Position numbers and translations under genes: made by a program
Part shown: positions 1 through 64,000 of the stretch, one piece after another
How the letters are laid out: each line of letters starts with the position of its first letter
How positions within the stretch are numbered: position 1 is the stretch's first letter
Notes under the pieces: model-generated
Databases searched by the model: none
Seen by the model: the letters and a program-made list of their open reading frames with translations, nothing else
What the model was told of the DNA's origin: nothing
Origin: a virus
Direction: 5' to 3' (one strand)
Length of the DNA stretch: 64,000 nt
IMG/VR virus record: IMGVR_UViG_3300028800_000060
Span: 1-64,000 of that record

Positions 1-423
1 TTAACAGAACTACAAGACAAAGTAAAAAAAGATTTAAAACTCCAACCCGATGAATTGACTTATGAATCTGTCCGTACACCGGAGGTTCATCACACATACA
101 ATAAGATGTTAATGACCGAACGTTTAGCTTTAAAAAAGTTGGAACGTAATTGGGATACATTATATCTCGAAAAATGGGAATATTATCGAAAAAAGAGTGA
201 TCCAGAAGTTTATCAGAAAAAACCACTCTTGAAGAAAATTCTGGATACCGATGTTAAATTGTACTTGACTGCCGATGAAGACCTACAGGCACTTAGAGCA
301 CAAATTGAATCCAAAGAAGAACTTATAGATTTCCTAAAACGTACAATGGATCAGGTTAATCAAAGAACTTGGTTAATCCGTAACGCCATAGAATATCTCA
401 AATACTTAGGAAATGAAAAATAA
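1..423 (+). CDS. uvsY: UvsY-like recombination mediator (5' end outside window)
   Basis: The frame is open from base 1, so the gene starts before the window; the first possible start inside it (TTG at 55) is not needed. The visible 140 residues are highly charged and helical. They follow the T4 UvsY pattern: an N-terminal basic helical part, a middle segment (KKILDTDVKLYLTADEDL) matching T4's KSEMKTVLSADKDVL, and a C-terminal helix with an aromatic/basic patch. UvsY loads the recombinase UvsX onto gp32-coated single-stranded DNA. UvsW lies 5 kb downstream and UvsX at 55.6 kb. The assignment rests on remembered similarity to T4. Confidence 0.72.
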   Translation, partial: LTELQDKVKKDLKLQPDELTYESVRTPEVHHTYNKMLMTERLALKKLERNWDTLYLEKWEYYRKKSDPEVYQKKPLLKKILDTDVKLYLTADEDLQALRAQIESKEELIDFLKRTMDQVNQRTWLIRNAIEYLKYLGNEK

Positions 424-459
424 TGACTTGGTAACCTAATTTTCTAACTTTTCTTATAA

Positions 460-467
460 TATAAATA
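460..467 (+). promoter_or_regulatory. T4-type late promoter TATAAATA
   Basis: This is an exact match to the T4 late -10 consensus TATAAATA. It lies 31 bp before the ATG of the structural gene at 491 and just ahead of an AGGAG ribosome site at 474-478. The phage encodes the matching late sigma factor gp55 at 8382. It probably drives the fibre operon. Confidence 0.7.
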
Positions 468-490
468 AGGAAGAGGAGAAATTGGGTAAA

Positions 491-853
491 ATGATTGAAC
501 CTTCCCACTATGATATTTGTATTCCAAAAGGTGCGACATTTGATCAACCTTTTAATTGGAAAGACGATAACGGAAATACTTACGATTTGAGTTCATATAC
601 GGCGCGCATGCAAATACGTGTAACTGTAAATGCACCAGATCCTCCGATTATTTCACTTACAAGTGATGTGGGTGGTGGAATCACATTATCTGCTAGGGAC
701 CCAAATATTTCTCTTTTTATTAGTGCAACCATTACAGAGTCGGTAACAATTTCTTCGGGAGTGTATGATTTAAAACTTACCGATTCGAATGGAATTGTTA
801 CGCGATTATTAGAAGGAAAAGTTAAATTTAGTCCAGCGGTAACCAGGCCATAA
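491..853 (+). CDS. small beta-rich structural protein before the fibre gene
   Basis: A 120-residue protein without transmembrane segments and rich in Thr, Ser, Ile and Val, suggesting a beta-sandwich. Its N-terminal half ([15 protein letters not shown]... then YTARMQIR) resembles the small N-terminal domains that attach fibres or receptor-binding proteins to baseplates. I start at ATG 491, 12 nt after AGGAG; a TTG at 482 is in frame but only 3 nt after it. The gene is preceded by an exact late promoter and followed after 1 nt by the collagen-like fibre, so it is probably a virion adaptor for it. Specific function unknown. Confidence 0.6.
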
Positions 854-854
854 T

Positions 855-3740
855 ATGATCGAAGTTTTAAAACCCATACGCTTAAACCGGTTTGAAATAC
901 CTGTTTATGGACCTCAAGGACCAATTGGTCCTACGGGACCAACAGGACCAGGATTTACAGGAACAACAGGAACAACAGGATATACAGGTCCTACGGGTTA
1001 TACAGGTACTACAGGATATACAGGATCTGGTAACTTTACTGGATATACCGGTTATACCGGCCCCTTTGGTCCTACGGGTTATACAGGTACTACAGGATAT
1101 ACAGGATCTGGTAACTTTACTGGATATACCGGATATACAGGAGACATGGGTCCTACTGGATATACGGGTCCCGGTAACTTTACTGGATATACGGGATATA
1201 CCGGATATACAGGAATCACGGGTTCTACTGGGTATACAGGTCCTATTGGAATCTTGGGTCCTACAGGTTACACGGGAGGCACAGGTTATACTGGATATAC
1301 AGGGCCTGAAGCTACTGGTCCTACTGGTTACACAGGTCCTGGTAACTTTACTGGATATACTGGGTTCACGGGATTTACTGGGTATACTGGAAATACTGGT
1401 CCCACCGGATATACGGGTCCCGGAAATTTTACTGGATATACCGGTTATACTGGATATACAGGGCCTGAAGCTACGGGTCCTACCGGTTACACAGGTCCTG
1501 GTAACTTTACAGGATATACGGGGTACACGGGACGTACTGGATATACGGGATATACGGGATATACGGGTCCTGGTAACTTTACAGGATATACAGGTCCTAC
1601 TGGTCCTACAGGGTATACAGGACCAATGGGGTTAAATGGAGGAAATTCAGGAAGATTATATTATCCGGAACATAGTGTTATTTCTGATATAGCATCTGAT
1701 CCTGAAGTAAATGTAGGGCATACATTTTACGATATTGCTTCACCCGTTCCTTCTCCTAATCCAGAAAGTTTTTATTCAATTTTTATTCCAGTACCGCCGC
1801 AAGATGAATATTATTATTTTATTGGGGCATTTGCTACTACCCCCGATCAACCAAATATAACATTCCAACCTATGGGAACAGCATTTCGTTATGCTTACGT
1901 TGCATCATCATCGGGACTAGCAGAATTACGCACCGACTTATTACGTTATCAAACTACGGGCCTAGTTGCTGATACTGGAAGTATTCCTCTTATATTTAAC
2001 AATGCTTCTAATTATAATGGTTATCAAAATACTATTACCCGATCTTCCGGAAGTTTCATTACCGATGGTTTTACGTTCCATGCATTGATCACAATTACTG
2101 GTTCGGGTTCTAATGATGGTGTATATACCATTCAAAGTGTCGAAGATTCAGTACTTACATTAATGCAACAAAATTCTTTAATAATTGAATCTACTACAGC
2201 CCGAATAACCACAAAAGAAAAACAATTACGTACATCAGAATCAATAAGTTTTGATAATACAACGGTTCAATTAGTAGAATGGTCATATTCAGCATCACAA
2301 GGAGAAATATTCGCTTCTGATGACCGCTTGCTATTTAAGTGGTGGGCACAAAATCTTGATGTAACGCCAACAACAATTATCTTATACACCGAGGGTATCG
2401 CGCACGCATCATTTATACAAACTACTATTTCTTCAGGACTTCAAGGACCCACAGGGCCTACAGGACCTGGTAACTTTACCGGATATACGGGATATACCGG
2501 GTATACTGGAAATACGGGTTATACTGGACCTGGAGCATTTACCGGATATACCGGATATACCGGATATACAGGCGTTCAAGGCCTAACAGGTCCTACTGGA
2601 TATACCGGTACCATCGGTCCCACAGGATATACAGGTGTTCAAGGGCTAACGGGTTTTACGGGTTATACAGGTCCTGGAGCATTCACCGGATATACCGGAC
2701 CTACTGGGTATACTGGACCTACAGGGTATACGGGACCAGGAAACTTTACGGGTTATACAGGACCTACTGGTTATACGGGACCTGGTAACTTTACCGGATA
2801 TACTGGGTATACAGGACCTACGGGATACACGGGACCAGGAAACTTTACAGGATATACTGGATACACGGGACCAGGAAACTTTACGGGTTATACAGGATAT
2901 ACCGGATATACTGGTCCTGGTAACTTTACGGGATATACGGGATACACAGGTTTTACCGGATATACCGGACCAGGAAACTTTACTGGATATACGGGACCTA
3001 CTGGGTATACTGGATACACGGGATCCGGAAACTTCACAGGATATACGGGACCTACTGGATATACTGGACCAGGAAACTTTACGGGATACACCGGATTTAC
3101 TGGATATACTGGGTATACTGGACCAGGAAACTTCACCGGATATACCGGGTACACAGGACCTACTGGATATACCGGACCAGGAAACTTTACGGGATATACC
3201 GGACCTACTGGGTATACTGGATATACGGGACCAGGAAACTTCACTGGGTATACAGGACCTACTGGGTATACGGGTCCTGGTAATTTTACGGGATATACCG
3301 GTCCTACTGGATATACCGGATTTACAGGGCCCGCCGCTTCTTTAACAACTTCATCTGGAAATCTAGGTGCAAATGTTACTATGACAACTGCCAACACATT
3401 ATATACAGGTCCAACAACCGCAGCACTTGCAACAGGAACCTGGTTAATTTTAGCACAAGTTACGGTTGCATCTGCTACCAATACCGCACAAAGAGTAACT
3501 GCAAGAATTTGGAATGGTACAACTATAATTGCAACAGGAGAAGAAAGTATATCAGCACAAGGCCCAGGTACTTCAGGTTATGTGAGTGTTAGTCTTTCGG
3601 GAATCGCAACAACCGCAAATGATACCTGGAATATAAGTTGTGCTTCCACCGCAGCCAATAGTGTTATGAATAGAAATCCGGGTGATAATAGTCCGGCTGC
3701 AAATAACGCTTGTAAAATTACAGCAATTCGCTTGGCCTAA
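855..3740 (+). CDS. collagen-like tail fibre protein
   Basis: A 961-residue protein with two long Gly-X-Thr blocks (residues ~19-262 and ~529-826) made of GYT, GPT and GFT triplets. About twenty times the triplet NFT replaces a Gly triplet, within G(P/S)GNFTG, keeping register but removing the glycine. Between the blocks lies a ~265-residue non-repetitive domain; the end is a ~130-residue beta-type tip ([15 protein letters not shown]...). The layout adaptor tail, triple-helical shaft, globular node, second shaft, tip is typical of phage collagen-like fibres. The role in host binding is inferred. The downstream glycosyltransferase starts 4 nt after the stop, so the Thr-rich shaft may be glycosylated. 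Confidence 0.85.
909..1640 (+). repeat. collagen repeat block 1
   Basis: DNA encoding tandem Gly-X-Y triplets dominated by GYT and GPT, with seven GNFT interruptions and two GPEAT insertions that break the triplet register. Codons vary freely between copies (ggatatacc, ggttatact, gggtatacg), so the repeat is kept at protein rather than DNA level. Confidence 0.9.
2438..3332 (+). repeat. collagen repeat block 2
   Basis: The second Gly-X-Y block is nearly pure GYT/GPT/GFT with roughly thirteen GNFT and two GAFT interruptions spaced about every 12-18 residues. Units of about 36-54 bp recur with synonymous changes, which makes the block prone to recombination and hard to assemble; true copy number may differ. 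Confidence 0.9.
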
Positions 3741-3744
3741 ATAT

Positions 3745-5505
3745 ATGCTGAACTTCTCAATCGTATTAATTGCGCGTAATGAAGCAAAAACTCTTCCGCG
3801 CCTTGTGAAATCATTAGAAGAATTTCAAAGACGTGAAGGTGAAATAATCCTACTTGATACGGGATCTACCGATGGAACTCCAGATATCGCTAGATCCCTG
3901 GGTTGTAATGTTACCGAAGTTGGCGAACGATTCATTACAATCATAAACAAAAATCTTGCCCGAAAAATCAATACACAATTTATAGTTGACAATGAAACAC
4001 CAATAGTTAAAGAAGGTGATAAACTTTTTGACTATTCTGCCGCACGAAACTTTGCTGCCTCATTAGCATCTAATGATATGTGTGCAATGCCAGATTGTGA
4101 TGAGGTTTATACCGTATTAAATCTAGATGCAATTCAAAAAGTTATTGAACTTGGTCATGAACAATTAGAATATCATTTCGTTTTTTCCCACTACGAAGAT
4201 GGATCTCCAGCAATACAATTCATGCACTGTAAATTCTATGATCGTAGAAAAATGAAATGGACTGGTGTAGTTCACGAAATTCTTTCTGGAGAAGCAAAAA
4301 GATTGTATTTGGACACATCAGTAATCAAATTAGAACATTGGCAGAATCCTTCAGAACATAGATCCCGTTATTTGACTGGGTTAGCTCTTGATTGTTATTT
4401 AAACCAAAATAATGACAGAAATTCACATTATCTCGGAAGAGAATTAGTTTGGACCGGAAGACACAAATCAGGCATCAAAGAACTTCAACGGCATATAGAT
4501 ATGCATAAGTTCCCAATGGAACGCGCGCAATCTATGGTTTTTATTGGTGATGCTTATGAAATGCTTGGTGATGAAGAAAACGCTATAAAATGGTACAATC
4601 AGTCATTCATAGATGATGGAACTCGTAGAGAACCATTATTACGACTCGCCCAACATTTTTGGAAGAAAAATTGCGCCCAAAAAACAGCATGTTATTGTGC
4701 CGCCGCATTAGAGATTGGTGAAACTAATTTTTATGCCAATTATGCTGCGCACTATACATTTGAACCCCATGAACTGATGTATTGGGCGAAATGGTATCTT
4801 GGTGATCGAGAAGCATCCAAAAAGCATTGGGAAAAATGTCTAAGTTATACTCCTCTTTCACAAAAATATTTACATGATGCGAGGTTCTACCTTGATCTAC
4901 CAAAGGTGTCTATTGTAATTCCATCTCTGGGACGTGAAGAAAAATTATTACGGTGTGTTGCTGCAATTAAAAAGAACGCAAATTATCCAGAAGAACTCAT
5001 CGAAATAGTTATTGAACGAGATTCTTTTGATAATCGGCAAGGTGTTCCAAAAACATTAAAAACTGGTGTTGCAAAGAGTACTGGAGAATTTGTTTTGTAT
5101 TTGGGAAATGATTGTATTCCTGAAGAAAACTTCCTCATTCTTGCTGTATTACAAATGCTCAAGAATTTCCCACAAAGAGATGGTCTTATTGGTTTAAATG
5201 ATGGTCCTACAAATCAAAATCTAGCTAAACATTGGTTAGCTTCTAAAAAATTATTACCTGACTTAGATGGTGAATTTTTCTGTACGCAATATCATCATGT
5301 TGGTGTTGATAATGAACTAACAGCACGTTGTATGCAATTACATAAATATGTTTGGTGTAATGAGGCGAGAATTACCCATGAACATTTTACATCTGGTGCG
5401 GAATGGGATGAAGTCTATAAACTTGGTTGGGATGAAAAATGTGTTGCTGAAGACCGAGCATTATTAGCCGAACGTGCCAAATTATTGAATTTTGAGATTA
5501 TTTAA
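3745..5505 (+). CDS. two-domain GT2 glycosyltransferase with central TPR-like region
   Basis: A 586-residue protein. Residues 1-~240 form a GT2 domain of the SunS/WaaE kind (FSIVLIARNEAKTLPRL, then LLDTGSTDGT and a DCD metal-binding motif). Residues ~245-400 look like helical TPR repeats (GDAYEMLGDEENAIKWYNQS). Residues ~390-586 form a second GT2-like domain (VSIVIPSLGREEKLL, YLGNDCIPEENF). The ATG at 3745 is used because upstream in-frame codons lie in the fibre gene. It sits 4 nt after the collagen-like fibre, so the fibre is an obvious candidate acceptor; that is inference. Sugar donor unknown. Confidence 0.85.
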   Translation: MLNFSIVLIARNEAKTLPRLVKSLEEFQRREGEIILLDTGSTDGTPDIARSLGCNVTEVGERFITIINKNLARKINTQFIVDNETPIVKEGDKLFDYSAARNFAASLASNDMCAMPDCDEVYTVLNLDAIQKVIELGHEQLEYHFVFSHYEDGSPAIQFMHCKFYDRRKMKWTGVVHEILSGEAKRLYLDTSVIKLEHWQNPSEHRSRYLTGLALDCYLNQNNDRNSHYLGRELVWTGRHKSGIKELQRHIDMHKFPMERAQSMVFIGDAYEMLGDEENAIKWYNQSFIDDGTRREPLLRLAQHFWKKNCAQKTACYCAAALEIGETNFYANYAAHYTFEPHELMYWAKWYLGDREASKKHWEKCLSYTPLSQKYLHDARFYLDLPKVSIVIPSLGREEKLLRCVAAIKKNANYPEELIEIVIERDSFDNRQGVPKTLKTGVAKSTGEFVLYLGNDCIPEENFLILAVLQMLKNFPQRDGLIGLNDGPTNQNLAKHWLASKKLLPDLDGEFFCTQYHHVGVDNELTARCMQLHKYVWCNEARITHEHFTSGAEWDEVYKLGWDEKCVAEDRALLAERAKLLNFEII

Positions 5506-5604
5506 CACTTTTTTAACATTTTAACGATTTTAGAACGTATTTCATCAAATACACATAAAGGACGTCGTGGTAAGTCTGCCAAGAGAAACCAGACTATAAT
5601 GGCA
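5506..5604 (+). other. coding-like stretch without a start codon
   Basis: After the glycosyltransferase stop the same frame stays open to a TGA at 5602-5604 and reads as a small basic peptide (GRRGKSAKRNQTIMAND at its end). The only ATG is five codons from the end, and no ribosome site is visible. It could be a remnant of a small basic phage protein, or chance. Confidence 0.2.
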
Positions 5605-5616
5605 AACGATTGAACA

Positions 5617-7164
5617 ATGATGCCTGACACTCTAGAAGATAAAACGCTTTATATCCGAAAAAAGAACGAAAGTTACTTAGAAGTCCTGGCGGTGGATAGT
5701 ATCCTTATGTCACTGTCGGACTTCTTTAGTTTTTTTGTTCCGGGTTACCAATTTATGCCAAAATTCCGCATGAAGATGTGGGATGGAAAATTACGTCTCT
5801 TTAATCGTAATACTTGTGAAATATATGTAGGATTACTACCGCATATTAAAGAATATGCGCGTATGAATAATTACATTGTTGAATATAGCGATGGTGATTT
5901 GGATATTGAAGATGAATTTTCTGTTGAAGAAGCTAAATCTTTTGCAAGTGAATTAAAACTCCATGCTAAACGTATAGAAGGTGATAAAGAGGTTTTTGTA
6001 CCAATTGTTCCCCATGATTATCAAATAGCAGCTTTCAGACACGCGGTACAAACAAAACGTTGTCTTTTATTATCACCCACAGCTTCTGGCAAATCCTTAA
6101 TAATCTTCTTACTTATACGACATTATCAGAAAATTATTGAATCTCACCGTAAAATTTTGGTAATTGTTCCTACTGTTAACTTGGTAAGTCAATTATATAC
6201 CGATTTTGGTGAATATTCTTATGCTGATAATTGGGATGTGCGTGATGAAGTTCATATGGTTTATCAGGGTCAGGATAAAGGTTCAGAAAAACAAATAATA
6301 ATTTCTACATGGGAAAGTATTTACAAATTAGGTATTGATTATTTTGGTAATTTTGATGTTGTGATTGGTGATGAAGCGCATGGGTTTAAGGCTAATTCTC
6401 TCACCAATATAATGCAACGTTCGTATAAAGCGCAATATAGATTTGGTACTACTGGAACACTTGATGGAACAAAAACACACAAATTAGTACTTGAAGGATT
6501 ATTCGGTAAGGTCTATAAAGTTACTACAACAAATGAATTAATGAAACAAGGCACACTGGCAACAATGAATATAAATTGCCTTATGCTTTATTATCCTGAA
6601 GATATTTGCAAGAAAATGAAAGGTGCCAAATATCAAGATGAAGTTTCTTTCATTGTTGAACATAAAGGCCGAAATAAATTCATACGCAATCTTGCTGTTT
6701 CCTTAAAAGGAAATACGCTCGTTTTATTTAATTTAGTTGACCGACATGGTAAAATTCTTTTTGAAGATATCAAAACTAAAGTAGCAGAAGGAAGAAAAGT
6801 CTTTTTTGTATCGGGCCAAACTGATGCTGAAATTCGTGAAGATATTCGCCAAATTACTGAGAAGGAAAATGATGCTATTATTGTTGCGTCATATGGAACA
6901 TTCTCTACTGGTGTAAATATTCGTAATCTTCACAATATTATATTTGCATCTCCAGCAAAATCTAGAATTCGTGTGTTGCAGAGTTTAGGACGTGGTTTGC
7001 GAAAAGGAGATATCAAAGATACTTTAGAACTTTTTGATGTATCCGATGTGTTGCAGTATAAAGCATATACCAACCACACTCTAAAGCATTTTATGAGACG
7101 AGTAGAGATTTACAATTCCGAAAAATTTTCCTATAAAATATTTAAGATTAGGATGAAATCATGA
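5617..7164 (+). CDS. uvsW: UvsW-like ATP-dependent helicase
   Basis: A 515-residue SF2 helicase. The N-terminal ~100 residues match the T4 UvsW DNA-binding domain (FMPKFRMKMWDGKLRLFN). Walker A is LLSPTASGKS (~residue 148), the DEAH box is GDEAHGF, and the C-terminal RecA-like domain has VASYGTFSTGVNIRNL and QSLGRGLRKG (motif VI). T4 UvsW unwinds branched DNA and R-loops and helps switch from origin to recombination-dependent replication. Two adjacent ATGs occur at 5617 and 5620. It partners functionally with UvsY and UvsX encoded in this window. Confidence 0.93.
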   Translation: MMPDTLEDKTLYIRKKNESYLEVLAVDSILMSLSDFFSFFVPGYQFMPKFRMKMWDGKLRLFNRNTCEIYVGLLPHIKEYARMNNYIVEYSDGDLDIEDEFSVEEAKSFASELKLHAKRIEGDKEVFVPIVPHDYQIAAFRHAVQTKRCLLLSPTASGKSLIIFLLIRHYQKIIESHRKILVIVPTVNLVSQLYTDFGEYSYADNWDVRDEVHMVYQGQDKGSEKQIIISTWESIYKLGIDYFGNFDVVIGDEAHGFKANSLTNIMQRSYKAQYRFGTTGTLDGTKTHKLVLEGLFGKVYKVTTTNELMKQGTLATMNINCLMLYYPEDICKKMKGAKYQDEVSFIVEHKGRNKFIRNLAVSLKGNTLVLFNLVDRHGKILFEDIKTKVAEGRKVFFVSGQTDAEIREDIRQITEKENDAIIVASYGTFSTGVNIRNLHNIIFASPAKSRIRVLQSLGRGLRKGDIKDTLELFDVSDVLQYKAYTNHTLKHFMRRVEIYNSEKFSYKIFKIRMKS

Positions 7165-7253
7165 AAACCAGGTACATTGGAAAACCTTGTAGAAAATGTG
7201 GTGAAACTCTCCGATATGTGTCAAATGGTTCAAGATATTTGGTTAGGATCTGA
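7161..7253 (+). CDS. tiny half zinc-ribbon peptide
   Basis: A 30-codon ORF overlapping the uvsW stop by ATGA. It has one CxxC pair in GKPCRKCGETLRYVSNGS. Phage zinc ribbons with this opening normally continue to a second Cys pair, which is missing here, so this may be the truncated start of a longer gene. It overlaps the phosphatase remnant that begins at 7216 in another frame. Confidence 0.35.
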   Translation: MKTRYIGKPCRKCGETLRYVSNGSRYLVRI

Positions 7254-7621
7254 AGATGCGGCAAAATATTTGGTGTTGCTTTTGGTGCCATTCTCAATGT
7301 AGCTGCTGAATCTAATTATGCTATTTCTAAACCATATTTACATATCGATTTGTGGGACGGAAATTCTATTCCCAAAACAGACCTCGATAGGTGTATGGAA
7401 TTTCTTGAAGCTCAAGAACGAAATCCCGATATGATCTTGATTCACTGTATGGGTGGGAATATCAAGATCTTTTTCTGTTATGGTATGTTATGTGGCTCTG
7501 AAAATGAACTTATCTTTTCCGGAAGCATATAAATATGTTCTAGAAAAAAAGACCACAAGGCGATCCTGCTGGTCGAACAATTCTCAGTGTAAAGGAATAT
7601 TTGGATGACAGAAGAAAATGA
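7216..7621 (+). pseudogene. dual-specificity phosphatase remnant with three frameshifts
   Basis: Joining three frames gives one recognisable phosphatase. ATG 7216 opens MCQMVQDIWLGSEDAAKYL; after a shift near 7270-7290 the frame reads GAILNVAAESNYAI then PYLHIDLWDG and MILIHCMGG. One extra A near 7460 moves it to SRSFSVMVCYVAL, restoring the HC-x5-R active site (HCMGGNSRS). An extra A in the A7 run at 7544-7550 leads to RPQGDPAGRTILSVKEYLDD and a stop at 7619-7621. Three independent indels in 400 bp indicate decay or read errors; no intact product is possible without correction. A late promoter lies inside it at 7528. Confidence 0.75.
7528..7535 (+). promoter_or_regulatory. T4-type late promoter TATAAATA
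   Basis: Exact TATAAATA inside the phosphatase remnant, 70 bp upstream of the gene at 7605. Part of the match falls on the remnant's own codons (gca tat aaa tat), so it could be coincidental. Confidence 0.4.
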
Positions 7622-8033
7622 AAACCAAACGGCCACTGAGGCCACAGAAAAACCACTTTTCACTGATGAGGAATTATATAATATCCGTTCTATCAAATTG
7701 AATAACGGAGAAACCATGCTCGCTTGTATTTTATGCACTGATGCCGAACATATGATTGTAAAACGTCCTTGCCAAGTACAAAAAATAAATGGTGATGATG
7801 GTTCAGTTGCTATGGTTCTTACTAAATGGCAACCATTTTCGGTAGATCCTAATCATGTCATTTTCAAACAGTCTTTGGTTTCTTATTGTAAGATTAACCA
7901 AGCAATGATTGATTTTTATATTCTGGCTGTCCAGAATCAGATAAATGAAGAAAACTCTTCTAAAGAACCTATAGTTGGTAAAGAATGGCCAGAGTGGATG
8001 GATTCTCCATTAAGTAAAACCCAACTTAATTAA
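7605..8033 (+). CDS. LSm/Sm-fold-like protein
   Basis: A 142-residue protein. After a polar N-terminus, residues ~28-80 read IRSIKLNNGETMLACILC...MIVKRPCQVQK, the Sm1-like beta pattern with hydrophobic strands and a G-E turn. A helix-rich tail (residues 95-120) follows. Similar small proteins recur in T4-like phages of cyanobacteria and may bind RNA; this is from memory. It begins inside the end of the phosphatase remnant and its last bases overlap the convergent minus-strand gene at 8030. Confidence 0.5.
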   Translation: MTEENENQTATEATEKPLFTDEELYNIRSIKLNNGETMLACILCTDAEHMIVKRPCQVQKINGDDGSVAMVLTKWQPFSVDPNHVIFKQSLVSYCKINQAMIDFYILAVQNQINEENSSKEPIVGKEWPEWMDSPLSKTQLN

Positions 8034-8173
8034 CGGGTAAACATAAACCATAACCCGGCACATAATATGCCACATCCTATAAAGAATAATAATGTTCCTC
8101 CTAGGACCATCATTAGACCTTTCTTCCATCCAAATATCAAACTCAATACAATTAATAATCCTAATATAAACAT
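8030..8173 (-). CDS. 47-residue two-helix membrane protein, minus strand
   Basis: Reading the minus strand from ATG at 8173 gives 47 residues with two hydrophobic helices around a KK turn (MFILGLLIVLSLIFGWKKG, then GTLLFFIGCGILCAGLWF) and stop at 8030-8032. A good ribosome site, AAAGGAAAAG, precedes the start. A promoter with TTGACA, 17 bp, TATCCT lies upstream at 8241-8269. It converges on and overlaps the 3' end of the gene at 7605 by 4 bp. Small inner-membrane phage peptides often affect lysis or superinfection, but no function can be assigned. Confidence 0.65.
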   Translation of the reverse strand: MFILGLLIVLSLIFGWKKGLMMVLGGTLLFFIGCGILCAGLWFMFTR

Positions 8174-8224
8174 ACTTTTCCTTTATGGTTCTTTAGGGCC
8201 TCATGGCCTTTAAGAGACCACATT

Positions 8225-8269
8225 AATAGGCTACACAGCCAGGATAGCATTTTGTCAAGTGTTTGTCAA
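8225..8269 (-). promoter_or_regulatory. minus-strand sigma70 promoter with 13-bp downstream element
   Basis: On the minus strand: TTGACA (8269-8264), 17 bp, TATCCT (8246-8241), 3 bp, then TGTGTAGCCTATT (8237-8225). A second TTGACA lies inside the spacer. The same arrangement with the identical 13-mer at the same 3-bp distance is found at 34355-34399. It should transcribe the small membrane protein at 8173. Confidence 0.65.
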
Positions 8270-8304
8270 GTATTATTTTAAAATATTTTAAATGTAGATT
8301 TTTC

Positions 8305-8333
8305 TTGCACTTAGCCGTAAAATATGTTATAAT
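8305..8333 (+). promoter_or_regulatory. sigma70-type promoter for gp55
   Basis: TTGCAC (8305-8310), 17 bp, TATAAT (8328-8333), 48 bp upstream of the gp55 start. Host-type control fits gp55 being needed before late transcription. Confidence 0.65.
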
Positions 8334-8381
8334 TGTATTAATAAAGAAAGAAATACTCAGAGATTTACCATTTGGAGAAAT

Positions 8382-9044
8382 ATGGCAAAGAAACCACACT
8401 ATGTGGATAATAAGCTCTTCCTAGAAGCCTTAACAAAATACCTTTTGGTTGTTAAACCCTTACGAGCCAAATATAACCTTGCGTGTAATAAATTGAAAAA
8501 GCAAGGAATTCCAAAAGATGAGTGGCCTGCTTTTGAACGTCCCCAGACACCTGAATACAATTATATTGGTGAATGTCTGTTGAAGATTGCCAATCATTTA
8601 TCCTACAGTCCCAAGTTTTTCCCAAATTTCCATAACCATTCTTTAAGAGAAGAAATGATTGGTGATGCATTGGAAAATTGCATCAAATATTTGGAAAACT
8701 TTGATCCTGCAAAGTCGAAGAATCCATTTGCATATTACACACAAGTTATGTGGTATGCATTCTATCGAAGGATTACTTCGGAAGCCAAGCAAACATATAT
8801 TAAGCAAAAAAGTCTTGAAAGTGCTATCGATTTCTTTGCTACACAAGGTGGAGATGATGGAGAGTATGCAAATACCTACATTAAATTCCTTCAAGAATCT
8901 AAAAATGATGTGATTGAAGATTTTGAAGAGCGGAAGAACAAAAAGAAGAAAACTACATCTGAGAATACCAAAAAACGTAAAAAGATTGATAACCCTGGTA
9001 TCGAGAGATTTATGGTCACTAGTACAGAACCTACATTTATTTAA
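8382..9044 (+). CDS. 55: gp55-like late sigma factor
   Basis: A 220-residue protein with T4 gp55 hallmarks: YVDNKLFLEAL near the N-terminus, REEMIGDALENCIKYLENFDP (residues ~88-108; region 2-like core), KNPFAYYTQVMWYAFYRRI (core-polymerase binding and -10 recognition), and a charged tail. T4 gp55 directs RNA polymerase to TATAAATA promoters with clamp gp45 as activator; gp45 is encoded at 25896. A ribosome site (TTTGGAG) precedes the ATG. Three exact TATAAATA sites in the window support it. Confidence 0.9.
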   Translation: MAKKPHYVDNKLFLEALTKYLLVVKPLRAKYNLACNKLKKQGIPKDEWPAFERPQTPEYNYIGECLLKIANHLSYSPKFFPNFHNHSLREEMIGDALENCIKYLENFDPAKSKNPFAYYTQVMWYAFYRRITSEAKQTYIKQKSLESAIDFFATQGGDDGEYANTYIKFLQESKNDVIEDFEERKNKKKKTTSENTKKRKKIDNPGIERFMVTSTEPTFI

Positions 9045-9239
9045 ATGACCCAAGAGCAAAACAATATAATTGCAGAAGTCAGGAAAGTATTTCCTGAATA
9101 TGTTGCCGAAGAGATTTTATTTTTGGAACATAAACCTAACTGTTATTGTGAAGGGTGTTCTAATCTTCCTAATGAAGATGGAGTTTTGTGTCAGAGTTGT
9201 ATCGAGTTGTTGCGAGAGGCTTTTAAGAAATATAAATGA
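9045..9239 (+). CDS. small zinc-binding-type protein
   Basis: A 64-residue protein starting directly after the gp55 stop. It carries CYCEGC and CQSC, a likely zinc knuckle, followed by a basic helix. It overlaps gp47 by 4 nt (ATGA). No family recognised; its place between gp55 and gp47 suggests translation with them. Confidence 0.6.
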   Translation: MTQEQNNIIAEVRKVFPEYVAEEILFLEHKPNCYCEGCSNLPNEDGVLCQSCIELLREAFKKYK

Positions 9240-10321
9240 GAACATTTGACACAAAGATAGGCCGGTGTGCTATCCTCGCAGATACTCATTTTGGTGCAAG
9301 AGCGGATAGTCCTGTTTTTCATGATTATTTCATGCGGTTTTATGAAGACGTGTTCTTTCCTTTCTTAGCCAAAAATAATATAAAGGTTGTCCTCCATTTG
9401 GGTGATTTTACTGATCGCCGTAAATATATAAATTTCGTGACATTGAATCGGCTCCGAAATTATTTCGTTCGTCGATTGCATGAACTTGGTATTACGTTGA
9501 TATGTACAGTTGGTAATCATGATACATTTTATAAGAATACCAATGAAATAAATTCGTTGCAAGAGTTATTTTTTGATAATCCTAATATTATTATCCTTAC
9601 AGAAGCTGAAGAGGTGATGTTTGATGGAACTAAAGTATTATTGGTTCCATGGATTAATGAAAATAACATTGAAAAAACATTGCAGTTGATTAAGGAAACT
9701 GATGCTAAGATTTGTTTTGGCCATTTAGAACTAAAAGGGTTCTTGATGAATCGAGGACAGAAATCTGAAATTGGTTTTGATGCTGCTATTTTCGAAAAAT
9801 TTGATTTGGTAGCTTCGGGACATTTTCATCACAAGTCTGATAATGGAAAGATTTTTTTTCTAGGAACTCCTTACGAACTAAATTTTGCAGATATAAATGA
9901 TCCGAGAGGTTTCCATACTTGGGAAATTGATACTACAGAACTTGATTTTTATCAAAATCCCCATAAGATGTTTTATAAAATTTATTATGATGATAAAGAT
10001 AAACCACTAGAAATCTTAACCAAGAAAATCACAGACAAATACCAAGGCACACACGTTAAGGTAATAGTACAGAATAGAACTAATCCAAATAATTTTGATA
10101 AGTTTATGGAATGTTTGTTTTCAATGTTACCTGCGGATGTTAAGATTGAAGAAGATTTATCCTTAGATGAAGGAAGTGAAGAAATGGTTGTTGATATGAC
10201 TGAGGATACTTTAACAATCCTTAATAAGTATGTTGATTGTTTGGAAATTGATACGGATAAAGAAAAGATTAAAGAAGAATTGAGGACACTCTATATTGAG
10301 GCGTCTAATATGGAAAGATAA
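9236..10321 (+). CDS. 47: gp47 recombination endonuclease subunit (Mre11-like)
   Basis: A 361-residue calcineurin-type phosphoesterase. The metal motifs run in order: ADTHFG (residues ~15-20), HLGDFTDRR (~55), TVGNHDTF (~91), FGHLELKG (~160) and SGHFHHKS (~196). With gp46 it forms the phage SbcCD/Mre11-Rad50 nuclease that resects double-strand ends for recombination-dependent replication and degrades host DNA. gp46 starts 9 nt downstream, as in T4. Confidence 0.93.
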   Translation: MRTFDTKIGRCAILADTHFGARADSPVFHDYFMRFYEDVFFPFLAKNNIKVVLHLGDFTDRRKYINFVTLNRLRNYFVRRLHELGITLICTVGNHDTFYKNTNEINSLQELFFDNPNIIILTEAEEVMFDGTKVLLVPWINENNIEKTLQLIKETDAKICFGHLELKGFLMNRGQKSEIGFDAAIFEKFDLVASGHFHHKSDNGKIFFLGTPYELNFADINDPRGFHTWEIDTTELDFYQNPHKMFYKIYYDDKDKPLEILTKKITDKYQGTHVKVIVQNRTNPNNFDKFMECLFSMLPADVKIEEDLSLDEGSEEMVVDMTEDTLTILNKYVDCLEIDTDKEKIKEELRTLYIEASNMER

Positions 10322-10330
10322 TTTTGGCAA

Positions 10331-12046
10331 ATGATTAACTTTAAAAGAATTCGTTGGAAAAATTTGCTCGGTACCGGAGATGAATTCACTGAAATCGAAT
10401 TAACCAAGTCGAATACAACCTTGATACAAGGAAAAAATGGTTCAGGAAAATCAACAGTTCTGGATGCTTTGATGTTCAGTTTGTTTGGTGAACCTTTTCG
10501 TAGTATTAATATTCCCCAGTTGATAAACGACACCAATGAACGAGATTTGTTGGTTGAAATAGAATTTTCTTCTGGACGAACCAATTATATGATACGTCGT
10601 GGTTTAAAACCCAGAATTTTTGAGATTTATGTTAATAGATCTCTTTTAAACCAAGATGCGAAAACACGCGATTACCAGAAATATTTGGAACAAAATATAC
10701 TTAAGCTCAACAAGAAATCCTTCAAACAGGTTGTAGTGCTTGGAAGTGCATCATTTGTTCCTTTTATGCAATTAACGGCTGCCGAGCGGCGAAATATCAT
10801 TGAAGACTTATTAGATATTCAGATTTTTTCGGCAATGAATTTGGCTTTGAAACAACGTATCGCGGAAATGAAAGAAGAGTATATTTCTCTTACAAATTCC
10901 ATAGAATTGCAAACGGATAAAATTGCATTAGTAAATTCTTATCTGAAGAAATTGAAATCCGATAATGTAATTGCGATTGACGAGAAAAGAAAGATCATTA
11001 CCAAGAATCAAAAACAGCGAACAGCCCTTGAAAAACAAATAGATTCGAAACAAAAAGAAATTAATAAGCTTCTTTCTTCCATTTCAGATCAAACACAACT
11101 CCAAGAGAAAATTAGGAAATTAGAAACTTCTGAAGATAAATTAAAGACGAATAAAACAAAGGCCGAAAAAGACCGAAAGTTTTATCAGGATAATGATGAG
11201 TGCCCTACTTGTAAACAGGGTATCGATGAAAAATTCAAAAAGAGCATGGTTAAGAAAAAAGTTGGATTAATTGCTGAAATTGAAAAAGCTTTAGGCCAAC
11301 TACAGAAGGATTTGAATAAATCAGAAACTCGTTTAACTGAAATTGGTAGCATTGTTAAAACTTTAGAAGGAAACAATAAGGAAATAAATCAATTTCAGAG
11401 TTCTGTTAGGGCTATCGAAACCTTTATCGAAAAGGTTAAGGAAGAGATCGAAACTCTTAAAGAGAAAAAAGGAAGTTCTGAAGAACAAGAAAAAAAACTT
11501 AGTGAATTAGAAAAAGAATTAGCAATATTAAATGAACAACGGGAAAATATAACATACCGAAAGCATTATTTGGATATTGTTTCTGTTATGTTGAAAGATA
11601 CCGGAATTAAAACCAAGATCATTCGTCAGTATTTGCCGATTATTAATAAGTATGTCAACCGATATTTGGCAGCAATGGATTTTTTTGCTAATTTCTCGAT
11701 TGATGAAAATTTTCGTGAGATCATTCATATTCGTGGAAGTAAAGAACGGACATACTATCAATTGAGTGAAGGCCAAAAATTACGTATCGATCTTGCTATT
11801 CTATTCACTTGGCGGGATGTAGCCAAGCTTAAAAATAGTGCAAGTACTAATCTTTTGATAATGGACGAGATATTCGAATCTTCATTAGACGCAACTGGTG
11901 TGGAAGATTTCTTGAAATTAATTCAATCCCTTAGTAAGGATGTTAACATTTTTATTATCAGTCCTCAGGGTGACCAGTTGATTGATAAATTTACCAATAC
12001 AATTAAATTTGTTGAGAGCCAAGGGTTCTCAGTTATGGAGCAATAA
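10331..12046 (+). CDS. 46: gp46 recombination endonuclease subunit (Rad50-like)
   Basis: A 571-residue SMC/Rad50-type ATPase. Walker A is QGKNGSGKST (~residue 37); a long coiled coil (~170-430) is interrupted by the zinc-hook CPTC (~residue 295). The ABC signature is LSEGQKLRIDLA and Walker B is LLIMDEIFESSLD. It pairs with gp47 immediately upstream. Confidence 0.93.
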   Translation: MINFKRIRWKNLLGTGDEFTEIELTKSNTTLIQGKNGSGKSTVLDALMFSLFGEPFRSINIPQLINDTNERDLLVEIEFSSGRTNYMIRRGLKPRIFEIYVNRSLLNQDAKTRDYQKYLEQNILKLNKKSFKQVVVLGSASFVPFMQLTAAERRNIIEDLLDIQIFSAMNLALKQRIAEMKEEYISLTNSIELQTDKIALVNSYLKKLKSDNVIAIDEKRKIITKNQKQRTALEKQIDSKQKEINKLLSSISDQTQLQEKIRKLETSEDKLKTNKTKAEKDRKFYQDNDECPTCKQGIDEKFKKSMVKKKVGLIAEIEKALGQLQKDLNKSETRLTEIGSIVKTLEGNNKEINQFQSSVRAIETFIEKVKEEIETLKEKKGSSEEQEKKLSELEKELAILNEQRENITYRKHYLDIVSVMLKDTGIKTKIIRQYLPIINKYVNRYLAAMDFFANFSIDENFREIIHIRGSKERTYYQLSEGQKLRIDLAILFTWRDVAKLKNSASTNLLIMDEIFESSLDATGVEDFLKLIQSLSKDVNIFIISPQGDQLIDKFTNTIKFVESQGFSVMEQ

Positions 12047-12047
12047 T

Positions 12048-12203
12048 ATGGAACATGTAGATAAGACCCTCGAAGACCTTAAAGCAGCGGGTTATACTGA
12101 AGATAAAATTTACGATGTTATCAGAGACAAAATTAGGGAAGCTTTAAATGTTCCCATGGTAGGTAAATACGACTTCGCCAGAACCGGATCGCTTGCAAAC
12201 TAA
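12048..12203 (+). CDS. small hypothetical protein after gp46
   Basis: A 51-residue acidic/basic protein (MEHVDKTLEDLKAAGYTED...) with a GGAG ribosome site at 12038-12041. The central segment resembles a helix-turn (EDKIYDVIRDKIREAL). Its 3' end overlaps the -35 region of the next promoter. Function unknown. Confidence 0.5.
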   Translation: MEHVDKTLEDLKAAGYTEDKIYDVIRDKIREALNVPMVGKYDFARTGSLAN

Positions 12204-12221
12204 AAGAAATTGTGATATAAT
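12193..12221 (+). promoter_or_regulatory. promoter of the ACP gene; near-leaderless start
   Basis: TTGCAA (12193-12198), 17 bp, TATAAT (12216-12221) with an upstream TGTG extension. The ATG at 12232 begins 10 nt after the -10 box, so only about three untranslated bases are expected and no Shine-Dalgarno fits. Confidence 0.65.
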
Positions 12222-12231
12222 AGAATATTCT

Positions 12232-12465
12232 ATGAAAAAACGATTAATTAAATGTTTTAAACAAGTGTTTCCTGAAGTACCAAATAGTCAAATAGGCTCA
12301 ATTAAGGACCAATCAGTACACGAATGGACCTCACTTACTGTCATACAATTAATTATGGCAGTAGAACGTGAATTTGGAATTGAAATTGATTTAGAACGTC
12401 TCGAACATTTAACATCATTTGATGCCTTCTTGGGGGAAGTTGAAAAAGCCTCCTCGGCAGAATAG
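12232..12465 (+). CDS. acyl carrier protein
   Basis: A 77-residue four-helix carrier protein. The phosphopantetheine site is Ser34 in EWTSLTVIQL, where the usual Asp before Ser is Thr; helix II/III reads AVEREFGIEIDLERLEHLTS. I take ATG 12232; an upstream in-frame ATG at 12193 falls within the promoter. It lies 15 nt before an FkbH-like gene, and ACP-FkbH pairs are known to build or activate small acyl groups (for example glyceryl-ACP). It needs a phosphopantetheinyl transferase, not seen here. Confidence 0.75.
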   Translation: MKKRLIKCFKQVFPEVPNSQIGSIKDQSVHEWTSLTVIQLIMAVEREFGIEIDLERLEHLTSFDAFLGEVEKASSAE

Positions 12466-12480
12466 AATTGGAAGAAGTAA

Positions 12481-13437
12481 ATGAAAGCAATAATAACTGA
12501 TTTAGATTATACCTTTTGGCAAGGTGTATTGATTGAAAATGGTACGCAGGTAAAAATATACCAACGATATGCCAACTTCTTGAAGGAGTTACAAACAGAG
12601 GGAATTTTAATAGGCGTAGCTAGTCGAAATGATTTTGGTCTTGTGGAGGAAGCTTTAAAAGATTTCGATTTTTTCCCAATAGAAACAAGTTTGTATGGAA
12701 ATAAATCTCTATTGGTTTCTAATATATTGTATGCCTGGAATATTCTCCCAGAAGATGTACTTTACATAGATGACAATGTATTTGAAATCCGAGAAATTTG
12801 TTCTAAATTCCCTAGTATGAAATACCTCATTTTTGATGGTGATAATGAAAAGGAAACTGTAGAAATGCTCAGAAATGAATGTTTTCCAAAAAAAGAGGTA
12901 TCTACAGAAGATAAACTCAGACGAGAAAGTATTAAGGCGGGTGTAAGATTTAATCGTGAAATGGTAGAAACTGGTGATACTGAAGAATTTTTTGGATCTT
13001 TAAATGCTGAAATTGTTGTGTGTGAAGAATGGACGCCAAGAGCAATTGATTTGATCAATAAAACACATCAATTTAATATTAATGATTTGAAATTAACCGA
13101 AGATGATATAGAAATAGCAAAATTATTTACCGATGTGAAATGCGTTACATTTAGTTATACCGATAAATTTGGTTCATTAGGTACTGTAGGTGTAGCAATA
13201 GTTACAAAATTTACCAATAGTTGTTGGTTACATTCTTTTTGTTTGAGTTGCCGTGCTTTTGGACGTAGGATAGAACATCAGATGTTGAATTATCTGAACA
13301 CCAAATACGGACCAATTAATATCAATAATATCGATTTACACGATACAGGTAAAAATCAGGCGGCCCTCGATTTCTTTAAAGAAATATCTTGTACAAAATT
13401 ACATCATAAGGTTATATGCACGAAAACCGTGAAATAA
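12481..13437 (+). CDS. FkbH-like HAD-family acyl-ACP enzyme
   Basis: A 318-residue HAD-IIIC/FkbH-type protein. The catalytic start is TDLDYTFWQG (residues 6-15), with SRND (motif II region) and YIDDNVFEI (motif III). The C-terminal GNAT-like half has NKTHQFN, DKFGSLGTVG and CLSCRAFGRRIEH, all FkbH marks. FkbH enzymes load a glycolytic C3 unit onto a carrier protein; here the partner ACP is directly upstream. The product in a phage is unknown; it probably feeds a surface or virion sugar modification. Confidence 0.82.
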   Translation: MKAIITDLDYTFWQGVLIENGTQVKIYQRYANFLKELQTEGILIGVASRNDFGLVEEALKDFDFFPIETSLYGNKSLLVSNILYAWNILPEDVLYIDDNVFEIREICSKFPSMKYLIFDGDNEKETVEMLRNECFPKKEVSTEDKLRRESIKAGVRFNREMVETGDTEEFFGSLNAEIVVCEEWTPRAIDLINKTHQFNINDLKLTEDDIEIAKLFTDVKCVTFSYTDKFGSLGTVGVAIVTKFTNSCWLHSFCLSCRAFGRRIEHQMLNYLNTKYGPININNIDLHDTGKNQAALDFFKEISCTKLHHKVICTKTVK

Positions 13438-14156
13438 TGAAATCGTTGTTGATGGGTACAACGATTGATCCTTCGATGGATTTTGAAGATAGAAATCAAT
13501 TGCGTTTCATTGCCAATTTTAGTAAACTGTTGAAATCGGAAGCATACACAATGCTTCCGCGCATACGGTTGGATAATATAGAACATTGTATTGATACTAT
13601 TGTTCGGGATGGCATACAAGGTGATGTAATTGAAACTGGTGTGTGGCGAGGTGGTGCCACAATGTATATGCGGTATCTTTTGAATCAATACCAGAAAGAT
13701 AATACCATTGTGTGGGTTGCAGATTCATTTGAAGGATTACCAGAACCCGATGAAACCCAATTTCCCATAGAATTTGAATCTTACCATTCACCAATATTCA
13801 AAAAATATAATCGTTTTGCAGTTGGTTTAGAACAAGTAAAACAGAATTTTGATTTATTCGGTTTGCTTGATGAAACCGTTAAATTTCTTCCGGGATGGTT
13901 TAAAAATACTCTACCCACGGCTCCTATAGAAAAGCTATCACTTTTGCGCCTTGATGGTGATTATTATTCATCTACAATGGATGCATTAGAAAATCTTTAT
14001 CCTAAATTATCTCCTGGTGGTTTCTGTATTATTGACGATTATGGGGAAACATCTTGGACTGCTTGCGCACAAGCTTGTCAAGATTATGCCGAAAAGATAC
14101 AAACTGATATAGCTATTACTCCCGTCGATTCGAAATGCATATATTGGCGTAAATAA
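13416..14156 (+). CDS. TylF/macrocin O-methyltransferase-like enzyme
   Basis: A 246-residue class I methyltransferase of the TylF family. The SAM motif is GDVIETGVWRGGATMYM (residues ~71-87), followed by VADSFEGLP, LRLDGDYYSSTMDAL (metal-binding Asp) and GGFCIIDDYG. These enzymes methylate sugar hydroxyls. It overlaps FkbH by 22 bp; AAGG sits just ahead of ATG 13416, and a TAATG restart at 13437 is an alternative. Confidence 0.82.
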   Translation: MHENREIMKSLLMGTTIDPSMDFEDRNQLRFIANFSKLLKSEAYTMLPRIRLDNIEHCIDTIVRDGIQGDVIETGVWRGGATMYMRYLLNQYQKDNTIVWVADSFEGLPEPDETQFPIEFESYHSPIFKKYNRFAVGLEQVKQNFDLFGLLDETVKFLPGWFKNTLPTAPIEKLSLLRLDGDYYSSTMDALENLYPKLSPGGFCIIDDYGETSWTACAQACQDYAEKIQTDIAITPVDSKCIYWRK

Positions 14157-14176
14157 AATTCCTAAATATTCATATA

Positions 14177-15877
14177 ATGAAATACTATTACGACAGAAAT
14201 TCTTACATTATTGACGATCCTGAAATCAATGTTAGATTTGAAGAATTATTGTTCATGACGGATAATGATTTTGAAACTTGGGTTGATAAATTACGATCTA
14301 AAGTTTTACAAGTGTGGGATGAATATGGCGTTCCTCCATTAGGTGGAATTGATGAAAGAGATATGTGTGAAGAGTTCCGTAAGATGAGTGGAACTCCGGG
14401 GAAAACAATTTCACTCTATAAACCAAAATCGGGAGCAACAAAACCGTACATTGATCAGATGGATGGTAAAGCAAATGTAATTATAAATGATGGCTATATG
14501 GGTTCTTGTGTCAACCAATTTTTCGAGAACATGGCTAAAGCCAAGATTAATTACCAGACAAAAGTAACTGAAGAAGGAAGTTTTAGTGGATATGCCGTTT
14601 ATGATTTGTTCGCCAATGATAAATTTCGAAATAGAATGCAAAAGGGCTGCCGACGTCATTTCAGGAGAGATTCGTTCTATCGTTACTCTGCTTCCATTCC
14701 AAAGAACAGCGGCATCGGACTCGTACCAGCAGAAACAGGAAAAGAATGGGTTAGATTCTTCAAACAAGACTTTATTAAGTTCGGTGAGTATGGATACTGG
14801 CTTAATAGAGTAGAAGCGCCTGAAGAAGGAGAATTGGGAAGTGGTTATACTTCCATCGATCTTTCTCAGTTCTTGTGGTTGAGTAAAGCAGAAATTATCG
14901 AATTGGTAAGTCTTGGAATTATCCAAAGAAGTAGTTTGACAAATTTAGCCAAATTCGATACAGAAATGGATTTTATTGCCGGAGATTCTAGTTTAGAGAA
15001 TACATTAGCAACATTATCACGTGAATTAAAAGATGAAGAACAATACCATATTAGGTTTTATAAGAAGTCTGCGCGTATTTTTCCAGTTGGTTTCACCGCC
15101 TTTAAAATAGGCTACATACAAATTGCCGTTAATTTCCCACCAATGATTGCTAAGTATTTGTACGAGAAGTATACCGATCATTGCAAGGACCAAAAAGTAA
15201 TCAACATCTACGACCCCTCGGCCGGCTGGGGTGGACGTATTGCTGGAGCAATGACAGTTCAGGAAGATAGACATATCCATTATATTGGTACAGATCCCAA
15301 TATGGATAATTTTATTGATGAACTTGGTATTACTCGCTACGAATATCTTGCACAATTTATCAATCATTCACTATCATCTGGATGGGGTTATGAACCACAT
15401 ACTTTTGATGTATATCAATTGGGTTCTGAAGTAATTGGGAAAGATAAGAATTTCAAGAAATATAAAGGTAAGTTGGACTTAGTTTTTACTTCACCTCCAT
15501 ATTTTAATCGTGAAGGTTATTCGGAAGATGAAACCCAATCACTCAAGAAGTTCCCAGTTTACAAGAATTGGGTTGATGGTTTTTTAAGACCAACTTTAGA
15601 AACTGCGGTAGAATATTTGAAGCACGATAGATATCTCTTATGGAATGTTGCCGATATCTTTTGTGGTAAAGAATGTATCCCTATAGAACAAGATAGTAAC
15701 AAAATATTAAAATCTTTGGGTATGAAATTTATTGGTGTGGAGAAAATGTGCCTTGCCGGAATGCCAGGCGCGAATCGTGTTTCTCCTGAAACTGGTCTTC
15801 CTCAATGCAAAAATTTTTGCAAAATTAATGGGAAGTGGCATAAATATGAACCAATATTTGTTTGGTTTAAACCATGA
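14177..15877 (+). CDS. TSPPY-type DNA methyltransferase
   Basis: A 566-residue protein. The C-terminal half contains the SAM-binding motif YDPSAGWGGR (~residue 344), TDPNMDNF, and the catalytic TSPPYFNREGY (~residue 437), typical of amino-group DNA methyltransferases of the N4-cytosine type; the tail ends PIFVWFKP. The N-terminal ~330 residues are unlike common methyltransferases and may bind the target. It may protect phage DNA or take part in a larger base modification with the PLP and GNAT genes downstream. CTAAATA at 14161-14167 could be a late motif. Confidence 0.75.
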   Translation: MKYYYDRNSYIIDDPEINVRFEELLFMTDNDFETWVDKLRSKVLQVWDEYGVPPLGGIDERDMCEEFRKMSGTPGKTISLYKPKSGATKPYIDQMDGKANVIINDGYMGSCVNQFFENMAKAKINYQTKVTEEGSFSGYAVYDLFANDKFRNRMQKGCRRHFRRDSFYRYSASIPKNSGIGLVPAETGKEWVRFFKQDFIKFGEYGYWLNRVEAPEEGELGSGYTSIDLSQFLWLSKAEIIELVSLGIIQRSSLTNLAKFDTEMDFIAGDSSLENTLATLSRELKDEEQYHIRFYKKSARIFPVGFTAFKIGYIQIAVNFPPMIAKYLYEKYTDHCKDQKVINIYDPSAGWGGRIAGAMTVQEDRHIHYIGTDPNMDNFIDELGITRYEYLAQFINHSLSSGWGYEPHTFDVYQLGSEVIGKDKNFKKYKGKLDLVFTSPPYFNREGYSEDETQSLKKFPVYKNWVDGFLRPTLETAVEYLKHDRYLLWNVADIFCGKECIPIEQDSNKILKSLGMKFIGVEKMCLAGMPGANRVSPETGLPQCKNFCKINGKWHKYEPIFVWFKP

Positions 15878-15937
15878 CACAATTTCCTATGACGATTTGG
15901 AATTTTATGAAATAGAGGAAATCCTTTACAAAGAAAT

Positions 15938-16915
15938 GTGTTTGTTGATGAATTTGCATATATGTTAGATTTATCTATTCCCAATTATACACCGCAGCAT
16001 TATAAAAAACTAATTAATTTTTTAGCACCTATAGAAGAATACGCTGGTTACTCTATTAAGAGGGGAGAAAAATTTCATTTAGGCCCTATCCAAGGTATGA
16101 AGGTACTTCAATGTTTGCATGTGGTCCATTCTAATTTAGACCATATTAAGAAGAATTGTAATGGTGGTATCTTAACCGCCGCCGGTTTACCTTCCCCACA
16201 AACAATGATTGTATCTGCCGTAGCCAAATATTTTGGTCTCAAGTGTGCAATCACTACACCGAGGTTTGAAAATGGTAAAAGAGATTTTAATCGTATCAAT
16301 GCATCTGTTGCCCAAAAGCTTGGTGCTACTGTTTATGGTGTTGGTAATCCTAATCCTGCTGGGCCTGAACATGATGCGAAATGTTTAGTTGAGGAGTTAG
16401 GATACTATCAAATTAAGTTTGGTATGTGCGGTGATGTTGCTATGGAACCCGTGATAGAACAATGTGTTAATATTCCAGATTACGTTAGAGATATTGTTGT
16501 TATTAGTGGTTCAGGTTTAACTGCATTAAGTATTGTCCAGGGATGCAAGAAGTTTGAAAAGAATGTCAAACGAGTTGTTGCGGTTTGTTTGAGTAAACAT
16601 ATTATTGCAAATAAAGAGAAGTGGATAAATGATTTTACTCTCAAAGACCCTATTTTACAAATAGAAAAAACCAAATACGCATATAGAACAGAACACAAAT
16701 ATAAAGGTGGGTTTGATTTCGATTTGACCTATGAAAGTAAAGCATTTGAGTGGATGGTTGAACACTGTAAACCTTCAAAGACTGTTATGTTTTGGGTAGT
16801 TGGTAAAAAACTTTATGATCTTGATTTGATTGAACCCATAGATTGGCATATGTCACAACACGAAAAAGAATTACGAGAACCTATAAATAATTCCATAGAA
16901 AGGTTTTTCGTTTAA
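15938..16915 (+). CDS. PLP-dependent enzyme, ACC deaminase/TrpB fold
   Basis: A 325-residue fold-type II PLP protein. IQGMKVLQCL supplies the likely Schiff-base lysine (~K55), GGILTAAGLPSPQTM resembles the substrate loop, KLGATVYGVG follows, and VVISGSGLTALSIVQG fits the phosphate loop. Substrate unknown. The start is uncertain: GTG 15938 has no good ribosome site, ATG 15962 is possible, and upstream bases 15878-15937 read in another frame as an acidic helix (YDDLEFYEIEEILYKE) that would extend this protein, suggesting an N-terminal frameshift. It is translationally coupled to the GNAT gene (TAATG). Confidence 0.75.
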   Translation: MFVDEFAYMLDLSIPNYTPQHYKKLINFLAPIEEYAGYSIKRGEKFHLGPIQGMKVLQCLHVVHSNLDHIKKNCNGGILTAAGLPSPQTMIVSAVAKYFGLKCAITTPRFENGKRDFNRINASVAQKLGATVYGVGNPNPAGPEHDAKCLVEELGYYQIKFGMCGDVAMEPVIEQCVNIPDYVRDIVVISGSGLTALSIVQGCKKFEKNVKRVVAVCLSKHIIANKEKWINDFTLKDPILQIEKTKYAYRTEHKYKGGFDFDLTYESKAFEWMVEHCKPSKTVMFWVVGKKLYDLDLIEPIDWHMSQHEKELREPINNSIERFFV

Positions 16916-17373
16916 TGTTGAGATTGGCTAAATTAGAAGAAGTTTCCGAAATATGCCGGGCATTTCAAAAATTTGAAAAGCGTCAGAAGGAAAAAGGATT
17001 ACCTCCCGTTTTTTCTTTTGTGCGTCATGACTATTTAAAACGTTGTGTTGAATCCGGAACTTTATATTACGATAATGGTATGATTGCTGTTTTAAAACAA
17101 TACAAAGTTAAAACAAAGTATGGCTCGCGCCCGGGCGACTGGTGTATGCCGGAGGTTCTTAGTGTAACTGATAACCCATTACACGTAATTTCGTTTTATA
17201 AACGAATTATAGCAGAGAAGGTAAAAAGTGCTCGGTTATACGGAACAATCCGCGATGATAATACCATTTCTTTAGCTTTCCATACAGCATTAGGATATAG
17301 ACGGGTTGGTGATATTAGTTGGAGTAATGGAACTTTACCAGGTGGTGTTTTCGTTTATGAGTCTAAAAATTAA
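16915..17373 (+). CDS. GNAT-family acyltransferase
   Basis: A 152-residue GNAT protein. The C-terminal part shows the family pattern (NTISLAFHTALGYRRVGDIS), with a preceding acyl-CoA-loop region around HVISFYKRIIAEKVKSARLYG. Its start overlaps the PLP gene stop. GNAT enzymes can modify DNA (Mu Mom) or sugars; position after a DNA methyltransferase and a PLP enzyme makes both possible. Specificity cannot be told from sequence. Confidence 0.7.
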   Translation: MLRLAKLEEVSEICRAFQKFEKRQKEKGLPPVFSFVRHDYLKRCVESGTLYYDNGMIAVLKQYKVKTKYGSRPGDWCMPEVLSVTDNPLHVISFYKRIIAEKVKSARLYGTIRDDNTISLAFHTALGYRRVGDISWSNGTLPGGVFVYESKN

Positions 17374-18181
17374 ATTTGTTGATTTTTGGCCCGGATTTGA
17401 CGTTAATAATAATTACTTTACCAATTTACTTCATAAAGAATGGAATATAGAAAATACAGATTCGCCAGATTATGTAATATGTTCTGTATTTGGAAATAAC
17501 TATAAGAAATATAATTGCACTAGGATTTTGTTTACGGGAGAAAATACCCGTCCTAATTTAGTGGATTATCATTTCAATTTTGGTTTCGATTATGTTGATG
17601 ATGATCGTTACTATAGATTGCCATTATATCTGATATATGGTTCTCCAGAAGAATTACTTACAAAACTATCTTTTGAGGATAATCTTAAACAAAAAACAAA
17701 ATTTTGTAGTTTTGTGGTTGGTAATCCTAATGCCAAGGAACGTCTTGAATTTTTTGACCTATTATGTAAGTATAAAATGGTTGATTCCGGTGGGCCTGTT
17801 AGAAATAATATAGGTAGAAATCTCGATCCTGGAGAAAAAGTAGAATGGTGTAGGCAATACAAATTCTCTTTGTGTTTTGAAAATTCATCGTATCCTGGAT
17901 ATACGACTGAGAAATTATTCCAAGCGATGCAATCTAATACCATTCCAATCTATTGGGGAAATCCATCAGTTGCACGAGATTTTAATCCTGGAAGTTTTAT
18001 TCATGTGAATTATGGTTATTCTGATGCGATTGAATTGATAAAGGAAATTGATAAAGATAATGATTTGTATCGCATAATTTACGAACAACCATATTATCCA
18101 AATAATCAATTGACCGAATATACTAAAACAGAAAATATATTAAACCAATTTAGAAGGATTTTTAATGGCAACATTAGATGA
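17357..18181 (+). CDS. GT10-family fucosyltransferase-like enzyme
   Basis: A 274-residue protein with the alpha-1,3-fucosyltransferase signature FENSSYPGYTTEKLFQAM followed by NTIPIYWGNP and FIHVNYG (residues ~172-225), plus ILFTGENTRP upstream. GT10 enzymes transfer fucose or a related sugar from a GDP donor. I start at ATG 17357, 17 bp inside the GNAT gene; the upstream ATG would overlap much further. Part of the sugar-modification island. Confidence 0.82.
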   Translation: MSLKIKFVDFWPGFDVNNNYFTNLLHKEWNIENTDSPDYVICSVFGNNYKKYNCTRILFTGENTRPNLVDYHFNFGFDYVDDDRYYRLPLYLIYGSPEELLTKLSFEDNLKQKTKFCSFVVGNPNAKERLEFFDLLCKYKMVDSGGPVRNNIGRNLDPGEKVEWCRQYKFSLCFENSSYPGYTTEKLFQAMQSNTIPIYWGNPSVARDFNPGSFIHVNYGYSDAIELIKEIDKDNDLYRIIYEQPYYPNNQLTEYTKTENILNQFRRIFNGNIR

Positions 18182-18809
18182 GAAGCATTTAGTAGGTAGT
18201 TTACTTCATATAATTGATGACCCAGTGATTGTAGAACTTGGGGCACATATTGGTGAAGAAGAACCATGGATACGTCATTGTTGTAAAACACCTCCAAAGT
18301 ATATTATGGTAGAACCTGATCCGGCAAATCAGATGCAAATCCGTAAGAATATATTTAATTTTAACCATACTCTTTATAGTGGTGCTATAAGTGATAAAAA
18401 TGGAACATCTGAATTTTATCGTTGCGATAATACATTAGAACCTGTGTTATATTCACATGGTTCTGGTTCCATTCATAAACCTACGGGACACTTGAGACGC
18501 TTTCCTCATGTACTTTTTGATAAGCCAATAATGGTCAAGTCCTTCACTTTAGACCATATTTTCGAAAAAGAAAAGTTATCTAAGATAGATTTACTTTGGG
18601 TAGATATTCAAGGTGCGGAAAAAGAAATGATTGCTGGTGGCCGTAAAGCTTTAAAGCACACTCGTTATCTGTTTATGGAAGCTGAGTTTGAGGAATTATA
18701 CGAGGGAGAAGCTTTGAAAACTGATCTAATCTCATTGTTACCAGATTGGTCATTAATACAAGATTTTGATTATAATATTGTCCTTAGAAATGAGAAAATG
18801 AAAAAATGA
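18165..18809 (+). CDS. FkbM-family methyltransferase
   Basis: A 214-residue class I methyltransferase: VIVELGAHIGEEEPWI (SAM motif I), IMVEPDPANQ, and the FkbM signature KIDLLWVDIQGAEKEMI with a following LFMEAEFEELYEG. FkbM enzymes O-methylate sugars. AAGGA precedes the ATG; the start overlaps the GT10 gene by 17 bp and the stop overlaps the next gene by 4 bp, so the island is one translational chain. Confidence 0.85.
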   Translation: MATLDEKHLVGSLLHIIDDPVIVELGAHIGEEEPWIRHCCKTPPKYIMVEPDPANQMQIRKNIFNFNHTLYSGAISDKNGTSEFYRCDNTLEPVLYSHGSGSIHKPTGHLRRFPHVLFDKPIMVKSFTLDHIFEKEKLSKIDLLWVDIQGAEKEMIAGGRKALKHTRYLFMEAEFEELYEGEALKTDLISLLPDWSLIQDFDYNIVLRNEKMKK

Positions 18810-20251
18810 ACCAGGATTTATTAGTTTCGTGTATTACAGTTACAACAAAAAAACGAAAAGAATTTTTCCCACAATTGTTACGGTGTTGGTGGGAACAGAC
18901 ATATTTAAATACGGAACTTGTTATCGTTTCAGAAGATGACATGTCTGATGTAATTCCTAATCATCCTAGAATTCGTTTTATTCCATGTGCTCCCGGGACT
19001 TCATTGGGCCAAAAAAGGAATATTGCCTGTGAAGCTTCTAGAGGAGCTATTATAGCTCAGTTTGATGATGATGATTGGAGTTCTCCACAACGAGTTGAGG
19101 AGTGTGTGGAAGCTTTAGTTACCAAAAAAGTATTTGTTACAGGATATAGAGTTGCTAGGTTTTATGAAACAGATACCAAAATTGCAAGAATTTGGGATGG
19201 TGGTCCTAATTGGATTCAAGGATCGAGTTTGTGTTTTATAAAATCTCATTGGCAAGGAAATAAATTTCCAGATGTTGCTTCTGGAGAAGATCTATCTTTT
19301 TTACAAAATGCAGGCCTTATTTTTACTATGAATGGAATAAATCGAATGGTTTTTAGAGATCATTCTGATAATACTTGGCCACGAAAAATACATTATGGAA
19401 AAGAATGGAAGGTAATCGATTCAAATTCTACACAAAAGTTATTATATTCGCAAGAGAAAACCAAAGTTACATTAAGCATGCTTACGTGGAATGATAAAGA
19501 AAAAACTTTAGAAAATTTGAATGCTCTGAAAGCAGAAGCGGAGAATCTTCGCAAATTTAATTTTGATCCATGTATTGTAGTGTGTGATAATGGTTCCATA
19601 GATGGAACTAAATTGGCATTGAAAAAGGTAAAAGGTATACATGTTATCAATAATAAAGCAAATTTAGGAATTGCACCGGCTAAAAATAAGATTATTGATT
19701 ATGCTATAGATAATGATTCTGAATTTGTGCTTTTTACCGATTGTGATATTACGGTTGTGCCTTTTAGTGTGTTAGAAATGCTGAGATGGTTACGACCGCG
19801 AGCCTCACAAGCAGCATGTGTGGGAACAAATTGGTATAAGTGTACTGAAGACCCAAATCTGGCCGCACGATGGTGTCCTACAATTATGGATGCTGCAATA
19901 TTTCCACATCAAGCGCCAGCACATTATGGCCTATTTTTTACAAATATATTGAATCGTTATCGGTTTGATAATCATTTTGGCCCGGGTTGGGGAGCCGAAG
20001 ATAATGATCTGGCGATGAGTATTGAAGATGAGACTTATTTAAAGATGTATGTGTTTCCTTTGATACACGTACATCAACATCCACATAAGTCGATTGAATT
20101 ACTTAAAACAGATGGAATTAATCCTGAAAATGATATACGTGAACGTTATTCCCATATGATTGAAAAATGGAAAGATAAGCCTGAATTTGCCCAATTTATA
20201 AATTGGTTAATTAATGCAAAAGAGTCAAACAAAAATCTTTTACCATCTTGA
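18806..20251 (+). CDS. tandem GT2 glycosyltransferase
   Basis: A 481-residue protein with two GT2 domains. Domain 1 (~1-205): SCITVTTKKRKEFF, QKRNIACEASRG and AQFDDDDWSSP (DxD). Domain 2 (~220-480): TLSMLTWNDKEKTLENL, CDNGSIDGTK, FTDCDITVVP and GPGWGAEDNDLAM. Two active sites suggest a bifunctional enzyme adding two sugars or building a repeat. It ends the operon; 33 nt later a new promoter-driven gene starts. Confidence 0.85.
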   Translation: MNQDLLVSCITVTTKKRKEFFPQLLRCWWEQTYLNTELVIVSEDDMSDVIPNHPRIRFIPCAPGTSLGQKRNIACEASRGAIIAQFDDDDWSSPQRVEECVEALVTKKVFVTGYRVARFYETDTKIARIWDGGPNWIQGSSLCFIKSHWQGNKFPDVASGEDLSFLQNAGLIFTMNGINRMVFRDHSDNTWPRKIHYGKEWKVIDSNSTQKLLYSQEKTKVTLSMLTWNDKEKTLENLNALKAEAENLRKFNFDPCIVVCDNGSIDGTKLALKKVKGIHVINNKANLGIAPAKNKIIDYAIDNDSEFVLFTDCDITVVPFSVLEMLRWLRPRASQAACVGTNWYKCTEDPNLAARWCPTIMDAAIFPHQAPAHYGLFFTNILNRYRFDNHFGPGWGAEDNDLAMSIEDETYLKMYVFPLIHVHQHPHKSIELLKTDGINPENDIRERYSHMIEKWKDKPEFAQFINWLINAKESNKNLLPS

Positions 20252-20277
20252 CGAATGAAATGATTTTGTGATATAAT
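20248..20277 (+). promoter_or_regulatory. sigma70 promoter with leaderless start
   Basis: TTGACG (20248-20253), 18 bp ending TTTTGTGA, TATAAT (20272-20277). The ATG at 20285 is 7 nt after the -10 box, where transcription should start. Confidence 0.7.
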
Positions 20278-20284
20278 AGAAATT

Positions 20285-20491
20285 ATGAATGTGCCTTTTA
20301 GTCCCGCCGAAACGGAAGCTATAAATCAAATGGCCAAAGTGTCAGATATTTCTCCTGAAGCTTTGGTGGTGCAAGCTGTTAGGATGTATCAATTGTGGAA
20401 AATGAATCGAATTAGATTAATTTGGCCAAGGATCTTGGAACACAAGCTTGTTGATGCAGAACCAACATCTATTGAACCGGTTTATGGTTAA
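20285..20491 (+). CDS. small ribbon-helix-helix-like protein
   Basis: A 68-residue protein. Residues 3-40 (FSPAETEAINQMAKVSD..SPEALVVQAVRMY) resemble a ribbon-helix-helix DNA-binding fold: a short strand, helix, turn, helix. It has its own strong promoter and probably a leaderless mRNA, so it may be an early regulator. The 3' end overlaps the minus-strand micro-protein at 20469. Confidence 0.5.
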   Translation: MNVPFSPAETEAINQMAKVSDISPEALVVQAVRMYQLWKMNRIRLIWPRILEHKLVDAEPTSIEPVYG

Positions 20492-20567
20492 TAGGGTTCT
20501 TTCTATTAATCCAAGTATCTATCCCAGCAAATATTGTAAATGTTCCTAAAAGAAGTATAACTGTCAT
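20469..20567 (-). CDS. 32-residue single-helix membrane peptide, minus strand
   Basis: ATG at 20567 on the minus strand opens a peptide with one hydrophobic helix (MTVILLLGTFTIFAGIDTW) and a polar tail ending at 20469-20471. AATAGAGGACTTT gives a GAGG ribosome site 5 nt before the start. A GATAAATA late-type motif lies 16 bp upstream. It is convergent with and antisense to the end of the gene at 20285. Short, so moderate confidence. Confidence 0.5.
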   Translation of the reverse strand: MTVILLLGTFTIFAGIDTWINRKNPINHKPVQ

Positions 20568-20582
20568 AAAGTCCTCTATTAA

Positions 20583-20590
20583 TATTTATC
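20583..20590 (-). promoter_or_regulatory. late-type motif GATAAATA, minus strand
   Basis: GATAAATA on the minus strand, one base off TATAAATA, just before the GAGG ribosome site of the micro-protein at 20567. It suggests late expression of that peptide. Confidence 0.4.
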
Positions 20591-20633
20591 TCTAAATGAC
20601 TCATTTTAAAAGATTTACACAAGGTGATGTAAA

Positions 20634-21698
20634 ATGCAACAAGTTTTAAGTTTTGATGATGTTCTTTTGGTGCCTAAAAGAACATTCGGTGGTAGTAGAT
20701 CGCAAGTAGATTTGACTACAACTATTTGCGGTTATCACATGAAAAATCCAATTTTTTCTGCCAATATGTCTTCGGTGACTGAATCTGCCATGGCTATAGC
20801 CATGCGAAGAAATGGTGGATTAGGTGTCTTGCATAGAATGTGTAGCCCTTCTGAGAACATTGAAATGGTGCGAGAAGTATATCTCGGCATATCTGAAGCC
20901 GATAATGTGAGCACACCAGCATTCGTTTCTCTCCCTTCTGATCCATACGAAGCATTTAACCGAATACGAGACACTAAGGATTTTGCTCCTTATGGCTACT
21001 GTATTGATGTGGCACATGCTGATTCTCCTGATGTCGAAGCTGTTGTTGTGCAAATTCTACAAGAGTTTCCTATGATTAAGTTGATTATTGGTAATTACGC
21101 TACTAAAAACGGAATCGATAATTTACTTGCATCTTTATATAAGAACAATTTACTGAATGAAGATTTTTACCAAAGAACCGCATTCAAAATTGGTATAGGT
21201 AGCGGTAGTCAATGCACTACTCGTATTGTTACGGGCTGTGGTATACCTACACTACAAAGCATCTTCGATATACGACAACGTTTTCCTGATGGTGATGTAA
21301 AAATTATCGCAGATGGCGGATTGAAGAATTCGGGAGATATTGTGAAAGCACTGGCCGCCGGAGCCGATGCTGTTATGCTTGGTAGCCTGATTGCGGGAAC
21401 AAAAGAAGCCCCCGGCAATGTCATTAAGAATGGTATGGGTCTCTATAAAGTTTATAGAGGATCGGCATCATTCGGACAGAAGTTTGAATCTGGAAAAGCT
21501 GGATACATTGAGGGTGCGGAGACACTTGTGCCTTATAAAGGACATGTGACTACCATTTTAACCCAATTGGTTGAAGGTATAAAATCTGGATTTTCTTATT
21601 GTGGTGCATTGAATTTGGAAGAATTGCGAGATAATGCGGAATTTGTGGAAATAACAAATGCAGGATACAGAGAATCACAAGATCATGGAAACCGTTGA
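20634..21698 (+). CDS. IMP dehydrogenase / GMP reductase family enzyme
   Basis: A 354-residue TIM barrel without CBS domains, so of GMP-reductase length. The active-site loop is GSGSQCTTRIVTGCGIPTL, closer to IMPDH (CTTRIVTG) than to GMP reductase (CTTRxxTGVGYPQ), with ADGGLKNSGDIVKALAAGAD and VYRGSASFGQK. It acts in guanine nucleotide balance. Whether it oxidises IMP or reduces GMP is not decided; absence of CBS domains is compatible with both in phages. Followed by the VWA gene with overlapping ends. Confidence 0.85.
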   Translation: MQQVLSFDDVLLVPKRTFGGSRSQVDLTTTICGYHMKNPIFSANMSSVTESAMAIAMRRNGGLGVLHRMCSPSENIEMVREVYLGISEADNVSTPAFVSLPSDPYEAFNRIRDTKDFAPYGYCIDVAHADSPDVEAVVVQILQEFPMIKLIIGNYATKNGIDNLLASLYKNNLLNEDFYQRTAFKIGIGSGSQCTTRIVTGCGIPTLQSIFDIRQRFPDGDVKIIADGGLKNSGDIVKALAAGADAVMLGSLIAGTKEAPGNVIKNGMGLYKVYRGSASFGQKFESGKAGYIEGAETLVPYKGHVTTILTQLVEGIKSGFSYCGALNLEELRDNAEFVEITNAGYRESQDHGNR

Positions 21699-23862
21699 GG
21701 TTAATGTACCAGCAAAACATTTATTAGCAAAACTTCTGGCAACAGAATCAATTACCGTTGTGCATGCAGGAACTCGTACCGCAACATTTGATCCTGAAAA
21801 ACGTGTTTTGACTCTTCCTATTTGGAAGGATATGAATGGGGATTTGTATGATTTATTTGTTCTTCATGAAGTTTCGCATGCTTTGTATTCTCCCCAAGGA
21901 AATAAAGAACTTATCAAAGCTTGTAGGGATATTGATTCCAAATATCCACAATCTACCAAAAGATTTATTAATGTTGTTGAAGATGCCCGTATTGAACGAC
22001 TAATTAAAATAATGTATCCGGGTGGTTGTGGAGCATTTATTCGCGGTTATAAAGAATTGGTTGCTCGCAATTTTTTTGGTACGTCCGGAAAAAATATTAA
22101 TGATTTTGGAATTATAGATCGTATTAATATTTATTTTAAAACAGGAGATACAAGTATTAAATTTTCTGAAGAAGAAATGGTTTTTATTCGGGAAATTGAA
22201 AATGTTTTAACTTTTGATGGTGTTGTTGATATTTGTAAGAGATTATACAAATATGCTAAAGCCGAACGAGATAAGAAAAAGTCGGAACAAGAACCTCAGG
22301 ATGAGGAAGAAAGCGAAGAAATAAAAACCGCTTCTTCTTTTAAAGAAACGGAAGAAGATGAATCCGAAAAAGAAATTGATCCCGACCAATACGACCCTGG
22401 TTTGCCTGATGAGTCAGAAGATGAAGGCCAAACCACCGATGAAACCGAAGAGTCCTCTGAAACCGAAGAGTCCTCTGAAACCGAAGAGTCCTCTGAAAAT
22501 TCGGAAGATGACCCGGTTGAATCCTTAACAGAAAAAGCGTGGGAGCAAAGGCAATCACGACTAATAGATAGTTCGAGTATAATTAAGTATTTGGGTATAC
22601 CAAAACCGAAATTAGAAGAAATTATTATTCCTCATAAAAAAGTCCATTGTGGTATTAGGAAATTTTATGATGCAAACATTATAACTCGGTTTACCAAAGA
22701 ATTTGAAATTTTTAAAGAAGAAAATAAACCTATTGTCGATTGGCTATTTAAGGAATTTGAAATGCAAAAAGCGGCCGATCAATATGCTAGAACACAAGTT
22801 TCTAAAACAGGTATTTTAGATTTAAAACGTTTGAGCCAATATAAATTTTCGGAAGACTTGATGCTTAAAGTATCCACAGTATCGGGTGGGAAAAATCATG
22901 CTTTAGAAATTTTCTTGGATTGGAGTAGTTCGATGTCGACCAATATGATTGGTGCGGTACATCAATTACTTAATATTGCATTATTTGCAAGAAAAGCACA
23001 AATCCCTTTTAACGCTTATTCATTTGGAGCAAAAATCAAACATACTAGAGAAAAATATTTTTTGGCCAATGATGATAAGTTTAGCCATAAGGTTGATGAT
23101 TTTGCTTTTTATACAGGATTTTCCTTGCGTCAATTGCTTTCTAGTTCTATGTCTGCACTGGAATTTAATAATGCTTGTGTTAATTTATTATTGTTAGCAG
23201 AAAAGTTGCAAAATTGTGGATATAATAAAGAAATTCCTCCTACAGAAGAAATGTCAGGAACTCCTTTAAATGAAGCTATTGTTTCCGCAATAGATATTGT
23301 TGCTAATTTGCGTAAAAATACCAAAATACAGATTATCAATGTTATTTTTATTACGGATGGAGACGCTACGACAAATGGTTTTTTTGTTTCTGATAGTAAC
23401 GGAAATATAAAAGCTACAGACACTTCTAACCAAAAAGTTTATTTGCGGGATGAAAAAGCTCATATAGATTATCTGTTGAGTGAAAAAAATGGAGAAGAAA
23501 CAACGATTTTTTTAAAGATCCTACAAAGCAGAACGGGTGTTAATGTTGTTGGTTTTTATATTTCTAGTCCTGACGAAATATCAGTAGATGGGGACCTCAG
23601 AAAATATTGTCCGGAACAATGGCCAACACAAGCAGATGAGTTAAAAACAACATTGGAAAATGATGGTTATGTACTTATACCAAATATGGGATATAGTGAA
23701 TATTATTTTATCAGAGGAGGTAAATATTTGGTTGTAAACCTTGGAGAAAAAATAAATTCTCTAATGACAAACCAAAAGATGGTTTTAATTCTGTCTGAAA
23801 ATGGAAAAAATCAAAGAAAAAGAAGGATAGTTTTATCTAGATTTATTAAGATGATATCTTGA
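21685..23862 (+). CDS. CobT-like VWA protein with HExxH motif
   Basis: A 725-residue protein. Near the N-terminus LFVLHEVSHALYSP carries HExxH, explaining why relatives are called peptidases. An acidic low-complexity region (~190-290) holds three perfect 18-bp repeats. The C-terminal VWA domain has the metal site LDWSSSMSTN and FITDGDAT. VWA proteins work with MoxR/CobS AAA ATPases; one follows at 24260, and cobS/cobT-like pairs are common in T4-like cyanophages. The start could also be ATG 21658. The target complex is unknown. Confidence 0.75.
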   Translation: METVEVNVPAKHLLAKLLATESITVVHAGTRTATFDPEKRVLTLPIWKDMNGDLYDLFVLHEVSHALYSPQGNKELIKACRDIDSKYPQSTKRFINVVEDARIERLIKIMYPGGCGAFIRGYKELVARNFFGTSGKNINDFGIIDRINIYFKTGDTSIKFSEEEMVFIREIENVLTFDGVVDICKRLYKYAKAERDKKKSEQEPQDEEESEEIKTASSFKETEEDESEKEIDPDQYDPGLPDESEDEGQTTDETEESSETEESSETEESSENSEDDPVESLTEKAWEQRQSRLIDSSSIIKYLGIPKPKLEEIIIPHKKVHCGIRKFYDANIITRFTKEFEIFKEENKPIVDWLFKEFEMQKAADQYARTQVSKTGILDLKRLSQYKFSEDLMLKVSTVSGGKNHALEIFLDWSSSMSTNMIGAVHQLLNIALFARKAQIPFNAYSFGAKIKHTREKYFLANDDKFSHKVDDFAFYTGFSLRQLLSSSMSALEFNNACVNLLLLAEKLQNCGYNKEIPPTEEMSGTPLNEAIVSAIDIVANLRKNTKIQIINVIFITDGDATTNGFFVSDSNGNIKATDTSNQKVYLRDEKAHIDYLLSEKNGEETTIFLKILQSRTGVNVVGFYISSPDEISVDGDLRKYCPEQWPTQADELKTTLENDGYVLIPNMGYSEYYFIRGGKYLVVNLGEKINSLMTNQKMVLILSENGKNQRKRRIVLSRFIKMIS
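22441..22494 (+). repeat. three perfect 18-bp tandem repeats in the VWA gene
   Basis: gaaaccgaagagtcctct occurs three times without a mismatch, adding three ETEESS units to the acidic linker. Perfect identity suggests recent expansion and likely copy-number variation between isolates. Confidence 0.9.
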
Positions 23863-23887
23863 CTTTAAATCTATTTCATAGTATAAT
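23859..23887 (+). promoter_or_regulatory. sigma70 promoter before the CobS-N paralog
   Basis: TTGACT (23859-23864), 17 bp, TATAAT (23882-23887), inside the end of the VWA gene region. The ATG at 23905 is 17 nt past the -10 box with no Shine-Dalgarno, so the leader is about 10 nt. Confidence 0.65.
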
Positions 23888-23904
23888 AGAATAATACGAA
23901 ATAA

Positions 23905-24255
23905 ATGCAAAATAAAATTAAAAACCCCTTTCAACCTAAAACGTTAACAACCGAACAGAGGATGTTGGTGGACCAATTGGTTACCCACCTGGGAGAAAAA
24001 CATACCAATGTGAAATTTAAAGATTTGCAACAAGCCGCGAAAGATGTATTGCATCTTAATTTTCCTCCTGGTTGGATTTCACGTAATATGAAAGTGAGAA
24101 ATAAAGAAAAGCGTGGAAGATATGATTTAAGCGCATTACTTAAATTGCCTGTTGTTGCTTTTAAGGAAGAACCGAAGAAACGAAAGCAGAAAGAGAAAGA
24201 AAGCATTCCTGAAATTGAATCTCCGTGGAATGATTGCTCCGAAATAAATCCTTAG
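23905..24255 (+). CDS. stand-alone paralog of the CobS N-terminal domain
   Basis: A 116-residue basic protein. Its residues ~14-85 (TTEQRMLVDQLVTHLGEKH..., FPPGWISRN, KRGRYDLSALLKLP) align with the first ~60 residues of the next gene (TKKQSEFVSLVITRFGHRE..., WPTWIGS, ARGKYKLPL). Both likely share a winged-helix-like module. It sits 4 nt before the MoxR gene, which suggests an accessory or competitor subunit. No known family name. Confidence 0.6.
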   Translation: MQNKIKNPFQPKTLTTEQRMLVDQLVTHLGEKHTNVKFKDLQQAAKDVLHLNFPPGWISRNMKVRNKEKRGRYDLSALLKLPVVAFKEEPKKRKQKEKESIPEIESPWNDCSEINP

Positions 24256-24259
24256 TAAC

Positions 24260-25426
24260 ATGACCAAAAAACAAAGTGAATTTGTTTCTCTTGTTATAAC
24301 CCGTTTTGGTCATAGGGAATATATTACTAGACAGGAAATTAAATCTATTGTTGATGATTTGGGCATTAAATGGCCAACTTGGATAGGATCTAAGGAATAT
24401 AGATTAGCGCGAGGTAAATATAAATTACCTTTGACTGGTTCTGAACCAGCGACAGCCATACACACTAAAGAAATTCCGAAAAAGATTCAGTTTCCTCAAC
24501 AGATATTGTTGGCTCCCACAGAAGGTTTAATTCCTTATAGTGATCCTACATTTGTTCCAAATGGTTGTTATAAAGATGTGAGAACAATTATTGAAAGTGG
24601 GGTATTTCTTCCCATTTATATTGCAGGCCCAACAAGATCTGGCAAAACATTAATTCCAATCCAAATATGCTCTGAAGTAAAAAAGCCCCTATACCGCGTC
24701 AACATTACAATTGAAACCGATGAGAGTGATCTCATAGGGGGATATAAATTAATTAATGGTGAGACTATATGGGAAGATGGACCTGCTGTTAAAGCTGCCG
24801 AGGATCCTAAAGGTGCTCTTTTATTATTAGATGAAATTGATTTGGGATCCAACAAGTTATTGTGTTTACAACCTCTATTAGAAGGAAATGGAATTTACAT
24901 AAAGAAAACTAATAGATGGGTACGTCCGGCTCCAAAATTTAATATTATTGCCACAGCTAATACAAAAGGACGTGGAAGTGAAGACGCGAAATATATTGGG
25001 ACCAACATAATGAATGAAGCTATGTTGGAAAGATTTCCTATTACGTATGAACAGGGATATCCATCTAAGAAAGTTGAGATGATGATATTAAAAAAGAATT
25101 TGGATTTATATGATACCAAATCTCCTGAATTCGTAGAACGTCTTTGCCAGTGGGCTGAAAATATTAGAAAAACGAAAGAAAATGGTGGTGTTGACGAAAC
25201 CATTAGTACTGGTCGTTTGGTTTATATCGTTAAAACATATGTTATTTTTGGAAATAATAGAATAAAAGCTGTCAAGGATAATATTTCCAGATTTGATTTG
25301 AACACCCAAGTTAGTTTTTTGGATGCATATACCAAAATAGATGCTAATGCTAAAGATGGACCCGATACCGTAATGATTCCGCAAGAAAATTTAGCTCCTA
25401 GTATTCCAGTAAAAACAACTTGGTAA
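24260..25426 (+). CDS. CobS/MoxR-like AAA+ ATPase
   Basis: A 388-residue AAA+ protein. A ~60-residue N-terminal module shared with the upstream gene is followed by Walker A IAGPTRSGKTLIP (~residue 121), Walker B LLLLDEIDLG, a pre-sensor insertion, sensor 1 IIATANTKGRG and EAMLERFPITYEQGYP (arginine finger). MoxR-type ATPases remodel complexes with VWA partners; the VWA gene is two genes upstream. Known in cyanophages as cobS, though a cobalamin role is doubtful. Confidence 0.82.
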   Translation: MTKKQSEFVSLVITRFGHREYITRQEIKSIVDDLGIKWPTWIGSKEYRLARGKYKLPLTGSEPATAIHTKEIPKKIQFPQQILLAPTEGLIPYSDPTFVPNGCYKDVRTIIESGVFLPIYIAGPTRSGKTLIPIQICSEVKKPLYRVNITIETDESDLIGGYKLINGETIWEDGPAVKAAEDPKGALLLLDEIDLGSNKLLCLQPLLEGNGIYIKKTNRWVRPAPKFNIIATANTKGRGSEDAKYIGTNIMNEAMLERFPITYEQGYPSKKVEMMILKKNLDLYDTKSPEFVERLCQWAENIRKTKENGGVDETISTGRLVYIVKTYVIFGNNRIKAVKDNISRFDLNTQVSFLDAYTKIDANAKDGPDTVMIPQENLAPSIPVKTTW

Positions 25427-25428
25427 AT

Positions 25429-25458
25429 TTGACAATTAACAAATTATTGTGCTATAAT
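25429..25458 (+). promoter_or_regulatory. strong sigma70 promoter before the clamp operon
   Basis: TTGACA (25429-25434), 18 bp with TGTGC before the box, TATAAT (25453-25458). It drives the MazG-like gene at 25478 and, through coupling, clamp gene 45. Confidence 0.75.
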
Positions 25459-25477
25459 AGAAAGAAAAGAGAAATGA

Positions 25478-25933
25478 ATGAGTATTTTTGAAGATTCGGA
25501 AGAATGTCAACCAGATCCTATTAAAAATGATCTTCCTGCTTCTTGGGATTTAGTATTGAATGATTTGGCCATGGCCAAACACTCTCACCCAGAACAAGAG
25601 AGGATGCAAAAATTATTAATTGAAGATATTAAGAAGCGGGATCTCTTAGGAGAGAAGCGGTACGGTGTAAGGTTGCAACCTTGTAATGGAAGAAATACCT
25701 TACAAGATGCATATGAAGAATGTTTGGATGCTATTGTGTATATGCGTTCCGCAGTTTTTGAGGAATTTAATTCAAATACACTCGTTGTTACTCCCGAAAC
25801 TGAATTTTTTAAGGCAGGAACAACACAATTGTATACTCACATATTAGATGTATCAATGAAACTAAAATTTTTGATTGAGAAAAAGAAGGAGCATAATGGC
25901 AGCAAAGAAGAAAACAGCATCATCCTCGGTTAA
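25478..25933 (+). CDS. MazG-like nucleotide-metabolism protein
   Basis: A 151-residue protein with KKRDLLGEKRYGVRLQPCNGRNTLQDAYEE followed by CLDAIVYMR (in pieces around residues 50-90), the helix pattern of small phage MazG-like or all-alpha NTP pyrophosphohydrolase proteins. The usual metal-binding ExxE helices are only partly evident. It overlaps gp45 by 38 bp. Two ATGs occur (25474, 25478); only the second is in frame. Confidence 0.45.
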   Translation: MSIFEDSEECQPDPIKNDLPASWDLVLNDLAMAKHSHPEQERMQKLLIEDIKKRDLLGEKRYGVRLQPCNGRNTLQDAYEECLDAIVYMRSAVFEEFNSNTLVVTPETEFFKAGTTQLYTHILDVSMKLKFLIEKKKEHNGSKEENSIILG

Positions 25934-26636
25934 TTTACTAACACCGGCAACGATAGAAATTCTAAAGAACCTAGCAACAATAAATGAAACCTTGTTATTT
26001 CCTCCCGGTAATTTGTTGGTTACACGTTCGGTAAAAAAGCATACTTATGCTGAGGTTACTGTTTCCGAAACGTTTCCTTTACGCCCATCGGGTGAAAAAA
26101 TTGTAGTTTATGATTTGAACCAATTTTTATCGGTAGTTACCCAGTTCGAAAAACCCACTTTAAATTTTGAAGCAGCATCGGAATATATGGTAATTTCTGA
26201 TGAAGTTGGAGGAATGTCAGTTAAGTTCCATTATGGAGATGAATCTTTAGCATATACTCCCGACCCAAATAAGAAAATTGAATTGCCTAGCACTGAAGTA
26301 GCAATGCAATTAACCGAAAAAGATTCTAAACAAATCATAAATATGGCGCGTACTTTAGGTACGCCAGAGTTGGCTATTGAAAGTGATGGTAAAAATCTAA
26401 AGTTAGTTGCGCGAGATATCAAAAATACAAGTACAAATACAACCGAATTGTTGATTGGTAAATCTCCAGATTCTACACCATTTTCGTTTGTATGGAAAAT
26501 TGAATATTTGAAACTATTGCCGGGAACCTACGATCTAGCCGTATCTAAGGAAGGTCTTAGTAGATTTAAGCATACTAGTTTGCCAATTACATACCACATT
26601 GTTTTAGAAGCAAATAGTAGTAAATATGGTGAATAA
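25896..26636 (+). CDS. 45: gp45-like sliding clamp
   Basis: A 246-residue protein with the T4 clamp pattern: LLTPATIEILKNLATINETLLF near the start, YDLNQFLSVV, and the C-terminus SLPITYHIVLEANSS matching T4's PITYWIALE. The ATG at 25896 follows AAGGAG; an earlier ATG lacks a ribosome site. Clamps tether polymerase gp43 and, in T4, activate gp55-dependent late transcription. Clamp-loader genes follow. Confidence 0.88.
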   Translation: MAAKKKTASSSVNLLTPATIEILKNLATINETLLFPPGNLLVTRSVKKHTYAEVTVSETFPLRPSGEKIVVYDLNQFLSVVTQFEKPTLNFEAASEYMVISDEVGGMSVKFHYGDESLAYTPDPNKKIELPSTEVAMQLTEKDSKQIINMARTLGTPELAIESDGKNLKLVARDIKNTSTNTTELLIGKSPDSTPFSFVWKIEYLKLLPGTYDLAVSKEGLSRFKHTSLPITYHIVLEANSSKYGE

Positions 26637-26658
26637 TTAATAAGGGACGAGAAATTAT

Positions 26659-26880
26659 ATGAGAGAATTTTTGTTTACATTATTTTTTGGGTCAGATGAA
26701 ATTGCTTCCCGAATGTTTAACCTTTTGAACTTGCGACGGGCTGCCATTGCTCGGAACTTACAAAATAATCTACTTCGTTCCGAATTATATCGGGGTGAAA
26801 CTAGCTTAGTGCAGATTACCAATAAGTATCGAGTTGAACGTGAAGCTTTGGAATTGGCATACCGCTTAGAATTAGACTAG
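26659..26880 (+). CDS. hypothetical 73-residue protein
   Basis: A helical, Arg/Glu/Leu-rich protein (RAAIARNLQNNLLRSELYRGE...) between the clamp gene and tRNA-Glu. GGGACGAG lies 9-16 nt upstream of the ATG. No family recognised. Confidence 0.55.
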   Translation: MREFLFTLFFGSDEIASRMFNLLNLRRAAIARNLQNNLLRSELYRGETSLVQITNKYRVEREALELAYRLELD

Positions 26881-26893
26881 TTTAACTAGTCAT

Positions 26894-26971
26894 GGGGATG
26901 TCTTTGCTAATAGGTCAGGCAGCCACCCTTTCAAGGTGGAAATGACGGTTCGATTCCGTCCATCCCTACCA
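26894..26971 (+). tRNA. tRNA-Glu (anticodon TTC)
   Basis: Full cloverleaf: acceptor GGGGATG/CATCCCT (one G-U), anticodon stem CCACC/GGTGG with loop CTTTCAA, T arm GACGG-TTCGATT-CCGTC, encoded CCA at 26969-26971. Confidence 0.92.
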
Positions 26972-26986
26972 ATTTAAAGGAAAATT

Positions 26987-27067
26987 ATGGAAATCGATAT
27001 AAAACTAAAGGAAGCATCTTGTGTAAAAGAGTTGCCATCCATCGATTACGGAACGGTAATTAATTAA
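26987..27067 (+). CDS. 26-residue hypothetical peptide
   Basis: ATG 26987 follows AAAGGAAAATT, a good ribosome site, and opens MEIDIKLKEASCVKELPSID to a TAA at 27065. It lies between tRNA-Glu and the gene at 27071. Plausible from its ribosome site but too short to judge. Confidence 0.35.
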   Translation: MEIDIKLKEASCVKELPSIDYGTVIN

Positions 27068-27070
27068 TTA

Positions 27071-27346
27071 ATGCCATCATCAAGTAATAGACCTAATACC
27101 AAATTACATTGCACACAATGTGGGAAAAAGCGTAAAATGCTTAATTTCCTGGCAATCAATACAGAACAAAAGGATAATGAAAAGAATGTATATCCCTTTG
27201 ATCTTCGACGCTTTTTGGATTTGATCAAAGGCGATTCGATGATTCGATTGCCTAGATATTATGCTGGCATTTGCAGTATATGTTTTGGTAAAACTTTTTA
27301 CCGTGCGCAAAATCACGGTAAAAATCTCGAAGTTGTTGTAATTTAA
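27071..27346 (+). CDS. small protein with two CxxC pairs
   Basis: A 91-residue protein with HCTQCGKK near the start and ICSICFGK near the end, likely one zinc ribbon with a long insertion. No clear ribosome site. Function unknown. Confidence 0.55.
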   Translation: MPSSSNRPNTKLHCTQCGKKRKMLNFLAINTEQKDNEKNVYPFDLRRFLDLIKGDSMIRLPRYYAGICSICFGKTFYRAQNHGKNLEVVVI

Positions 27347-27354
27347 TTGTTCTG

Positions 27355-27428
27355 GAGAGTGTTGTTGAGAAGGTATGCCTCCTGATCCATAGGTCATGTT
27401 CCTATGGTGCCTCACCGAAAACACTCTC
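27355..27428 (+). ncRNA. structured RNA-like element A before gp44
   Basis: GAGAGTGTT (27355-27363) pairs perfectly with AACACTCTC (27420-27428). Inside, CCATAGG and CCTATGG form a 7-bp hairpin with the loop TCATGTT. It is tRNA-sized but has no T arm or CCA, so it is not a normal tRNA. It lies 28 nt before the clamp-loader gene and could act as a leader structure or processing site. Confidence 0.4.
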
Positions 27429-27455
27429 AAATATTATTAAAAGGTGAATTAATTA

Positions 27456-28403
27456 ATGATTCGTGCTGAATTGATTTGGGTTGAAAAATACCGTCCGCAT
27501 ACAGTTAAAGATTGTGTCCTTCCTGAAAGTCTTCGAAGTATTTTCCAAGCATACGTAGATAAAAAGATCATACCAAATATGACATTATCTGGTGGTCCAG
27601 GTATTGGAAAAACTACTATTTCTAAAGCTTTATGTGATCAATTAGACGCCGATTTATTGGTAGTCAATTGTTCAGAAAATGGAAATATCGATACTCTCAG
27701 AAATGATATTCGCTGTTTTGCTTCCACAGTTTCCATGACGGGAGGAAGAAAAGTCGTCTTATTAGATGAAGCCGATGGGCTGACATTTACAACACAACAA
27801 GCTCTCCGAGCTTTTATGGAAGAATTTTCCGGAAATTGTTCGTTTATATTAACCTGCAATTTTAAGAATAAAATTATAGATGCATTACATTCAAGATGTC
27901 CCGTGATTGAATTTAAGCCTACCAAAGATGATAAAATCGGAATGGCAAAGCAAATGCATCAGCGAGCAGCGGAAATCCTAAAAAAGGAAAAAGTTCCTTT
28001 CGAAGATAAGATTTTAGCTCAACTGATTATGAAGTTTTTCCCAGATTTTCGTGAAACGCTGGGCACTCTTCAGAAATATTCTATTGTAGGAAAAATTGAT
28101 AGCGGTATTATTTCAATGATTTCTGAAGCACCAATTAAAGAATTGATAGGTGCTATGAAGGAAAAAGATTTTACAAAAGTCAGGAAGTGGGTTGCGAACA
28201 ATCTTGATAACGAGCCTGCACGAATTTACAGGCAATTGTTCGATTCAATGTACGAACATTTTAAACCAGCATTTATTCCACAATTTGTTTTGGTATTAGG
28301 TGATTATTTAGACCAGGCTGGCCGGTCTCTAGATCAAGAAATAACTCTTTTGGCTTTCTTAACGCGAGTTATGGCCGATGAGGAGTTTGAAGTGATACAA
28401 TGA
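27456..28403 (+). CDS. 44: gp44-like clamp loader ATPase
   Basis: A 315-residue AAA+ protein of the RFC/DnaX type: VEKYRPHTVKDCVLP, Walker A SGGPGIGKTTISKAL (~residue 44), Walker B KVVLLDEADGL (~100), sensor 1 LTCNFKNKI and the SRC arginine finger. Four copies with gp62 load clamp gp45. The next ORF overlaps by ATGA. Confidence 0.93.
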   Translation: MIRAELIWVEKYRPHTVKDCVLPESLRSIFQAYVDKKIIPNMTLSGGPGIGKTTISKALCDQLDADLLVVNCSENGNIDTLRNDIRCFASTVSMTGGRKVVLLDEADGLTFTTQQALRAFMEEFSGNCSFILTCNFKNKIIDALHSRCPVIEFKPTKDDKIGMAKQMHQRAAEILKKEKVPFEDKILAQLIMKFFPDFRETLGTLQKYSIVGKIDSGIISMISEAPIKELIGAMKEKDFTKVRKWVANNLDNEPARIYRQLFDSMYEHFKPAFIPQFVLVLGDYLDQAGRSLDQEITLLAFLTRVMADEEFEVIQ

Positions 28404-28606
28404 CAGAACTATACCAACTAAAGAATGCTGTTATTGCTGCCATCGATTATATGGATCATGGAAGATTCTGTGAAATCGGCCAATGTGATGTTTGTACTTG
28501 CGGTATGGTAAAATCACGAGAAGAGTTAAAAACGGCATTTAATCTTGTACGACAGGTGTGTATCGATGCGGAGGTATCTAAGTGCCTGACCTCATCCAAT
28601 TCCTAA
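28400..28606 (+). CDS. small Cys-rich protein between gp44 and gp62
   Basis: A 68-residue protein with C-x4-C-x2-C-x-C (FCEIGQCDVCTCGM), a possible zinc site, and helices on both sides. It overlaps both neighbours (4 bp and 25 bp), so it is translated with the clamp loader. No T4 counterpart recognised. Confidence 0.55.
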   Translation: MTELYQLKNAVIAAIDYMDHGRFCEIGQCDVCTCGMVKSREELKTAFNLVRQVCIDAEVSKCLTSSNS

Positions 28607-28992
28607 GATCGATTAATAACACAAAAGATAATCTTTTTTCTGATCCAGATTTAGATCCAGTACAAACGGAAAAAGATTATACTAAATTAGCATATATAAT
28701 TAATAGGTGCGTAAGTTATCATCCAGATACTATTTTCTATGCACAGGAAATGAATATGAGATCTTCCTTAGATGGTAAGCCTCAGTACATTTTCTACTTG
28801 CATGGTGTCAGTAAACGCCCGAGATATGCCAAAGGCATGAAAGCGGATAACCCAGAACACCTGGAGATTGTTAAAGACTATTACGGTTATAGCACTAAAA
28901 AGGCTCGTAAAGCTTTAGAAGTACTTTCTCTTGATGACATTGAATATATAAAAGCTCGGTCCTACAAAGGTGGATTGAGCAAAAATAAATAA
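28582..28992 (+). CDS. 62: gp62-like clamp loader small subunit
   Basis: A 136-residue protein starting at GTG 28582, 9 nt after GGAGG. It matches cyanophage-type gp62: IIFYAQEMNMRSSLD-like, QYIFYLHGVSKRPRYAKGMK, and VKDYYGYSTKKARKALEVL. gp62 binds gp44 and the clamp. Shorter than T4 gp62 (187 residues), as in other distant relatives. Order 44-62-regA is that of T4. Confidence 0.82.
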   Translation: MPDLIQFLRSINNTKDNLFSDPDLDPVQTEKDYTKLAYIINRCVSYHPDTIFYAQEMNMRSSLDGKPQYIFYLHGVSKRPRYAKGMKADNPEHLEIVKDYYGYSTKKARKALEVLSLDDIEYIKARSYKGGLSKNK

Positions 28993-29001
28993 GGAGACCT
29001 G

Positions 29002-29415
29002 ATGATGGGGTTATCAATTAATGAAATGATTGAAGTACGTTTGGCGGAAGAAGATGATTTTTTAAAGGTAAGAGAAACATTGACGCGTATTGGTATAGCT
29101 TCTCGGAAAGAACCAAAGTTATTCCAATCTTGCCATATTCTTCATAAGCAAGGACATTATTACATAGTCCATTTCAAAGAACTTTTTTCTTTGGATGGAA
29201 AACCAACAAATTTCTCGGAAGAAGATATTGGGCGAAGAAATACAATTGCCAATTTGTTGGCAGAATGGGGATTATGTACGTTAGTTGATTCCCAAAAGTC
29301 GGCCACGCCTGTGGCTGCTATTAATACTATTAAGATCATTTCTTTTAAAGAAAAAGATAAGTGGGAATTAGTTCCGAAGTACAATATTGGAAAAACAAAA
29401 CAGCGAGTACAATAA
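29002..29415 (+). CDS. regA: RegA translational repressor
   Basis: A 137-residue protein very close to T4 RegA: DDFLKVRETLTRIGIAS, QSCHILHKQGHYYIVHFKEL and ISFKEKDKWELVPKYNIG. RegA binds AU-rich start regions of early phage mRNAs and blocks ribosomes. AGGAG precedes ATG 29002; the T4-equivalent start would be Met at 29026. In a phage with several leaderless early mRNAs its targets would be of special interest. Confidence 0.93.
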   Translation: MMGLSINEMIEVRLAEEDDFLKVRETLTRIGIASRKEPKLFQSCHILHKQGHYYIVHFKELFSLDGKPTNFSEEDIGRRNTIANLLAEWGLCTLVDSQKSATPVAAINTIKIISFKEKDKWELVPKYNIGKTKQRVQ

Positions 29416-29417
29416 TT

Positions 29418-29633
29418 ATGGAAGAGATTCAAAATGTAGTTGATCAGGCAACATATGATTATATCGAAAGCCAGAAGAGACATAATAATTCTCTTGGCCA
29501 GTTTTTACGGCAACGAGAACAAGCTTTCTTAACCAACAATCAATCTGAATCGGTTGTTGTTATGACTGATAGAAAATATCAGAAATTACCTAATGGATGG
29601 TCTTTACTTGAACAAGAAAATGTAGTAGAATAG
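29418..29633 (+). CDS. hypothetical 71-residue protein
   Basis: A polar helical protein (MEEIQNVVDQATYDYIESQK...). The start at ATG 29418 directly follows regA; an in-frame ATG at 29361 lies inside regA. Ribosome site weak. No family. Confidence 0.5.
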   Translation: MEEIQNVVDQATYDYIESQKRHNNSLGQFLRQREQAFLTNNQSESVVVMTDRKYQKLPNGWSLLEQENVVE

Positions 29634-29641
29634 GTACTGAA

Positions 29642-29722
29642 ATGACAATTGAACATGCTGTTAAGATTTTCTTTTCAGGGCAAAAGCTTATTTTTGGTAA
29701 TACCGTGAATATTGTTATTTGA
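29642..29722 (+). CDS. possible 26-residue peptide
   Basis: ATG 29642 to TGA gives MTIEHAVKIFFSGQKLIFG... with no good ribosome site. It fills the gap between two genes and is uncertain. Confidence 0.2.
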   Translation: MTIEHAVKIFFSGQKLIFGNTVNIVI

Positions 29723-29743
29723 TAGGAAGGTACTACTAAAATT

Positions 29744-30490
29744 ATGATCGGCAAGAAACACATTAATGACATTCGTGATGGTAAGGCACTTTCGCATTAC
29801 CTCGAATCAAAGGTTGGTCAACCGTGGGATAAAGTTTATTCCGAACTGTGTTCTCTTGCCGATCATCGTTCCAAAGTTGGAATGGATCTTCGCAAACGCA
29901 TCGGATGGAATATCGAACGCGATGTGTTTATCAGTGAAGATGGCAAACCTTTCACCATGGGCCGATACGGCCCTTATCCTGTACGCTGCCTCTATGTACA
30001 TCCCAAAACGGGATTGATTTGTATCCCACCCAAAACGGTAAAGAAAGTTACACCGAAGAAAATCGAGAAGGTTCGTTGGCACGATAACTTTTGGTTTGAG
30101 GTTGCGACTTTCAATACTGAAAATAATATTTGTGGATGCCGGCATTTCAAATTTCCGAAATACGACCCTACATACGACCCTACAGTATACCGATATCGTC
30201 CATATCATCAAGAAGTTGCAAAATGTATTCATGGTAATGAACCTACTCCACGTGATATTTGGTTTGTTGTTGAATATGGCGAACACAAATTGGATGAAGT
30301 TTATGAAGTTATAACTTTTAATGAATGTGGTTATGGAATGCGATATGCTTATGGGTTAAAAAATCCTGGAGATATACACGTCGTTCATTATCGGGATGTT
30401 CCTAATATTGACCGAAAATATATCATTCACAAAAAACAGGCCAATCATAAAGAATTGCAAGAATTGAAAAAGCTATTATTGTCTAAATAA
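29744..30490 (+). CDS. hypothetical 248-residue protein
   Basis: No recognised family. The protein is rich in His, Tyr and aromatic residues; the middle has CGCRHFKFPKYDPTYDPT and the end GYGMRYAYGLKNPGDIHVVH then basic KKQANHKELQELKKL. AGGAAGG lies 15-20 nt before the ATG. The base composition of its first third (29.8-30.1 kb) seems less AT-rich than its neighbours, which might hint at transfer. Confidence 0.6.
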   Translation: MIGKKHINDIRDGKALSHYLESKVGQPWDKVYSELCSLADHRSKVGMDLRKRIGWNIERDVFISEDGKPFTMGRYGPYPVRCLYVHPKTGLICIPPKTVKKVTPKKIEKVRWHDNFWFEVATFNTENNICGCRHFKFPKYDPTYDPTVYRYRPYHQEVAKCIHGNEPTPRDIWFVVEYGEHKLDEVYEVITFNECGYGMRYAYGLKNPGDIHVVHYRDVPNIDRKYIIHKKQANHKELQELKKLLLSK

Positions 30491-30492
30491 AG

Positions 30493-30521
30493 TTGACATC
30501 CCTTTGCTTCTGTGAGAAAAT
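30493..30521 (+). promoter_or_regulatory. sigma70 promoter with leaderless start
   Basis: TTGACA (30493-30498), 17 bp ending TGTGA, then GAAAAT (30516-30521), a weak -10 with the same TGTGA extension as the stronger promoters. The ATG at 30529 is 7 nt after it. Confidence 0.55.
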
Positions 30522-30528
30522 AAAATAA

Positions 30529-30732
30529 ATGGCAAGACAAATAAACGATATTTTGGAATTAGAACAAGAAAACGAACAATTGAAGGAAGCCTTGTATTTA
30601 CTAAAACAGGGCATGCAAAGGTTAAAACTTGAGTATTTTACCGATTCATTATCGTTGAGTGAAACAGCTATTGAAGAGGTTGATGAGGATTTAAATTCTC
30701 TTATTTCAATTATTGAAACTACCTTATATTAA
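30529..30732 (+). CDS. small coiled-coil protein, probable leaderless mRNA
   Basis: A 67-residue acidic protein; residues 6-35 form a leucine-heptad coiled coil (ILELEQENEQLKEALYLLK). It has its own promoter and no ribosome site. Function unknown. Confidence 0.6.
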   Translation: MARQINDILELEQENEQLKEALYLLKQGMQRLKLEYFTDSLSLSETAIEEVDEDLNSLISIIETTLY

Positions 30733-30741
30733 GGATTCATT

Positions 30742-30909
30742 ATGGCAAATTTTTTGAAATTTGTATGTTGTATTCTTTTGTTGGTACCGTCTATAGTAGG
30801 TATCATGTGTTGCTTAACCAATCCCCCAATTGCAGGACTTTGGGTAATAACTACGGTTTGTTTATTATACGTGTTAATACAGAGCGCCTTAAACGGTGTG
30901 TCTCTTTAA
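30742..30909 (+). CDS. 55-residue two-helix membrane protein
   Basis: ATG 30742 follows AAGGA. Two hydrophobic segments (FVCCILLLVPSIVGIMCCL and AGLWVITTVCLLYVLI) are joined by NPP. Stop at 30907. Likely inner-membrane; it is translated with the coiled-coil gene 9 nt upstream. Function unknown. Confidence 0.65.
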   Translation: MANFLKFVCCILLLVPSIVGIMCCLTNPPIAGLWVITTVCLLYVLIQSALNGVSL

Positions 30910-30915
30910 AATATT

Positions 30916-31827
30916 ATGCTTAATTTGAAAGGTCCCGATGGAGATCTTGGAGTTATCATTGCGAGATTTCAAACTCCCAGTCTCACACCAGCACATTGTG
31001 AATTGATTGAAACTGTCCGAGATAGGCATAAGAAATTTCTTATTATTCTTGGTATAGCACCAGTTTGTCCCTCAACAAAAAATCCTATGGACTTTGCGAC
31101 CAGATGGACTATGATTCAGGTGACATATCCAAATACTATAGTATTAGGAATACCTGATAGTAGAAGTGATGAAATTTGGTCTAACAGAGTAGATTCAGAG
31201 ATTCGAAATTTATTCCCCCACGAAAAAGTGGTTCTTTATGGCTCTCGTGATTCATTCATCAAGCACTATACTGGAAAGTTTTCGACAGTGGAACTCGATT
31301 CCAACTTGCCTATTTCAAGTACAGAAATGCGTAAAAATGCCTTTCATACGATCCGAGATACAGAAGATTTTCGACGTGGAATCTGTTATGCATGTGGCAA
31401 TCAATACCGAAAGAACGTATTGTGTGTGGATGTGGCAATCATCAACCCTAACCAACAACAACTTCTTCTTGGAAGAAAATTGGAAGATAATGGAAAATGG
31501 CGTTTCTTTGGTGGGCATGTAAACGCTAAAGAAACAGCAGAAGCTGCCGCACGCCGCGAAGCTCTGGAAGAAACTGGAGCATCTATAGATGGATTACTAT
31601 ACCTCGGAACAGCTCCCATAGATGACTGGCGTTATTCGGGTATACCCGATAGCATTTTTACTATTTTTTATGCTGGTGTTTTTCAATATGGGCATATTAA
31701 AAGTTCAGATGATATTGATGGAGATATCAGTTGGTTTAATTATAACGAATTGAAAGCTGATATGTTCGTTCCAGAACACCGTATTTTATTTGAGTTATTT
31801 CGTGAAAAAATAATTACAAAGGAATAA
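30916..31827 (+). CDS. bifunctional NMN adenylyltransferase / Nudix hydrolase
   Basis: A 303-residue fusion. Residues 1-~160: nucleotidylyltransferase (VIIARFQTPSLTPAHCEL, with TPAH in place of HxGH, and ISSTEMRKN). Residues ~170-303: Nudix domain with the full box GGHVNAKETAEAAARREALE then ETGA. NadM-Nudix fusions join NMN to ATP to make NAD and hydrolyse ADP-ribose-type products. NAMPT follows at 32116, giving a two-step nicotinamide-to-NAD route. Confidence 0.88.
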   Translation: MLNLKGPDGDLGVIIARFQTPSLTPAHCELIETVRDRHKKFLIILGIAPVCPSTKNPMDFATRWTMIQVTYPNTIVLGIPDSRSDEIWSNRVDSEIRNLFPHEKVVLYGSRDSFIKHYTGKFSTVELDSNLPISSTEMRKNAFHTIRDTEDFRRGICYACGNQYRKNVLCVDVAIINPNQQQLLLGRKLEDNGKWRFFGGHVNAKETAEAAARREALEETGASIDGLLYLGTAPIDDWRYSGIPDSIFTIFYAGVFQYGHIKSSDDIDGDISWFNYNELKADMFVPEHRILFELFREKIITKE

Positions 31828-31828
31828 T

Positions 31829-32097
31829 ATGCAAACTATTAATGTACACGCAGAAGACCAGGTAATTTACCAAATATCAACAAAAAATATACCTTCAGGT
31901 TTTTTGTAGGAACTATTGGGGCTTATACTGGTTTATTTTTTAGAAGTGAATATGATGTTACCTTTTTGGGATATAATGAAACAAAAACAACTCCTGATGG
32001 TAATGGTAATTATACTAATTGGGGATATTCTAGAACCGATGTAGGATGTCTGGTTTTGTATTATAGGCCCGTTTCTGTAGATATTAAAGTTTGGTAG
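31829..32097 (+). pseudogene. small gene split by a -1 frameshift
   Basis: ATG 31829, with a good AAGGA site, runs 26 codons (MQTINVHAEDQVIYQISTKN...) to TAG at 31907. The -1 frame is open from 31843 to TAG 32095 and reads as a coherent protein (FFVGTIGAYTGLFFRSEYDV... ending LVLYYRPVSVDIKVW). Two slippery heptamers in the zero frame, A AAA AAT and T TTT TTG, the latter directly before the TAG, would both lead to that frame. It may be a programmed frameshift, a lost T in the T run, or a read error. Confidence 0.45.
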
Positions 32098-32115
32098 ATA
32101 TTTAAAAGACATTTC

Positions 32116-33609
32116 ATGCTTACAATTGAAAATTTTTCCGATCTTCATCCTTTAGCTTATGAGCTATTGGTAAATGTTATCATGGATTCAGATAGTTACA
32201 AGACCAGCCATTGGATGCAATATCCTCCTGGAACAGAGTTTGTTGTTAGCTATCTTGAAAGCCGCGGCGGCCAATTTGCCAAGACACGACAATTTGGTTA
32301 TCAATATCTTATTAAGAATCAATTTGCGGGTGTTGTGATCACCCACGAAATGATTGATGTTGCCAAATTTATTATTGTCCAACATATGGGCGGTATTCCG
32401 GAATACTTTAATGAAGCGGGATGGCGCTATATTGTTGATGTCTGCGGTGGAAAATTACCGATTTCTATTAGAATTATTCCAGAAGGATATCTTGTAGAAG
32501 TCCATAATGCTTTAGCAGTAGTAATAAATACTGATCCTAGATGTTTTTGGTTAGTTAATTATCTTGAAACGGCATTTCATCGAGCGTGGTATCCTGTCAC
32601 CGTCGCCACTCTTAGTGGAGAAATTAAGAAAATTATTCTTGAATTCTTAGAAACTTCTGGAACTCCTGCTCTTATCGATTTCATGTTGCAAGACTTTGGT
32701 TCTCGTGGAGTGACATGTCGCGAACAAGCTATGATTGGTGGTGCTTCACATGCCGTCAATTTTAAGGGTTCGGATACAATGGTTGCAATTGGTATGCTTG
32801 CACGGTATTACAAAGCTTCGAAGGTTCCTTTTTTCTCTGTTCCGGCGGCCGAGCATAGCACGATTACAACATGGACAAAAAAACACGAAGTAGATGCAGT
32901 AGAAAATATGCTGGATAAGTATCCAACAGGAATTGTCTCTATCGTTGGCGATTCTTTTGATATTTTCAATTTCTGTAAAGAAATTCTTGGAAAGCAATTA
33001 CGTGAAAAAGTAATGCGCAGGAATGGTGTAGTTGTTGTCCGACCGGATTCGAGTGATGGAGTAAAATATACCATAGAATCCGTTGTGCTTTCATTGCTCA
33101 ATATCCTTGATGGGGCTTTTGGTTCAGAACTTAACTCTAAAGGATATAGAGTCCTTCCTCCCTTCATTCGTGTTTTGCAAGGTGATGGAATGAACATTCA
33201 TTCTCTGCGCCGTTTGTGTGCGGCTATTGTGGCTGCCGGTTGGTCGTTAGATAATATTGCTTGTTTTGGTATGGGTGGTAAATTATTACAAGGAGTGGAT
33301 CGCGATACTCAGAGATTTGCTTTCAAGTGTTGTGCCATTTATGTTAATGGTGTTTGGCAAGAAGTTTATAAAGATCCTATTACCGATCCTGGTAAGACTT
33401 CGATTCGTGGAATTCCACATGTACTTTATCGCCAGGGAAGTGGTTTTAGAACAATGACTAGTTTAGATCTTTCACCGAAATATGGTGATCGATTGGTTGA
33501 AATTTTCCATAATGGTGAAATAGTCGTTGAAACTACTTTTGATGAAATTTTGGAAAATGTCGCAAAAGATGATTATGGTATTGTTATGAGTACCAAGAAT
33601 GGAAAATAA
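32116..33609 (+). CDS. nicotinamide phosphoribosyltransferase (NAMPT)
   Basis: A 497-residue type II phosphoribosyltransferase of normal NAMPT length. Family marks: DSDSYKTSHWMQYPPGTE, YLESRGG, FHRAWYPVTVAT, FGSRGVT..., PAAEHSTITTW and VRPDSSDG, GMGGKLLQG. It converts nicotinamide and PRPP to NMN. Together with the NMNAT upstream it can rebuild NAD; this NAMPT-NMNAT pair matches the published phage NAD reconstitution pathway 2 (NARP2) against NAD-depleting defences. Confidence 0.93.
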   Translation: MLTIENFSDLHPLAYELLVNVIMDSDSYKTSHWMQYPPGTEFVVSYLESRGGQFAKTRQFGYQYLIKNQFAGVVITHEMIDVAKFIIVQHMGGIPEYFNEAGWRYIVDVCGGKLPISIRIIPEGYLVEVHNALAVVINTDPRCFWLVNYLETAFHRAWYPVTVATLSGEIKKIILEFLETSGTPALIDFMLQDFGSRGVTCREQAMIGGASHAVNFKGSDTMVAIGMLARYYKASKVPFFSVPAAEHSTITTWTKKHEVDAVENMLDKYPTGIVSIVGDSFDIFNFCKEILGKQLREKVMRRNGVVVVRPDSSDGVKYTIESVVLSLLNILDGAFGSELNSKGYRVLPPFIRVLQGDGMNIHSLRRLCAAIVAAGWSLDNIACFGMGGKLLQGVDRDTQRFAFKCCAIYVNGVWQEVYKDPITDPGKTSIRGIPHVLYRQGSGFRTMTSLDLSPKYGDRLVEIFHNGEIVVETTFDEILENVAKDDYGIVMSTKNGK

Positions 33610-33612
33610 TAC

Positions 33613-34152
33613 ATGAAAAACTTTTTCTTTTCTTTTCTGTTAGTATGCTCCGTTTTATTTGGACAGACAGCACATGTAAATACCAGTATCGATAATACCA
33701 AATACGATAAAGAACTTGTTCGGATCCAAAAATGGGTCAGACAGTATCAACATAAGTTTGGTATGGATGGTATCGATATTGGAGTATCTGTTGTTTCTCT
33801 GAAAGACCTTCAACCAAATACATGTGGTGATTCTTTATGGATATTGAAATTTGGGTTTCATTATGGAATCATACATGTCTTGCGCTTTGAAGATTATAAT
33901 TTACCAGGAAAACCTTGTCATTTTGCAAACCCCAGAAAAGATCAGGAAAATACGGTTGTTCATGAATTTGGCCATTTTGTTTTGAAATATGCAGAAGATG
34001 AAGAAATGGCGGTTTCTGTCTTTTCGAATATAATTGTACCAGAAAAGCCTATTAAAGAAAAGCCGAAAAAGGAACTACCTAAAAAGAAACCAATACCCAG
34101 TGATCTGATTTTTAACGATTATCAAAACCAACATTATCAGAATTTCCAATAA
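33613..34152 (+). CDS. exported HExxH protein
   Basis: A 179-residue protein with an apparent signal peptide (MKNFFFSFLLVCSVLFGQTA) and a metallopeptidase-type motif VVHEFGHFVLKY (~residue 118). The C-terminal ~40 residues are Lys/Pro-rich (KEKPKKELPKKKPIP). Likely secreted or periplasmic and zinc-dependent. It follows NAMPT by 3 nt and ends in a strong terminator. Function unknown; lysis or cell-envelope processing is possible. Confidence 0.6.
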   Translation: MKNFFFSFLLVCSVLFGQTAHVNTSIDNTKYDKELVRIQKWVRQYQHKFGMDGIDIGVSVVSLKDLQPNTCGDSLWILKFGFHYGIIHVLRFEDYNLPGKPCHFANPRKDQENTVVHEFGHFVLKYAEDEEMAVSVFSNIIVPEKPIKEKPKKELPKKKPIPSDLIFNDYQNQHYQNFQ

Positions 34153-34162
34153 GTATTCACCA

Positions 34163-34207
34163 AAAAATAGCGTCAAAAGAGGCAAAACCTCTTTTGACGC
34201 TATTTTT
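34163..34207 (+). terminator. strong Rho-independent terminator
   Basis: A 20-bp stem (34163-34182 with 34188-34207; core AGCGTCAAAAGAGG) and a 5-nt loop, with an A run before and a T run after, so it can work in both directions. It closes the NAD operon. The 208 bp from here to 34415 hold no gene, only the next promoter. Confidence 0.9.
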
Positions 34208-34354
34208 GTTTGTCCATAGACTTTTGTTGTTCTGATAGCTTTAAGAGTACTTGATCCCCGACGATCCCAGACTGGCCATTCGATTTTCGAAGCTAGAATG
34301 ATGAAAGATGCTAGATTTTTATTATCCTATTACAAAAATGACGTTTATTTTTTC

Positions 34355-34399
34355 TTGACAAATTGATTGACAAGAGTTATAATTGTTGTGTAGCCTATT
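34355..34399 (+). promoter_or_regulatory. sigma70 promoter with shared 13-bp downstream element
   Basis: TTGACA (34355-34360), 17 bp containing a second TTGACA, TATAAT (34378-34383), then TGTGTAGCCTATT at 34387-34399. The minus-strand promoter at 8225-8269 has the same 13-mer at the same spacing. It drives the radical SAM gene. Confidence 0.75.
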
Positions 34400-34415
34400 T
34401 GAGATGGTATAAATT

Positions 34416-35360
34416 ATGACTTGTTGGAACGAAATAAAGAAATTAACTGGACAAAATACAAATGTGTCCAAGTATGTTTTTTCTAAAGATGATGCGGTAG
34501 CAGAATCGGTACTTTATAAGTACCCCACATATCAAGAGAGAACGGTAATCTGTTGCTCCACCCAGAGTGGTTGTCCCGTAGGATGCCGTTTCTGTGGTTC
34601 AGGAGATTATTTTGTTCGTAATCTAACAACCAAAGAAATTCTTTCACAACCACTGGCTTTGTTGGAACAAACAGGAGTTGATCCTAATAGTATCAATAAA
34701 CTCCAGATTATGTTTATGAGTATGGGAGAACCTATGCTTAATCAAAAGCAATTATTTCCCGCACTACGTAAACTATATGAATTGTACCCCGAGGCAGCTT
34801 TACTCATTTCGACTATTGGTCCTTCATTGGATTATTATGAATTTTATCAAATTAGCCGAGAAATTCCGACAATTGGTTTACAATTCTCAGTTCATGAGAG
34901 TACTGATGTTGCCCGTGATCAATTGATTCCTTTCCGGAATAAAATGAGCTTACAAGAACTTGCTTGTGTTGGTGAAAATTGGTTTTATGAAACTGGCGGA
35001 AGACATCCATTTTTCAATTATTGCGCGAACGTACACAATACGACGGATGCGGATGTTGAGAGATTAGAACGATTATTTGATCCTTCTATATTCCAAGCAA
35101 CTATTTCGGTAATTTGTGAACGTGAAGAGACAGTGGCGGCATCTAATAGCCGTCAAAAGCAATTGGCATTAGATTTTATGCAAAAATTAAATTATTCCGG
35201 ATATTCTACCAGATGTTTTGATCCTGCGGGCCAAGATGACATTGGTGGTGGATGTGGTCAGTTATGGTATGTCCAAGATTGGATGAAAAATAACCCAGGA
35301 CATGTTCGTCCTAGTGTGGGACATGGTTTAGTTAGAATTCATACTCCTAAAAATAGTTGA
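34416..35360 (+). CDS. RlmN/Cfr-like radical SAM RNA methyltransferase
   Basis: A 314-residue protein. CCSTQSGCPVGCRFCGSG holds the CxxxCxxC iron-sulphur motif, followed by RNLTTKEI; MFMSMGEPMLN and LLISTIGPS match RlmN, and GGGCGQLW supplies the C-terminal catalytic cysteine. RlmN/Cfr methylate adenosines in 23S rRNA (A2503) and, for RlmN, tRNA A37. It is shorter than bacterial RlmN (about 380 residues) and seems to lack the N-terminal accessory domain. A phage copy beside RNA-repair and tRNA genes may act on tRNA; the target is inferred. Confidence 0.87.
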   Translation: MTCWNEIKKLTGQNTNVSKYVFSKDDAVAESVLYKYPTYQERTVICCSTQSGCPVGCRFCGSGDYFVRNLTTKEILSQPLALLEQTGVDPNSINKLQIMFMSMGEPMLNQKQLFPALRKLYELYPEAALLISTIGPSLDYYEFYQISREIPTIGLQFSVHESTDVARDQLIPFRNKMSLQELACVGENWFYETGGRHPFFNYCANVHNTTDADVERLERLFDPSIFQATISVICEREETVAASNSRQKQLALDFMQKLNYSGYSTRCFDPAGQDDIGGGCGQLWYVQDWMKNNPGHVRPSVGHGLVRIHTPKNS

Positions 35361-35385
35361 AATCAGAATTATTTTGTGTTATTCT
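35357..35385 (+). promoter_or_regulatory. sigma70 promoter before RNA ligase
   Basis: TTGAAA (35357-35362), 17 bp ending TTTTGTGT, TATTCT (35380-35385), 36 bp before the ligase ATG; the -35 overlaps the stop of the previous gene. Confidence 0.5.
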
Positions 35386-35421
35386 GTAAGTATAGAAAAA
35401 TGATAATGAAAAGGAATAATC

Positions 35422-36438
35422 ATGTCGGATCATAAATGTGAGGTAGTTCCAGTAGTGTTGGAAAAGCATCCAAATGCCGATGCTCTTTCCATTGTGAATG
35501 TGTTTGATGGATACCAGGTCTGTGTGCGTACGGCAGATTGGACGGGAGTCGATGTGGGGGTTTATATTCCTCCCGATTCTATAGTTCCTGATACCGAACA
35601 ATTCAAATTCCTTGAGGGACATTTGCGAATTAAAGCTAAGAAACTTCGTGGTATTGAAAGCTATGGTCTATTAGTTCCTGTTCCGTTAATGGATGACCCC
35701 ATTGGATGGAATAAGAAAGAATTTGAAATTGGAGAGGATCTTTCTGAGGAGATGGGAATCAAACACTATGAACCTGAAATGTCCTCATTCATTAAACGGT
35801 CGGTAGGTAATTTTTCTGATCCACCTCCCATCGCCGGTTCCATTTATGATATGGAAGCCTGGAAGAAATACGGACATGAATTTGTGGATGGAGAAGAAGT
35901 TGTAATTACTGAAAAGATCCATGGTACAAATTCAAGATATACATTCCAGAATGGACGAATGTATTGTGGATCTCATAATACATGGAAGAAACAAGATCCT
36001 GATGGTACGACTCAAAATATTTATTGGAACATACTTACAATCCATCCATGGGTAGAAGCGTTTTGTCGTTTGAATCCGAATGTTATTTTGTATGGAGAAA
36101 TTTTTGGTGAAGTGCAGAAAGGTTTTAATTATGGCTCAACTCAAGACAATCCTTACCAGTTTCGTGCTTTTGATGTGTACGCCGGTGGGCGTTTCCTTGA
36201 TTACGATGATGCTCTTGGCAACGCCAGCAGTGATTTTTTGGTTCCCGTCCTCTACCGGGGACCATATTCTTCTGAGGTTGTTGTAAAGCATACATCCGGT
36301 TTAACTACATTAGGACGAGGACATATTAGAGAAGGTGTTGTTATTAAACCCACCAAGGAACGTTATAGTGAAAGATTACGGGGACGTCTTATTCTCAAGA
36401 ATGTATCTATAGAATATTTGGAAGGAAAAAAGAAATGA
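35422..36438 (+). CDS. RNA ligase, NgrRnl/Rnl5 type
   Basis: A 338-residue protein. Residues ~1-110 look like an OB domain (CEVVPVVLEKHPNAD, IKAKKLRGIESYGLLVPVP). The nucleotidyltransferase domain starts with motif I VVITEKIHGTNSRY (Lys ~162), then ILYGEIFGE (motif IIIa), REGVVIKP (motif IV) and RGRLILKNVS (motif V). An N-terminal OB plus C-terminal ligase is the NgrRnl/Rnl5 layout; these seal RNA nicks. AAGGA precedes the ATG. It may repair tRNAs cut by host defence. Confidence 0.87.
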   Translation: MSDHKCEVVPVVLEKHPNADALSIVNVFDGYQVCVRTADWTGVDVGVYIPPDSIVPDTEQFKFLEGHLRIKAKKLRGIESYGLLVPVPLMDDPIGWNKKEFEIGEDLSEEMGIKHYEPEMSSFIKRSVGNFSDPPPIAGSIYDMEAWKKYGHEFVDGEEVVITEKIHGTNSRYTFQNGRMYCGSHNTWKKQDPDGTTQNIYWNILTIHPWVEAFCRLNPNVILYGEIFGEVQKGFNYGSTQDNPYQFRAFDVYAGGRFLDYDDALGNASSDFLVPVLYRGPYSSEVVVKHTSGLTTLGRGHIREGVVIKPTKERYSERLRGRLILKNVSIEYLEGKKK

Positions 36439-36725
36439 TTAAATTTGAAAAAACGCCGCAATTAAACGATCATACATATGAATCTGGGAATATTCCTCCC
36501 GGAAAAACTTTTATGTGCAGGTATAAAAATGATGAAAATGATTGTGATGACTGTCCTAATGCCATTTATATGATGGTAAATCCTAGAATGGATGGGGAGG
36601 GAGTATGTGACATCTTGGTTAACCTAAAAACCGGATTAGGTACTCCATGTATACAAGATGGCAAGTATTTGATGTTAACAGATTTCCGCTTTGTAGACAT
36701 TATGGCAAAGTGTAAAAACGCCTGA
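36435..36725 (+). CDS. hypothetical 96-residue protein
   Basis: It overlaps the ligase by 4 nt. CRYKNDENDCDDCPN suggests a metal site; the rest is beta-like. No family recognised; translational coupling suggests a link with the ligase. Confidence 0.55.
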   Translation: MIKFEKTPQLNDHTYESGNIPPGKTFMCRYKNDENDCDDCPNAIYMMVNPRMDGEGVCDILVNLKTGLGTPCIQDGKYLMLTDFRFVDIMAKCKNA

Positions 36726-36728
36726 AAA

Positions 36729-36899
36729 ATGAAGAACCAAAAAGAACTTATATGGTTAACTGACGACTTGATTGCTCGTCTTAACCATATAAGAAATCGG
36801 GCAAATAAACCCGATTTCTCTCGAAAAGAGTGGGAGTTATATATTAACCAGTTTTCGGTGTTAGAAATTGAAACTCTGAAAAATTGGTTGGGAATATAA
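36729..36899 (+). CDS. 56-residue hypothetical protein
   Basis: ATG 36729 starts 3 nt after the previous stop and runs to TAA 36897. The product is helical and polar (MKNQKELIWLTDDLIARLNH...). Tight packing on both sides supports it; no clear ribosome site. Confidence 0.5.
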   Translation: MKNQKELIWLTDDLIARLNHIRNRANKPDFSRKEWELYINQFSVLEIETLKNWLGI

Positions 36900-36903
36900 A
36901 TAA

Positions 36904-37257
36904 ATGCCTAAAATAAAAACCAAAGTAAAAAAGCGAATCGAGGAAGTTAAAAATAAATATTTCCAGTGGACTTTCGAAGTCTCAGGAACTTATAATCCTG
37001 ATGGTGACTCTAACTTTTTAGGCAAAGTAAAAGATGAGGCTGGAAGAGTTGTAATGACCATTAAAGAAGATCCAGATTTCAATCAACTCTCACGCCTAAT
37101 TCGGACATCAAAATATCTAACTAAACCTACCGATATGAAAGGCCTGGCCGAATACATTTGGGATCGTAATTTACTTCCTATGGATCCTGAAGATAAAGCG
37201 GAATGGCAAAAGAAAAAGCGTATTCCTATTGACGTTAAGTATATAACCGTCATATAA
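36904..37257 (+). CDS. hypothetical 117-residue protein
   Basis: A basic N-terminus (KIKTKVKKRIEEVKNK) is followed by a compact beta/alpha region (FQWTFEVSGTYNPDGDSNF). No family recognised. Confidence 0.55.
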   Translation: MPKIKTKVKKRIEEVKNKYFQWTFEVSGTYNPDGDSNFLGKVKDEAGRVVMTIKEDPDFNQLSRLIRTSKYLTKPTDMKGLAEYIWDRNLLPMDPEDKAEWQKKKRIPIDVKYITVI

Positions 37258-37265
37258 TAGTAAAT

Positions 37266-37532
37266 ATGCTTCAAGAAAAACGACAGCTATGTAGAGCTTG
37301 TGCTTTAGGTGATAATAAATTGAGCCATAATGGCGATCCCTATTCATGCATAAATGGAAGAGAAGAACTGATTAAATATCTTCCCGCAAAAGAACAATTG
37401 GTACAATTGTTAATACACGAGAGATTATCACATGATATGTTGGAATATATTGAAGCACTGGCAAAAGAAAGAAATAAAACTCCGATTGAAATTATTCGTG
37501 AGGAAGGATTAAATTTACTAGAAAATATTTAG
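37266..37532 (+). CDS. hypothetical 88-residue protein with Cys motif
   Basis: CRACALG and a later Cys near the N-terminus may bind zinc; residues ~40-85 form two helices. Followed by a GCAGCC/GGCTGC hairpin at the stop codon. Confidence 0.5.
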   Translation: MLQEKRQLCRACALGDNKLSHNGDPYSCINGREELIKYLPAKEQLVQLLIHERLSHDMLEYIEALAKERNKTPIEIIREEGLNLLENI

Positions 37533-37577
37533 CAGCCGTGGCTGCGTTATATATTTTCTAGTAAGATTCATTTTTGT

Positions 37578-37606
37578 TTGACATCCTAAACGAGGTATGA
37601 TACAAT
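37578..37606 (+). promoter_or_regulatory. sigma70 promoter overlapping the apparent ATG
   Basis: TTGACA (37578-37583), 17 bp, TACAAT (37601-37606). The ORF's first ATG (37605) lies in the -10 box and cannot be on this transcript, so translation probably begins at GTG 37611 near the mRNA 5' end. Confidence 0.6.
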
Positions 37607-37610
37607 GGTA

Positions 37611-37820
37611 GTGAAGAAGAAAGCTAGTCAGTTGCGTGTAAATGATAAGATTTTAGGCAATACAAATTATTATATTATTACATCTGTAAAAAATAGTACT
37701 TTTACCGGAAGTACATATCCAGTTATTGAAGTAGTCGATGCCTTTGGAAATAAAAAGACTATCGAAACTGGATCTAGTGAGAAGTTGCAGGATCATATTT
37801 ACGAAGTTGAAGTAATGTAA
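37611..37820 (+). CDS. small beta protein, probable leaderless GTG start
   Basis: About 69 residues (KKKASQLRVNDKILGNTNYY...). The pattern suggests a small SH3/Hint-like barrel. From the promoter position the start is GTG 37611 rather than ATG 37605, unless read-through transcripts are used. Followed closely by tRNA-Ser. Confidence 0.5.
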   Translation: MKKKASQLRVNDKILGNTNYYIITSVKNSTFTGSTYPVIEVVDAFGNKKTIETGSSEKLQDHIYEVEVM

Positions 37821-37824
37821 AAAT

Positions 37825-37914
37825 GGAGGGTTGGCAGAGTCCGGCTGATCGCGACTGGTTGCTAACCAGTTAGGCCTCGCAAGGGCCTCATAGGTTCAAA
37901 TCCTATATCCTCCG
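37825..37914 (+). tRNA. tRNA-Ser (anticodon GCT)
   Basis: Class II tRNA: acceptor GGAGGGT/ATCCTCC, anticodon stem ACTGG/CCAGT with loop TTGCTAA, long variable arm (GGCCTC-GCAA-GGGCC), T arm ATAGG-TTCAAAT-CCTAT, G73. CCA is not encoded. Confidence 0.88.
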
Positions 37915-37922
37915 GAGGTTTT

Positions 37923-37986
37923 TATGTAGTTAGTAAGGTGCTTACGTGTTAAATGGCTGATTCAGTCTTGCCAGGAAAGCTACATA
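37923..37986 (+). ncRNA. structured RNA-like element B between tRNAs
   Basis: TATGTAGTT (37923-37931) pairs with AGCTACATA (37978-37986, one G-U). Inside are GTAAG/CTTAC and TGGC/GCCA hairpins. It ends 1 nt before tRNA-Arg. No T arm, so not a tRNA; perhaps a processing signal or separate small RNA. Confidence 0.35.
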
Positions 37987-37987
37987 C

Positions 37988-38063
37988 GCCCCTATCGTCT
38001 AATAGGATAAGGCATTGGTCTTCTAAACCAACAACCGGGGTTCGAATCCCTGTAGGGGTACCA
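37988..38063 (+). tRNA. tRNA-Arg (anticodon TCT)
   Basis: Acceptor GCCCCTA/TAGGGGT, anticodon stem TTGGT/ACCAA with loop CTTCTAA, T loop TTCGAAT, encoded CCA. It reads AGA, a codon favoured in AT-rich phages. Confidence 0.9.
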
Positions 38064-38086
38064 AATTATTTGAAAGGTGAATTATT

Positions 38087-38302
38087 ATGACAATTGACGA
38101 TGCTCTTATTAGACTCAACCAATTAAAAGAAGATTGGGGAGGTAATGAACCTTTGTTTCTTGTTGATAGAAGAGATAATCGATTATTCAACGAAAGACCT
38201 TTGGGTCATAATGACATGTGTCCTCCAACTGGTAAAATTTATATAGGTTATGGATACAATCAAAATGCTTCAATTGACATCTTTGATGATTTTTGGGATT
38301 AG
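38087..38302 (+). CDS. hypothetical 71-residue protein
   Basis: AAAGGTG precedes the ATG. Acidic protein (MTIDDALIRLNQLKEDWGGN...) with no known family, lying between tRNA genes. Confidence 0.55.
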   Translation: MTIDDALIRLNQLKEDWGGNEPLFLVDRRDNRLFNERPLGHNDMCPPTGKIYIGYGYNQNASIDIFDDFWD

Positions 38303-38343
38303 GTGAATCTTATGAACGCAAGAACAACGCCCTTCTAAGGCGG

Positions 38344-38463
38344 GTGTTGGGATATGAAAATTTTGGTTGTTATTTTCCTTGCTCACTATGTGATTTATTA
38401 GATGCTAATAAATTTGCATGTGTCATGCAGGTAATGTTATATGATTTTAATAGGGATAACTAG
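38344..38463 (+). CDS. possible small Cys-rich ORF
   Basis: A 39-codon frame from GTG 38344 reads LGYENFGCYFPCSLCDLLD... to TAG 38461; the frame is open further upstream without an ATG. AAGG lies close to the GTG. It could be a fragment of a larger lost gene. Confidence 0.25.
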   Translation: MLGYENFGCYFPCSLCDLLDANKFACVMQVMLYDFNRDN

Positions 38464-38464
38464 A

Positions 38465-38494
38465 TTGACATTTATGTTTCTTGTGTGATATACT
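38465..38494 (+). promoter_or_regulatory. sigma70 promoter before a tRNA
   Basis: TTGACA (38465-38470), 18 bp ending TTGTGTGA, TATACT (38489-38494), 18 bp before the tRNA 5' end. The tRNA and HNH region thus has its own transcription start. Confidence 0.65.
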
Positions 38495-38512
38495 TGATTT
38501 GTTGAAAGAAAT

Positions 38513-38587
38513 GGCCCCATAATTCAGTGGTAGAAAGCTCTCCTTATAAGGGGTATGTCGGTGGTTCGAATCCATCTGGGGCTACCA
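38513..38587 (+). tRNA. tRNA, probably Ile (anticodon TAT)
   Basis: Acceptor GGCCCCA/TGGGGCT, T arm GGTGG-TTCGAAT-CCATC and encoded CCA are clear. The anticodon arm is weak: loop CTTATAA gives anticodon TAT (AUA, Ile) with three wobble-rich pairs and one mismatch; sliding the stem by one would give ATA. TAT is preferred because of T33 and A37-A38. Confidence 0.7.
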
Positions 38588-38593
38588 TATCAA

Positions 38594-38629
38594 AATCGAA
38601 CCTCTACAATATTTAGTAGAGGTTCGATT
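38594..38629 (+). repeat. 14-bp perfect hairpin
   Basis: AATCGAACCTCTAC (38594-38607) and its exact complement (38616-38629) enclose an 8-nt loop. It lies between the tRNA and the HNH gene, whose ATG follows 2 nt later. No T run, so not a standard terminator; it could hide the ribosome site of the HNH gene or guide RNase processing. Confidence 0.75.
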
Positions 38630-38631
38630 AT

Positions 38632-39128
38632 ATGAAATTTTGTCCTAAATGTAAAAAAGAACGTTCTAAACACGGAATATTTTGTAGTAGATCTTGTGCT
38701 AATTCTCGGAAATTTTCCGAGGTATCTTGTCAAAAGAAATCGGAATCTAATAAGAACTGGTATCTCCCGAATATAAAAAATCCTTATTAGAAAAAAGTAT
38801 TTTCTCAAAAAGAAGTATTGATAAATCCCAAAAGATTAAGCAACAAATAAAAGATGGACGTCTTTGGGAAGAGTTGTGTTATGATCTAAAGAAAGAAAAA
38901 GTAAGATTAGAACAAAATGGATTCTGTAATAAATGTGGTTTAAATACATGGTTAAATGAACCAATTGTATTGGAAATTCATCACATTGACCATGATAGTA
39001 TAAATGATACGCGAGAAAATTTAGAAGGTTTATGTCCTAATTGTCATTCGGTGACAGATAATTGGAGAGGTCGAGGAAAGAAATTTAAACGGAATAAACT
39101 TAACAAAAAGAAGATTTCTTCTTTTTGA
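38632..39128 (+). pseudogene. HNH homing endonuclease broken by a frameshift
   Basis: ATG 38632 opens a zinc-finger start (MKFCPKCKKERSKHGIFCSR, then SCANSRKFS) that reads into a stop near 38790. Shifting frame around 38760 joins SPEYKKSLLEKSIFSKRS and continues through NGFCNKCGLN, EIHHIDHDSIND and NLEGLCPNCHSVTDNW to TGA 39126, a complete HNH nuclease of about 165 residues. The HNH half could still be made from TTG 38874. It sits behind a tRNA, a usual homing site. Confidence 0.75.
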
Positions 39129-39153
39129 CATTTACACTTTGTTGTGATATATT
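39125..39153 (+). promoter_or_regulatory. sigma70 promoter before tRNA-Lys
   Basis: TTGACA (39125-39130, overlapping the HNH stop), 17 bp ending TTGTGA, TATATT (39148-39153), about 90 bp before tRNA-Lys. Confidence 0.6.
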
Positions 39154-39241
39154 AGATGAGTATGACAACACACAATTTTGTGGTTGTTTACCATTAGTTC
39201 ATTATGTAGGTGAATGTTCGCATGCGATATTTTAAAGTTTT

Positions 39242-39316
39242 GACCTGGTAGCTCAATGGTAGAGCTTTCGGCTTTTAACCGAAAGGTTGTGGGTTCGAGT
39301 CCCACCCGGGTCACCA
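39242..39316 (+). tRNA. tRNA-Lys (anticodon TTT)
   Basis: Acceptor GACCTGG/CCGGGTC, anticodon stem TTCGG/CCGAA with loop CTTTTAA, T arm GTGGG-TTCGAGT-CCCAC, encoded CCA. tRNA-Lys(UUU) is the usual victim of PrrC-type anticodon nucleases. Confidence 0.93.
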
Positions 39317-39325
39317 AAAGTTTGT

Positions 39326-39382
39326 GTCCCTTAGTGGTGAAGGTATAGCCTTCCTCAGCAAAGAATAAACTTTGTCAGGGAC
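39326..39382 (+). ncRNA. structured RNA-like element C after tRNA-Lys
   Basis: GTCCCT (39326-39331) pairs with AGGGAC (39377-39382); inside are hairpins GAAGG/CCTTC and GCAAAG/CTTTGT, a compact three-way junction 9 nt after tRNA-Lys. Function unknown. Confidence 0.4.
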
Positions 39383-39396
39383 CGCCCGTCTTAGAC

Positions 39397-39412
39397 CACG
39401 GTAATTACCGTG
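39397..39412 (+). repeat. 16-bp perfect palindrome
   Basis: CACGGTAATTACCGTG is a perfect palindrome, flanked by TTAGA and TCTAA that extend the symmetry. It lies 32 bp before the gene at 39445. A hairpin in RNA or an operator for a dimeric repressor. Confidence 0.6.
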
Positions 39413-39444
39413 AATCTAAATCCGTAAAGAAAAAGGAAAACTAT

Positions 39445-39789
39445 ATGATTAAATTTGAAACACCGTATCTTGGAAAGGTAATTATCCGATTCAAGCATTA
39501 TCTTCCAAAAGTTGTTGTCCCTAACCAAAACAATTCTCTGGTTTCAATTGTGAATGGAATTAAGTTAATTCCTGGTCACACCGAATGTATTTTGCAGATT
39601 GATTGCGACCAGAATAATCAACCATTGTATCAATTTTTTGGTTTCGCAGATCTTCATCCTTCTGATAATTATAAGAAGGAGACGGGACGAGTTTTGGCTC
39701 TTAATCGTGCTGTTGAAGCTATGACCGAATCGGAACTTTTTGGAGATGCAGATTCACGCGCAGTTATGGCTGGATATTATAGTCGTTAA
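39445..39789 (+). CDS. hypothetical 114-residue protein
   Basis: Preceded by AAAAGGAAAAC, a good ribosome site. Mixed beta/alpha (IKFETPYLGKVIIRF..., DLHPSDNYKKETGRVLALNR). No family recognised. Confidence 0.6.
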   Translation: MIKFETPYLGKVIIRFKHYLPKVVVPNQNNSLVSIVNGIKLIPGHTECILQIDCDQNNQPLYQFFGFADLHPSDNYKKETGRVLALNRAVEAMTESELFGDADSRAVMAGYYSR

Positions 39790-39798
39790 AAGTAGTAT

Positions 39799-39814
39799 GT
39801 GGCCTTCGGGCCAC
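39799..39814 (+). repeat. UUCG tetraloop hairpin
   Basis: GTGGCC-TTCG-GGCCAC, a very stable hairpin between two genes, 12 bp before the next ATG. It may act as a weak terminator or mRNA processing/stability point. Confidence 0.7.
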
Positions 39815-39825
39815 TGGAGTATTTT

Positions 39826-40077
39826 ATGAAATTAAAAATTGGTGATCTAATTAAAGCATACCATTCTGGTATTCATGAAGTAACAGTAGAACCCGGATAT
39901 GCTAAGACTGTTGGGTATAAACAAGTTTATACTAATGAAGGAAAACCTTTTAGGGGTAAAAATTATGTTTGTCATGTGGATTATTGCCGAAAGATTGACC
40001 CCGAATGGATTGAAGGGGAAGTTGCAATTCATAAACTAGTTATAAAGCAATTATATGATTTAATTAACCATGTTTGA
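39826..40077 (+). CDS. hypothetical 83-residue protein
   Basis: I use ATG 39826, which follows GGAG; the GTG at 39799 lies in the UUCG hairpin. The product is basic (MKLKIGDLIKAYHSGIHEVT...) and overlaps the next gene by 8 bp. No known family. Confidence 0.6.
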   Translation: MKLKIGDLIKAYHSGIHEVTVEPGYAKTVGYKQVYTNEGKPFRGKNYVCHVDYCRKIDPEWIEGEVAIHKLVIKQLYDLINHV

Positions 40078-40822
40078 TCTCAGTATTTTTAATCTCGGTA
40101 ACCATATTGGTACACCTATTCTAATAGGTCAATTAGGTTCTAAAGCATACGGAACAGATACTCCCGATTCTGATGATGATTTCGTGAGTGTTGTTGTTTC
40201 ACCTCTTTCATATTATATCGGATTAAATTCTTGGGAAAATGACGGTTCGTTAAAGATTGAACGTAAAGAAACACATAATGCTGAATTAACGGCATTTGAC
40301 ATTAAGAAGTTTTTGAAGTTATGTTTGAATTTTAATCCTAATGTGATTCCTCTTTTATATTTACGTCAAAATGATTATGAATTTATGACGTCCGGAGGAA
40401 TTCGTTTATTGGCCGATCGGTCAGCATTTACCAGTAAAAGAGCTTACAATACAATGATTGGTTATGCCAAATCACAACGTAAAGCTGTTGTGAATGGTGA
40501 TACCGGTAAATTGGGAATGAAAAGAAAAGAATTAGTAGCAAAGTATAGCTATGATGTTAAATTTGCGAGCCATACTATTCGTATTTTAAAAATGGCCATT
40601 GAATTTTTCCGAGAGGGACAATTGAATGTTTATCGGGAGAATGATCGTGATTTGTTGGTTGGTATAAGACAAGGAAAATGGTCTTTGAAACAATGGTTAA
40701 ATGAAGTAGATTATTTACTTGAACAGGCGCAAAAAGCCGAAGCAGAAAGTAATTTACCAGAAACTCCAGATTACGAAAGGGTAAATGATCTTTGTATGGA
40801 TCTTATCAAGACTTATGCGTGA
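40070..40822 (+). CDS. RlaP-like nucleotidyltransferase
   Basis: A 250-residue protein with the Pol-beta-type motif IGQLGSKAYGTDTPDSDDDF (residues ~20-39), then ELTAFDIKKFLKLCLNFNPN. This matches the predicted nucleotidyltransferase family RlaP (RNA-ligase-associated), linked in the literature to RNA repair. An RNA ligase is encoded at 35422, so end-healing of cut tRNAs is a reasonable idea. Substrate untested. Confidence 0.7.
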   Translation: MFDLSIFNLGNHIGTPILIGQLGSKAYGTDTPDSDDDFVSVVVSPLSYYIGLNSWENDGSLKIERKETHNAELTAFDIKKFLKLCLNFNPNVIPLLYLRQNDYEFMTSGGIRLLADRSAFTSKRAYNTMIGYAKSQRKAVVNGDTGKLGMKRKELVAKYSYDVKFASHTIRILKMAIEFFREGQLNVYRENDRDLLVGIRQGKWSLKQWLNEVDYLLEQAQKAEAESNLPETPDYERVNDLCMDLIKTYA

Positions 40823-41273
40823 AATTACCGGTGATATTTGGGACTTTCACGAACAAGGTTTTCCTATCGTCATAACCACAAATTGTAATATAAATAGCCG
40901 ACATAATGCGGTAATGGGAAAAGGTATAGCTTCGGAAGCCAAAGAACATTTTCCTGGTTTACCAAAGATGTTGGGAGAACATATCAAATGTTTTTATGAT
41001 GCTGTAAAATATTTTCCCGAATTTAATTTATTTGTATTACCCACCAAATATAATTGGTGGGAAAAATCTGATTTGGAACTCATAGAACAAGGTGTAATAC
41101 AATTACGAAAAATAGTTCATTATAAACAGACGGTTATGCCTAAAGTTGGGTTTGATAAAGTTTATATGGTCAGACCTGGTTGTTCTAATGGCCACTTAAA
41201 ATGGGAAGATGTTAAACCTATTTTAGTAAATAATTTGGATGTTTCATTTTTTGTAGTAGAAAAAAGAACTTGA
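40815..41273 (+). CDS. macro-domain protein
   Basis: A 153-residue protein of the small macro-domain type: VITTNCNINSRHNAVMGKGI then ASEAKEHFPGLPKML binds ADP-ribose, and YMVRPGCSNGHLKWEDVKP matches the C-terminal region. It may remove ADP-ribose from protein or nucleic acid or hydrolyse ADP-ribose phosphate left by RNA repair. ATG 40815 lies 8 bp inside the RlaP-like gene, so the two are coupled. Confidence 0.8.
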   Translation: MREITGDIWDFHEQGFPIVITTNCNINSRHNAVMGKGIASEAKEHFPGLPKMLGEHIKCFYDAVKYFPEFNLFVLPTKYNWWEKSDLELIEQGVIQLRKIVHYKQTVMPKVGFDKVYMVRPGCSNGHLKWEDVKPILVNNLDVSFFVVEKRT

Positions 41274-41298
41274 CAAACCAAGTATTTTTTAGTATACT
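41270..41298 (+). promoter_or_regulatory. strong sigma70 promoter
   Basis: TTGACA (41270-41275), 17 bp, TATACT (41293-41298), then AGAATAG. About 40 nt of leader with AAGGAATATT before ATG 41344. Confidence 0.7.
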
Positions 41299-41343
41299 AG
41301 AATAGTTGAACAAAATATTGAGAATTTAGAAAGAAGGAATATT

Positions 41344-41544
41344 ATGAACTTTAAAAGAGCATTATCAATTTTGGCAAAGTTTTTCGTAATGAATGAAGAA
41401 GCATTTTCTCATGCCTTGTCCAAGGCAACTATTATTGCCTGGGCCGAACAGGTTAAGGAACAGACAGTCCAAGAGCTAGGCGATGTGTATCAGTTGACAC
41501 AACAGCAACATGCATTTTTAATTGGTGAAATTTTTTCTTTCTAA
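41344..41544 (+). CDS. hypothetical 66-residue protein
   Basis: A helical protein (RALSILAKFFVMNEEAF...) with a good AAGGA site and its own promoter. No family recognised. Confidence 0.6.
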   Translation: MNFKRALSILAKFFVMNEEAFSHALSKATIIAWAEQVKEQTVQELGDVYQLTQQQHAFLIGEIFSF

Positions 41545-41553
41545 GGAATATTA

Positions 41554-41787
41554 ATGGCACAACATAGTTGTAGTAATCCGCGTTGTAATGATTTGGCTTC
41601 TGGAAGAAATTTATTTTGTGCGAAATGCTGGTTTCATATTCCAGATGGTCATCGAGAAGAAATCCGAGGTGACACCGAAAAGGCAGTTCACACATTGCGC
41701 GCCCATCCTAGCCGTGAGTGGCTTTCACGGGCACTGAAGTATATTACTGAACCACGAAGGCCGGCGCCCGCAGCTTCTGTACTATAA
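41554..41787 (+). CDS. small zinc-finger-like protein
   Basis: A 77-residue protein with CSNPRCNDLASGRNLFCAKC, a treble-clef-like C4 site, then a basic helical tail. AAGGA precedes the ATG. Such small proteins are common in phages; function unknown. Confidence 0.6.
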   Translation: MAQHSCSNPRCNDLASGRNLFCAKCWFHIPDGHREEIRGDTEKAVHTLRAHPSREWLSRALKYITEPRRPAPAASVL

Positions 41788-41820
41788 AAGAAATTGCGTC
41801 TTATTGAATTTTGAAGTATT

Positions 41821-41884
41821 ATTGAGGTCGTAAATAAATGGAACATGGAACCTGCTTCGGCACAGACACTGTACCAGCCTCAAT
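41821..41884 (+). ncRNA. structured RNA-like element D before tRNA-Phe
   Basis: ATTGAGG (41821-41827) pairs with CCTCAAT (41878-41884); ACAG/CTGT forms an inner hairpin. It is 22 nt before tRNA-Phe. The gene-free stretch 41788-42394 otherwise holds only tRNAs, a palindrome and element E. Confidence 0.35.
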
Positions 41885-41906
41885 AAAGGGAACGATAGAC
41901 ACATTT

Positions 41907-41978
41907 GATATATCGTCTAGTGGCAGGACATTGCCCGTGAATAGGGTGAAAATGGTGGGTTCGAATCCCCGTATATCT
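41907..41978 (+). tRNA. tRNA-Phe (anticodon GAA)
   Basis: Acceptor GATATAT/GTATATC, anticodon stem TGCCC/GGGTG with loop GTGAATA, T loop TTCGAAT. The T stem has a mismatch and CCA is not encoded, so it is slightly unusual. Confidence 0.8.
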
Positions 41979-42011
41979 TTTAGCCTTTAAAAGCTATTAT
42001 TGTGGAACAAA

Positions 42012-42035
42012 TATAAATCGGTGCACCGATTTATA
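42012..42035. repeat. 24-bp perfect palindrome
   Basis: The half-site TATAAATCGGTG is followed directly by its exact complement, giving a loopless 24-bp palindrome centred at 42023/42024. It contains TATAAATC, one base off the late promoter, on both strands. Candidate dimer operator or divergent late promoter; no gene needs it as a terminator. Confidence 0.8.
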
Positions 42036-42099
42036 AGTGAGATCCGTCCCGCCGCGGTTTTATATATTATTGTAGTAATCTAACACCAAGAGAAATTTA

Positions 42100-42178
42100 G
42101 GGCTATGGAGATGCACGGGGTGTCTACTTCATTTGCAATGAAGAAAGCAGATCGGTTCAATTCCGATATGGTCCACCA
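42100..42178 (+). tRNA. tRNA-Ala (anticodon TGC)
   Basis: Acceptor GGGCTAT/ATGGTCC with G-U pairs, anticodon stem CTTCA/TGAAG with loop TTTGCAA, T arm ATCGG-TTCAATT-CCGAT, encoded CCA. Confidence 0.9.
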
Positions 42179-42180
42179 AT

Positions 42181-42276
42181 ATTTGTCTGTGGCAAAGTGA
42201 AGTCAGTTTAGTTTCCACCTAACTGTAGGGTTATAACCAGCGACTAAACGTAAGTCGCAACGTACAGTAGACAAAT
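42181..42276 (+). ncRNA. structured RNA-like element E between tRNA-Ala and tRNA-Cys
   Basis: ATTTGTCT (42181-42188) pairs with AGACAAAT (42269-42276), extendable by two G-U pairs. Inside are GCGAC/GTCGC, GGTTATAACC and a CAGTT/AACTG hairpin. It starts 2 nt after tRNA-Ala. Not a tRNA. Confidence 0.4.
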
Positions 42277-42292
42277 CGGATGAGTTGATTAA

Positions 42293-42369
42293 GCATTGGA
42301 TGCCGAAGAGGTCGAGGCGATGGTCTGCAAAACCATTCTTAGAGAGTTCGAGTCTCTCCCTTTGCTCCA
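42293..42369 (+). tRNA. tRNA-Cys (anticodon GCA) with mispaired acceptor
   Basis: Anticodon stem ATGGT/ACCAT with loop CTGCAAA, D stem GCC/GGC, T arm GAGAG-TTCGAGT-CTCTC and encoded CCA are normal. The acceptor GCATTGG/CCTTTGC has two adjacent T-T mismatches (pairs 4 and 5). It may be non-functional, or edited. Confidence 0.8.
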
Positions 42370-42394
42370 TAAATAGTGTATTAGAGAAATAAAA

Positions 42395-43084
42395 ATGTCA
42401 CAAAAAACGAGAGAGCAATTCAAAGACGATAATAAGCAACTTCGCTGCCAATTACGGCAGTCGCAACGTGAAGTTCACCAATTACAAGCGGATATTCTTG
42501 ATCTTGAGGAACTCCGTGATGAAAGTTTAGACGAACAAGAAGATTTGGTTGAGGATTTAGAAAAAGAATTGACCGTATTAAGACAAGATGTAGAAAGTTT
42601 GGAACGTGATTTAAATACAGAAACTGAAATTGTAGAACAATTGCGAACTGAGTTGAAAACTTCAGAAGATTCGAATACTTCTCTCCGTGATGAAATTTCT
42701 GAATTGGAAGAAGAGGCCGAAAATTTAAGATACCAACTTGAAGATTTGGAATCTGATAGTAATGAATGTGAAGAATTGCGCGAAGAACTTGCAGATGCTA
42801 ATCAGGACATTGATAATCTTCAAGAACGGATTAAAGAACTGAATTCCGAACGTACGGATGCTATGGATTCTGTCGATTATCTTCAAGAGGAAGTCGATTC
42901 TCTTCGTGATGAACTTGTAAATCTTCGAGATGATGAATGTATTCATGAAGACGAAAATACCGCTCTTCAAGATGAAATTGACTCTCTTCGAGACGAAAAT
43001 AACTCTCTTGAACAGGAAAATAGGGAACTTGGAGAGGAAAATGTTAGACTTTTAGGACAACTAGAAGATTACGAATCTCTTTAG
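42395..43084 (+). CDS. acidic all-coiled-coil protein
   Basis: A 229-residue protein that is one continuous coiled coil, rich in Glu, Asp and Leu (LQADILDLEELRDES, LREELADANQDIDNLQERI). No Cys pair or membrane segment. CATAAATA at 42368-42375, just after tRNA-Cys, is a likely late motif, so it may be a structural rod or tape-like protein. Function unknown. Confidence 0.65.
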   Translation: MSQKTREQFKDDNKQLRCQLRQSQREVHQLQADILDLEELRDESLDEQEDLVEDLEKELTVLRQDVESLERDLNTETEIVEQLRTELKTSEDSNTSLRDEISELEEEAENLRYQLEDLESDSNECEELREELADANQDIDNLQERIKELNSERTDAMDSVDYLQEEVDSLRDELVNLRDDECIHEDENTALQDEIDSLRDENNSLEQENRELGEENVRLLGQLEDYESL

Positions 43085-43090
43085 TTTTAT

Positions 43091-43108
43091 GTAGTCCGAA
43101 AGGACTAC
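43091..43108 (+). terminator. GNRA-loop hairpin after the coiled-coil gene
   Basis: GTAGTCC-GAAA-GGACTAC, 7 bp closed by a GAAA tetraloop, 6 nt after the stop. No long T run, so termination would be weak; it may be a processing or stability hairpin. Confidence 0.45.
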
Positions 43109-43123
43109 GGGGGTAGTTTATAT

Positions 43124-43198
43124 CCTCTCGTAGAACGGTAAAATCACTCCGTTCCATCTTTAGATGGATAGATGGTCGAGTCGTGACGATCCGGGAGG
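43124..43198 (+). ncRNA. structured RNA-like element F before tRNA-Leu
   Basis: CCTCTCG (43124-43130) pairs with CGGGAGG (43192-43198, one G-U). Inside, GAACGG/CCGTTC and CATC/GATG hairpins stack, tRNA-like in layout but without a T loop. It ends 12 nt before tRNA-Leu. Confidence 0.4.
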
Positions 43199-43210
43199 GC
43201 CAAATATTAT

Positions 43211-43300
43211 GGCCGTGTAGCAGAACTGGTACTTGCGCGAGACTCAAAATCTCGGTCGAACTAAGATTCATTGTGGGTTCGAATCCCACCATGGCCACCA
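43211..43300 (+). tRNA. tRNA-Leu (anticodon CAA)
   Basis: Class II: acceptor GGCCGTG/CATGGCC, anticodon stem CGAGA/TCTCG with loop CTCAAAA, long variable region, T arm GTGGG-TTCGAAT-CCCAC, encoded CCA. It reads UUG. Confidence 0.92.
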
Positions 43301-43335
43301 AATCTCGAAATTAAAACTTAATAAGAGTGTAAAGC

Positions 43336-43548
43336 ATGCCTTACTACGATTATGAATGTACGAAATGCCATAAGCAATTTGAAGTTTTTCAGCATATGGT
43401 AGATGAACCTTTTACCGAATATCGGCATTTAGATAGATATCTTTGTACTTGTAATGGACCTGTTGTTCGGAATATATCCGTACCTTCGTTAAAATTTATA
43501 GGTAAGGGGTTTTTCGTTAATGATTATCCCAAGGACAGCAAATGCTGA
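43336..43548 (+). CDS. FmdB-type zinc ribbon protein
   Basis: A 70-residue protein: MPYYDYECTKCHKQFEVFQ with CxxC, then LCTCNGPVVRNIS as the second pair. This is the FmdB zinc-ribbon pattern, seen in many phages; exact role unknown. Confidence 0.75.
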   Translation: MPYYDYECTKCHKQFEVFQHMVDEPFTEYRHLDRYLCTCNGPVVRNISVPSLKFIGKGFFVNDYPKDSKC

Positions 43549-43675
43549 ATTGGCAGTTAGATTATTATCGTTAAGTTATGGATATGAAAAAGAAGTAAAA
43601 TTGACAATGAAACAAGCTGCCGATTTATTAATTTGGATTCAAGAAGTAGACAAGTATTTAAAGAAACAAGTTTAG
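43520..43675 (+). CDS. 51-residue hypothetical protein overlapping FmdB
   Basis: ATG 43520 follows AAGGGG by 9 nt and runs through MIIPRTANAELAVRLLSLSY and a helical tail to TAG 43673. It overlaps FmdB by 29 bp. Its stop lies in element H. No family. Confidence 0.5.
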   Translation: MIIPRTANAELAVRLLSLSYGYEKEVKLTMKQAADLLIWIQEVDKYLKKQV

Positions 43676-43753
43676 AGAGTAACCGCAACCTATTCGGTAT
43701 TAGGGATTATTAGTGGTAATAGGATAACACTAATATATAACTCCTGCTCTCTA
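43673..43753 (+). ncRNA. structured RNA-like element H before tRNA-Thr
   Basis: TAGAGAG (43673-43679) pairs with CTCTCTA (43747-43753); inside are hairpins ACCG/CGGT and TTAGTG/CACTAA. A three-way junction ending 12 nt before tRNA-Thr, matching the design of the other elements. Confidence 0.4.
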
Positions 43754-43765
43754 TTAAATTTAAAT

Positions 43766-43841
43766 GCCACAGTAACTCAGATGGTAGAGTGCCACACTTG
43801 TAATGTGGATGTCGGGGGTTCGAAGCCCTCCTGTGGCTCCA
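43766..43841 (+). tRNA. tRNA-Thr (anticodon TGT)
   Basis: Acceptor GCCACAG/CTGTGGC, anticodon stem CCACA/TGTGG with loop CTTGTAA, T loop TTCGAAG, encoded CCA. Confidence 0.92.
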
Positions 43842-43847
43842 TTTATT

Positions 43848-43876
43848 TCGGGCCGGCCGCCAAGCGACCAGCCCGA
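43848..43876 (+). terminator. GC-rich hairpin after tRNA-Thr
   Basis: TCGGGC (43848-43853) pairs with GCCCGA (43871-43876) around a GC-rich loop; followed by TTTCTCTT. Possible terminator of the tRNA transcript, just ahead of the next promoter. Confidence 0.5.
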
Positions 43877-43885
43877 TTTCTCTTA

Positions 43886-43914
43886 TTGCTTTCCCCACAA
43901 AAAATTGATATAAT
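43886..43914 (+). promoter_or_regulatory. promoter with leaderless start
   Basis: TTGCTT (43886-43891), 17 bp, TATAAT (43909-43914). The ATG at 43921 is 6 nt after the -10 box. Confidence 0.65.
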
Positions 43915-43920
43915 GAGAAT

Positions 43921-44142
43921 ATGAAAAAAGAAAATTTGCTGCCTTCGGGCACGCGTGTTAAAGTACATTCTTTAGGTGACGGAAAAATTGGATATGGCAC
44001 CGTTTGCGGAGTCTATACAGCGGATATACATCCAAATTTTGCCATATATATTGTCTGGATGGCTCCAAGTAATCCTTGGAAAGATTATATGAATGGATAT
44101 ACTTGCATTACTGTTCCTAATGTCTGTTTATCTGTGGTATAA
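43921..44142 (+). CDS. small beta-barrel-like protein, probable leaderless mRNA
   Basis: A 73-residue protein (LLPSGTRVKVHSLGDGKIGYGTV...) with a KOW/SH3-like strand pattern. Function unknown. The promoter leaves no room for a ribosome site. Confidence 0.55.
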   Translation: MKKENLLPSGTRVKVHSLGDGKIGYGTVCGVYTADIHPNFAIYIVWMAPSNPWKDYMNGYTCITVPNVCLSVV

Positions 44143-44144
44143 TT

Positions 44145-44294
44145 ATGAAAAGAGAATTTCTATGTAAATTTAAGGACAATCGTCCTCATGAGGTATATTA
44201 TGGGGAATCTCTATTTGAGGTTTGGTACACATATATTCATGTACGCGGTTCCGAGTATATCGAACATATTATTTCTATTGAACGTGTGTGGTAG
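44145..44294 (+). CDS. 49-residue hypothetical protein
   Basis: ATG 44145 starts 2 nt after the previous stop and ends at TAG 44292, 3 nt before the ligase gene. MKREFLCKFKDNRPHEVYYG... looks like a small beta protein. Tight packing supports it. Confidence 0.5.
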   Translation: MKREFLCKFKDNRPHEVYYGESLFEVWYTYIHVRGSEYIEHIISIERVW

Positions 44295-44297
44295 AAT

Positions 44298-45407
44298 ATG
44301 AAATTCCCAACATTATATCATAAAGGAAAAACTGGTGCTTTGGTTCAATGGGATATTTGGACCGAAGGAAGTACAATTTTTGCGCGACATGGACAAGTTG
44401 GAGGAAAACTTCAACTTACTCCCGGTATCGTTTGTGTGGGAAAAAATATCGGAAAAGCAAACGAAACTACTCCTTCTGAACAAGCTGATGCCGAAGCTAA
44501 AGCTATGTGGACGTTCAAGGTTGAACGGAAATATAGCGAAACACAAGAGGATGCTCAGGAAGAAGTTTTTCTTCCAATGTTGGCACATGACTATAAAAAG
44601 TTGACGGATAAAGCAAAGTCAAAGATTTCTTACCCAGTTGATGTTCAACCAAAACTTGATGGTGTCCGTGCCATGGCATTTTGGAGTGATGGACGTGTCG
44701 TGCTTTTCACTCGTGGTGGAAAAGAATGGATTGCACCAAAACACATTATTAAAGAACTTGAGAAGAAAATGCCACAGGAAATGGTTCTTGATGGAGAATT
44801 ATATATCCATGGTGTTGATTTTGAATCATTAACCTCTTGGGCAAAGAAGATTCATCCCGAAACGAAAGATTTACAATTCCACATTTTTGATATGCCCATT
44901 AATGAAATGGGTGCCCGGCAGCCTTGGTTTCAACGAGCTAAAAATTTAAAGAAATTTTTTACAGTTAACACCTTTAGTCATTCGGTGTTAGTTGATTGGG
45001 CAACGGCGAAAAGTGAAAAAGAAATTCTTCAAATGGAAGAAAATGCACTCGAACAAGGATATGAAGGTGTTATTGTTCGAACACTTAAAGGTGACTATAT
45101 CTTTGGACATAGATCTAAGGATCTTTTAAAGGTAAAAACATCGCAGGATGCTGAGTTCAAAATTATTGGTTTTGACCATGGGGTGGGTAAGTTTTCCAAA
45201 GCTATTGTTTGGAAATGTGAAACAAAAGAAGGAAAACCATTTAACGCTACTCCAAAAGCAACACAAGCTATTCGGGAAAAATTATATTCTGAAGGAAAGA
45301 AACATGTTGGTAAGTGGTTGAAGGTGAGATTTCAGAATTATACAGTAGAAGGTAAACCTCGATTTGGTAGAAGTTTGGGTTTTCGTGATCCCATTGATAT
45401 GGACTAA
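44298..45407 (+). CDS. ATP-dependent DNA ligase
   Basis: A 369-residue ligase. The first ~85 residues look like a WGR-type domain (LVQWDIWTEGSTIFARHGQ). Motif I is VQPKLDGVRA (Lys ~116), then FTRGGKEW, LDGELYIHG (motif III), EGVIVRT (motif IV) and LLKVKT (motif V), followed by an OB fold. It seals DNA nicks in phage replication; unlike T4 gp30 in layout but common in other large phages. Confidence 0.87.
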   Translation: MKFPTLYHKGKTGALVQWDIWTEGSTIFARHGQVGGKLQLTPGIVCVGKNIGKANETTPSEQADAEAKAMWTFKVERKYSETQEDAQEEVFLPMLAHDYKKLTDKAKSKISYPVDVQPKLDGVRAMAFWSDGRVVLFTRGGKEWIAPKHIIKELEKKMPQEMVLDGELYIHGVDFESLTSWAKKIHPETKDLQFHIFDMPINEMGARQPWFQRAKNLKKFFTVNTFSHSVLVDWATAKSEKEILQMEENALEQGYEGVIVRTLKGDYIFGHRSKDLLKVKTSQDAEFKIIGFDHGVGKFSKAIVWKCETKEGKPFNATPKATQAIREKLYSEGKKHVGKWLKVRFQNYTVEGKPRFGRSLGFRDPIDMD

Positions 45408-45415
45408 ATAAATAT

Positions 45416-45766
45416 ATGAAAACCTTTCGAGAAATATTTCGAGAATCAATACAGGCAACATTATTGAATTCTTATGGATATAGAGGTCCCTATCGTGGCG
45501 CTGATGGACATAACTCATTTATCTTAGATGAACATATTGAAATTTTAATTGATCTTCCTGGAAATGAGTGGCACTATGTTGTCGATGGTGTTGTAAAAAT
45601 TGTTGGTCATTTGAATGACCAATCATTGGTTGATTTCCTTCGAGGGAAAATAACTCCTCAAATGGAAACTGAAGAAACAGAAGATAATCGCTTAGCTAAA
45701 GCTAAGATATATGAACCTGATGGTGGTACATATTCAAGTACACCATCTACACCAGGAGATTCTTAA
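45416..45766 (+). CDS. hypothetical 116-residue protein
   Basis: MKTFREIFRESIQATLLNS... forms an amphipathic N-terminal helix; the tail is Thr/Ser/Pro-rich. CTAAATAAATA ends just before the ATG, but too close to serve as its promoter. No family recognised. Confidence 0.55.
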   Translation: MKTFREIFRESIQATLLNSYGYRGPYRGADGHNSFILDEHIEILIDLPGNEWHYVVDGVVKIVGHLNDQSLVDFLRGKITPQMETEETEDNRLAKAKIYEPDGGTYSSTPSTPGDS

Positions 45767-45928
45767 ATGAAAACGAATTATGAAATTGTGTCGTTATTAC
45801 TTTTTGTACTTTTTGTTGTATTGATGTCTGTTGGTTGTTTTTTTGTGGGTGGAATAGCTGCGGGATTAATAGTTGCATCAATACTTGTTTTAATTTTAGC
45901 TCTTGTGATTCATGCGATATATGAATGA
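45767..45928 (+). CDS. 53-residue two-helix membrane protein
   Basis: ATG 45767 follows AGGAG and the previous stop. The protein is almost all hydrophobic (LLLFVLFVVLMSVGCFF and ILVLILALVIHAIY). Probably inner-membrane; a holin-like role is possible but not shown. Confidence 0.65.
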   Translation: MKTNYEIVSLLLFVLFVVLMSVGCFFVGGIAAGLIVASILVLILALVIHAIYE

Positions 45929-46124
45929 AATGAATGACCAATTAGCAGATTACTTTTTCTTTTTTCTCTTGCGAGATCATCTTCCGGCGGGAGCAATAGC
46001 AGAAGCATTACAAGATGCCGAAAAATCTCTCGCGCAAGAAGTAATAAAAGATACCTTAATAACAGAAGGTATGTTAAATCTAGCTTCGAAATTTACAGAT
46101 AGATTTTTTGTGAAACAAATATGA
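45912..46124 (+). CDS. hypothetical 70-residue protein
   Basis: Helical protein (LADYFFFFLLRDHLPAGAIAEAL...) overlapping the membrane-protein gene. Starts at 45912, 45921 or 45930 are all possible; none has a clear ribosome site. No family. Confidence 0.5.
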   Translation: MRYMNEMNDQLADYFFFFLLRDHLPAGAIAEALQDAEKSLAQEVIKDTLITEGMLNLASKFTDRFFVKQI

Positions 46125-46330
46125 ATTGTTACGTCCTCATGAGGAACGATACGGGACAATATTACCGCGGTAATAATAAACCAATGTTTAAAGACCGATG
46201 GACGATGGATATAGAACAAGCAAAGAAATATAAACGTAAAGGTGATATTTCAAATGCGGTATCAATGATGCGTGACTATTCCAAAAAAGCGACAAAAATA
46301 TTACATTTACGGTGTACGTATATTCTTTAG
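46121..46330 (+). CDS. hypothetical 69-residue protein
   Basis: ATGA overlap with the previous gene. MNCYVLMRNDTGQYYRGNNK... then a basic helix; resembles small phage proteins that read a two-strand motif with RW. No family. Confidence 0.5.
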   Translation: MNCYVLMRNDTGQYYRGNNKPMFKDRWTMDIEQAKKYKRKGDISNAVSMMRDYSKKATKILHLRCTYIL

Positions 46331-46339
46331 TGTACGCAG

Positions 46340-46624
46340 ATGAATACCAAATCTAGAGTAGTACATTGCAAAAAGGAACCATATGATGTTTATATTGGCC
46401 GTCCTAGTATTTGGGGAAATCCTTTTTCTCATATGGCCGGAACCCTAGCAGAGTTCCGTGTTAAAACCAGAGAAGAAGCCATCGAATGCTTCGCAAAATG
46501 GATCGAAAACCAACCCGGACTTATGGGACGTTTACCTGAACTCCGTGGGAAAGTTTTAGGTTGTTGGTGTTGTCCAAAAGCTTGTCACGGGGAAGTACTC
46601 GTGAGGCTTGCAAACAATGTATAA
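46340..46624 (+). CDS. DUF4326 protein
   Basis: A 94-residue protein with the full family pattern: RVVHCKKEPYDVYIGRPSIW, GNPF, and LRGKVLGCWCCPKACHGEVL. The family is frequent in phages and has no settled function; conserved Cys/His suggest metal binding. Confidence 0.82.
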   Translation: MNTKSRVVHCKKEPYDVYIGRPSIWGNPFSHMAGTLAEFRVKTREEAIECFAKWIENQPGLMGRLPELRGKVLGCWCCPKACHGEVLVRLANNV

Positions 46625-46627
46625 ATA
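46620..46627 (+). promoter_or_regulatory. T4-type late promoter TATAAATA
   Basis: Exact TATAAATA across the stop of the DUF4326 gene, 69 bp before the gene at 46696. Two mutually exclusive hairpins (ACTGGCT/AGCCAGT and AGCAC/GTGCT) lie in the leader at 46642-46680. Confidence 0.65.
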
Positions 46628-46695
46628 GTTGTGTAGTTAAATCAACTGGCTTTAAGCAGATGAGCACTTAGCCAGTGTGCTGAGAAAAGGACAAA

Positions 46696-47538
46696 ATGAT
46701 GTATCAAAGTGGCCTAGTTGCCGTTATTAAAGTTGGAGGCAAAGTTCTCCGCGAAGACCGGGGAGAAGTTTGTATTCCTTTTGGTTCAGAGTATTCGATT
46801 CTAGTAAAGAATCTAAAGGTACAGAGAGTTAAAATTAGAATAACCATTGATGGTGATGATGCCTTCGATGGAACAGAAATTGTAATTCCCGCCCATTCAG
46901 AGGTTGAATTGGAGAGATTTATTCGCAACGGTAATTTCTCATCTGGTAATCGTTTTAAATTCATCGAACGTATCGCGGATATTGAAGAGTTTCGTGGCGT
47001 TAAAGTTGATGATGGTTTAATTCGAATCGAATACTGGACAGAGAAAGTTCATAATCCATATGTATTGGTAAATAACGCTTGGAAACATGAATTTGGAACA
47101 AGCTATTCAAATCCTTGGAGAAGTGGATTTCATAATTTCGATTCTTTGGATTCAGGACAAGTAAAATCTCGTGGTATTACCGGATCGAGTTCAGACCCGT
47201 TTTTAAATTCTTGCCATACAATGAATTATTCCAGTGATGTGAATGCACGAGGAATTGAAATTAGCGCTTGTAATGTTACTAGATCATTCACTCCACCTAA
47301 GAATGAGAATGGCATTACTGTGGGCGGTGGCCAGAGTAATCAGAGATTTGCGACAGTAGAATGGTTTGAAACAGAACCACAGAGTGAAGTACTTTTATTG
47401 CATTTAGTGGGAAAGATTTCAACAACAAAAATAGAAACCCCCATTACGGTAGATATGAAGAAACAATGTCCCACATGTGGAAAAATGGGGTTAGGTAGGT
47501 TTTGTTCACGTTGTAGTACAGCTTTAAATTGGATTTAA
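46696..47538 (+). CDS. late protein with C-terminal zinc ribbon
   Basis: A 280-residue protein. Residues ~1-120 form a beta domain (FGSEYSILVKNLKVQRVKIR, IPAHSEVELERFIRNG) seen in phage structural-type proteins; the tail has CPTCGKMGLGRFCSRC, a clean zinc ribbon. An exact late promoter and AAAAGGA support late expression. Probably virion or assembly protein. Confidence 0.65.
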   Translation: MMYQSGLVAVIKVGGKVLREDRGEVCIPFGSEYSILVKNLKVQRVKIRITIDGDDAFDGTEIVIPAHSEVELERFIRNGNFSSGNRFKFIERIADIEEFRGVKVDDGLIRIEYWTEKVHNPYVLVNNAWKHEFGTSYSNPWRSGFHNFDSLDSGQVKSRGITGSSSDPFLNSCHTMNYSSDVNARGIEISACNVTRSFTPPKNENGITVGGGQSNQRFATVEWFETEPQSEVLLLHLVGKISTTKIETPITVDMKKQCPTCGKMGLGRFCSRCSTALNWI

Positions 47539-47543
47539 TTTAT

Positions 47544-47618
47544 TCCTCAATAGCTCAATGGTAGAGCTTTCGACTGTTAACCGAAGGGTTGTAGGTTCGA
47601 ATCCTACTTGAGGAGCCA
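47544..47618 (+). tRNA. tRNA-Asn (anticodon GTT)
   Basis: Acceptor TCCTCAA/TTGAGGA, loop CTGTTAA, T arm GTAGG-TTCGAAT-CCTAC, encoded CCA. The anticodon stem has one A-C mismatch next to the loop. Confidence 0.88.
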
Positions 47619-47705
47619 AGTTTTGTGAAAGATAGACTAACAAGGAACATAGGGAGCCCTTAAAGCCTAATTATAAGTATGGATGCATACAGAACATAAA
47701 TAAAT

Positions 47706-47776
47706 GGCAGCTAGGAGCGGGGTAAAGCGGACCGCAATCCGTAATCTCAGGTGAAATCCTTTCACAATGAAAGATA
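47706..47776 (+). other. tRNA-Cys-like remnant
   Basis: GGCAGCTAGGAGCGGGGTAA then GCGGACCGCAATCCGT resembles the D and anticodon arms of tRNA-Cys with one loop base lost, and AGGTGAAATCCT a decayed T arm. No matching acceptor strand or CCA. ATAAATA lies just upstream. Probably a dead tRNA. Confidence 0.25.
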
Positions 47777-47878
47777 TACATGAATTTTTTGAAAAAGATA
47801 ATAAATTTGATTCTGTGTATAATTTCGTTTTTGACTAAATATAACAGAGTTAAACTTGTAGCAACAATCGAGGGAAAT

Positions 47879-48190
47879 ATGTCAACACAATTAGTAGCAG
47901 GACAAGTAGCAACAGTTAAGTTGAGCGGTTTGGATGTAAAGGGAGATGTAGCTCCTGTTTATAATCTAGCTGGCTCTGTGGCCACGGCCGATGCCGCGGT
48001 ATTAGCAGTTACAGTTAACGCAGACGGCACTTTGTCTGTAACATCTCTAGGACCAATAGGAGCAGCAACAGTGACATTTACCGCCACTGATGCTGCTGTA
48101 AATGGGAATGTTTTATCAACAACTCTTGAATTTACTGTAGTAGCAGGACCTGCTGTGCAATTAGTAGCAACCGTTGTTTCTGTAGCGTAG
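47879..48190 (+). CDS. Ig-like (Big-type) virion decoration protein
   Basis: A 103-residue Ala/Thr/Val-rich beta protein (LVAGQVATVKLSGLDVKG..., TVNADGTLSVTSLGPIG) of the bacterial Ig-like type used on phage heads and tails. ATG 47879 follows GAGGG and a CTAAATA late motif at 47835-47841. The frame is open back to ATG 47780, which would add a hydrophobic 33-residue leader; less likely. Confidence 0.65.
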   Translation: MSTQLVAGQVATVKLSGLDVKGDVAPVYNLAGSVATADAAVLAVTVNADGTLSVTSLGPIGAATVTFTATDAAVNGNVLSTTLEFTVVAGPAVQLVATVVSVA

Positions 48191-48221
48191 TAGTAAAATG
48201 ATGTTGATAGTTTACCGACTA

Positions 48222-48250
48222 TTGACATCCGGTGTAGTTAATGATACAAT
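48222..48250 (+). promoter_or_regulatory. sigma70 promoter with leaderless GTG start
   Basis: TTGACA (48222-48227), 17 bp, TACAAT (48245-48250). The GTG at 48257 is 6 nt after the -10 box. Confidence 0.65.
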
Positions 48251-48256
48251 GAAATT

Positions 48257-48670
48257 GTGAAGATAATCAGACTTGGCTTTACTGGCACCAGAAAAGGAAT
48301 GACTGAAAGGCAAAAGAAAGAATTGTCTCTTTATTGCCGTTTATGGCAAAATTCTGGTAAAACAATTGAATGGCATCATGGATGTTGTATTGGTGCCGAT
48401 GTAGAATTTGATAATATCGTTCGTAATTACGAACGATATGGCCATTTACATCCTTCTAACAATACAAAAACATTTGTTGATTGTTTTGAAAATGGTGATA
48501 TTCTTTATCCAGAAAAACCACCATTAGTAAGAGATAGGGATATTGTGAATGCTGTTGAAATTTTAATTGCTGCCCCGTATCAAGAAAAAGAAATAATTCA
48601 CAGTGGAACTTGGACAACTGTTCGTTATGCGAAACAAAAAGGTATTGAGATTATTATTTTAAAAAGGTAA
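48257..48670 (+). CDS. SLOG-superfamily protein
   Basis: A 137-residue Rossmann-type protein: RLGFTGTRKGMTERQKKELS, HHGCCIGADVEFD and IHSGTWTTVRYAKQKGIEI match SLOG/DprA-like nucleotide-binding proteins. SLOG domains sense nucleotide signals, including NAD-derived ones, which is notable beside NAD and macro-domain genes. Probable leaderless GTG start. Confidence 0.75.
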   Translation: MKIIRLGFTGTRKGMTERQKKELSLYCRLWQNSGKTIEWHHGCCIGADVEFDNIVRNYERYGHLHPSNNTKTFVDCFENGDILYPEKPPLVRDRDIVNAVEILIAAPYQEKEIIHSGTWTTVRYAKQKGIEIIILKR

Positions 48671-48675
48671 AATGT

Positions 48676-48751
48676 AGCCACGTAGCCCAATTGGTATAGT
48701 CCTTGCCTTAGAAGCAAGTTAGTGTGGGTTCGAATCCCACCGTGGCTACCA
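48676..48751 (+). tRNA. tRNA with anticodon TAG on a class I body
   Basis: Acceptor AGCCACG/CGTGGCT, anticodon stem CTTGC/GCAAG with loop CTTAGAA, short variable loop, T arm GTGGG-TTCGAAT-CCCAC, encoded CCA. Anticodon UAG reads CUA (Leu), but bacterial tRNA-Leu should have a long variable arm, as the other Leu tRNA here does. Amino acid uncertain. Confidence 0.85.
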
Positions 48752-48757
48752 AATATT

Positions 48758-48940
48758 ATGGCAAAAAAGAACGAAAAACAAAAACGGTTTATCATTCATG
48801 AAAAATTAACAGAAGGATCTGAAACTACTAATAAAATTGGTTCTTATGACACATATGAGGAAGCTTGCAATACGGTAGAAAGGCTTCCCGTTTCTAGAAT
48901 TCCGTTTTGTTCTATTGAAGATACTGGTGTTATTTCATGA
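48758..48940 (+). CDS. hypothetical 60-residue protein
   Basis: ATG 48758 starts 6 nt after the tRNA. MAKKNEKQKRFIIHEKLTEG... then a helix with Cys. Overlaps the next gene by 4 nt. No family. Confidence 0.5.
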   Translation: MAKKNEKQKRFIIHEKLTEGSETTNKIGSYDTYEEACNTVERLPVSRIPFCSIEDTGVIS

Positions 48941-49230
48941 AAGCATTAGATGTATTTAAAAGACCTGTTAGTGTTGGAGATTTTGTAGCTGCTGCTACGA
49001 CATGTTGCAAAAGCACATCTCTTAGAGTTGGAAAAGTTATCAATATTACTGAACAAGGAAATGTGTCCATTAAACTGCCAGGAAGAAAATGGGTAAACAA
49101 AACCAATTGTATTGGATTTCCAGTGCATGGATATGTAGATGCATTGGTTTCAGTAACAATACATGCGGGTAAGTTTATTATCATTTCTCCGGATTCTCTA
49201 CCGGAAGATTTCAAAAGTAAATTGATATAA
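48937..49230 (+). CDS. hypothetical 97-residue protein
   Basis: A beta-rich protein (VFKRPVSVGDFVAAATTCC..., VGKVINITEQGNVSIKLPG) resembling a small SH3/KOW barrel. ATGA overlap with the previous gene. No family name. Confidence 0.55.
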   Translation: MKALDVFKRPVSVGDFVAAATTCCKSTSLRVGKVINITEQGNVSIKLPGRKWVNKTNCIGFPVHGYVDALVSVTIHAGKFIIISPDSLPEDFKSKLI

Positions 49231-49237
49231 TAGTTTC

Positions 49238-49313
49238 GGGAGTTTCGTCTAATGGGAAGGATTCCTCCCTCCAAAGGAGTAAGACGGGTGTTCGAGTCAC
49301 CCAACTCCCGCCA
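49238..49313 (+). tRNA. tRNA-Trp (anticodon CCA)
   Basis: Acceptor GGGAGTT/AACTCCC, loop CTCCAAA, T arm GGGTG-TTCGAGT-CACCC, G73 as expected for tryptophan, encoded CCA. Confidence 0.9.
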
Positions 49314-49324
49314 TGGTTAATATT

Positions 49325-49459
49325 ATGGAAACATACGAAAAAATTGATAAATTGCGGAATGTTTTGGATTTCTTAGTTGATACTCTGTCTAATAAGAAAA
49401 TTATTACAAGAGAAGAAGCCAAAAGATTCCATGAAGCATTGGATCGGGCTACAGAATAA
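49325..49459 (+). CDS. 44-residue hypothetical helical protein
   Basis: ATG 49325 to TAA 49457: METYEKIDKLRNVLDFLVDT... two helices. No strong ribosome site; sits between tRNA-Trp and the next gene. Confidence 0.4.
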   Translation: METYEKIDKLRNVLDFLVDTLSNKKIITREEAKRFHEALDRATE

Positions 49460-49467
49460 ATAGTTTT

Positions 49468-49938
49468 ATGGCAAAAATAATCGAAGCCCCAAATGTAGAT
49501 ACGAATAACCATATAAAATTATACTATACCATTTTCCTTGCTGGTTCCATTGAAAACGGAAAAGCAGAAAACTGGCAAGAAAAGCTAATAGAGACTCTTG
49601 TTAGATTTGATAATATAGTGATTCTCAATCCTCGCCGTAAACATTGGTCAGAACTAGAAAAGAATAATTTACGTTTTCAAATTGCATGGGAACAAGAAGG
49701 AATTGAAAAATCAGATCTTGTTGTTTTTTATTTTCATCCTGCAACCCAAAGTCCTATTAGTTTACTAGAATTGGGGCAATGTTTGGGATCTCATAAAAAA
49801 GTTATTGTTTATTGTCCACCAAATTTTTTCCGTTATACGAATGTGGAAATTACTTGTGAGCGGTATAGCATTAAACCTCACAAAGATTATCAGGTATTTA
49901 TTGCGGATATTATTAGTCATATATCGAGGTTTGCATGA
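49468..49938 (+). CDS. nucleoside deoxyribosyltransferase-like protein
   Basis: A 156-residue protein with IFLAGSIENGKAENWQEKL, ILNPRRKHW, QIAWEQEGIEKSDLVVFYF and SPISLLELG, the pattern of the phage branch of nucleoside 2-deoxyribosyltransferases. It may swap bases on deoxynucleosides or cleave them. AATAAATAG just upstream could be a late motif. Confidence 0.78.
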   Translation: MAKIIEAPNVDTNNHIKLYYTIFLAGSIENGKAENWQEKLIETLVRFDNIVILNPRRKHWSELEKNNLRFQIAWEQEGIEKSDLVVFYFHPATQSPISLLELGQCLGSHKKVIVYCPPNFFRYTNVEITCERYSIKPHKDYQVFIADIISHISRFA

Positions 49939-50228
49939 AGCCATTAACATTTGCAGATTATAATAAAGAAGTTAGAGATTTCCCAGGTGTCGTTATTCTA
50001 TTTTTTACAGCACCATGGGCCATACCGGCCTTAAAAACTGCGTCATTTCTACGTTCATCAAATTTAGAAATTAAAATATTTTCCGTAGATTATGATTCCC
50101 AACGAGAATTGGTATCACTATTTTCAGTTAGAGAATTACCTTTTGTTTACTGTTTACGAAATGGACAGGTTAATTCATTCGCATGGCATTGCGAAACGGA
50201 ATCTGAGTTGAAAGAATTATTGAAATGA
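49935..50228 (+). CDS. thioredoxin-fold protein lacking the CxxC
   Basis: A 97-residue thioredoxin-like domain: VVILFFTAPWAIPALKTASF aligns with the WCGPC region, but both cysteines are replaced (Ala and Ala); the cis-Pro loop ELPFVYCLRNGQV is present. It cannot do dithiol redox chemistry, so it may be a binding or decoy protein. Confidence 0.65.
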   Translation: MKPLTFADYNKEVRDFPGVVILFFTAPWAIPALKTASFLRSSNLEIKIFSVDYDSQRELVSLFSVRELPFVYCLRNGQVNSFAWHCETESELKELLK

Positions 50229-50482
50229 TACGCGGAGCAAATAAAACACCACTCACATTTTTGGTCCTAATTTTGTGTTCGTTATTACAAACAACACCAG
50301 AACGAAGTGAGATGTACCAAGATTTGTGTGATTCATTAGGTGAACGTAGAGTGTTGAATAAAATTAATACCTTGGAAAAACATGGTTACGTTGATATCGG
50401 TGTTTCAACCAGAACCGCTTGGATCAATTCTAACGGAAAAGAGTTGTTAGATGACCTTAGAAAAATTTTTAGTCCTAAATAA
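50225..50482 (+). CDS. winged-helix-like protein
   Basis: An 85-residue protein: helix, DLCDSLGERRVLNKINTLEK (recognition-helix-like), then HGYVDIGVSTRTAWINSNGK as a beta wing. Resembles small phage MarR/PadR-like DNA-binding domains. ATGA overlap with the previous gene; target unknown. Confidence 0.5.
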   Translation: MIRGANKTPLTFLVLILCSLLQTTPERSEMYQDLCDSLGERRVLNKINTLEKHGYVDIGVSTRTAWINSNGKELLDDLRKIFSPK

Positions 50483-51227
50483 ATCAATCCTTTGTATTTC
50501 AGTTGCCGCTTCTCTCCTGGTTGTAACTCCCTTTATCGTTAACCGCCAATTGACAGCTTTTCGAAATGATGTTAATATACAATTGAGTAGTTTACGAAAC
50601 GATTCTAAAACATTGATTAATGAGCGGGCCGATAGTCTCCAATCGACTGTCGTTACTCTCTTCGATAAGACTAACGATAGAGTAAGTTCCCTTGAAAGGA
50701 ATACGTTTAATTTAGCAAATGATTTACGTGAAGATTCCTTTGGTGCGATTGGAGATGTTCGTAAAGATTTATTTGCGCGGGTCGATACATTAGGTGGTAC
50801 TCTAAATTCTAATCTCAATACGCAAATGTCTTCCTTGAATTCAACAATTGGAGATGTTGCTAAACCATACAAAGAGATGCCTGGTGTATTGGCTACACGG
50901 TTTGATAGGCAAACTGATTGTGACCATAACGCTTTATGTTGGCAAAATTTAACAACAGATGTTTTAACTAATTTCCGTTTTACTGGAAGAGATTTGAGTA
51001 CTTCAGCAAAAGTTTTTAGTGATGGATTTCCGGTTATAGAAACCGGTATACAAACATCGGTAACCAATTTTGCGTCTATAACTACAAATATTAATAAATT
51101 GACCACTCCAAAATGGTATGACAGACTTTTAGGTTATGGATTAAATGGTGTAATGATTTATCGAAATTTGAATCCCGTTACTAATTTGACAGTTAAGGGA
51201 ACGCAAGTGATATCTTCGTTGAAATAA
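50451..51227 (+). CDS. membrane-anchored coiled-coil protein
   Basis: A 258-residue protein with an N-terminal anchor (ILCISVAASLLVVTPFIV), a heptad-rich region (~35-130) and a conserved-looking end (LTTPKWYDRLLGYGLNGVMI). A ribosome site is not clear and it starts inside the previous gene. Periplasmic topology likely; function unknown. Confidence 0.6.
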   Translation: MTLEKFLVLNKSILCISVAASLLVVTPFIVNRQLTAFRNDVNIQLSSLRNDSKTLINERADSLQSTVVTLFDKTNDRVSSLERNTFNLANDLREDSFGAIGDVRKDLFARVDTLGGTLNSNLNTQMSSLNSTIGDVAKPYKEMPGVLATRFDRQTDCDHNALCWQNLTTDVLTNFRFTGRDLSTSAKVFSDGFPVIETGIQTSVTNFASITTNINKLTTPKWYDRLLGYGLNGVMIYRNLNPVTNLTVKGTQVISSLK

Positions 51228-51253
51228 ATACTAATATAGGAATGGCTGATTGA

Positions 51254-51619
51254 ATGACGACAATTTATAATGGTTTAGTCCAAAAAACATCAGAAGGACA
51301 ACAACCAATGTTGGAACAAACATCATGGGTAAAGATAAACAAACAATGCTATACCCTTGTCGACCAAAGTTTTAAAGTTTTTGCAATAATTACTACCGCT
51401 TATGATACAACAGATGGAGATGAATTATGTATTTGGGATGTAGAAATCGAAGGTGATGAATTTGGTTCTTATATAAGTTTGTACGCTGCAAAATTGGCAG
51501 TTCAAGAGGCCATAGCTCAATACGATGCGAAAGTAGCGGCGCAACAAAATCGGAAACAAAAGAAAAAGACTGTAGCAAAAAAGAAGACTGTAGAAAAAAA
51601 GAGTGTTAGTAGGAAATAA
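51254..51619 (+). CDS. hypothetical 121-residue protein with Lys-rich tail
   Basis: Residues 1-95 form a mixed fold (TTIYNGLVQKTSEGQQPML...); the last 25 are Lys-rich (KQKKKTVAKKKTVEKK), suggesting nucleic-acid contact. AAATAAATAC at 51225 may be a late motif. No family. Confidence 0.5.
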   Translation: MTTIYNGLVQKTSEGQQPMLEQTSWVKINKQCYTLVDQSFKVFAIITTAYDTTDGDELCIWDVEIEGDEFGSYISLYAAKLAVQEAIAQYDAKVAAQQNRKQKKKTVAKKKTVEKKSVSRK

Positions 51620-51620
51620 A

Positions 51621-51782
51621 ATGAAAACATATGTCGTGGAATTAGAACGTAATTTACAATTAGTGCGTGTTGACGCATATAATATGGAAAGACTAGATGG
51701 TGATTTGGTTTTCTATAATAAATGCTATGAAGTGGTTGCGGCCTTTTCTAAAGGAAGTTGGAGCGTAGTTTTAAGTTCTTGA
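51621..51782 (+). CDS. 53-residue hypothetical protein
   Basis: ATG 51621 is 1 nt after the previous stop; TGA 51780 overlaps the polymerase promoter's -35. MKTYVVELERNLQLVRVDAY... is a small beta protein similar in style to phage proteins that begin MKxYxVE. No family. Confidence 0.5.
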   Translation: MKTYVVELERNLQLVRVDAYNMERLDGDLVFYNKCYEVVAAFSKGSWSVVLSS

Positions 51783-51807
51783 CATTTTTATCGTAATTTG
51801 CTATATT
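51779..51807 (+). promoter_or_regulatory. DNA polymerase promoter, leaderless start
   Basis: TTGACA (51779-51784), 17 bp, TATATT (51802-51807); the polymerase ATG at 51815 is 7 nt later with only ATTATTA between. Confidence 0.7.
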
Positions 51808-51814
51808 ATTATTA

Positions 51815-54478
51815 ATGAGTCGAGTATACACTAATTGCCAGGTTTCAGGCAATCAAATCCTCCTAAAAGAAATTGAAGACGGAAAACGAAAGAGATACAG
51901 AGTTGATTATAAACCAACTCTGTATGTCTCTGGAAAGCCAAATAGTACTTGGCATACATTGTCTGGGTTGCCTGTCGAACCTCTCCAATTTGGAAGTATA
52001 AAAGAAGCACGTGAATTCGTGAAGATGAATGGGGAAGTTAAAGACTATCCTCTTTACGGAAACACAATGTTTCAATATGCCTTCATTTCGGATGAATATC
52101 CAGAGCATGAGATACATTATAACATAAACGATATTTGTATTATTTCTTTGGATATTGAGTGTGAAAGTGAAAGCGGTTTCACACAAGACGCAGCACAAGA
52201 AACTCCGGAACGTATCAATGTAATTACCATTAAAGAATTTGGAAAAGATATGTATTATGTCTTTACTATTTTGGATGGTGATATCTACAATTCTTCCAAT
52301 TGTTTTGTTCCCAAAAGTAAAAACATAACACATTATGAATATGACTCTGAAGCAGAAATGCTACAGGGTTTCCTTACTTTTTGGCGTAAATTAGATCCCG
52401 ATATTGTTACTGGATGGAACTCCAGATTCTTCGATATTCCTTACATTTATAACCGAATCGTAATGCTATTCGATGAAAAAATGGCCCGCAAATTATCTCC
52501 TTGGGGACAAGTTCAGGAAGAAATTGTTAATTTCATGATGCGGGATCATAAGTGTTATGCCATTAGCGGTATTTCACAATTAGATTATCTTCAGATCTAT
52601 CGAAAAAATGTACTTGATCCGCGCGAGAACTACAAATTAGATCATATCACTAAAGTAGAACTAGGTGAAGGAAAAGTTGATTGGCGCGAAAAATACGACA
52701 CAATGAAGGAATTCTACCATAAAGATTTCCAATGGTTCGTAGAATACAATATCCAAGATGTTCGTTTGATTGAGATGTTGGAAAAGAAACGCTCATTGAT
52801 AAATCTTATCGTCAATGTTGCGTATATGACCAAGACCAATTATGTGGATGTTTTGGCACAAACCCGTATCTGGGATGTATTCATTTACAATTGGCTTAAA
52901 GAGGAAAAGATTGTTATTCCTCAAAAAGAATTCCAGTTTAAAAATGACCAATTTGTTGGTGCATATGTTAAAGACCCCCTACCTGGTTTATACAATAATG
53001 TGGTATCATTTGACGTAGCATCTCTTTATCCAAATATCATTCGTGTTTTGAATATTGGACCAGAAACTAAAAATACCGACCATCGTTTACAATTAACTCC
53101 TGAAGATTACCTTAATGAAACGGATAATTGGGAAGAAGCATTTGGTTATGCGACTTCGAATAATTGTAGTATAGCATCAAATGGAGTTTTCTACAGTAAG
53201 GAAAAATTAAGTTTTTATAGTCGTATGGTTGCGACTTTGTTTACCAATAGAAAGAAATACCAAGCTGAAGTTAAAAAAGCAAAGAGTGAACTGGAAAATT
53301 GTGCTGATCCAAAACGTAAAGAAGAACTTGGAAATATTGTAGCATCATTCGACATCAAACAAAAAGCTACCAAAATTATGATGAATTCGTTGTATGGTGC
53401 TTTTGGTAGCCAGTATTTTAGATATTACGATTTAGATAATGCGGTGGCTGTTACAGCCACCGGCCAATTTATAATTCAGTATATCCAACAGGGAATAAAT
53501 GAATATTTCAATGATCTATTCAAGACTGATAAAGTTGATTTTGTTATCTATTCCGATACAGATTCTGTTTACGTTTCTTTAGATAAAATTACCCAACATG
53601 TTTTTAAAGGGAAAAAGATAGAAAAAGTCAAATTGATCCAATTTATGGATAAAATCTGTAAAGATAAATTGGAACCAAAAATTGATAAATTATTTGAAAA
53701 TATAACCCATTCGTTTATTAATGGCATGCGTGCTGAGAAACCTATTCTTAGTATGAAGCGCGAGGTTATTTCTGATCGTAGTATCTTTGCTTCCAAAAAA
53801 CATTACATTTTACAAGTATGGAATTCAGAAGGGGAAAATTATTATGAATGTGATGATTGCCATAATAAGTTCTCCGGTTTTTCTGAGGTAGCACCACATT
53901 GTAATAAATGCAAGAGTGAAAAAACCAAACGAGTACCCAAATTAAAAATTATGGGTTTCGATATGGTTAAATCAAGTTTGCCACAATTTTCAAAAGATGC
54001 TATGAAAACAGCGGTGAACATTGTTATGACCGGTACTCAAAGTGAATTAGCGGATTATATTGAGAGTACTAGATTGAAATTTATGAAATTGCCGGTAGAG
54101 GATGTTTCTTGTCCTCGCGGCGCTAATAATCTTGAAAAGTGGAGTGATGACGAAGATACGTATACAAAAGGAACACCTCTTCCCGTAAAAGGTGTTTTAC
54201 TCTTCAATGAATATTTGGTTAAATTAGGATTACAAGCCAAATATCCACCAATTGCATCTTCAGAAAAAATTAAATTTGTTTACTTAAAACAACCAAATCC
54301 GATACATGATAAGGTTATAGCATTTAATGGTAAACTTCCTGAAGAATTTGGTTTGCACAAATATATTGACCACAACAAAATGTTTGAGTTAACAATATTG
54401 CAACCTATTTCAAAAATTTTAGATCCAATTGGTTGGTCTACAGAAAAATCCTACGATATGGAAAAATTCTTTAAATAA
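51815..54478 (+). CDS. 43: gp43-like family B DNA polymerase
   Basis: An 887-residue replicative polymerase. Exonuclease motifs: SLDIECESE (~110), VTGWNSRFFDIPY (~196) and YNIQDVRLIEML (~310). Polymerase motifs: SFDVASLYPNIIR (motif A, ~397), KIMMNSLYGAFGS (motif B, ~516) and YSDTDSVYVS (motif C, ~577). An unusual zinc-ribbon insertion (CDDCHNKFSGF..CNKC) lies near residue 680. In T4, gp43 represses its own translation through a leader hairpin; here the promoter leaves no leader, so control must differ. Confidence 0.95.
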   Translation: MSRVYTNCQVSGNQILLKEIEDGKRKRYRVDYKPTLYVSGKPNSTWHTLSGLPVEPLQFGSIKEAREFVKMNGEVKDYPLYGNTMFQYAFISDEYPEHEIHYNINDICIISLDIECESESGFTQDAAQETPERINVITIKEFGKDMYYVFTILDGDIYNSSNCFVPKSKNITHYEYDSEAEMLQGFLTFWRKLDPDIVTGWNSRFFDIPYIYNRIVMLFDEKMARKLSPWGQVQEEIVNFMMRDHKCYAISGISQLDYLQIYRKNVLDPRENYKLDHITKVELGEGKVDWREKYDTMKEFYHKDFQWFVEYNIQDVRLIEMLEKKRSLINLIVNVAYMTKTNYVDVLAQTRIWDVFIYNWLKEEKIVIPQKEFQFKNDQFVGAYVKDPLPGLYNNVVSFDVASLYPNIIRVLNIGPETKNTDHRLQLTPEDYLNETDNWEEAFGYATSNNCSIASNGVFYSKEKLSFYSRMVATLFTNRKKYQAEVKKAKSELENCADPKRKEELGNIVASFDIKQKATKIMMNSLYGAFGSQYFRYYDLDNAVAVTATGQFIIQYIQQGINEYFNDLFKTDKVDFVIYSDTDSVYVSLDKITQHVFKGKKIEKVKLIQFMDKICKDKLEPKIDKLFENITHSFINGMRAEKPILSMKREVISDRSIFASKKHYILQVWNSEGENYYECDDCHNKFSGFSEVAPHCNKCKSEKTKRVPKLKIMGFDMVKSSLPQFSKDAMKTAVNIVMTGTQSELADYIESTRLKFMKLPVEDVSCPRGANNLEKWSDDEDTYTKGTPLPVKGVLLFNEYLVKLGLQAKYPPIASSEKIKFVYLKQPNPIHDKVIAFNGKLPEEFGLHKYIDHNKMFELTILQPISKILDPIGWSTEKSYDMEKFFK

Positions 54479-54481
54479 AAA

Positions 54482-54907
54482 ATGGAAAAAGAAATTTTAA
54501 AACAAACAGAAACCCCCACGATAATTTGGCCACCTAATACTGTAAAAGAAGTAGTTAAAATGCGAGATTTTGGAACAGGTGCCACCCGTGATAATGAAGA
54601 CGGAAAATTAGATTTTGAAGCATGTTGTAGTCCACTTGTGGAAGAACGTTTTGCTGAATATATGTTACAATGTAGTTATCTGCCTGATGGTACTAGGCGA
54701 GCAGATGATAATTGGCAAAATGGGATTCCCAAAACCTCGTACATGAAATCACTCAAACGTCATATTCATGATGTGTGGAAGCTTCATAGAGGATATAAAA
54801 CAACAGACGGAAAGACTGGTAAACCAGTTGATATGGAAACAGCTTTATGTGCCGTTCTTTTTAATGTCAATGGTTATTTACATGAGATTTTGAAAGAGAG
54901 AAAATGA
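54482..54907 (+). CDS. dATP/dGTP diphosphohydrolase-like protein (DUF5664)
   Basis: A 141-residue protein with FGTGATRDNEDGKLDFEACC then SPLVEERFAEYML, YMKSLKRHIHDVWKLHRG and ALCAVLFNVNGYLHE, the DUF5664 pattern often annotated as dATP/dGTP diphosphohydrolase. Starts 3 nt after the polymerase. Likely trims the dNTP pool; the annotation is by family name only. Confidence 0.75.
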   Translation: MEKEILKQTETPTIIWPPNTVKEVVKMRDFGTGATRDNEDGKLDFEACCSPLVEERFAEYMLQCSYLPDGTRRADDNWQNGIPKTSYMKSLKRHIHDVWKLHRGYKTTDGKTGKPVDMETALCAVLFNVNGYLHEILKERK

Positions 54908-54908
54908 T

Positions 54909-55583
54909 ATGCAGCAAATTACGGAATTGACTGGTGAAGCTTTATATAATCGTGAATTGAAAAGTGGGACGCCAAATGGATCTTATGAAAAGGGAACATA
55001 TATGGTTACATACACTGGTAAGCATATTTTTCCTTTAGATCCAAATCCCGATGATATCGATATTAAAGATATCGCACATGCTCTATCAAATAATTGCCGT
55101 TTTGGTGGGCATGTGAGACAATTTTATTCTGTTGCCCAACATTGTGTAATTGTTAGTCAGTTATGTGAACCTGAAAATGCTCTTGGTGGTTTATTGCATG
55201 ATGCATCCGAAGCATATTTGAGTGATATTATTCGTCCGGTAAAGTATACCGAACGAATGAAGGGATATTTAGAAATTGAACGCCAATTAGAAAAAGTAAT
55301 TGCTAAAAGATTTTCTATACCTTTCCCCATGACGGAAGATATTAAATATGCGGATGACATGGCATTGATTGCTGAAGGATATGCATTATTCAAGCCTATT
55401 CCTGATTGGGTTTTTCGTAGATTACAAGGTTCTGGATTATCTGAACCATTGTACCAACTTGAAACTTGTTGGACACCCCTAGTTGCGAAGGGTATGTTTT
55501 TGAAACGTTTTATGGAATTAAAGGGTGTTAAAATTTCTGTTCCCACACAAGAGGAGATAGATGCCGCGACCAAAGAAAATTAA
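54909..55583 (+). CDS. HD-domain nucleotidase (YfbR-like)
   Basis: A 224-residue HD hydrolase: YTGKHIFPLDPNPDDIDIKD, CRFGGHVRQFYSVAQH and LLHDASEAYLSD carry the metal-binding H...HD; IKYADDMALIAEG is the fourth site. YfbR-type enzymes cut 5'-deoxynucleotides; relatives cut dATP (DatZ). It forms a nucleotide-pool unit with the gene at 54482. Confidence 0.8.
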   Translation: MQQITELTGEALYNRELKSGTPNGSYEKGTYMVTYTGKHIFPLDPNPDDIDIKDIAHALSNNCRFGGHVRQFYSVAQHCVIVSQLCEPENALGGLLHDASEAYLSDIIRPVKYTERMKGYLEIERQLEKVIAKRFSIPFPMTEDIKYADDMALIAEGYALFKPIPDWVFRRLQGSGLSEPLYQLETCWTPLVAKGMFLKRFMELKGVKISVPTQEEIDAATKEN

Positions 55584-56790
55584 AGAAAAAAAGGTAAAAA
55601 TACCTAAAGCTCCCCGAGAAAAAAAAATCCAAAGAATTAAGAAAGTTGCTTCAAATGATGGATTCTTTTCCTCATTAGTTGCAGCAACCGGAAATGAATT
55701 AGCATCGGCAGCATCGAATGGTATTGCTGCGGGTGATGTTACCGGATGGATCGACACCGGTGTTTATTACCTAAATGCCCAATTATCGGGTTCATTGTAT
55801 GGTGGTATTCCCGATAATAAGATTGTTGTGTTTGCGGGTCTGTCAGGTGTAGGAAAAACTTTCTTTGTGTTGAGCATAGTAAAATATTACCTCGATACGC
55901 ATCCTACTGGTGGTGTAATGTTTTTTGAGAGTGAAAGTGCTATTTCCAAGAAAATGTTGGAAGATCGTGGCATTGACACTAAGAGAGTATTCATTATTCC
56001 CGTTTCTACAATCCAAGAATGGAGAACACAGGCCCTTAAAGTTTTGGCGAAATACAAGTCTGTGGCCGAAGAGAAACGCCAACCAATGTTGTATTGCTTG
56101 GACTCTTTGGGTATGTTGTCTACCACCAAAGAGATGGAAGATTCTGAATCGGGTTCAGAAAAAGCGGATATGACCCGAGCCAAGATAATTAAGGCAGCAT
56201 TCCGAACACTGACATTGAAATTAGGTGTTCTTGGTGTTCCATTTATCATAACAAATCACACCTATGAGACACAGGGATTATTTTCTAAGAAAGTTCAAAG
56301 CGGAGGTTCCGGCGTACAATATGCGAATTCAATGACCGTGATGCTCGGTAAATCAACCGAGAAAGAGGGAGATGAAGTTGTTGGTGCCGTCCTCTACAGT
56401 CAATTAGAAAAGGGACGTCTCACAAAAGAGAAAACCAAAATTGAAATCAAACTGAGATATACAACAGGATTGGATAGGTATTACGGTTTACTAGATCTTG
56501 CTGAGAAGTACGGTATCGCCGTCAAAAAGAAGAAGGATAAAGATCCTTCCGATAAGAAGAAAACTGGATTAGAAGCCTTGAAGGAAAAGAAAAAGGCGAA
56601 GAGTGGAGATTTCACTATGGGAGGCCAAACGGCTTCAGATAAGGAAATTTACGCAAATCCTGAAAAGTACTTTACACCTGAGGTTATGGCTGATTTAGAA
56701 ATTGCCGCAGCTAAAGAATTTAATTATGGTATTTCTGTTGAGATAGGTGCCACGGATGAGGAACCCGTAATAGAACAAGATGAACTCTAA
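55561..56790 (+). CDS. uvsX: UvsX recombinase (RecA-like)
   Basis: A 409-residue recombinase. Basic N-terminal tail, then Walker A FAGLSGVGKTFF (~residue 95), FFESESAISKKML, Walker B PMLYCLDSLGML, and FIITNHTYETQGLF...GGSGVQYANS (DNA-binding loop 2). UvsX drives strand exchange with UvsY; it lies beside gp41 as in T4. Starts 22 bp inside the HD gene. Confidence 0.93.
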   Translation: MPRPKKIKEKKVKIPKAPREKKIQRIKKVASNDGFFSSLVAATGNELASAASNGIAAGDVTGWIDTGVYYLNAQLSGSLYGGIPDNKIVVFAGLSGVGKTFFVLSIVKYYLDTHPTGGVMFFESESAISKKMLEDRGIDTKRVFIIPVSTIQEWRTQALKVLAKYKSVAEEKRQPMLYCLDSLGMLSTTKEMEDSESGSEKADMTRAKIIKAAFRTLTLKLGVLGVPFIITNHTYETQGLFSKKVQSGGSGVQYANSMTVMLGKSTEKEGDEVVGAVLYSQLEKGRLTKEKTKIEIKLRYTTGLDRYYGLLDLAEKYGIAVKKKKDKDPSDKKKTGLEALKEKKKAKSGDFTMGGQTASDKEIYANPEKYFTPEVMADLEIAAAKEFNYGISVEIGATDEEPVIEQDEL

Positions 56791-57109
56791 AATATTACCA
56801 GACGGATATTACACGCGCGATGAAGCAAATCCTTACCTCATTAGGCTCCGTATGGGGCCTTTTGAGGGCCTTTTGATTCAGATTTGTGAAGGAATCAAAA
56901 TTCGAAAAGAAATTTTGACTTCCACCCCACAACTGTTGTATGATTATCGTATACTTCATTATGGGCATCTTAGTGCTCATGAGTGCGAAACTTCTAAATC
57001 TCTTTCCCGTATTATTGCTGCCATTGCTGTAGAATTGGTTTCTGTTGACATACAGAATGGAACTAAAATAGAAAGCGTCACATGCCCGAGTCCCGGATCG
57101 AAACGATAA
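56780..57109 (+). CDS. hypothetical protein between UvsX and gp41
   Basis: A 109-residue protein overlapping uvsX by 11 bp and gp41 by 28 bp. NPYLIRLRMGPFEGLLIQIC then a helical half. In T4-like phages this slot can hold small replication genes, but I do not recognise it. Confidence 0.6.
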   Translation: MNSKILPDGYYTRDEANPYLIRLRMGPFEGLLIQICEGIKIRKEILTSTPQLLYDYRILHYGHLSAHECETSKSLSRIIAAIAVELVSVDIQNGTKIESVTCPSPGSKR

Positions 57110-58542
57110 TTCTAAAAAACCTTTTTAATAATGAAGATTACACGAGAAAAGTAATTCCTTATCTTAAGGAAGAATATTTCAGTTCTGAAGAAAAAATCAT
57201 ATTCCGTCATTCAAATAAATTTATTTCTGAGTGGAATAAATTACCTACAGTTTCTTCTATCGCAGTTTCTGTTGATGGAGATAAAGGTGTTGGTGAAGAC
57301 ACTTATAAAGAAGTTCTTGAAGTATTAGAAAATTTAGAAACAAATGAACCTGTTGATTCAGAGTGGTTGGTAAAACAGACTGAAGAATTTTGTAAAGAAA
57401 AGGCATTGGCAAATGCTGCATTCGCCGCTGTTGGTATCCTCGAAGGCAATAATAAAAAACTAGACAAAGGTGCCATACCAGGAATATTTGAGGATGCATT
57501 AGCTATTAGTTTTGATCCCCATATAGGACACGATTATATAGAAGATTCGGAATCTCGATATGACAAGTTACATGAATCGGTATATAAAATACCTTTTGGT
57601 GTAGATATTTGTAATAAGGTAACAAAAGGTGGTGTTGCAGCAAAAACATTGAACCTAGTTGCTGGTGGTGTATATGTGGGAAAAACATTGTTCTTGTGTG
57701 ATTTGGCTAAAAATTATATTTGTAATGGAAAAAATGTTCTGTACATCACACTAGAAATTAGTGAAGAAAATATCGGCCTTCGTATTGATTGTAACCTTTT
57801 AGATATATCAATTGATGATGCTGAAGATATACCAAAAGATGTATTCCTAAAACGTGTTGAAAAAGCTCGCGCTAAAGTTCCGGGCAAATTAATAATTCAT
57901 GAATATCCTGCTACAACAGTTCATGTAAATAATTTTAGGGCATTAATACATGAACTTAAATTGAAGTTGGATTTTATACCTGATGTAATTTTAATTGATT
58001 ACATTGGTTTGATGTTATCTTGCCGTGTTAAACCTAGTGAACCATCGCATGTGATTATTAAATCGGCCGCCGAAGAATTGCGGTCATTGGCACAGGAGTT
58101 AGGAATTCCTATTTGGTCTGCGGCGCAATTGAATGCTGAAGGTATGGGGAGTTCATCTCCTGGAATGACAGATACGGCAGGATCAAAAGTTGGATTGATT
58201 GCTACTTGTGATCTTATGTGGATGATTGTTTGTAGCGATGCTTTGCGCGAATTATCGCAATTATTGGTTATACAACACAAAAATAGATATAAAGATGCGG
58301 CCGATCATCCAAAATTTTATGTTGGTATTGATCGAAAGAAATTTAGATGGTATAATGTCGAACAAAAAGGACAAACTGACCCAGAACATGTTGATCCTTT
58401 GGAAGAGGATGCAGAAATTAAGCAAGCGGTTTCAAAAAAGTATGGGATGCAAGCTTATGAAAGTGCATACAAAAACGGCAAAACAGCCCAATTTGGGCCA
58501 AGAAAACCATTAAAGGAACGTTTCAAGGAATTTAAGGTATGA
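57082..58542 (+). CDS. 41: gp41-like replicative DNA helicase
   Basis: A 486-residue DnaB-family helicase. N-terminal helical domain, then Walker A LVAGGVYVGKTLFLCD (~residue 190), ITLEISEENIGLRID, Walker B DVILIDYIGLMLS, and SAAQLNAEG (motif H3). It unwinds DNA at the fork with a primase partner (gp61), not seen in the window. Confidence 0.93.
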   Translation: MPESRIETIILKNLFNNEDYTRKVIPYLKEEYFSSEEKIIFRHSNKFISEWNKLPTVSSIAVSVDGDKGVGEDTYKEVLEVLENLETNEPVDSEWLVKQTEEFCKEKALANAAFAAVGILEGNNKKLDKGAIPGIFEDALAISFDPHIGHDYIEDSESRYDKLHESVYKIPFGVDICNKVTKGGVAAKTLNLVAGGVYVGKTLFLCDLAKNYICNGKNVLYITLEISEENIGLRIDCNLLDISIDDAEDIPKDVFLKRVEKARAKVPGKLIIHEYPATTVHVNNFRALIHELKLKLDFIPDVILIDYIGLMLSCRVKPSEPSHVIIKSAAEELRSLAQELGIPIWSAAQLNAEGMGSSSPGMTDTAGSKVGLIATCDLMWMIVCSDALRELSQLLVIQHKNRYKDAADHPKFYVGIDRKKFRWYNVEQKGQTDPEHVDPLEEDAEIKQAVSKKYGMQAYESAYKNGKTAQFGPRKPLKERFKEFKV

Positions 58543-58554
58543 AAGGATATTTAA

Positions 58555-59532
58555 ATGGCATTTCAACTTACACCACCGGCAATTAAAAGTATGCTTTTGA
58601 GTTTCGGTTATTCAAACGTACAAACTCTTCCATTAGGTGGAAATAAGATTTCGGGATTTTATATCGTTTTAGAATCCAAAAATGTTAGTTGGCGTGCACC
58701 AATTTTTGCCTATTTGAGAGATATAAAAATCTTTGGTGAGCCTAAATTAGGCAATTCAGGCAAAAAAGAGCATACATGGGAAACAGATTTTATCGATATT
58801 GGTGGATATAGGATTACAGCGGGACTGAAAGAACTTAAAAATATAAAAGTTTCTGCGGGTAAATCTAATGAATTAGTTTTATACCATACTATAAAAGAAT
58901 ATTTGGATCAATATAAAATAATTGATATAAAATTTCAGGAAGGTAATAGGAGATTTTTTCTTATTTCTGGTGTTACTGATGTTGCTGATGTTAGTAAGAA
59001 AACTGGGGAACGAAGAAAAAGTGATATAAACCTAACAGGTCAGTTTTCGGGCACCTTCGCACTGTCATTGAAAGAGAAAAAATTTCCTTCTTGGGAAACA
59101 GTAGAAACCTACTGGAAAGACAAACATAATGTTTTGGCTTATGCGATTGCTAATCAAAAAACTAAGGTAGAAACTATTGGTACAGAATTTTCTTTATCCC
59201 AAAGTATAGCTGTAAAATGTAAACCATTTGAAGCCCAGTCTGTTATTTTCGGTTCAGATATTCATGATAAAGGACTAATACTAACACAAACCTGGAAATC
59301 AGGTAATTTTGATTGGGATTATAAAAATAGAACACTGATTATCGAAACTGTTGATATAATACATGCTATGAGCGATGTTAGTAGTTCTATGTGGCCCTAT
59401 TTTCAATTGAGAAATCACAGTGGCCATAAATCAAAATTTCTTCCCGGAGTACATGCTTTAGCAGTTCCTTTTGATAATCTATCGTCAAAGGATGTTATCC
59501 TACCTGAAAGTTCTAGGACATATACAAAATGA
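58555..59532 (+). CDS. possible PD-(D/E)xK nuclease-like protein
   Basis: A 325-residue protein of no named family. Residues ~150-185 (KKTGERRKSDINL ... ALSLKEKKFPSWE) resemble a nuclease core: an Asp followed after a strand by S-L-K. The rest is mixed alpha/beta. AAAGGATATTTAA precedes the ATG; the end overlaps the deaminase by 4 bp. The nuclease reading is inference. Confidence 0.55.
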   Translation: MAFQLTPPAIKSMLLSFGYSNVQTLPLGGNKISGFYIVLESKNVSWRAPIFAYLRDIKIFGEPKLGNSGKKEHTWETDFIDIGGYRITAGLKELKNIKVSAGKSNELVLYHTIKEYLDQYKIIDIKFQEGNRRFFLISGVTDVADVSKKTGERRKSDINLTGQFSGTFALSLKEKKFPSWETVETYWKDKHNVLAYAIANQKTKVETIGTEFSLSQSIAVKCKPFEAQSVIFGSDIHDKGLILTQTWKSGNFDWDYKNRTLIIETVDIIHAMSDVSSSMWPYFQLRNHSGHKSKFLPGVHALAVPFDNLSSKDVILPESSRTYTK

Positions 59533-59933
59533 GACATGATCGATTTATGAATACTGTTTTCCAAATTGCTCAAGAACTTCCTAAAACATCGGACCAGAGA
59601 GTTGCGGCAATTATAGCGTATAAGAATAATACCATTTCTGTTGGATGCAATCAACCCAAGACGCATCCAATGGTTGCGCAGAATAACTGCCATGAATGGT
59701 GTGAATATCTTCATGCCGAAACAAGTGCAATTATAAATGCATTACGGCAAATTAGTTCTAGAAAATTGGCTAAATGTGTTATGTATGTGTGCCGTGCCAA
59801 ATATAATAATGGCTCATATACTTGGGGAATTTCCAAACCGTGTATAGACTGTAGGAAGTTCTTGCAGAATTACCCAGTACATCGGGTATATTATAGTACT
59901 GAAGAAATAGGAGTATATGAGGTCCTTAAATAA
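59529..59933 (+). CDS. deoxycytidylate deaminase-like enzyme
   Basis: A 134-residue zinc deaminase: YLHAETSAIINAL supplies the catalytic HAE, and ISKPCIDCRKFLQNY the two zinc Cys (PCxxC). It converts dCMP to dUMP (or the related nucleoside), feeding dTMP synthesis. No thymidylate synthase is in the window. Confidence 0.82.
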   Translation: MRHDRFMNTVFQIAQELPKTSDQRVAAIIAYKNNTISVGCNQPKTHPMVAQNNCHEWCEYLHAETSAIINALRQISSRKLAKCVMYVCRAKYNNGSYTWGISKPCIDCRKFLQNYPVHRVYYSTEEIGVYEVLK

Positions 59934-60621
59934 AAAGAAGAAAGTGGTGCGTGGCTCGGAATTGGCCGGATACGGGTATCGCACAAAACAATGTGGTGCT
60001 GCTCTTTTAAAGATGACTGAAAAGAGGATGCAACTGAAGTGGAAATTAGATATAGTTTGTGCTGAATATGACCGCTATATCAAGACACAAGAATTAGATG
60101 CAAGTTTACTTGGAAATCCATTTAACTATAATCGTTTGAATGAGGACGAACAAGCGTTTGTCTGGGGTTTAACATTGAATGGTGTGGGTGGTGGAGACGA
60201 TAGTAAAGAAGGATACGAATTTAAAGCCGCCGAATATACGGGAATAAATAAGCGAACAAAGAAATTGAACGCACATTCAATGTCTTTTAATGGTAAGCCG
60301 GTATTCGATACTAAACGTAAAACACTGGATTATCTTGCCGATTATTTGTCTCATATTAAAGGTATCAAAATTGCAATAAGAACACCTATTGGCAAATATC
60401 TGCATTTTGAAAGTAAAATGAATGCCGCGACTAGACAGATCCTCTTGGCACATGGAGAAGAAAAGTATGAAGCATTACAAGAGGGTAGGAAAGATCCGCG
60501 CATGAATACCAAAATTACAACTTCCGAATTGCTAGCAATAAATAATCTTAAACTTTTAAAGGGAACAAATGAAGCTTTTGCAAGGCGATTTCTCGGAGAT
60601 ACCTATAACGAGGTTGTGTGA
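59917..60621 (+). CDS. candidate restriction-type endonuclease
   Basis: A 234-residue protein without a named family. GGGDDSKEGYEFKAAEYTG (residues ~91-109) fits the PD-(D/E)xK pattern D...E-x-K followed by a polar strand, as in type II restriction enzymes. It overlaps a DNA methyltransferase gene by 53 bp, the classic arrangement of a restriction-modification pair. Its basic N-terminus (MRSLNKKKKVVRG) could contact DNA. Function inferred from motif and context. Confidence 0.5.
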   Translation: MRSLNKKKKVVRGSELAGYGYRTKQCGAALLKMTEKRMQLKWKLDIVCAEYDRYIKTQELDASLLGNPFNYNRLNEDEQAFVWGLTLNGVGGGDDSKEGYEFKAAEYTGINKRTKKLNAHSMSFNGKPVFDTKRKTLDYLADYLSHIKGIKIAIRTPIGKYLHFESKMNAATRQILLAHGEEKYEALQEGRKDPRMNTKITTSELLAINNLKLLKGTNEAFARRFLGDTYNEVV

Positions 60622-61297
60622 TTTAATTTGTTGTGATCCGCCATATAATATTTCTAGAGAACTTCATTGTTTGGATTGGGAAGGAAATACAATTCCGACA
60701 ATGAAGTTCGATAAAGATGATGATTGGGATTCAAAAACGCGCGAAGAATACATCTCGCTATTAAATCAATGGACATGTATTTTTGGTAAAGTTTTAAGGC
60801 CGGGTGGCCAATTTCTTTCATTTTGTGCTGATAGATATATTTCCCATTATTGGGAAGCATTAGAAAAAAATGGTATCATACCAAAACGAATATTTACGTG
60901 GGTAAAACCTAATGCTGTTCCATTTAATAGGAAATTTACTTTTTTGAGTAGTTGTGAATATGCACTCTGGGGAAATAAACCAGGTAAAAACAAAACATTT
61001 AATTATCAAAAAGAAAACCAACACAACTACAAAATATTGTCTGTAGTTCCCGGTAATAGATTACATCCAAATCAAAAACCTCTTGAGATCATAAAGTATT
61101 TTATTGAAACTTTATCCAATTCCGGTGATGTTGTTTTAGATCCTTTTATGGGTTCCGGAACAACAGGTGTGGCTTGTGTAGAAACGGGCCGAGATTTTAT
61201 CGGTATAGAAAAAGATGAGAAGTATTTCCAAATAGCTAAAAATCGGATAGAATCGACCGAACCAGAAACAGATTTTATTGATCGTTTTATGAAATAA
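60569..61297 (+). CDS. DNA adenine/cytosine amino-methyltransferase
   Basis: A 242-residue beta-class methyltransferase: the catalytic CCDPPYNISRE (~residue 22) comes before the SAM motif LDPFMGSGTTGVACVE (~190), with HPNQKPLEIIKYF between. DPPY is usual for N6-adenine. It is the second DNA methyltransferase in the window and is paired with the candidate endonuclease upstream. Confidence 0.87.
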   Translation: MKLLQGDFSEIPITRLCDLICCDPPYNISRELHCLDWEGNTIPTMKFDKDDDWDSKTREEYISLLNQWTCIFGKVLRPGGQFLSFCADRYISHYWEALEKNGIIPKRIFTWVKPNAVPFNRKFTFLSSCEYALWGNKPGKNKTFNYQKENQHNYKILSVVPGNRLHPNQKPLEIIKYFIETLSNSGDVVLDPFMGSGTTGVACVETGRDFIGIEKDEKYFQIAKNRIESTEPETDFIDRFMK

Positions 61298-61299
61298 AG

Positions 61300-61328
61300 T
61301 TGTTTCCCTATTTGTTGTGTGTTAAACT
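61300..61328 (+). promoter_or_regulatory. weak promoter with leaderless start
   Basis: TTGTTT (61300-61305), 17 bp ending TTGTGTGT, TAAACT (61323-61328). The ATG at 61337 is 8 nt after it. Weak boxes but the same spacing and start geometry as the other leaderless genes. Confidence 0.45.
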
Positions 61329-61336
61329 ATGATTGT

Positions 61337-62446
61337 ATGAAGAACACACATTTGCCCCATGTCGAAGATATGTTATTTATAACTGGAAGTCCGATTATAC
61401 CGGTCACATATCTTGAATCGATGTACCATTTTCTAGTTGGAAGACCCGAAATATTGACAACGGTAACCATTAAATATGACGGGTCTCCTGCTTTTGTTTT
61501 TGGAAAAGATCCTGAGAATGGTAAGTTTTTCTTGGGTACAAAAAGTGTCTTTAGTGGAAAAGTAAATTATTGTATCGGAGATATTATCCGGAATCATAAA
61601 AATCCTGCATTACAGATTAAACTCGAGGATCTTTTTGATGCATTAAAAGATATCGAATGGGATGGAGTATATCAAGGTGATTTACTTTGGACCGAAAACT
61701 CTAAGACGTATACAGATACCCAGTTTTCTTTTTGTCCCAATACACTGAGATACATTTTTCCAAAAAGTATTGACTCTGAAGTTGGAGCAGTAATCCATAC
61801 AAAATACTTAGGTGACACTTTCAAAACGATGAGGGCTGTCTTTGATTTTGATTTCCCAGTATATCAGACAACAAAGTACTTTTTATTTTCTCCCGAATAT
61901 GTTCCATGCCTTGATGGAATTTCGGAACAAGAAAATAGTTATTTGCGGTTTAAATTGAATTTCTTATATGAAATTTGTAAAGATTATGATCGCGAACGTT
62001 TTGCGGTAATTATGGCAATCAGAAACCCAAAATTTTTGGAAATATTCCAAAAGTATGTAAATCTGTCTGTGAAAACCGCGCACACAATTACTGCGGAGGG
62101 TTTTGTTGAATATTTGAGAAAAGAATTTTTAAAGCATGCTGATTCTCTGAAGTCCCAAAAGGGAAAAGAAAACGCCATTTCGGAATTGAATGCTTTTCAA
62201 GCTTCATTCGATTACAATGAACTTATTAGGGTTATAGAATTTTATAACTTAGTTACCGAGTTGAAAGTTGAAATGATTCGGAAACTTGACACTCATTCAA
62301 ATTATCTGATCTATTTACCTACAAATGTACCTTGTGGTCATGAAGGATATGTTATGAATAAATTTGACGTTCCCGTGAAGTTTGTGGATCGCAATACATT
62401 TTCGGCTGCTAATTTTAATAATGAAAAGGCGTGGTTGTTAAAATGA
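61337..62446 (+). CDS. ligase-like nucleotidyltransferase (KYDGSPA type)
   Basis: A 369-residue protein: TVTIKYDGSPAFVFGKDP carries a ligase-like motif I (Lys-x-Asp-Gly), GVYQGDLLW may be motif III and HEGYVMNKF near the end motif IV. It belongs to a family seen in T4-like cyanophages, often next to a nucleotidylyltransferase, as here (4-bp overlap). Substrate unknown, RNA or a small molecule. GTG 61319 is in frame but lies before the -10 box. Confidence 0.6.
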   Translation: MKNTHLPHVEDMLFITGSPIIPVTYLESMYHFLVGRPEILTTVTIKYDGSPAFVFGKDPENGKFFLGTKSVFSGKVNYCIGDIIRNHKNPALQIKLEDLFDALKDIEWDGVYQGDLLWTENSKTYTDTQFSFCPNTLRYIFPKSIDSEVGAVIHTKYLGDTFKTMRAVFDFDFPVYQTTKYFLFSPEYVPCLDGISEQENSYLRFKLNFLYEICKDYDRERFAVIMAIRNPKFLEIFQKYVNLSVKTAHTITAEGFVEYLRKEFLKHADSLKSQKGKENAISELNAFQASFDYNELIRVIEFYNLVTELKVEMIRKLDTHSNYLIYLPTNVPCGHEGYVMNKFDVPVKFVDRNTFSAANFNNEKAWLLK

Positions 62447-63051
62447 CACAATTACCAGGAAATGAACATGCGTTGATGGTATTTGGTAGATTTCAACCAG
62501 TGACACTTGGTCACGATGCATTATTTCAAAAGGTGTGGAATCTATTCTATGCGCGTCCATACCGAAATGATTTTATCTTTATTTCTCCTACGGTCGACCA
62601 CAAAAAGAATCCTCTATCTCTCAAAGATCGGTATAACGTTCTCACTAAGTTATATCCGTATCACAATATAATTGCTGATCCTGAAATTAAAAATCCTTTT
62701 CAGGCAGTTGTTTGGTTAGGAAAACAAGGATATACCAAAATCGATATTCTCTCGGGACCAGACCGTGTAGACAAGTATGCATCGTTTTGCCAATACATTA
62801 ATCATCCTGATCCAGAAAAATGTATTACTAATGTTCAGGAAATAAATATCATTTCTTTTGGAGTGCGTGATCCTGATTCAGATGATAACATTCAAAAAAT
62901 CAGTGGTACCGCTGCGCGACAAGCTGTTAAGGATAATGATTTTATTAGATTTTCTAGTATGTTGCCCCATTGTTCCTTAGAAGACCAAATCCAGATATAT
63001 ATTAGTATACGAAAAGGATTAGGTCTAAATGAAACTTGCAAGAGACATTAA
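62443..63051 (+). CDS. cytidylyltransferase-like protein
   Basis: A 202-residue nucleotidylyltransferase: ALMVFGRFQPVTLGHDALF with the GH of the HxGH motif, and ISGTAARQAVKDND matching the ISxTxxR end motif. It could be an NMNAT-type or other adenylyl/cytidylyltransferase; it differs from the NadM-Nudix protein. ATG 62443 overlaps the previous stop. Confidence 0.72.
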   Translation: MTQLPGNEHALMVFGRFQPVTLGHDALFQKVWNLFYARPYRNDFIFISPTVDHKKNPLSLKDRYNVLTKLYPYHNIIADPEIKNPFQAVVWLGKQGYTKIDILSGPDRVDKYASFCQYINHPDPEKCITNVQEINIISFGVRDPDSDDNIQKISGTAARQAVKDNDFIRFSSMLPHCSLEDQIQIYISIRKGLGLNETCKRH

Positions 63052-64000
63052 TTTCGGCGATAGAACAGCCAATGAGGATTGGACACAAAAAGTATCCTCT
63101 ATGGTAGAGAACACACATACTGCTCCATCATATTCATTTGCGGCATATTGTGAAGCTATAGAATCTGGAAAAAGAAAAAAGTATTTTGAAGAAGAATTCC
63201 ATCTTTCAGAATGCCGTAATGAAATTTTTGGTCCTGATAATGGTTGTGAATGTTGCTCTGGCACTGGATGGATGCCAGTAACAAAATCGAATATGGATGA
63301 ACCCTTAAGATCATTGTGGGTTCAAGCTGAAGAAGATACTCCCACCGAAGATGGTTTCCATCTAGTTCCCTGCCCCAAATGTAATCCTATCCGAGAAGAA
63401 CTTGACGAGCATATCGTTAAAAAGGGTTCTCAATTTGAACTTAAATCCAAAAAATCTGGTAAAAATTTAGGTACATACCATAGTAAATCTGGCGCTTTAA
63501 AGCGAGAACGCCAGGTTGAATATTTTAAACACCTTCACGAACATGAAGCTATAGGCCAATGGGCACCTGATAAAGTTCCAGATACTCGTCCTCTTCCTTG
63601 GAGATTACACGAAGATCATCCTCTTCCAGGACATCCACCCGATACTGGTTTTTCTGATTATGTAAAACCCGGCCATGAGAAACCTGCTGTGAGTGAAGAT
63701 ATGCAACCTAGCCAATATAATAAGACTCAGAGCCAAGCAAAAAAGGATCAAAAGAAAGCAGGAGAAACCAAAAAAGATCCTAATGCACCTAAGAAAGATC
63801 CGAATGAAACTGAGGAAGATCGTAAGGAAAAAGGAAAAGAAAAACGAGAAGAAAAAGAACGTTTAAGAAAATCAAAGAAGTTATTACCTTACGAATTTAC
63901 GGACCAGAAAGATGCTGAGAGAACTGCTGGGCACATGGGTATTCACGGCGCACATGCTACAGGAAATGGTATCTATAAACCTGGAACATCGGATTCTTCG
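63029..64000 (+). CDS. large hypothetical protein, cut by the window end
   Basis: Open from ATG 63029 to the last base (324 codons seen). CECCSGTGWMP and LVPCPKCNP give a DnaJ-like Cys-rich zinc site; FELKSKKSGKNLGTYHSKSG then RERQVEYFKHLHEH is a domain recurring in T4-like cyanophage proteins. A charged Lys/Glu low-complexity region (~230-285) follows, then AERTAGHMGIHGAHATGNG. Perhaps a virion or prohead protein; function unknown. Confidence 0.65.
   Translation, partial: MKLARDINFGDRTANEDWTQKVSSMVENTHTAPSYSFAAYCEAIESGKRKKYFEEEFHLSECRNEIFGPDNGCECCSGTGWMPVTKSNMDEPLRSLWVQAEEDTPTEDGFHLVPCPKCNPIREELDEHIVKKGSQFELKSKKSGKNLGTYHSKSGALKRERQVEYFKHLHEHEAIGQWAPDKVPDTRPLPWRLHEDHPLPGHPPDTGFSDYVKPGHEKPAVSEDMQPSQYNKTQSQAKKDQKKAGETKKDPNAPKKDPNETEEDRKEKGKEKREEKERLRKSKKLLPYEFTDQKDAERTAGHMGIHGAHATGNGIYKPGTSDSS

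What the first reader, a model, noticed from the sequence alone, without database searches (positions are those of the whole stretch)
12232..20251. Phage-encoded ACP-FkbH-methyltransferase-glycosyltransferase island
An acyl carrier protein, FkbH enzyme, TylF and FkbM O-methyltransferases, GT10 and tandem GT2 enzymes lie in one overlapping chain with a DNA methyltransferase, PLP enzyme and GNAT. ACP-FkbH loading of a C3 unit is known from antibiotic pathways but unusual for phages. The set could build a methylated, acylated sugar on virion protein, DNA or host surface.
Basis: partly seen in the sequence, partly recalled or inferred. Interest (0 to 1): 0.75.

Follow-up and report, generated by a model that had tools for sequence, protein, structure and literature searches.

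The report
Phage acyl-and-sugar decoration gene island
A T4-like phage from a metagenome carries an 8-kb block of enzymes that looks able to make a three-carbon acyl group on a carrier protein and to build methylated sugar chains; part of it is a small three-gene cassette that moves between related phages, and what it decorates (the virus particle, its DNA or the host surface) is not yet known.

Summary
Window 12232-20251 encodes ACP, FkbH, TylF, a DNA-methylase-like protein, a PLP fold-II enzyme, a GNAT, GT10, FkbM and one polypeptide with two GT2 domains, in what looks like one transcription unit of a 175.7-kb T4-like phage record. The island is composite. The DNA methylase is phage backbone: a sister phage (74% identical) has it without the other island genes. 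TylF, GT10 and FkbM were found in none of the three closest relatives. ACP, FkbH and GNAT form a separate three-gene cassette, contiguous in two other phages of this lineage at two different genomic sites. The three phage FkbH proteins are one clade, nearest to FkbH-ACP pairs of Acidobacteriota and Planctomycetota. The GNAT fold resembles, among others, GNATs that work with carrier proteins. Best reading: FkbH charges the ACP with a C3 (glyceroyl) unit and the GNAT moves it to an amine; the glycosyl- and methyltransferases build a methylated glycan, probably on virion protein. A collagen-like protein with about 123 Gly-X-Thr triplets lies nearby, beside a conserved glycosyltransferase. DNA hypermodification is the main rival. 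No substrate or acceptor was shown.

The parts
12213..12224 (+). extended -10 type promoter-like site (TGATATAATAGA; TTGCAA-17-TATAAT) just upstream of the ACP
   Evidence: identical 12-mer at 20269 and one variant at 25450; in this window 7 matches with up to 1 mismatch against 2.5 expected
12232..12465 (+). acyl carrier protein; candidate phosphopantetheine Ser34 (WTSL)
   Evidence: PF00550 above cut-off; 48% identical to L024 ACP, W32 and S34 conserved
12481..13437 (+). FkbH-type HAD-IIIC enzyme, short (318 aa) compared with the ~580-aa bacterial relatives; HAD motifs D7xD9xT11, S48, K75, D97-D98; invariant S256-C257-R258
   Evidence: TIGR01686 149 bits above cut-off; alignment A8; bacterial ORF lengths
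13416..14156 (+). TylF-family O-methyltransferase, start overlaps FkbH by 22 nt
   Evidence: PF05711 2.5e-76; PDB mycinamicin III 3''-O-methyltransferase 1e-59, NovP 2e-54
14177..15877 (+). SPPY-motif DNA-methylase-like protein with unassigned N-terminal ~300 aa; phage backbone gene rather than island gene
   Evidence: 74% identical in sister phage L008 that lacks the other island genes; model pLDDT 72.7, methyltransferase fold matches
15938..16915 (+). PLP fold-II (PALP, ACC-deaminase-like) enzyme, invariant Lys55
   Evidence: PF00291/phrog_3650; ACC deaminase structures; 52% identical in L009; alignment A5
16915..17373 (+). GNAT-fold acyltransferase, third member of the ACP-FkbH-GNAT cassette
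   Evidence: AF2 pLDDT 84.2; Foldseek GNATs probability 1.0 incl. SbzI/SbzG; homologue in L038 above PF00583 cut-off
17357..18181 (+). GT10 glycosyltransferase (alpha-1,3-fucosyltransferase type)
   Evidence: PF18025, PF00852; alpha-1,3-fucosyltransferase structure 2nzw 2e-37
18165..18809 (+). FkbM-family methyltransferase
   Evidence: PF05050 2.4e-18; TIGR01444 69 bits above cut-off
18806..20251 (+). bifunctional GT2-GT2 glycosyltransferase (candidate motifs DDDD near 87, TDCD near 312, GWGAEDND near 397)
   Evidence: PF00535 two stretches; two separate genome hits; chondroitin synthase 1.5e-5; motifs
20269..20280 (+). second promoter-like site that closes the island and starts the next unit
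855..3740 (+). collagen-like putative fibre, 961 aa, about 123 Gly-X-Thr triplets (76 GYT, 26 GPT): candidate glycan acceptor (inference)
   Evidence: PF01391 6e-36; triplet count
3730..5505 (+). GT2-TPR glycosyltransferase directly after the collagen-like gene, conserved 81% in the sister phage (exact start not determined; ORF 3682-5505)
   Evidence: PF00535 9e-21

Best explanation
The island combines a mobile acyl-relay cassette with a glycan-decoration set, inserted around a backbone DNA-methylase gene. FkbH takes a C3 unit from 1,3-bisphosphoglycerate and loads it as a glyceroyl thioester on the phage ACP; host phosphopantetheinyl transferase makes holo-ACP (inferred from what is known of FkbH-ACP pairs). 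The GNAT then transfers the acyl group from the ACP to an amine (inferred; precedents SbzI and FeeM). TylF O-methylates either the glyceroyl unit or a sugar; FkbM is a second, probably O-, methyltransferase. GT10 and the two-domain GT2 enzyme assemble a short glycan from host nucleotide sugars. The most likely end product is an O-methylated, N-acylated glycan on a phage virion protein, the Gly-X-Thr collagen-like fibre being the best candidate acceptor. Shown: gene identities, cassette structure, its occurrence at two sites, conserved motifs, GNAT fold. Inferred: every chemical step, and the acceptor.
For: ACP-FkbH-GNAT is contiguous with touching or overlapping genes in two other phages of the lineage: L024 (ACP 12551-12784, FkbH 12781-13803, GNAT 13796-14272) and L112 (ACP 5783-5998, FkbH 6001-6993, GNAT 6983-7453). 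It lies at different sites: downstream of gp46 in L024, but between RlaP-type and macro-like genes in L112, whose homologues overlap directly in the window at 40070-41273. The three FkbH form one clade (99/89 support, stable when each in turn is left out). Nearest bacterial FkbH genes are mostly followed at once by an ACP. HAD motifs, the ACP Ser and an invariant SCR motif are kept. GNAT fold with SbzI-SbzG and Rv1347c among the matches; SbzI takes its acyl group from a carrier protein (PMC6331615). TylF is closest to sugar O-methyltransferases and matches the cluster O mycobacteriophage O-methyltransferases, which sit by tandem glycosyltransferases; the enzymes are reported to modify capsid and tail tube (PMC11600133). 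Collagen-like fibre with ~123 GXT triplets beside a conserved glycosyltransferase. None of the island glycosyltransferases has a clear membrane segment. Bacterial precedents of acylated, O-methylated sugars on a surface protein: di-O-methylglyceric acid pseudaminic acid and modified viosamine on flagellin (PMC3958885).
Against: No substrate, product or acceptor was tested. L024's and L112's records hold the cassette without GT2, GT10 or FkbM (TylF also absent from L024's), so it does not need this glycan set; those contigs are incomplete. In the window the cassette is split by TylF, MTase and PALP. The sister phage has the collagen-like fibre and its glycosyltransferase but none of the island's own genes, so the fibre link is indirect. 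In related phages the GNAT or PALP sits beside the DNA methylase, which points to DNA instead.
Confidence: 0.4

Rival explanations
1. DNA hypermodification: the backbone methylase, PALP enzyme and GNAT act on a base amine, and ACP-FkbH supplies a glyceroyl group that the GNAT adds, as Mom adds an acyl group to adenine N6; the glycosyltransferases may add sugars to the modified base.
For: GNAT overlaps the MTase start in L038 and L110, preceded by an Asp/Asn hydroxylase-like gene. A PALP gene directly precedes the MTase in L066, L067, L082, L092, L096, and PALP and MTase share a gene neighbourhood in L024, L029 and L009. An unrelated phage contig, L148, has FkbH, two ParB-like genes, a DNA-methylase-like gene, ACP and a GNAT-like ORF before its terminase. 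Phages do build acyl or amide groups on bases (Mom, PMC7824862; 5cxmC-glycine, PMC12783734).
Against: Sister G001 has the MTase without PALP, GNAT, ACP or FkbH. In L112's phage the cassette is about 14 kb from the MTase and no PALP was found. The GNAT matches no Mom or DNA-modification family. The gp46-MTase interval is variable in gene content, so adjacency may only reflect a favoured insertion site. The L148 GNAT assignment rests on reading the sequence; it has no family hit and hhalign does not link it.
Confidence: 0.3
2. Host-surface change: the enzymes alter host O-antigen or capsule during infection, for example to block superinfection.
For: Bacterial FkbH-ACP modules often sit near glycosyltransferase-type genes. 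Glycosyltransferases of pelagimyophages have been read as O-chain modifiers (PMC7029224). Two other viral contigs have FkbH-ACP inside sugar-type clusters (L116, L147).
Against: No clear membrane segment in the island enzymes, so no GtrB-type anchored transferase among them; no PF01370 epimerase in G000, G001, G003 or G038. Flippase and polymerase genes were not searched for.
Confidence: 0.15
3. The genes make a diffusible small molecule (antibiotic- or siderophore-like) or modify a host protein or RNA, unrelated to glycans.
For: FkbH-ACP plus an O-methyltransferase recalls glyceroyl/methoxymalonyl-ACP pathways (PMC7489565). Secondary-metabolite-like clusters have been proposed in cyanophages (PMC7824862).
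Against: No polyketide synthase, NRPS or dehydrogenase in the island; three glycosyltransferase domains present.
Confidence: 0.15

Closest known systems
FkbH-ACP glyceroyl loading (FK520, tetronate and related pathways)
   Same: FkbH-family enzyme next to a stand-alone ACP; HAD motifs and carrier Ser conserved
   Different: Phage FkbH is short (318 aa); no oxidising dehydrogenases or polyketide synthase in the island; belongs to a cassette with a GNAT
SbzI/SbzG and FeeM type GNATs that use acyl carrier proteins
   Same: GNAT fold; Foldseek lists SbzI alone and with its carrier SbzG among the matches
   Different: Sequence identity about 10-13%, and many CoA-using GNATs match as well; no demonstrated donor or acceptor here
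Cluster O mycobacteriophage virion glycosylation genes
   Same: TylF-like O-methyltransferase with glycosyltransferases in a phage; the O-methyltransferases are homologous (28.6% over 65%)
   Different: Siphophages of Mycobacterium; the description in hand mentions no ACP, FkbH, GNAT or GT10
Flagellin glycans with O-methylated acylated sugars (C. jejuni di-O-methylglyceric acid Pse, P. syringae modified viosamine)
   Same: Predicted product class: N-acylated, O-methylated sugar on a surface protein
   Different: Bacterial systems; no sugar-epimerase gene in the phage, which must use host nucleotide sugars
Mom and 5cxmC-type phage DNA hypermodification
   Same: Acyl or amide decoration of phage DNA; a DNA-methylase-like gene is adjacent here
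   Different: No family match of the GNAT to Mom; ACP-bound donor instead of CoA or ATP-ligase chemistry

Membership tests
FkbH (HAD-IIIC glyceroyl transferase/phosphatase) | match to the curated FkbH model | tested here: met
   TIGR01686 149 bits, cut-off 146.65; L024 206 bits
FkbH (HAD-IIIC glyceroyl transferase/phosphatase) | HAD motifs (DxDxT, S/T, K, DD) | tested here: met
   D7, D9, T11, S48, K75, D97, D98 invariant in A8
FkbH (HAD-IIIC glyceroyl transferase/phosphatase) | partner ACP next to it | tested here: met
   15-nt gap in the window; adjacent in L024 and L112
FkbH (HAD-IIIC glyceroyl transferase/phosphatase) | loads a C3 unit from 1,3-bisphosphoglycerate onto the ACP | not testable with these tools
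   needs protein and mass spectrometry
Acyl carrier protein | PF00550 match and phosphopantetheine Ser | tested here: met
   24.0 bits, cut-off 20.8; Ser34 conserved; the usual DSL reads TSL in this copy
Methoxymalonyl-ACP pathway | two dehydrogenases beside FkbH/ACP/O-methyltransferase | tested here: not met
   no dehydrogenase among the island ORFs
GNAT superfamily | GNAT fold | tested here: met
   pLDDT 84.2; Foldseek probability 1.0 to many GNATs
Mom-type DNA acyltransferase | sequence-family membership | tested here: not met
   no Pfam or PHROG family matched by the window, L024 or L112 GNATs; a distant relation is not excluded
TylF sugar O-methyltransferase | PF05711 and close structural relatives that methylate sugars | tested here: met
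   2.5e-76; mycinamicin III 3''-O-methyltransferase and NovP
GT10 fucosyltransferase | PF00852/PF18025 over cut-off | tested here: met
PLP fold-II enzyme (PALP) | conserved Schiff-base Lys and family match | tested here: inconclusive
   Lys55 invariant, but PF00291 27 bits, cut-off 35
DNA N6/N4 methylase | family match and SPPY motif | tested here: inconclusive
   SPPY invariant in 10 homologues but PF01555 21.4 bits, cut-off 26.7
Phage virion glycosylation module | glycan found on virion protein | not testable with these tools
   no virion available

The most novel reading that the evidence does not exclude
ACP-FkbH-GNAT is a phage-borne acyl-relay cassette that puts a glyceroyl group, made from a glycolytic intermediate on a viral carrier protein, onto an amine of a phage macromolecule (a DNA base or an amino sugar). 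Carrier-protein chemistry would then serve as a phage modification or counter-defence system.
Probability: 0.4. Interest if true: 0.8.

Novelty: new variant of a known kind. Interest (0 to 1): 0.58.

Why it matters
The phage modification routes described in the papers read here use CoA-type donors, ATP-dependent ligation, S-adenosylmethionine derivatives or nucleotide sugars. An acyl group delivered by a phage-encoded carrier protein would add a different donor chemistry, and the three-gene cassette is small enough to reconstitute. It would also give a concrete test of what the glycosyl- and methyltransferases of T4-like phages decorate, a question now mostly answered by inference.

Tried and rejected
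One pathway of nine genes: rejected, because the methylase is backbone and the cassette and glycan genes separate in relatives. Methoxymalonyl-ACP pathway: rejected for lack of dehydrogenases in the island. Mom membership of the GNAT: no family match. The FkbH hit in phage record MT835480 was set aside: an unverified faecal contig whose neighbouring ORFs read like bacterial genes, one resembling folylpolyglutamate synthase by eye. A GNAT scan of 84,980 bacterial and archaeal genomes found no relative, but the scan relies on short patterns and is not exhaustive. Nucleotide search against phages: nothing. The MTase model did not identify its N-terminal 300 residues. A link of the L148 GNAT-like protein to this GNAT by hhalign was not supported. 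The paper on virion glycosylation of mycobacteriophages (Freeman 2023) is not held; it is cited only through PMC11600133.
Full report
Source. The window is bases 1-64000 of a 175,698-base IMG/VR virus record. It encodes T4 gp46- and gp47-like proteins at 9236-12046, and the gp23 homologue elsewhere in the record (L007) is about 59% identical to gp23 of cyanophages, a pelagiphage and Methylophilales phages. The host is unknown. No DNA-level relative of the island is in the phage collection.

Check of the observation. FkbH was confirmed by the NCBIfam model (149 bits, cut-off 146.65), since Pfam sees only a weak HAD domain. The GNAT has no family match by sequence; its AlphaFold model (pLDDT 84.2) matches GNAT structures with probability 1.0, and its homologue in L038 passes the PF00583 cut-off. 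The two GT2 domains are in one ORF. Five of eight junctions overlap. Identical TGATATAATAGA sites lie just before the ACP and just after the island, consistent with one transcription unit from 12232 to 20251; this is a consensus match, not a mapped promoter.

The island is composite. A sister phage (L008/L023, record G001, 176.8 kb) has gp46 and the methylase, each 74% identical, then the small gene homologous to 20285-20491 and the IMPDH/GMP-reductase gene, and no ACP, FkbH, TylF, PALP, GNAT, GT10, FkbM or GT2-GT2 homologue. The methylase is therefore backbone, and the other genes were gained on both sides of it, or lost in the sister. In other T4-like contigs (L066, L067, L082, L092, L096) a different PALP-fold enzyme directly precedes this methylase (the methylase of L067 is placed by tblastn), so PALP-methylase is a recurrent pair. 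GT10-like and FkbM-like genes also occur downstream of the clamp-loader-like genes of L092, so those families are not special to this phage.

The ACP-FkbH-GNAT cassette. In L024 (record G003) the order is gp46, two small ORFs, ACP, FkbH, GNAT, an 87-aa ORF, a PALP enzyme, a HAD-like ORF, methylase, with ACP/FkbH and FkbH/GNAT overlapping. In L112 (record G038) ACP, FkbH and GNAT are again contiguous but lie between homologues of window 40070-40822 (the L112 copy is RlaP family) and 40785-41273, which overlap directly in the window phage. The methylase of that phage is about 14 kb away. The same three genes together at two sites indicate a unit that moves as such. The three FkbH proteins form one clade (99/89), sister to FkbH of mainly Acidobacteriota and Planctomycetota; the grouping survives leaving out each member in turn, although branches are long. 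Those bacterial FkbH genes are mostly followed at once by an ACP, often then by a glyoxalase-like ORF read by eye.

Chemistry. The HAD motifs, an invariant SCR motif in FkbH and the carrier Ser are kept. FkbH-family enzymes paired with stand-alone ACPs are taken to make glyceroyl-ACP from 1,3-bisphosphoglycerate (PMC7489565). Among the structures matching the GNAT are SbzI alone and in complex with its carrier protein SbzG; SbzI transfers its acyl group from the carrier to an amine (PMC6331615). A glyceroyl-ACP to amine transfer is therefore the most economical reading; it is inferred, not shown. TylF overlaps FkbH and is close to mycinamicin III 3''-O-methyltransferase and NovP, so it could act on the sugar or on the acyl unit. 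GT10 is close to bacterial alpha-1,3-fucosyltransferase. The phage record has no PF01370 epimerase, so sugars probably come from host nucleotide sugars.

Acceptor. For virion protein: a 961-aa collagen-like protein at 855-3740 with about 123 Gly-X-Thr triplets, followed by a GT2-TPR gene conserved at 81% in the sister; a second collagen-like gene elsewhere is followed by a GT4-like gene; cluster O mycobacteriophages with a homologous O-methyltransferase and tandem glycosyltransferases modify capsid and tail tube (PMC11600133). For DNA: the methylase and PALP neighbours; the GNAT overlapping the methylase start in L038 and L110; and the unrelated contig L148, with FkbH, ParB-like genes, a DNA-methylase-like gene, ACP and a GNAT-like ORF. 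For host surface: bacterial context and published readings of pelagimyophage glycosyltransferases, but the island enzymes have no clear membrane segment. I put virion protein first at 0.4, DNA at 0.3, host surface at 0.15, other at 0.15.

Limits. IMG/VR scans use short conserved patterns, so absence is weak evidence; the L024 and L112 records are probably partial (97 and 77 kb against about 176 kb); no enzyme was tested.

Noticed in passing
window 855-3740 and 3730-5505: Collagen-like putative fibre with about 123 Gly-X-Thr triplets, directly followed by a GT2-TPR glycosyltransferase; the sister phage has a shorter repeat region and the same glycosyltransferase (81%).
   Followed up: partly
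L004:7216-8163 and 8216-9385 (record positions 111216-113385): Second collagen-like protein followed by a GT4-like glycosyltransferase gene (PF00534).
   Followed up: partly
L004:4005-7208: 1067-aa protein with collagen repeats and a CBM_5_12 carbohydrate-binding module.
   Followed up: no
L148 (IMGVR_UViG_3300028887_001776): Unrelated phage contig with FkbH, two ParB-like genes, DNA-methylase-like gene, ACP and GNAT-like ORF upstream of terminase; possible independent acyl-ACP DNA modification operon.
   Followed up: partly
L130:11779-14043: IMPDH/GMP-reductase-like gene interrupted by an ORF that looks like a homing endonuclease; possibly an intein.
   Followed up: no
window 37824-49313: Eleven of the twelve predicted tRNA genes of the window lie here, with one further at 26894.
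   Followed up: no
L116, L113, L147: Viral contigs with ACP-FkbH inside sugar-type gene clusters, with glyoxalase-like ORFs.
   Followed up: partly
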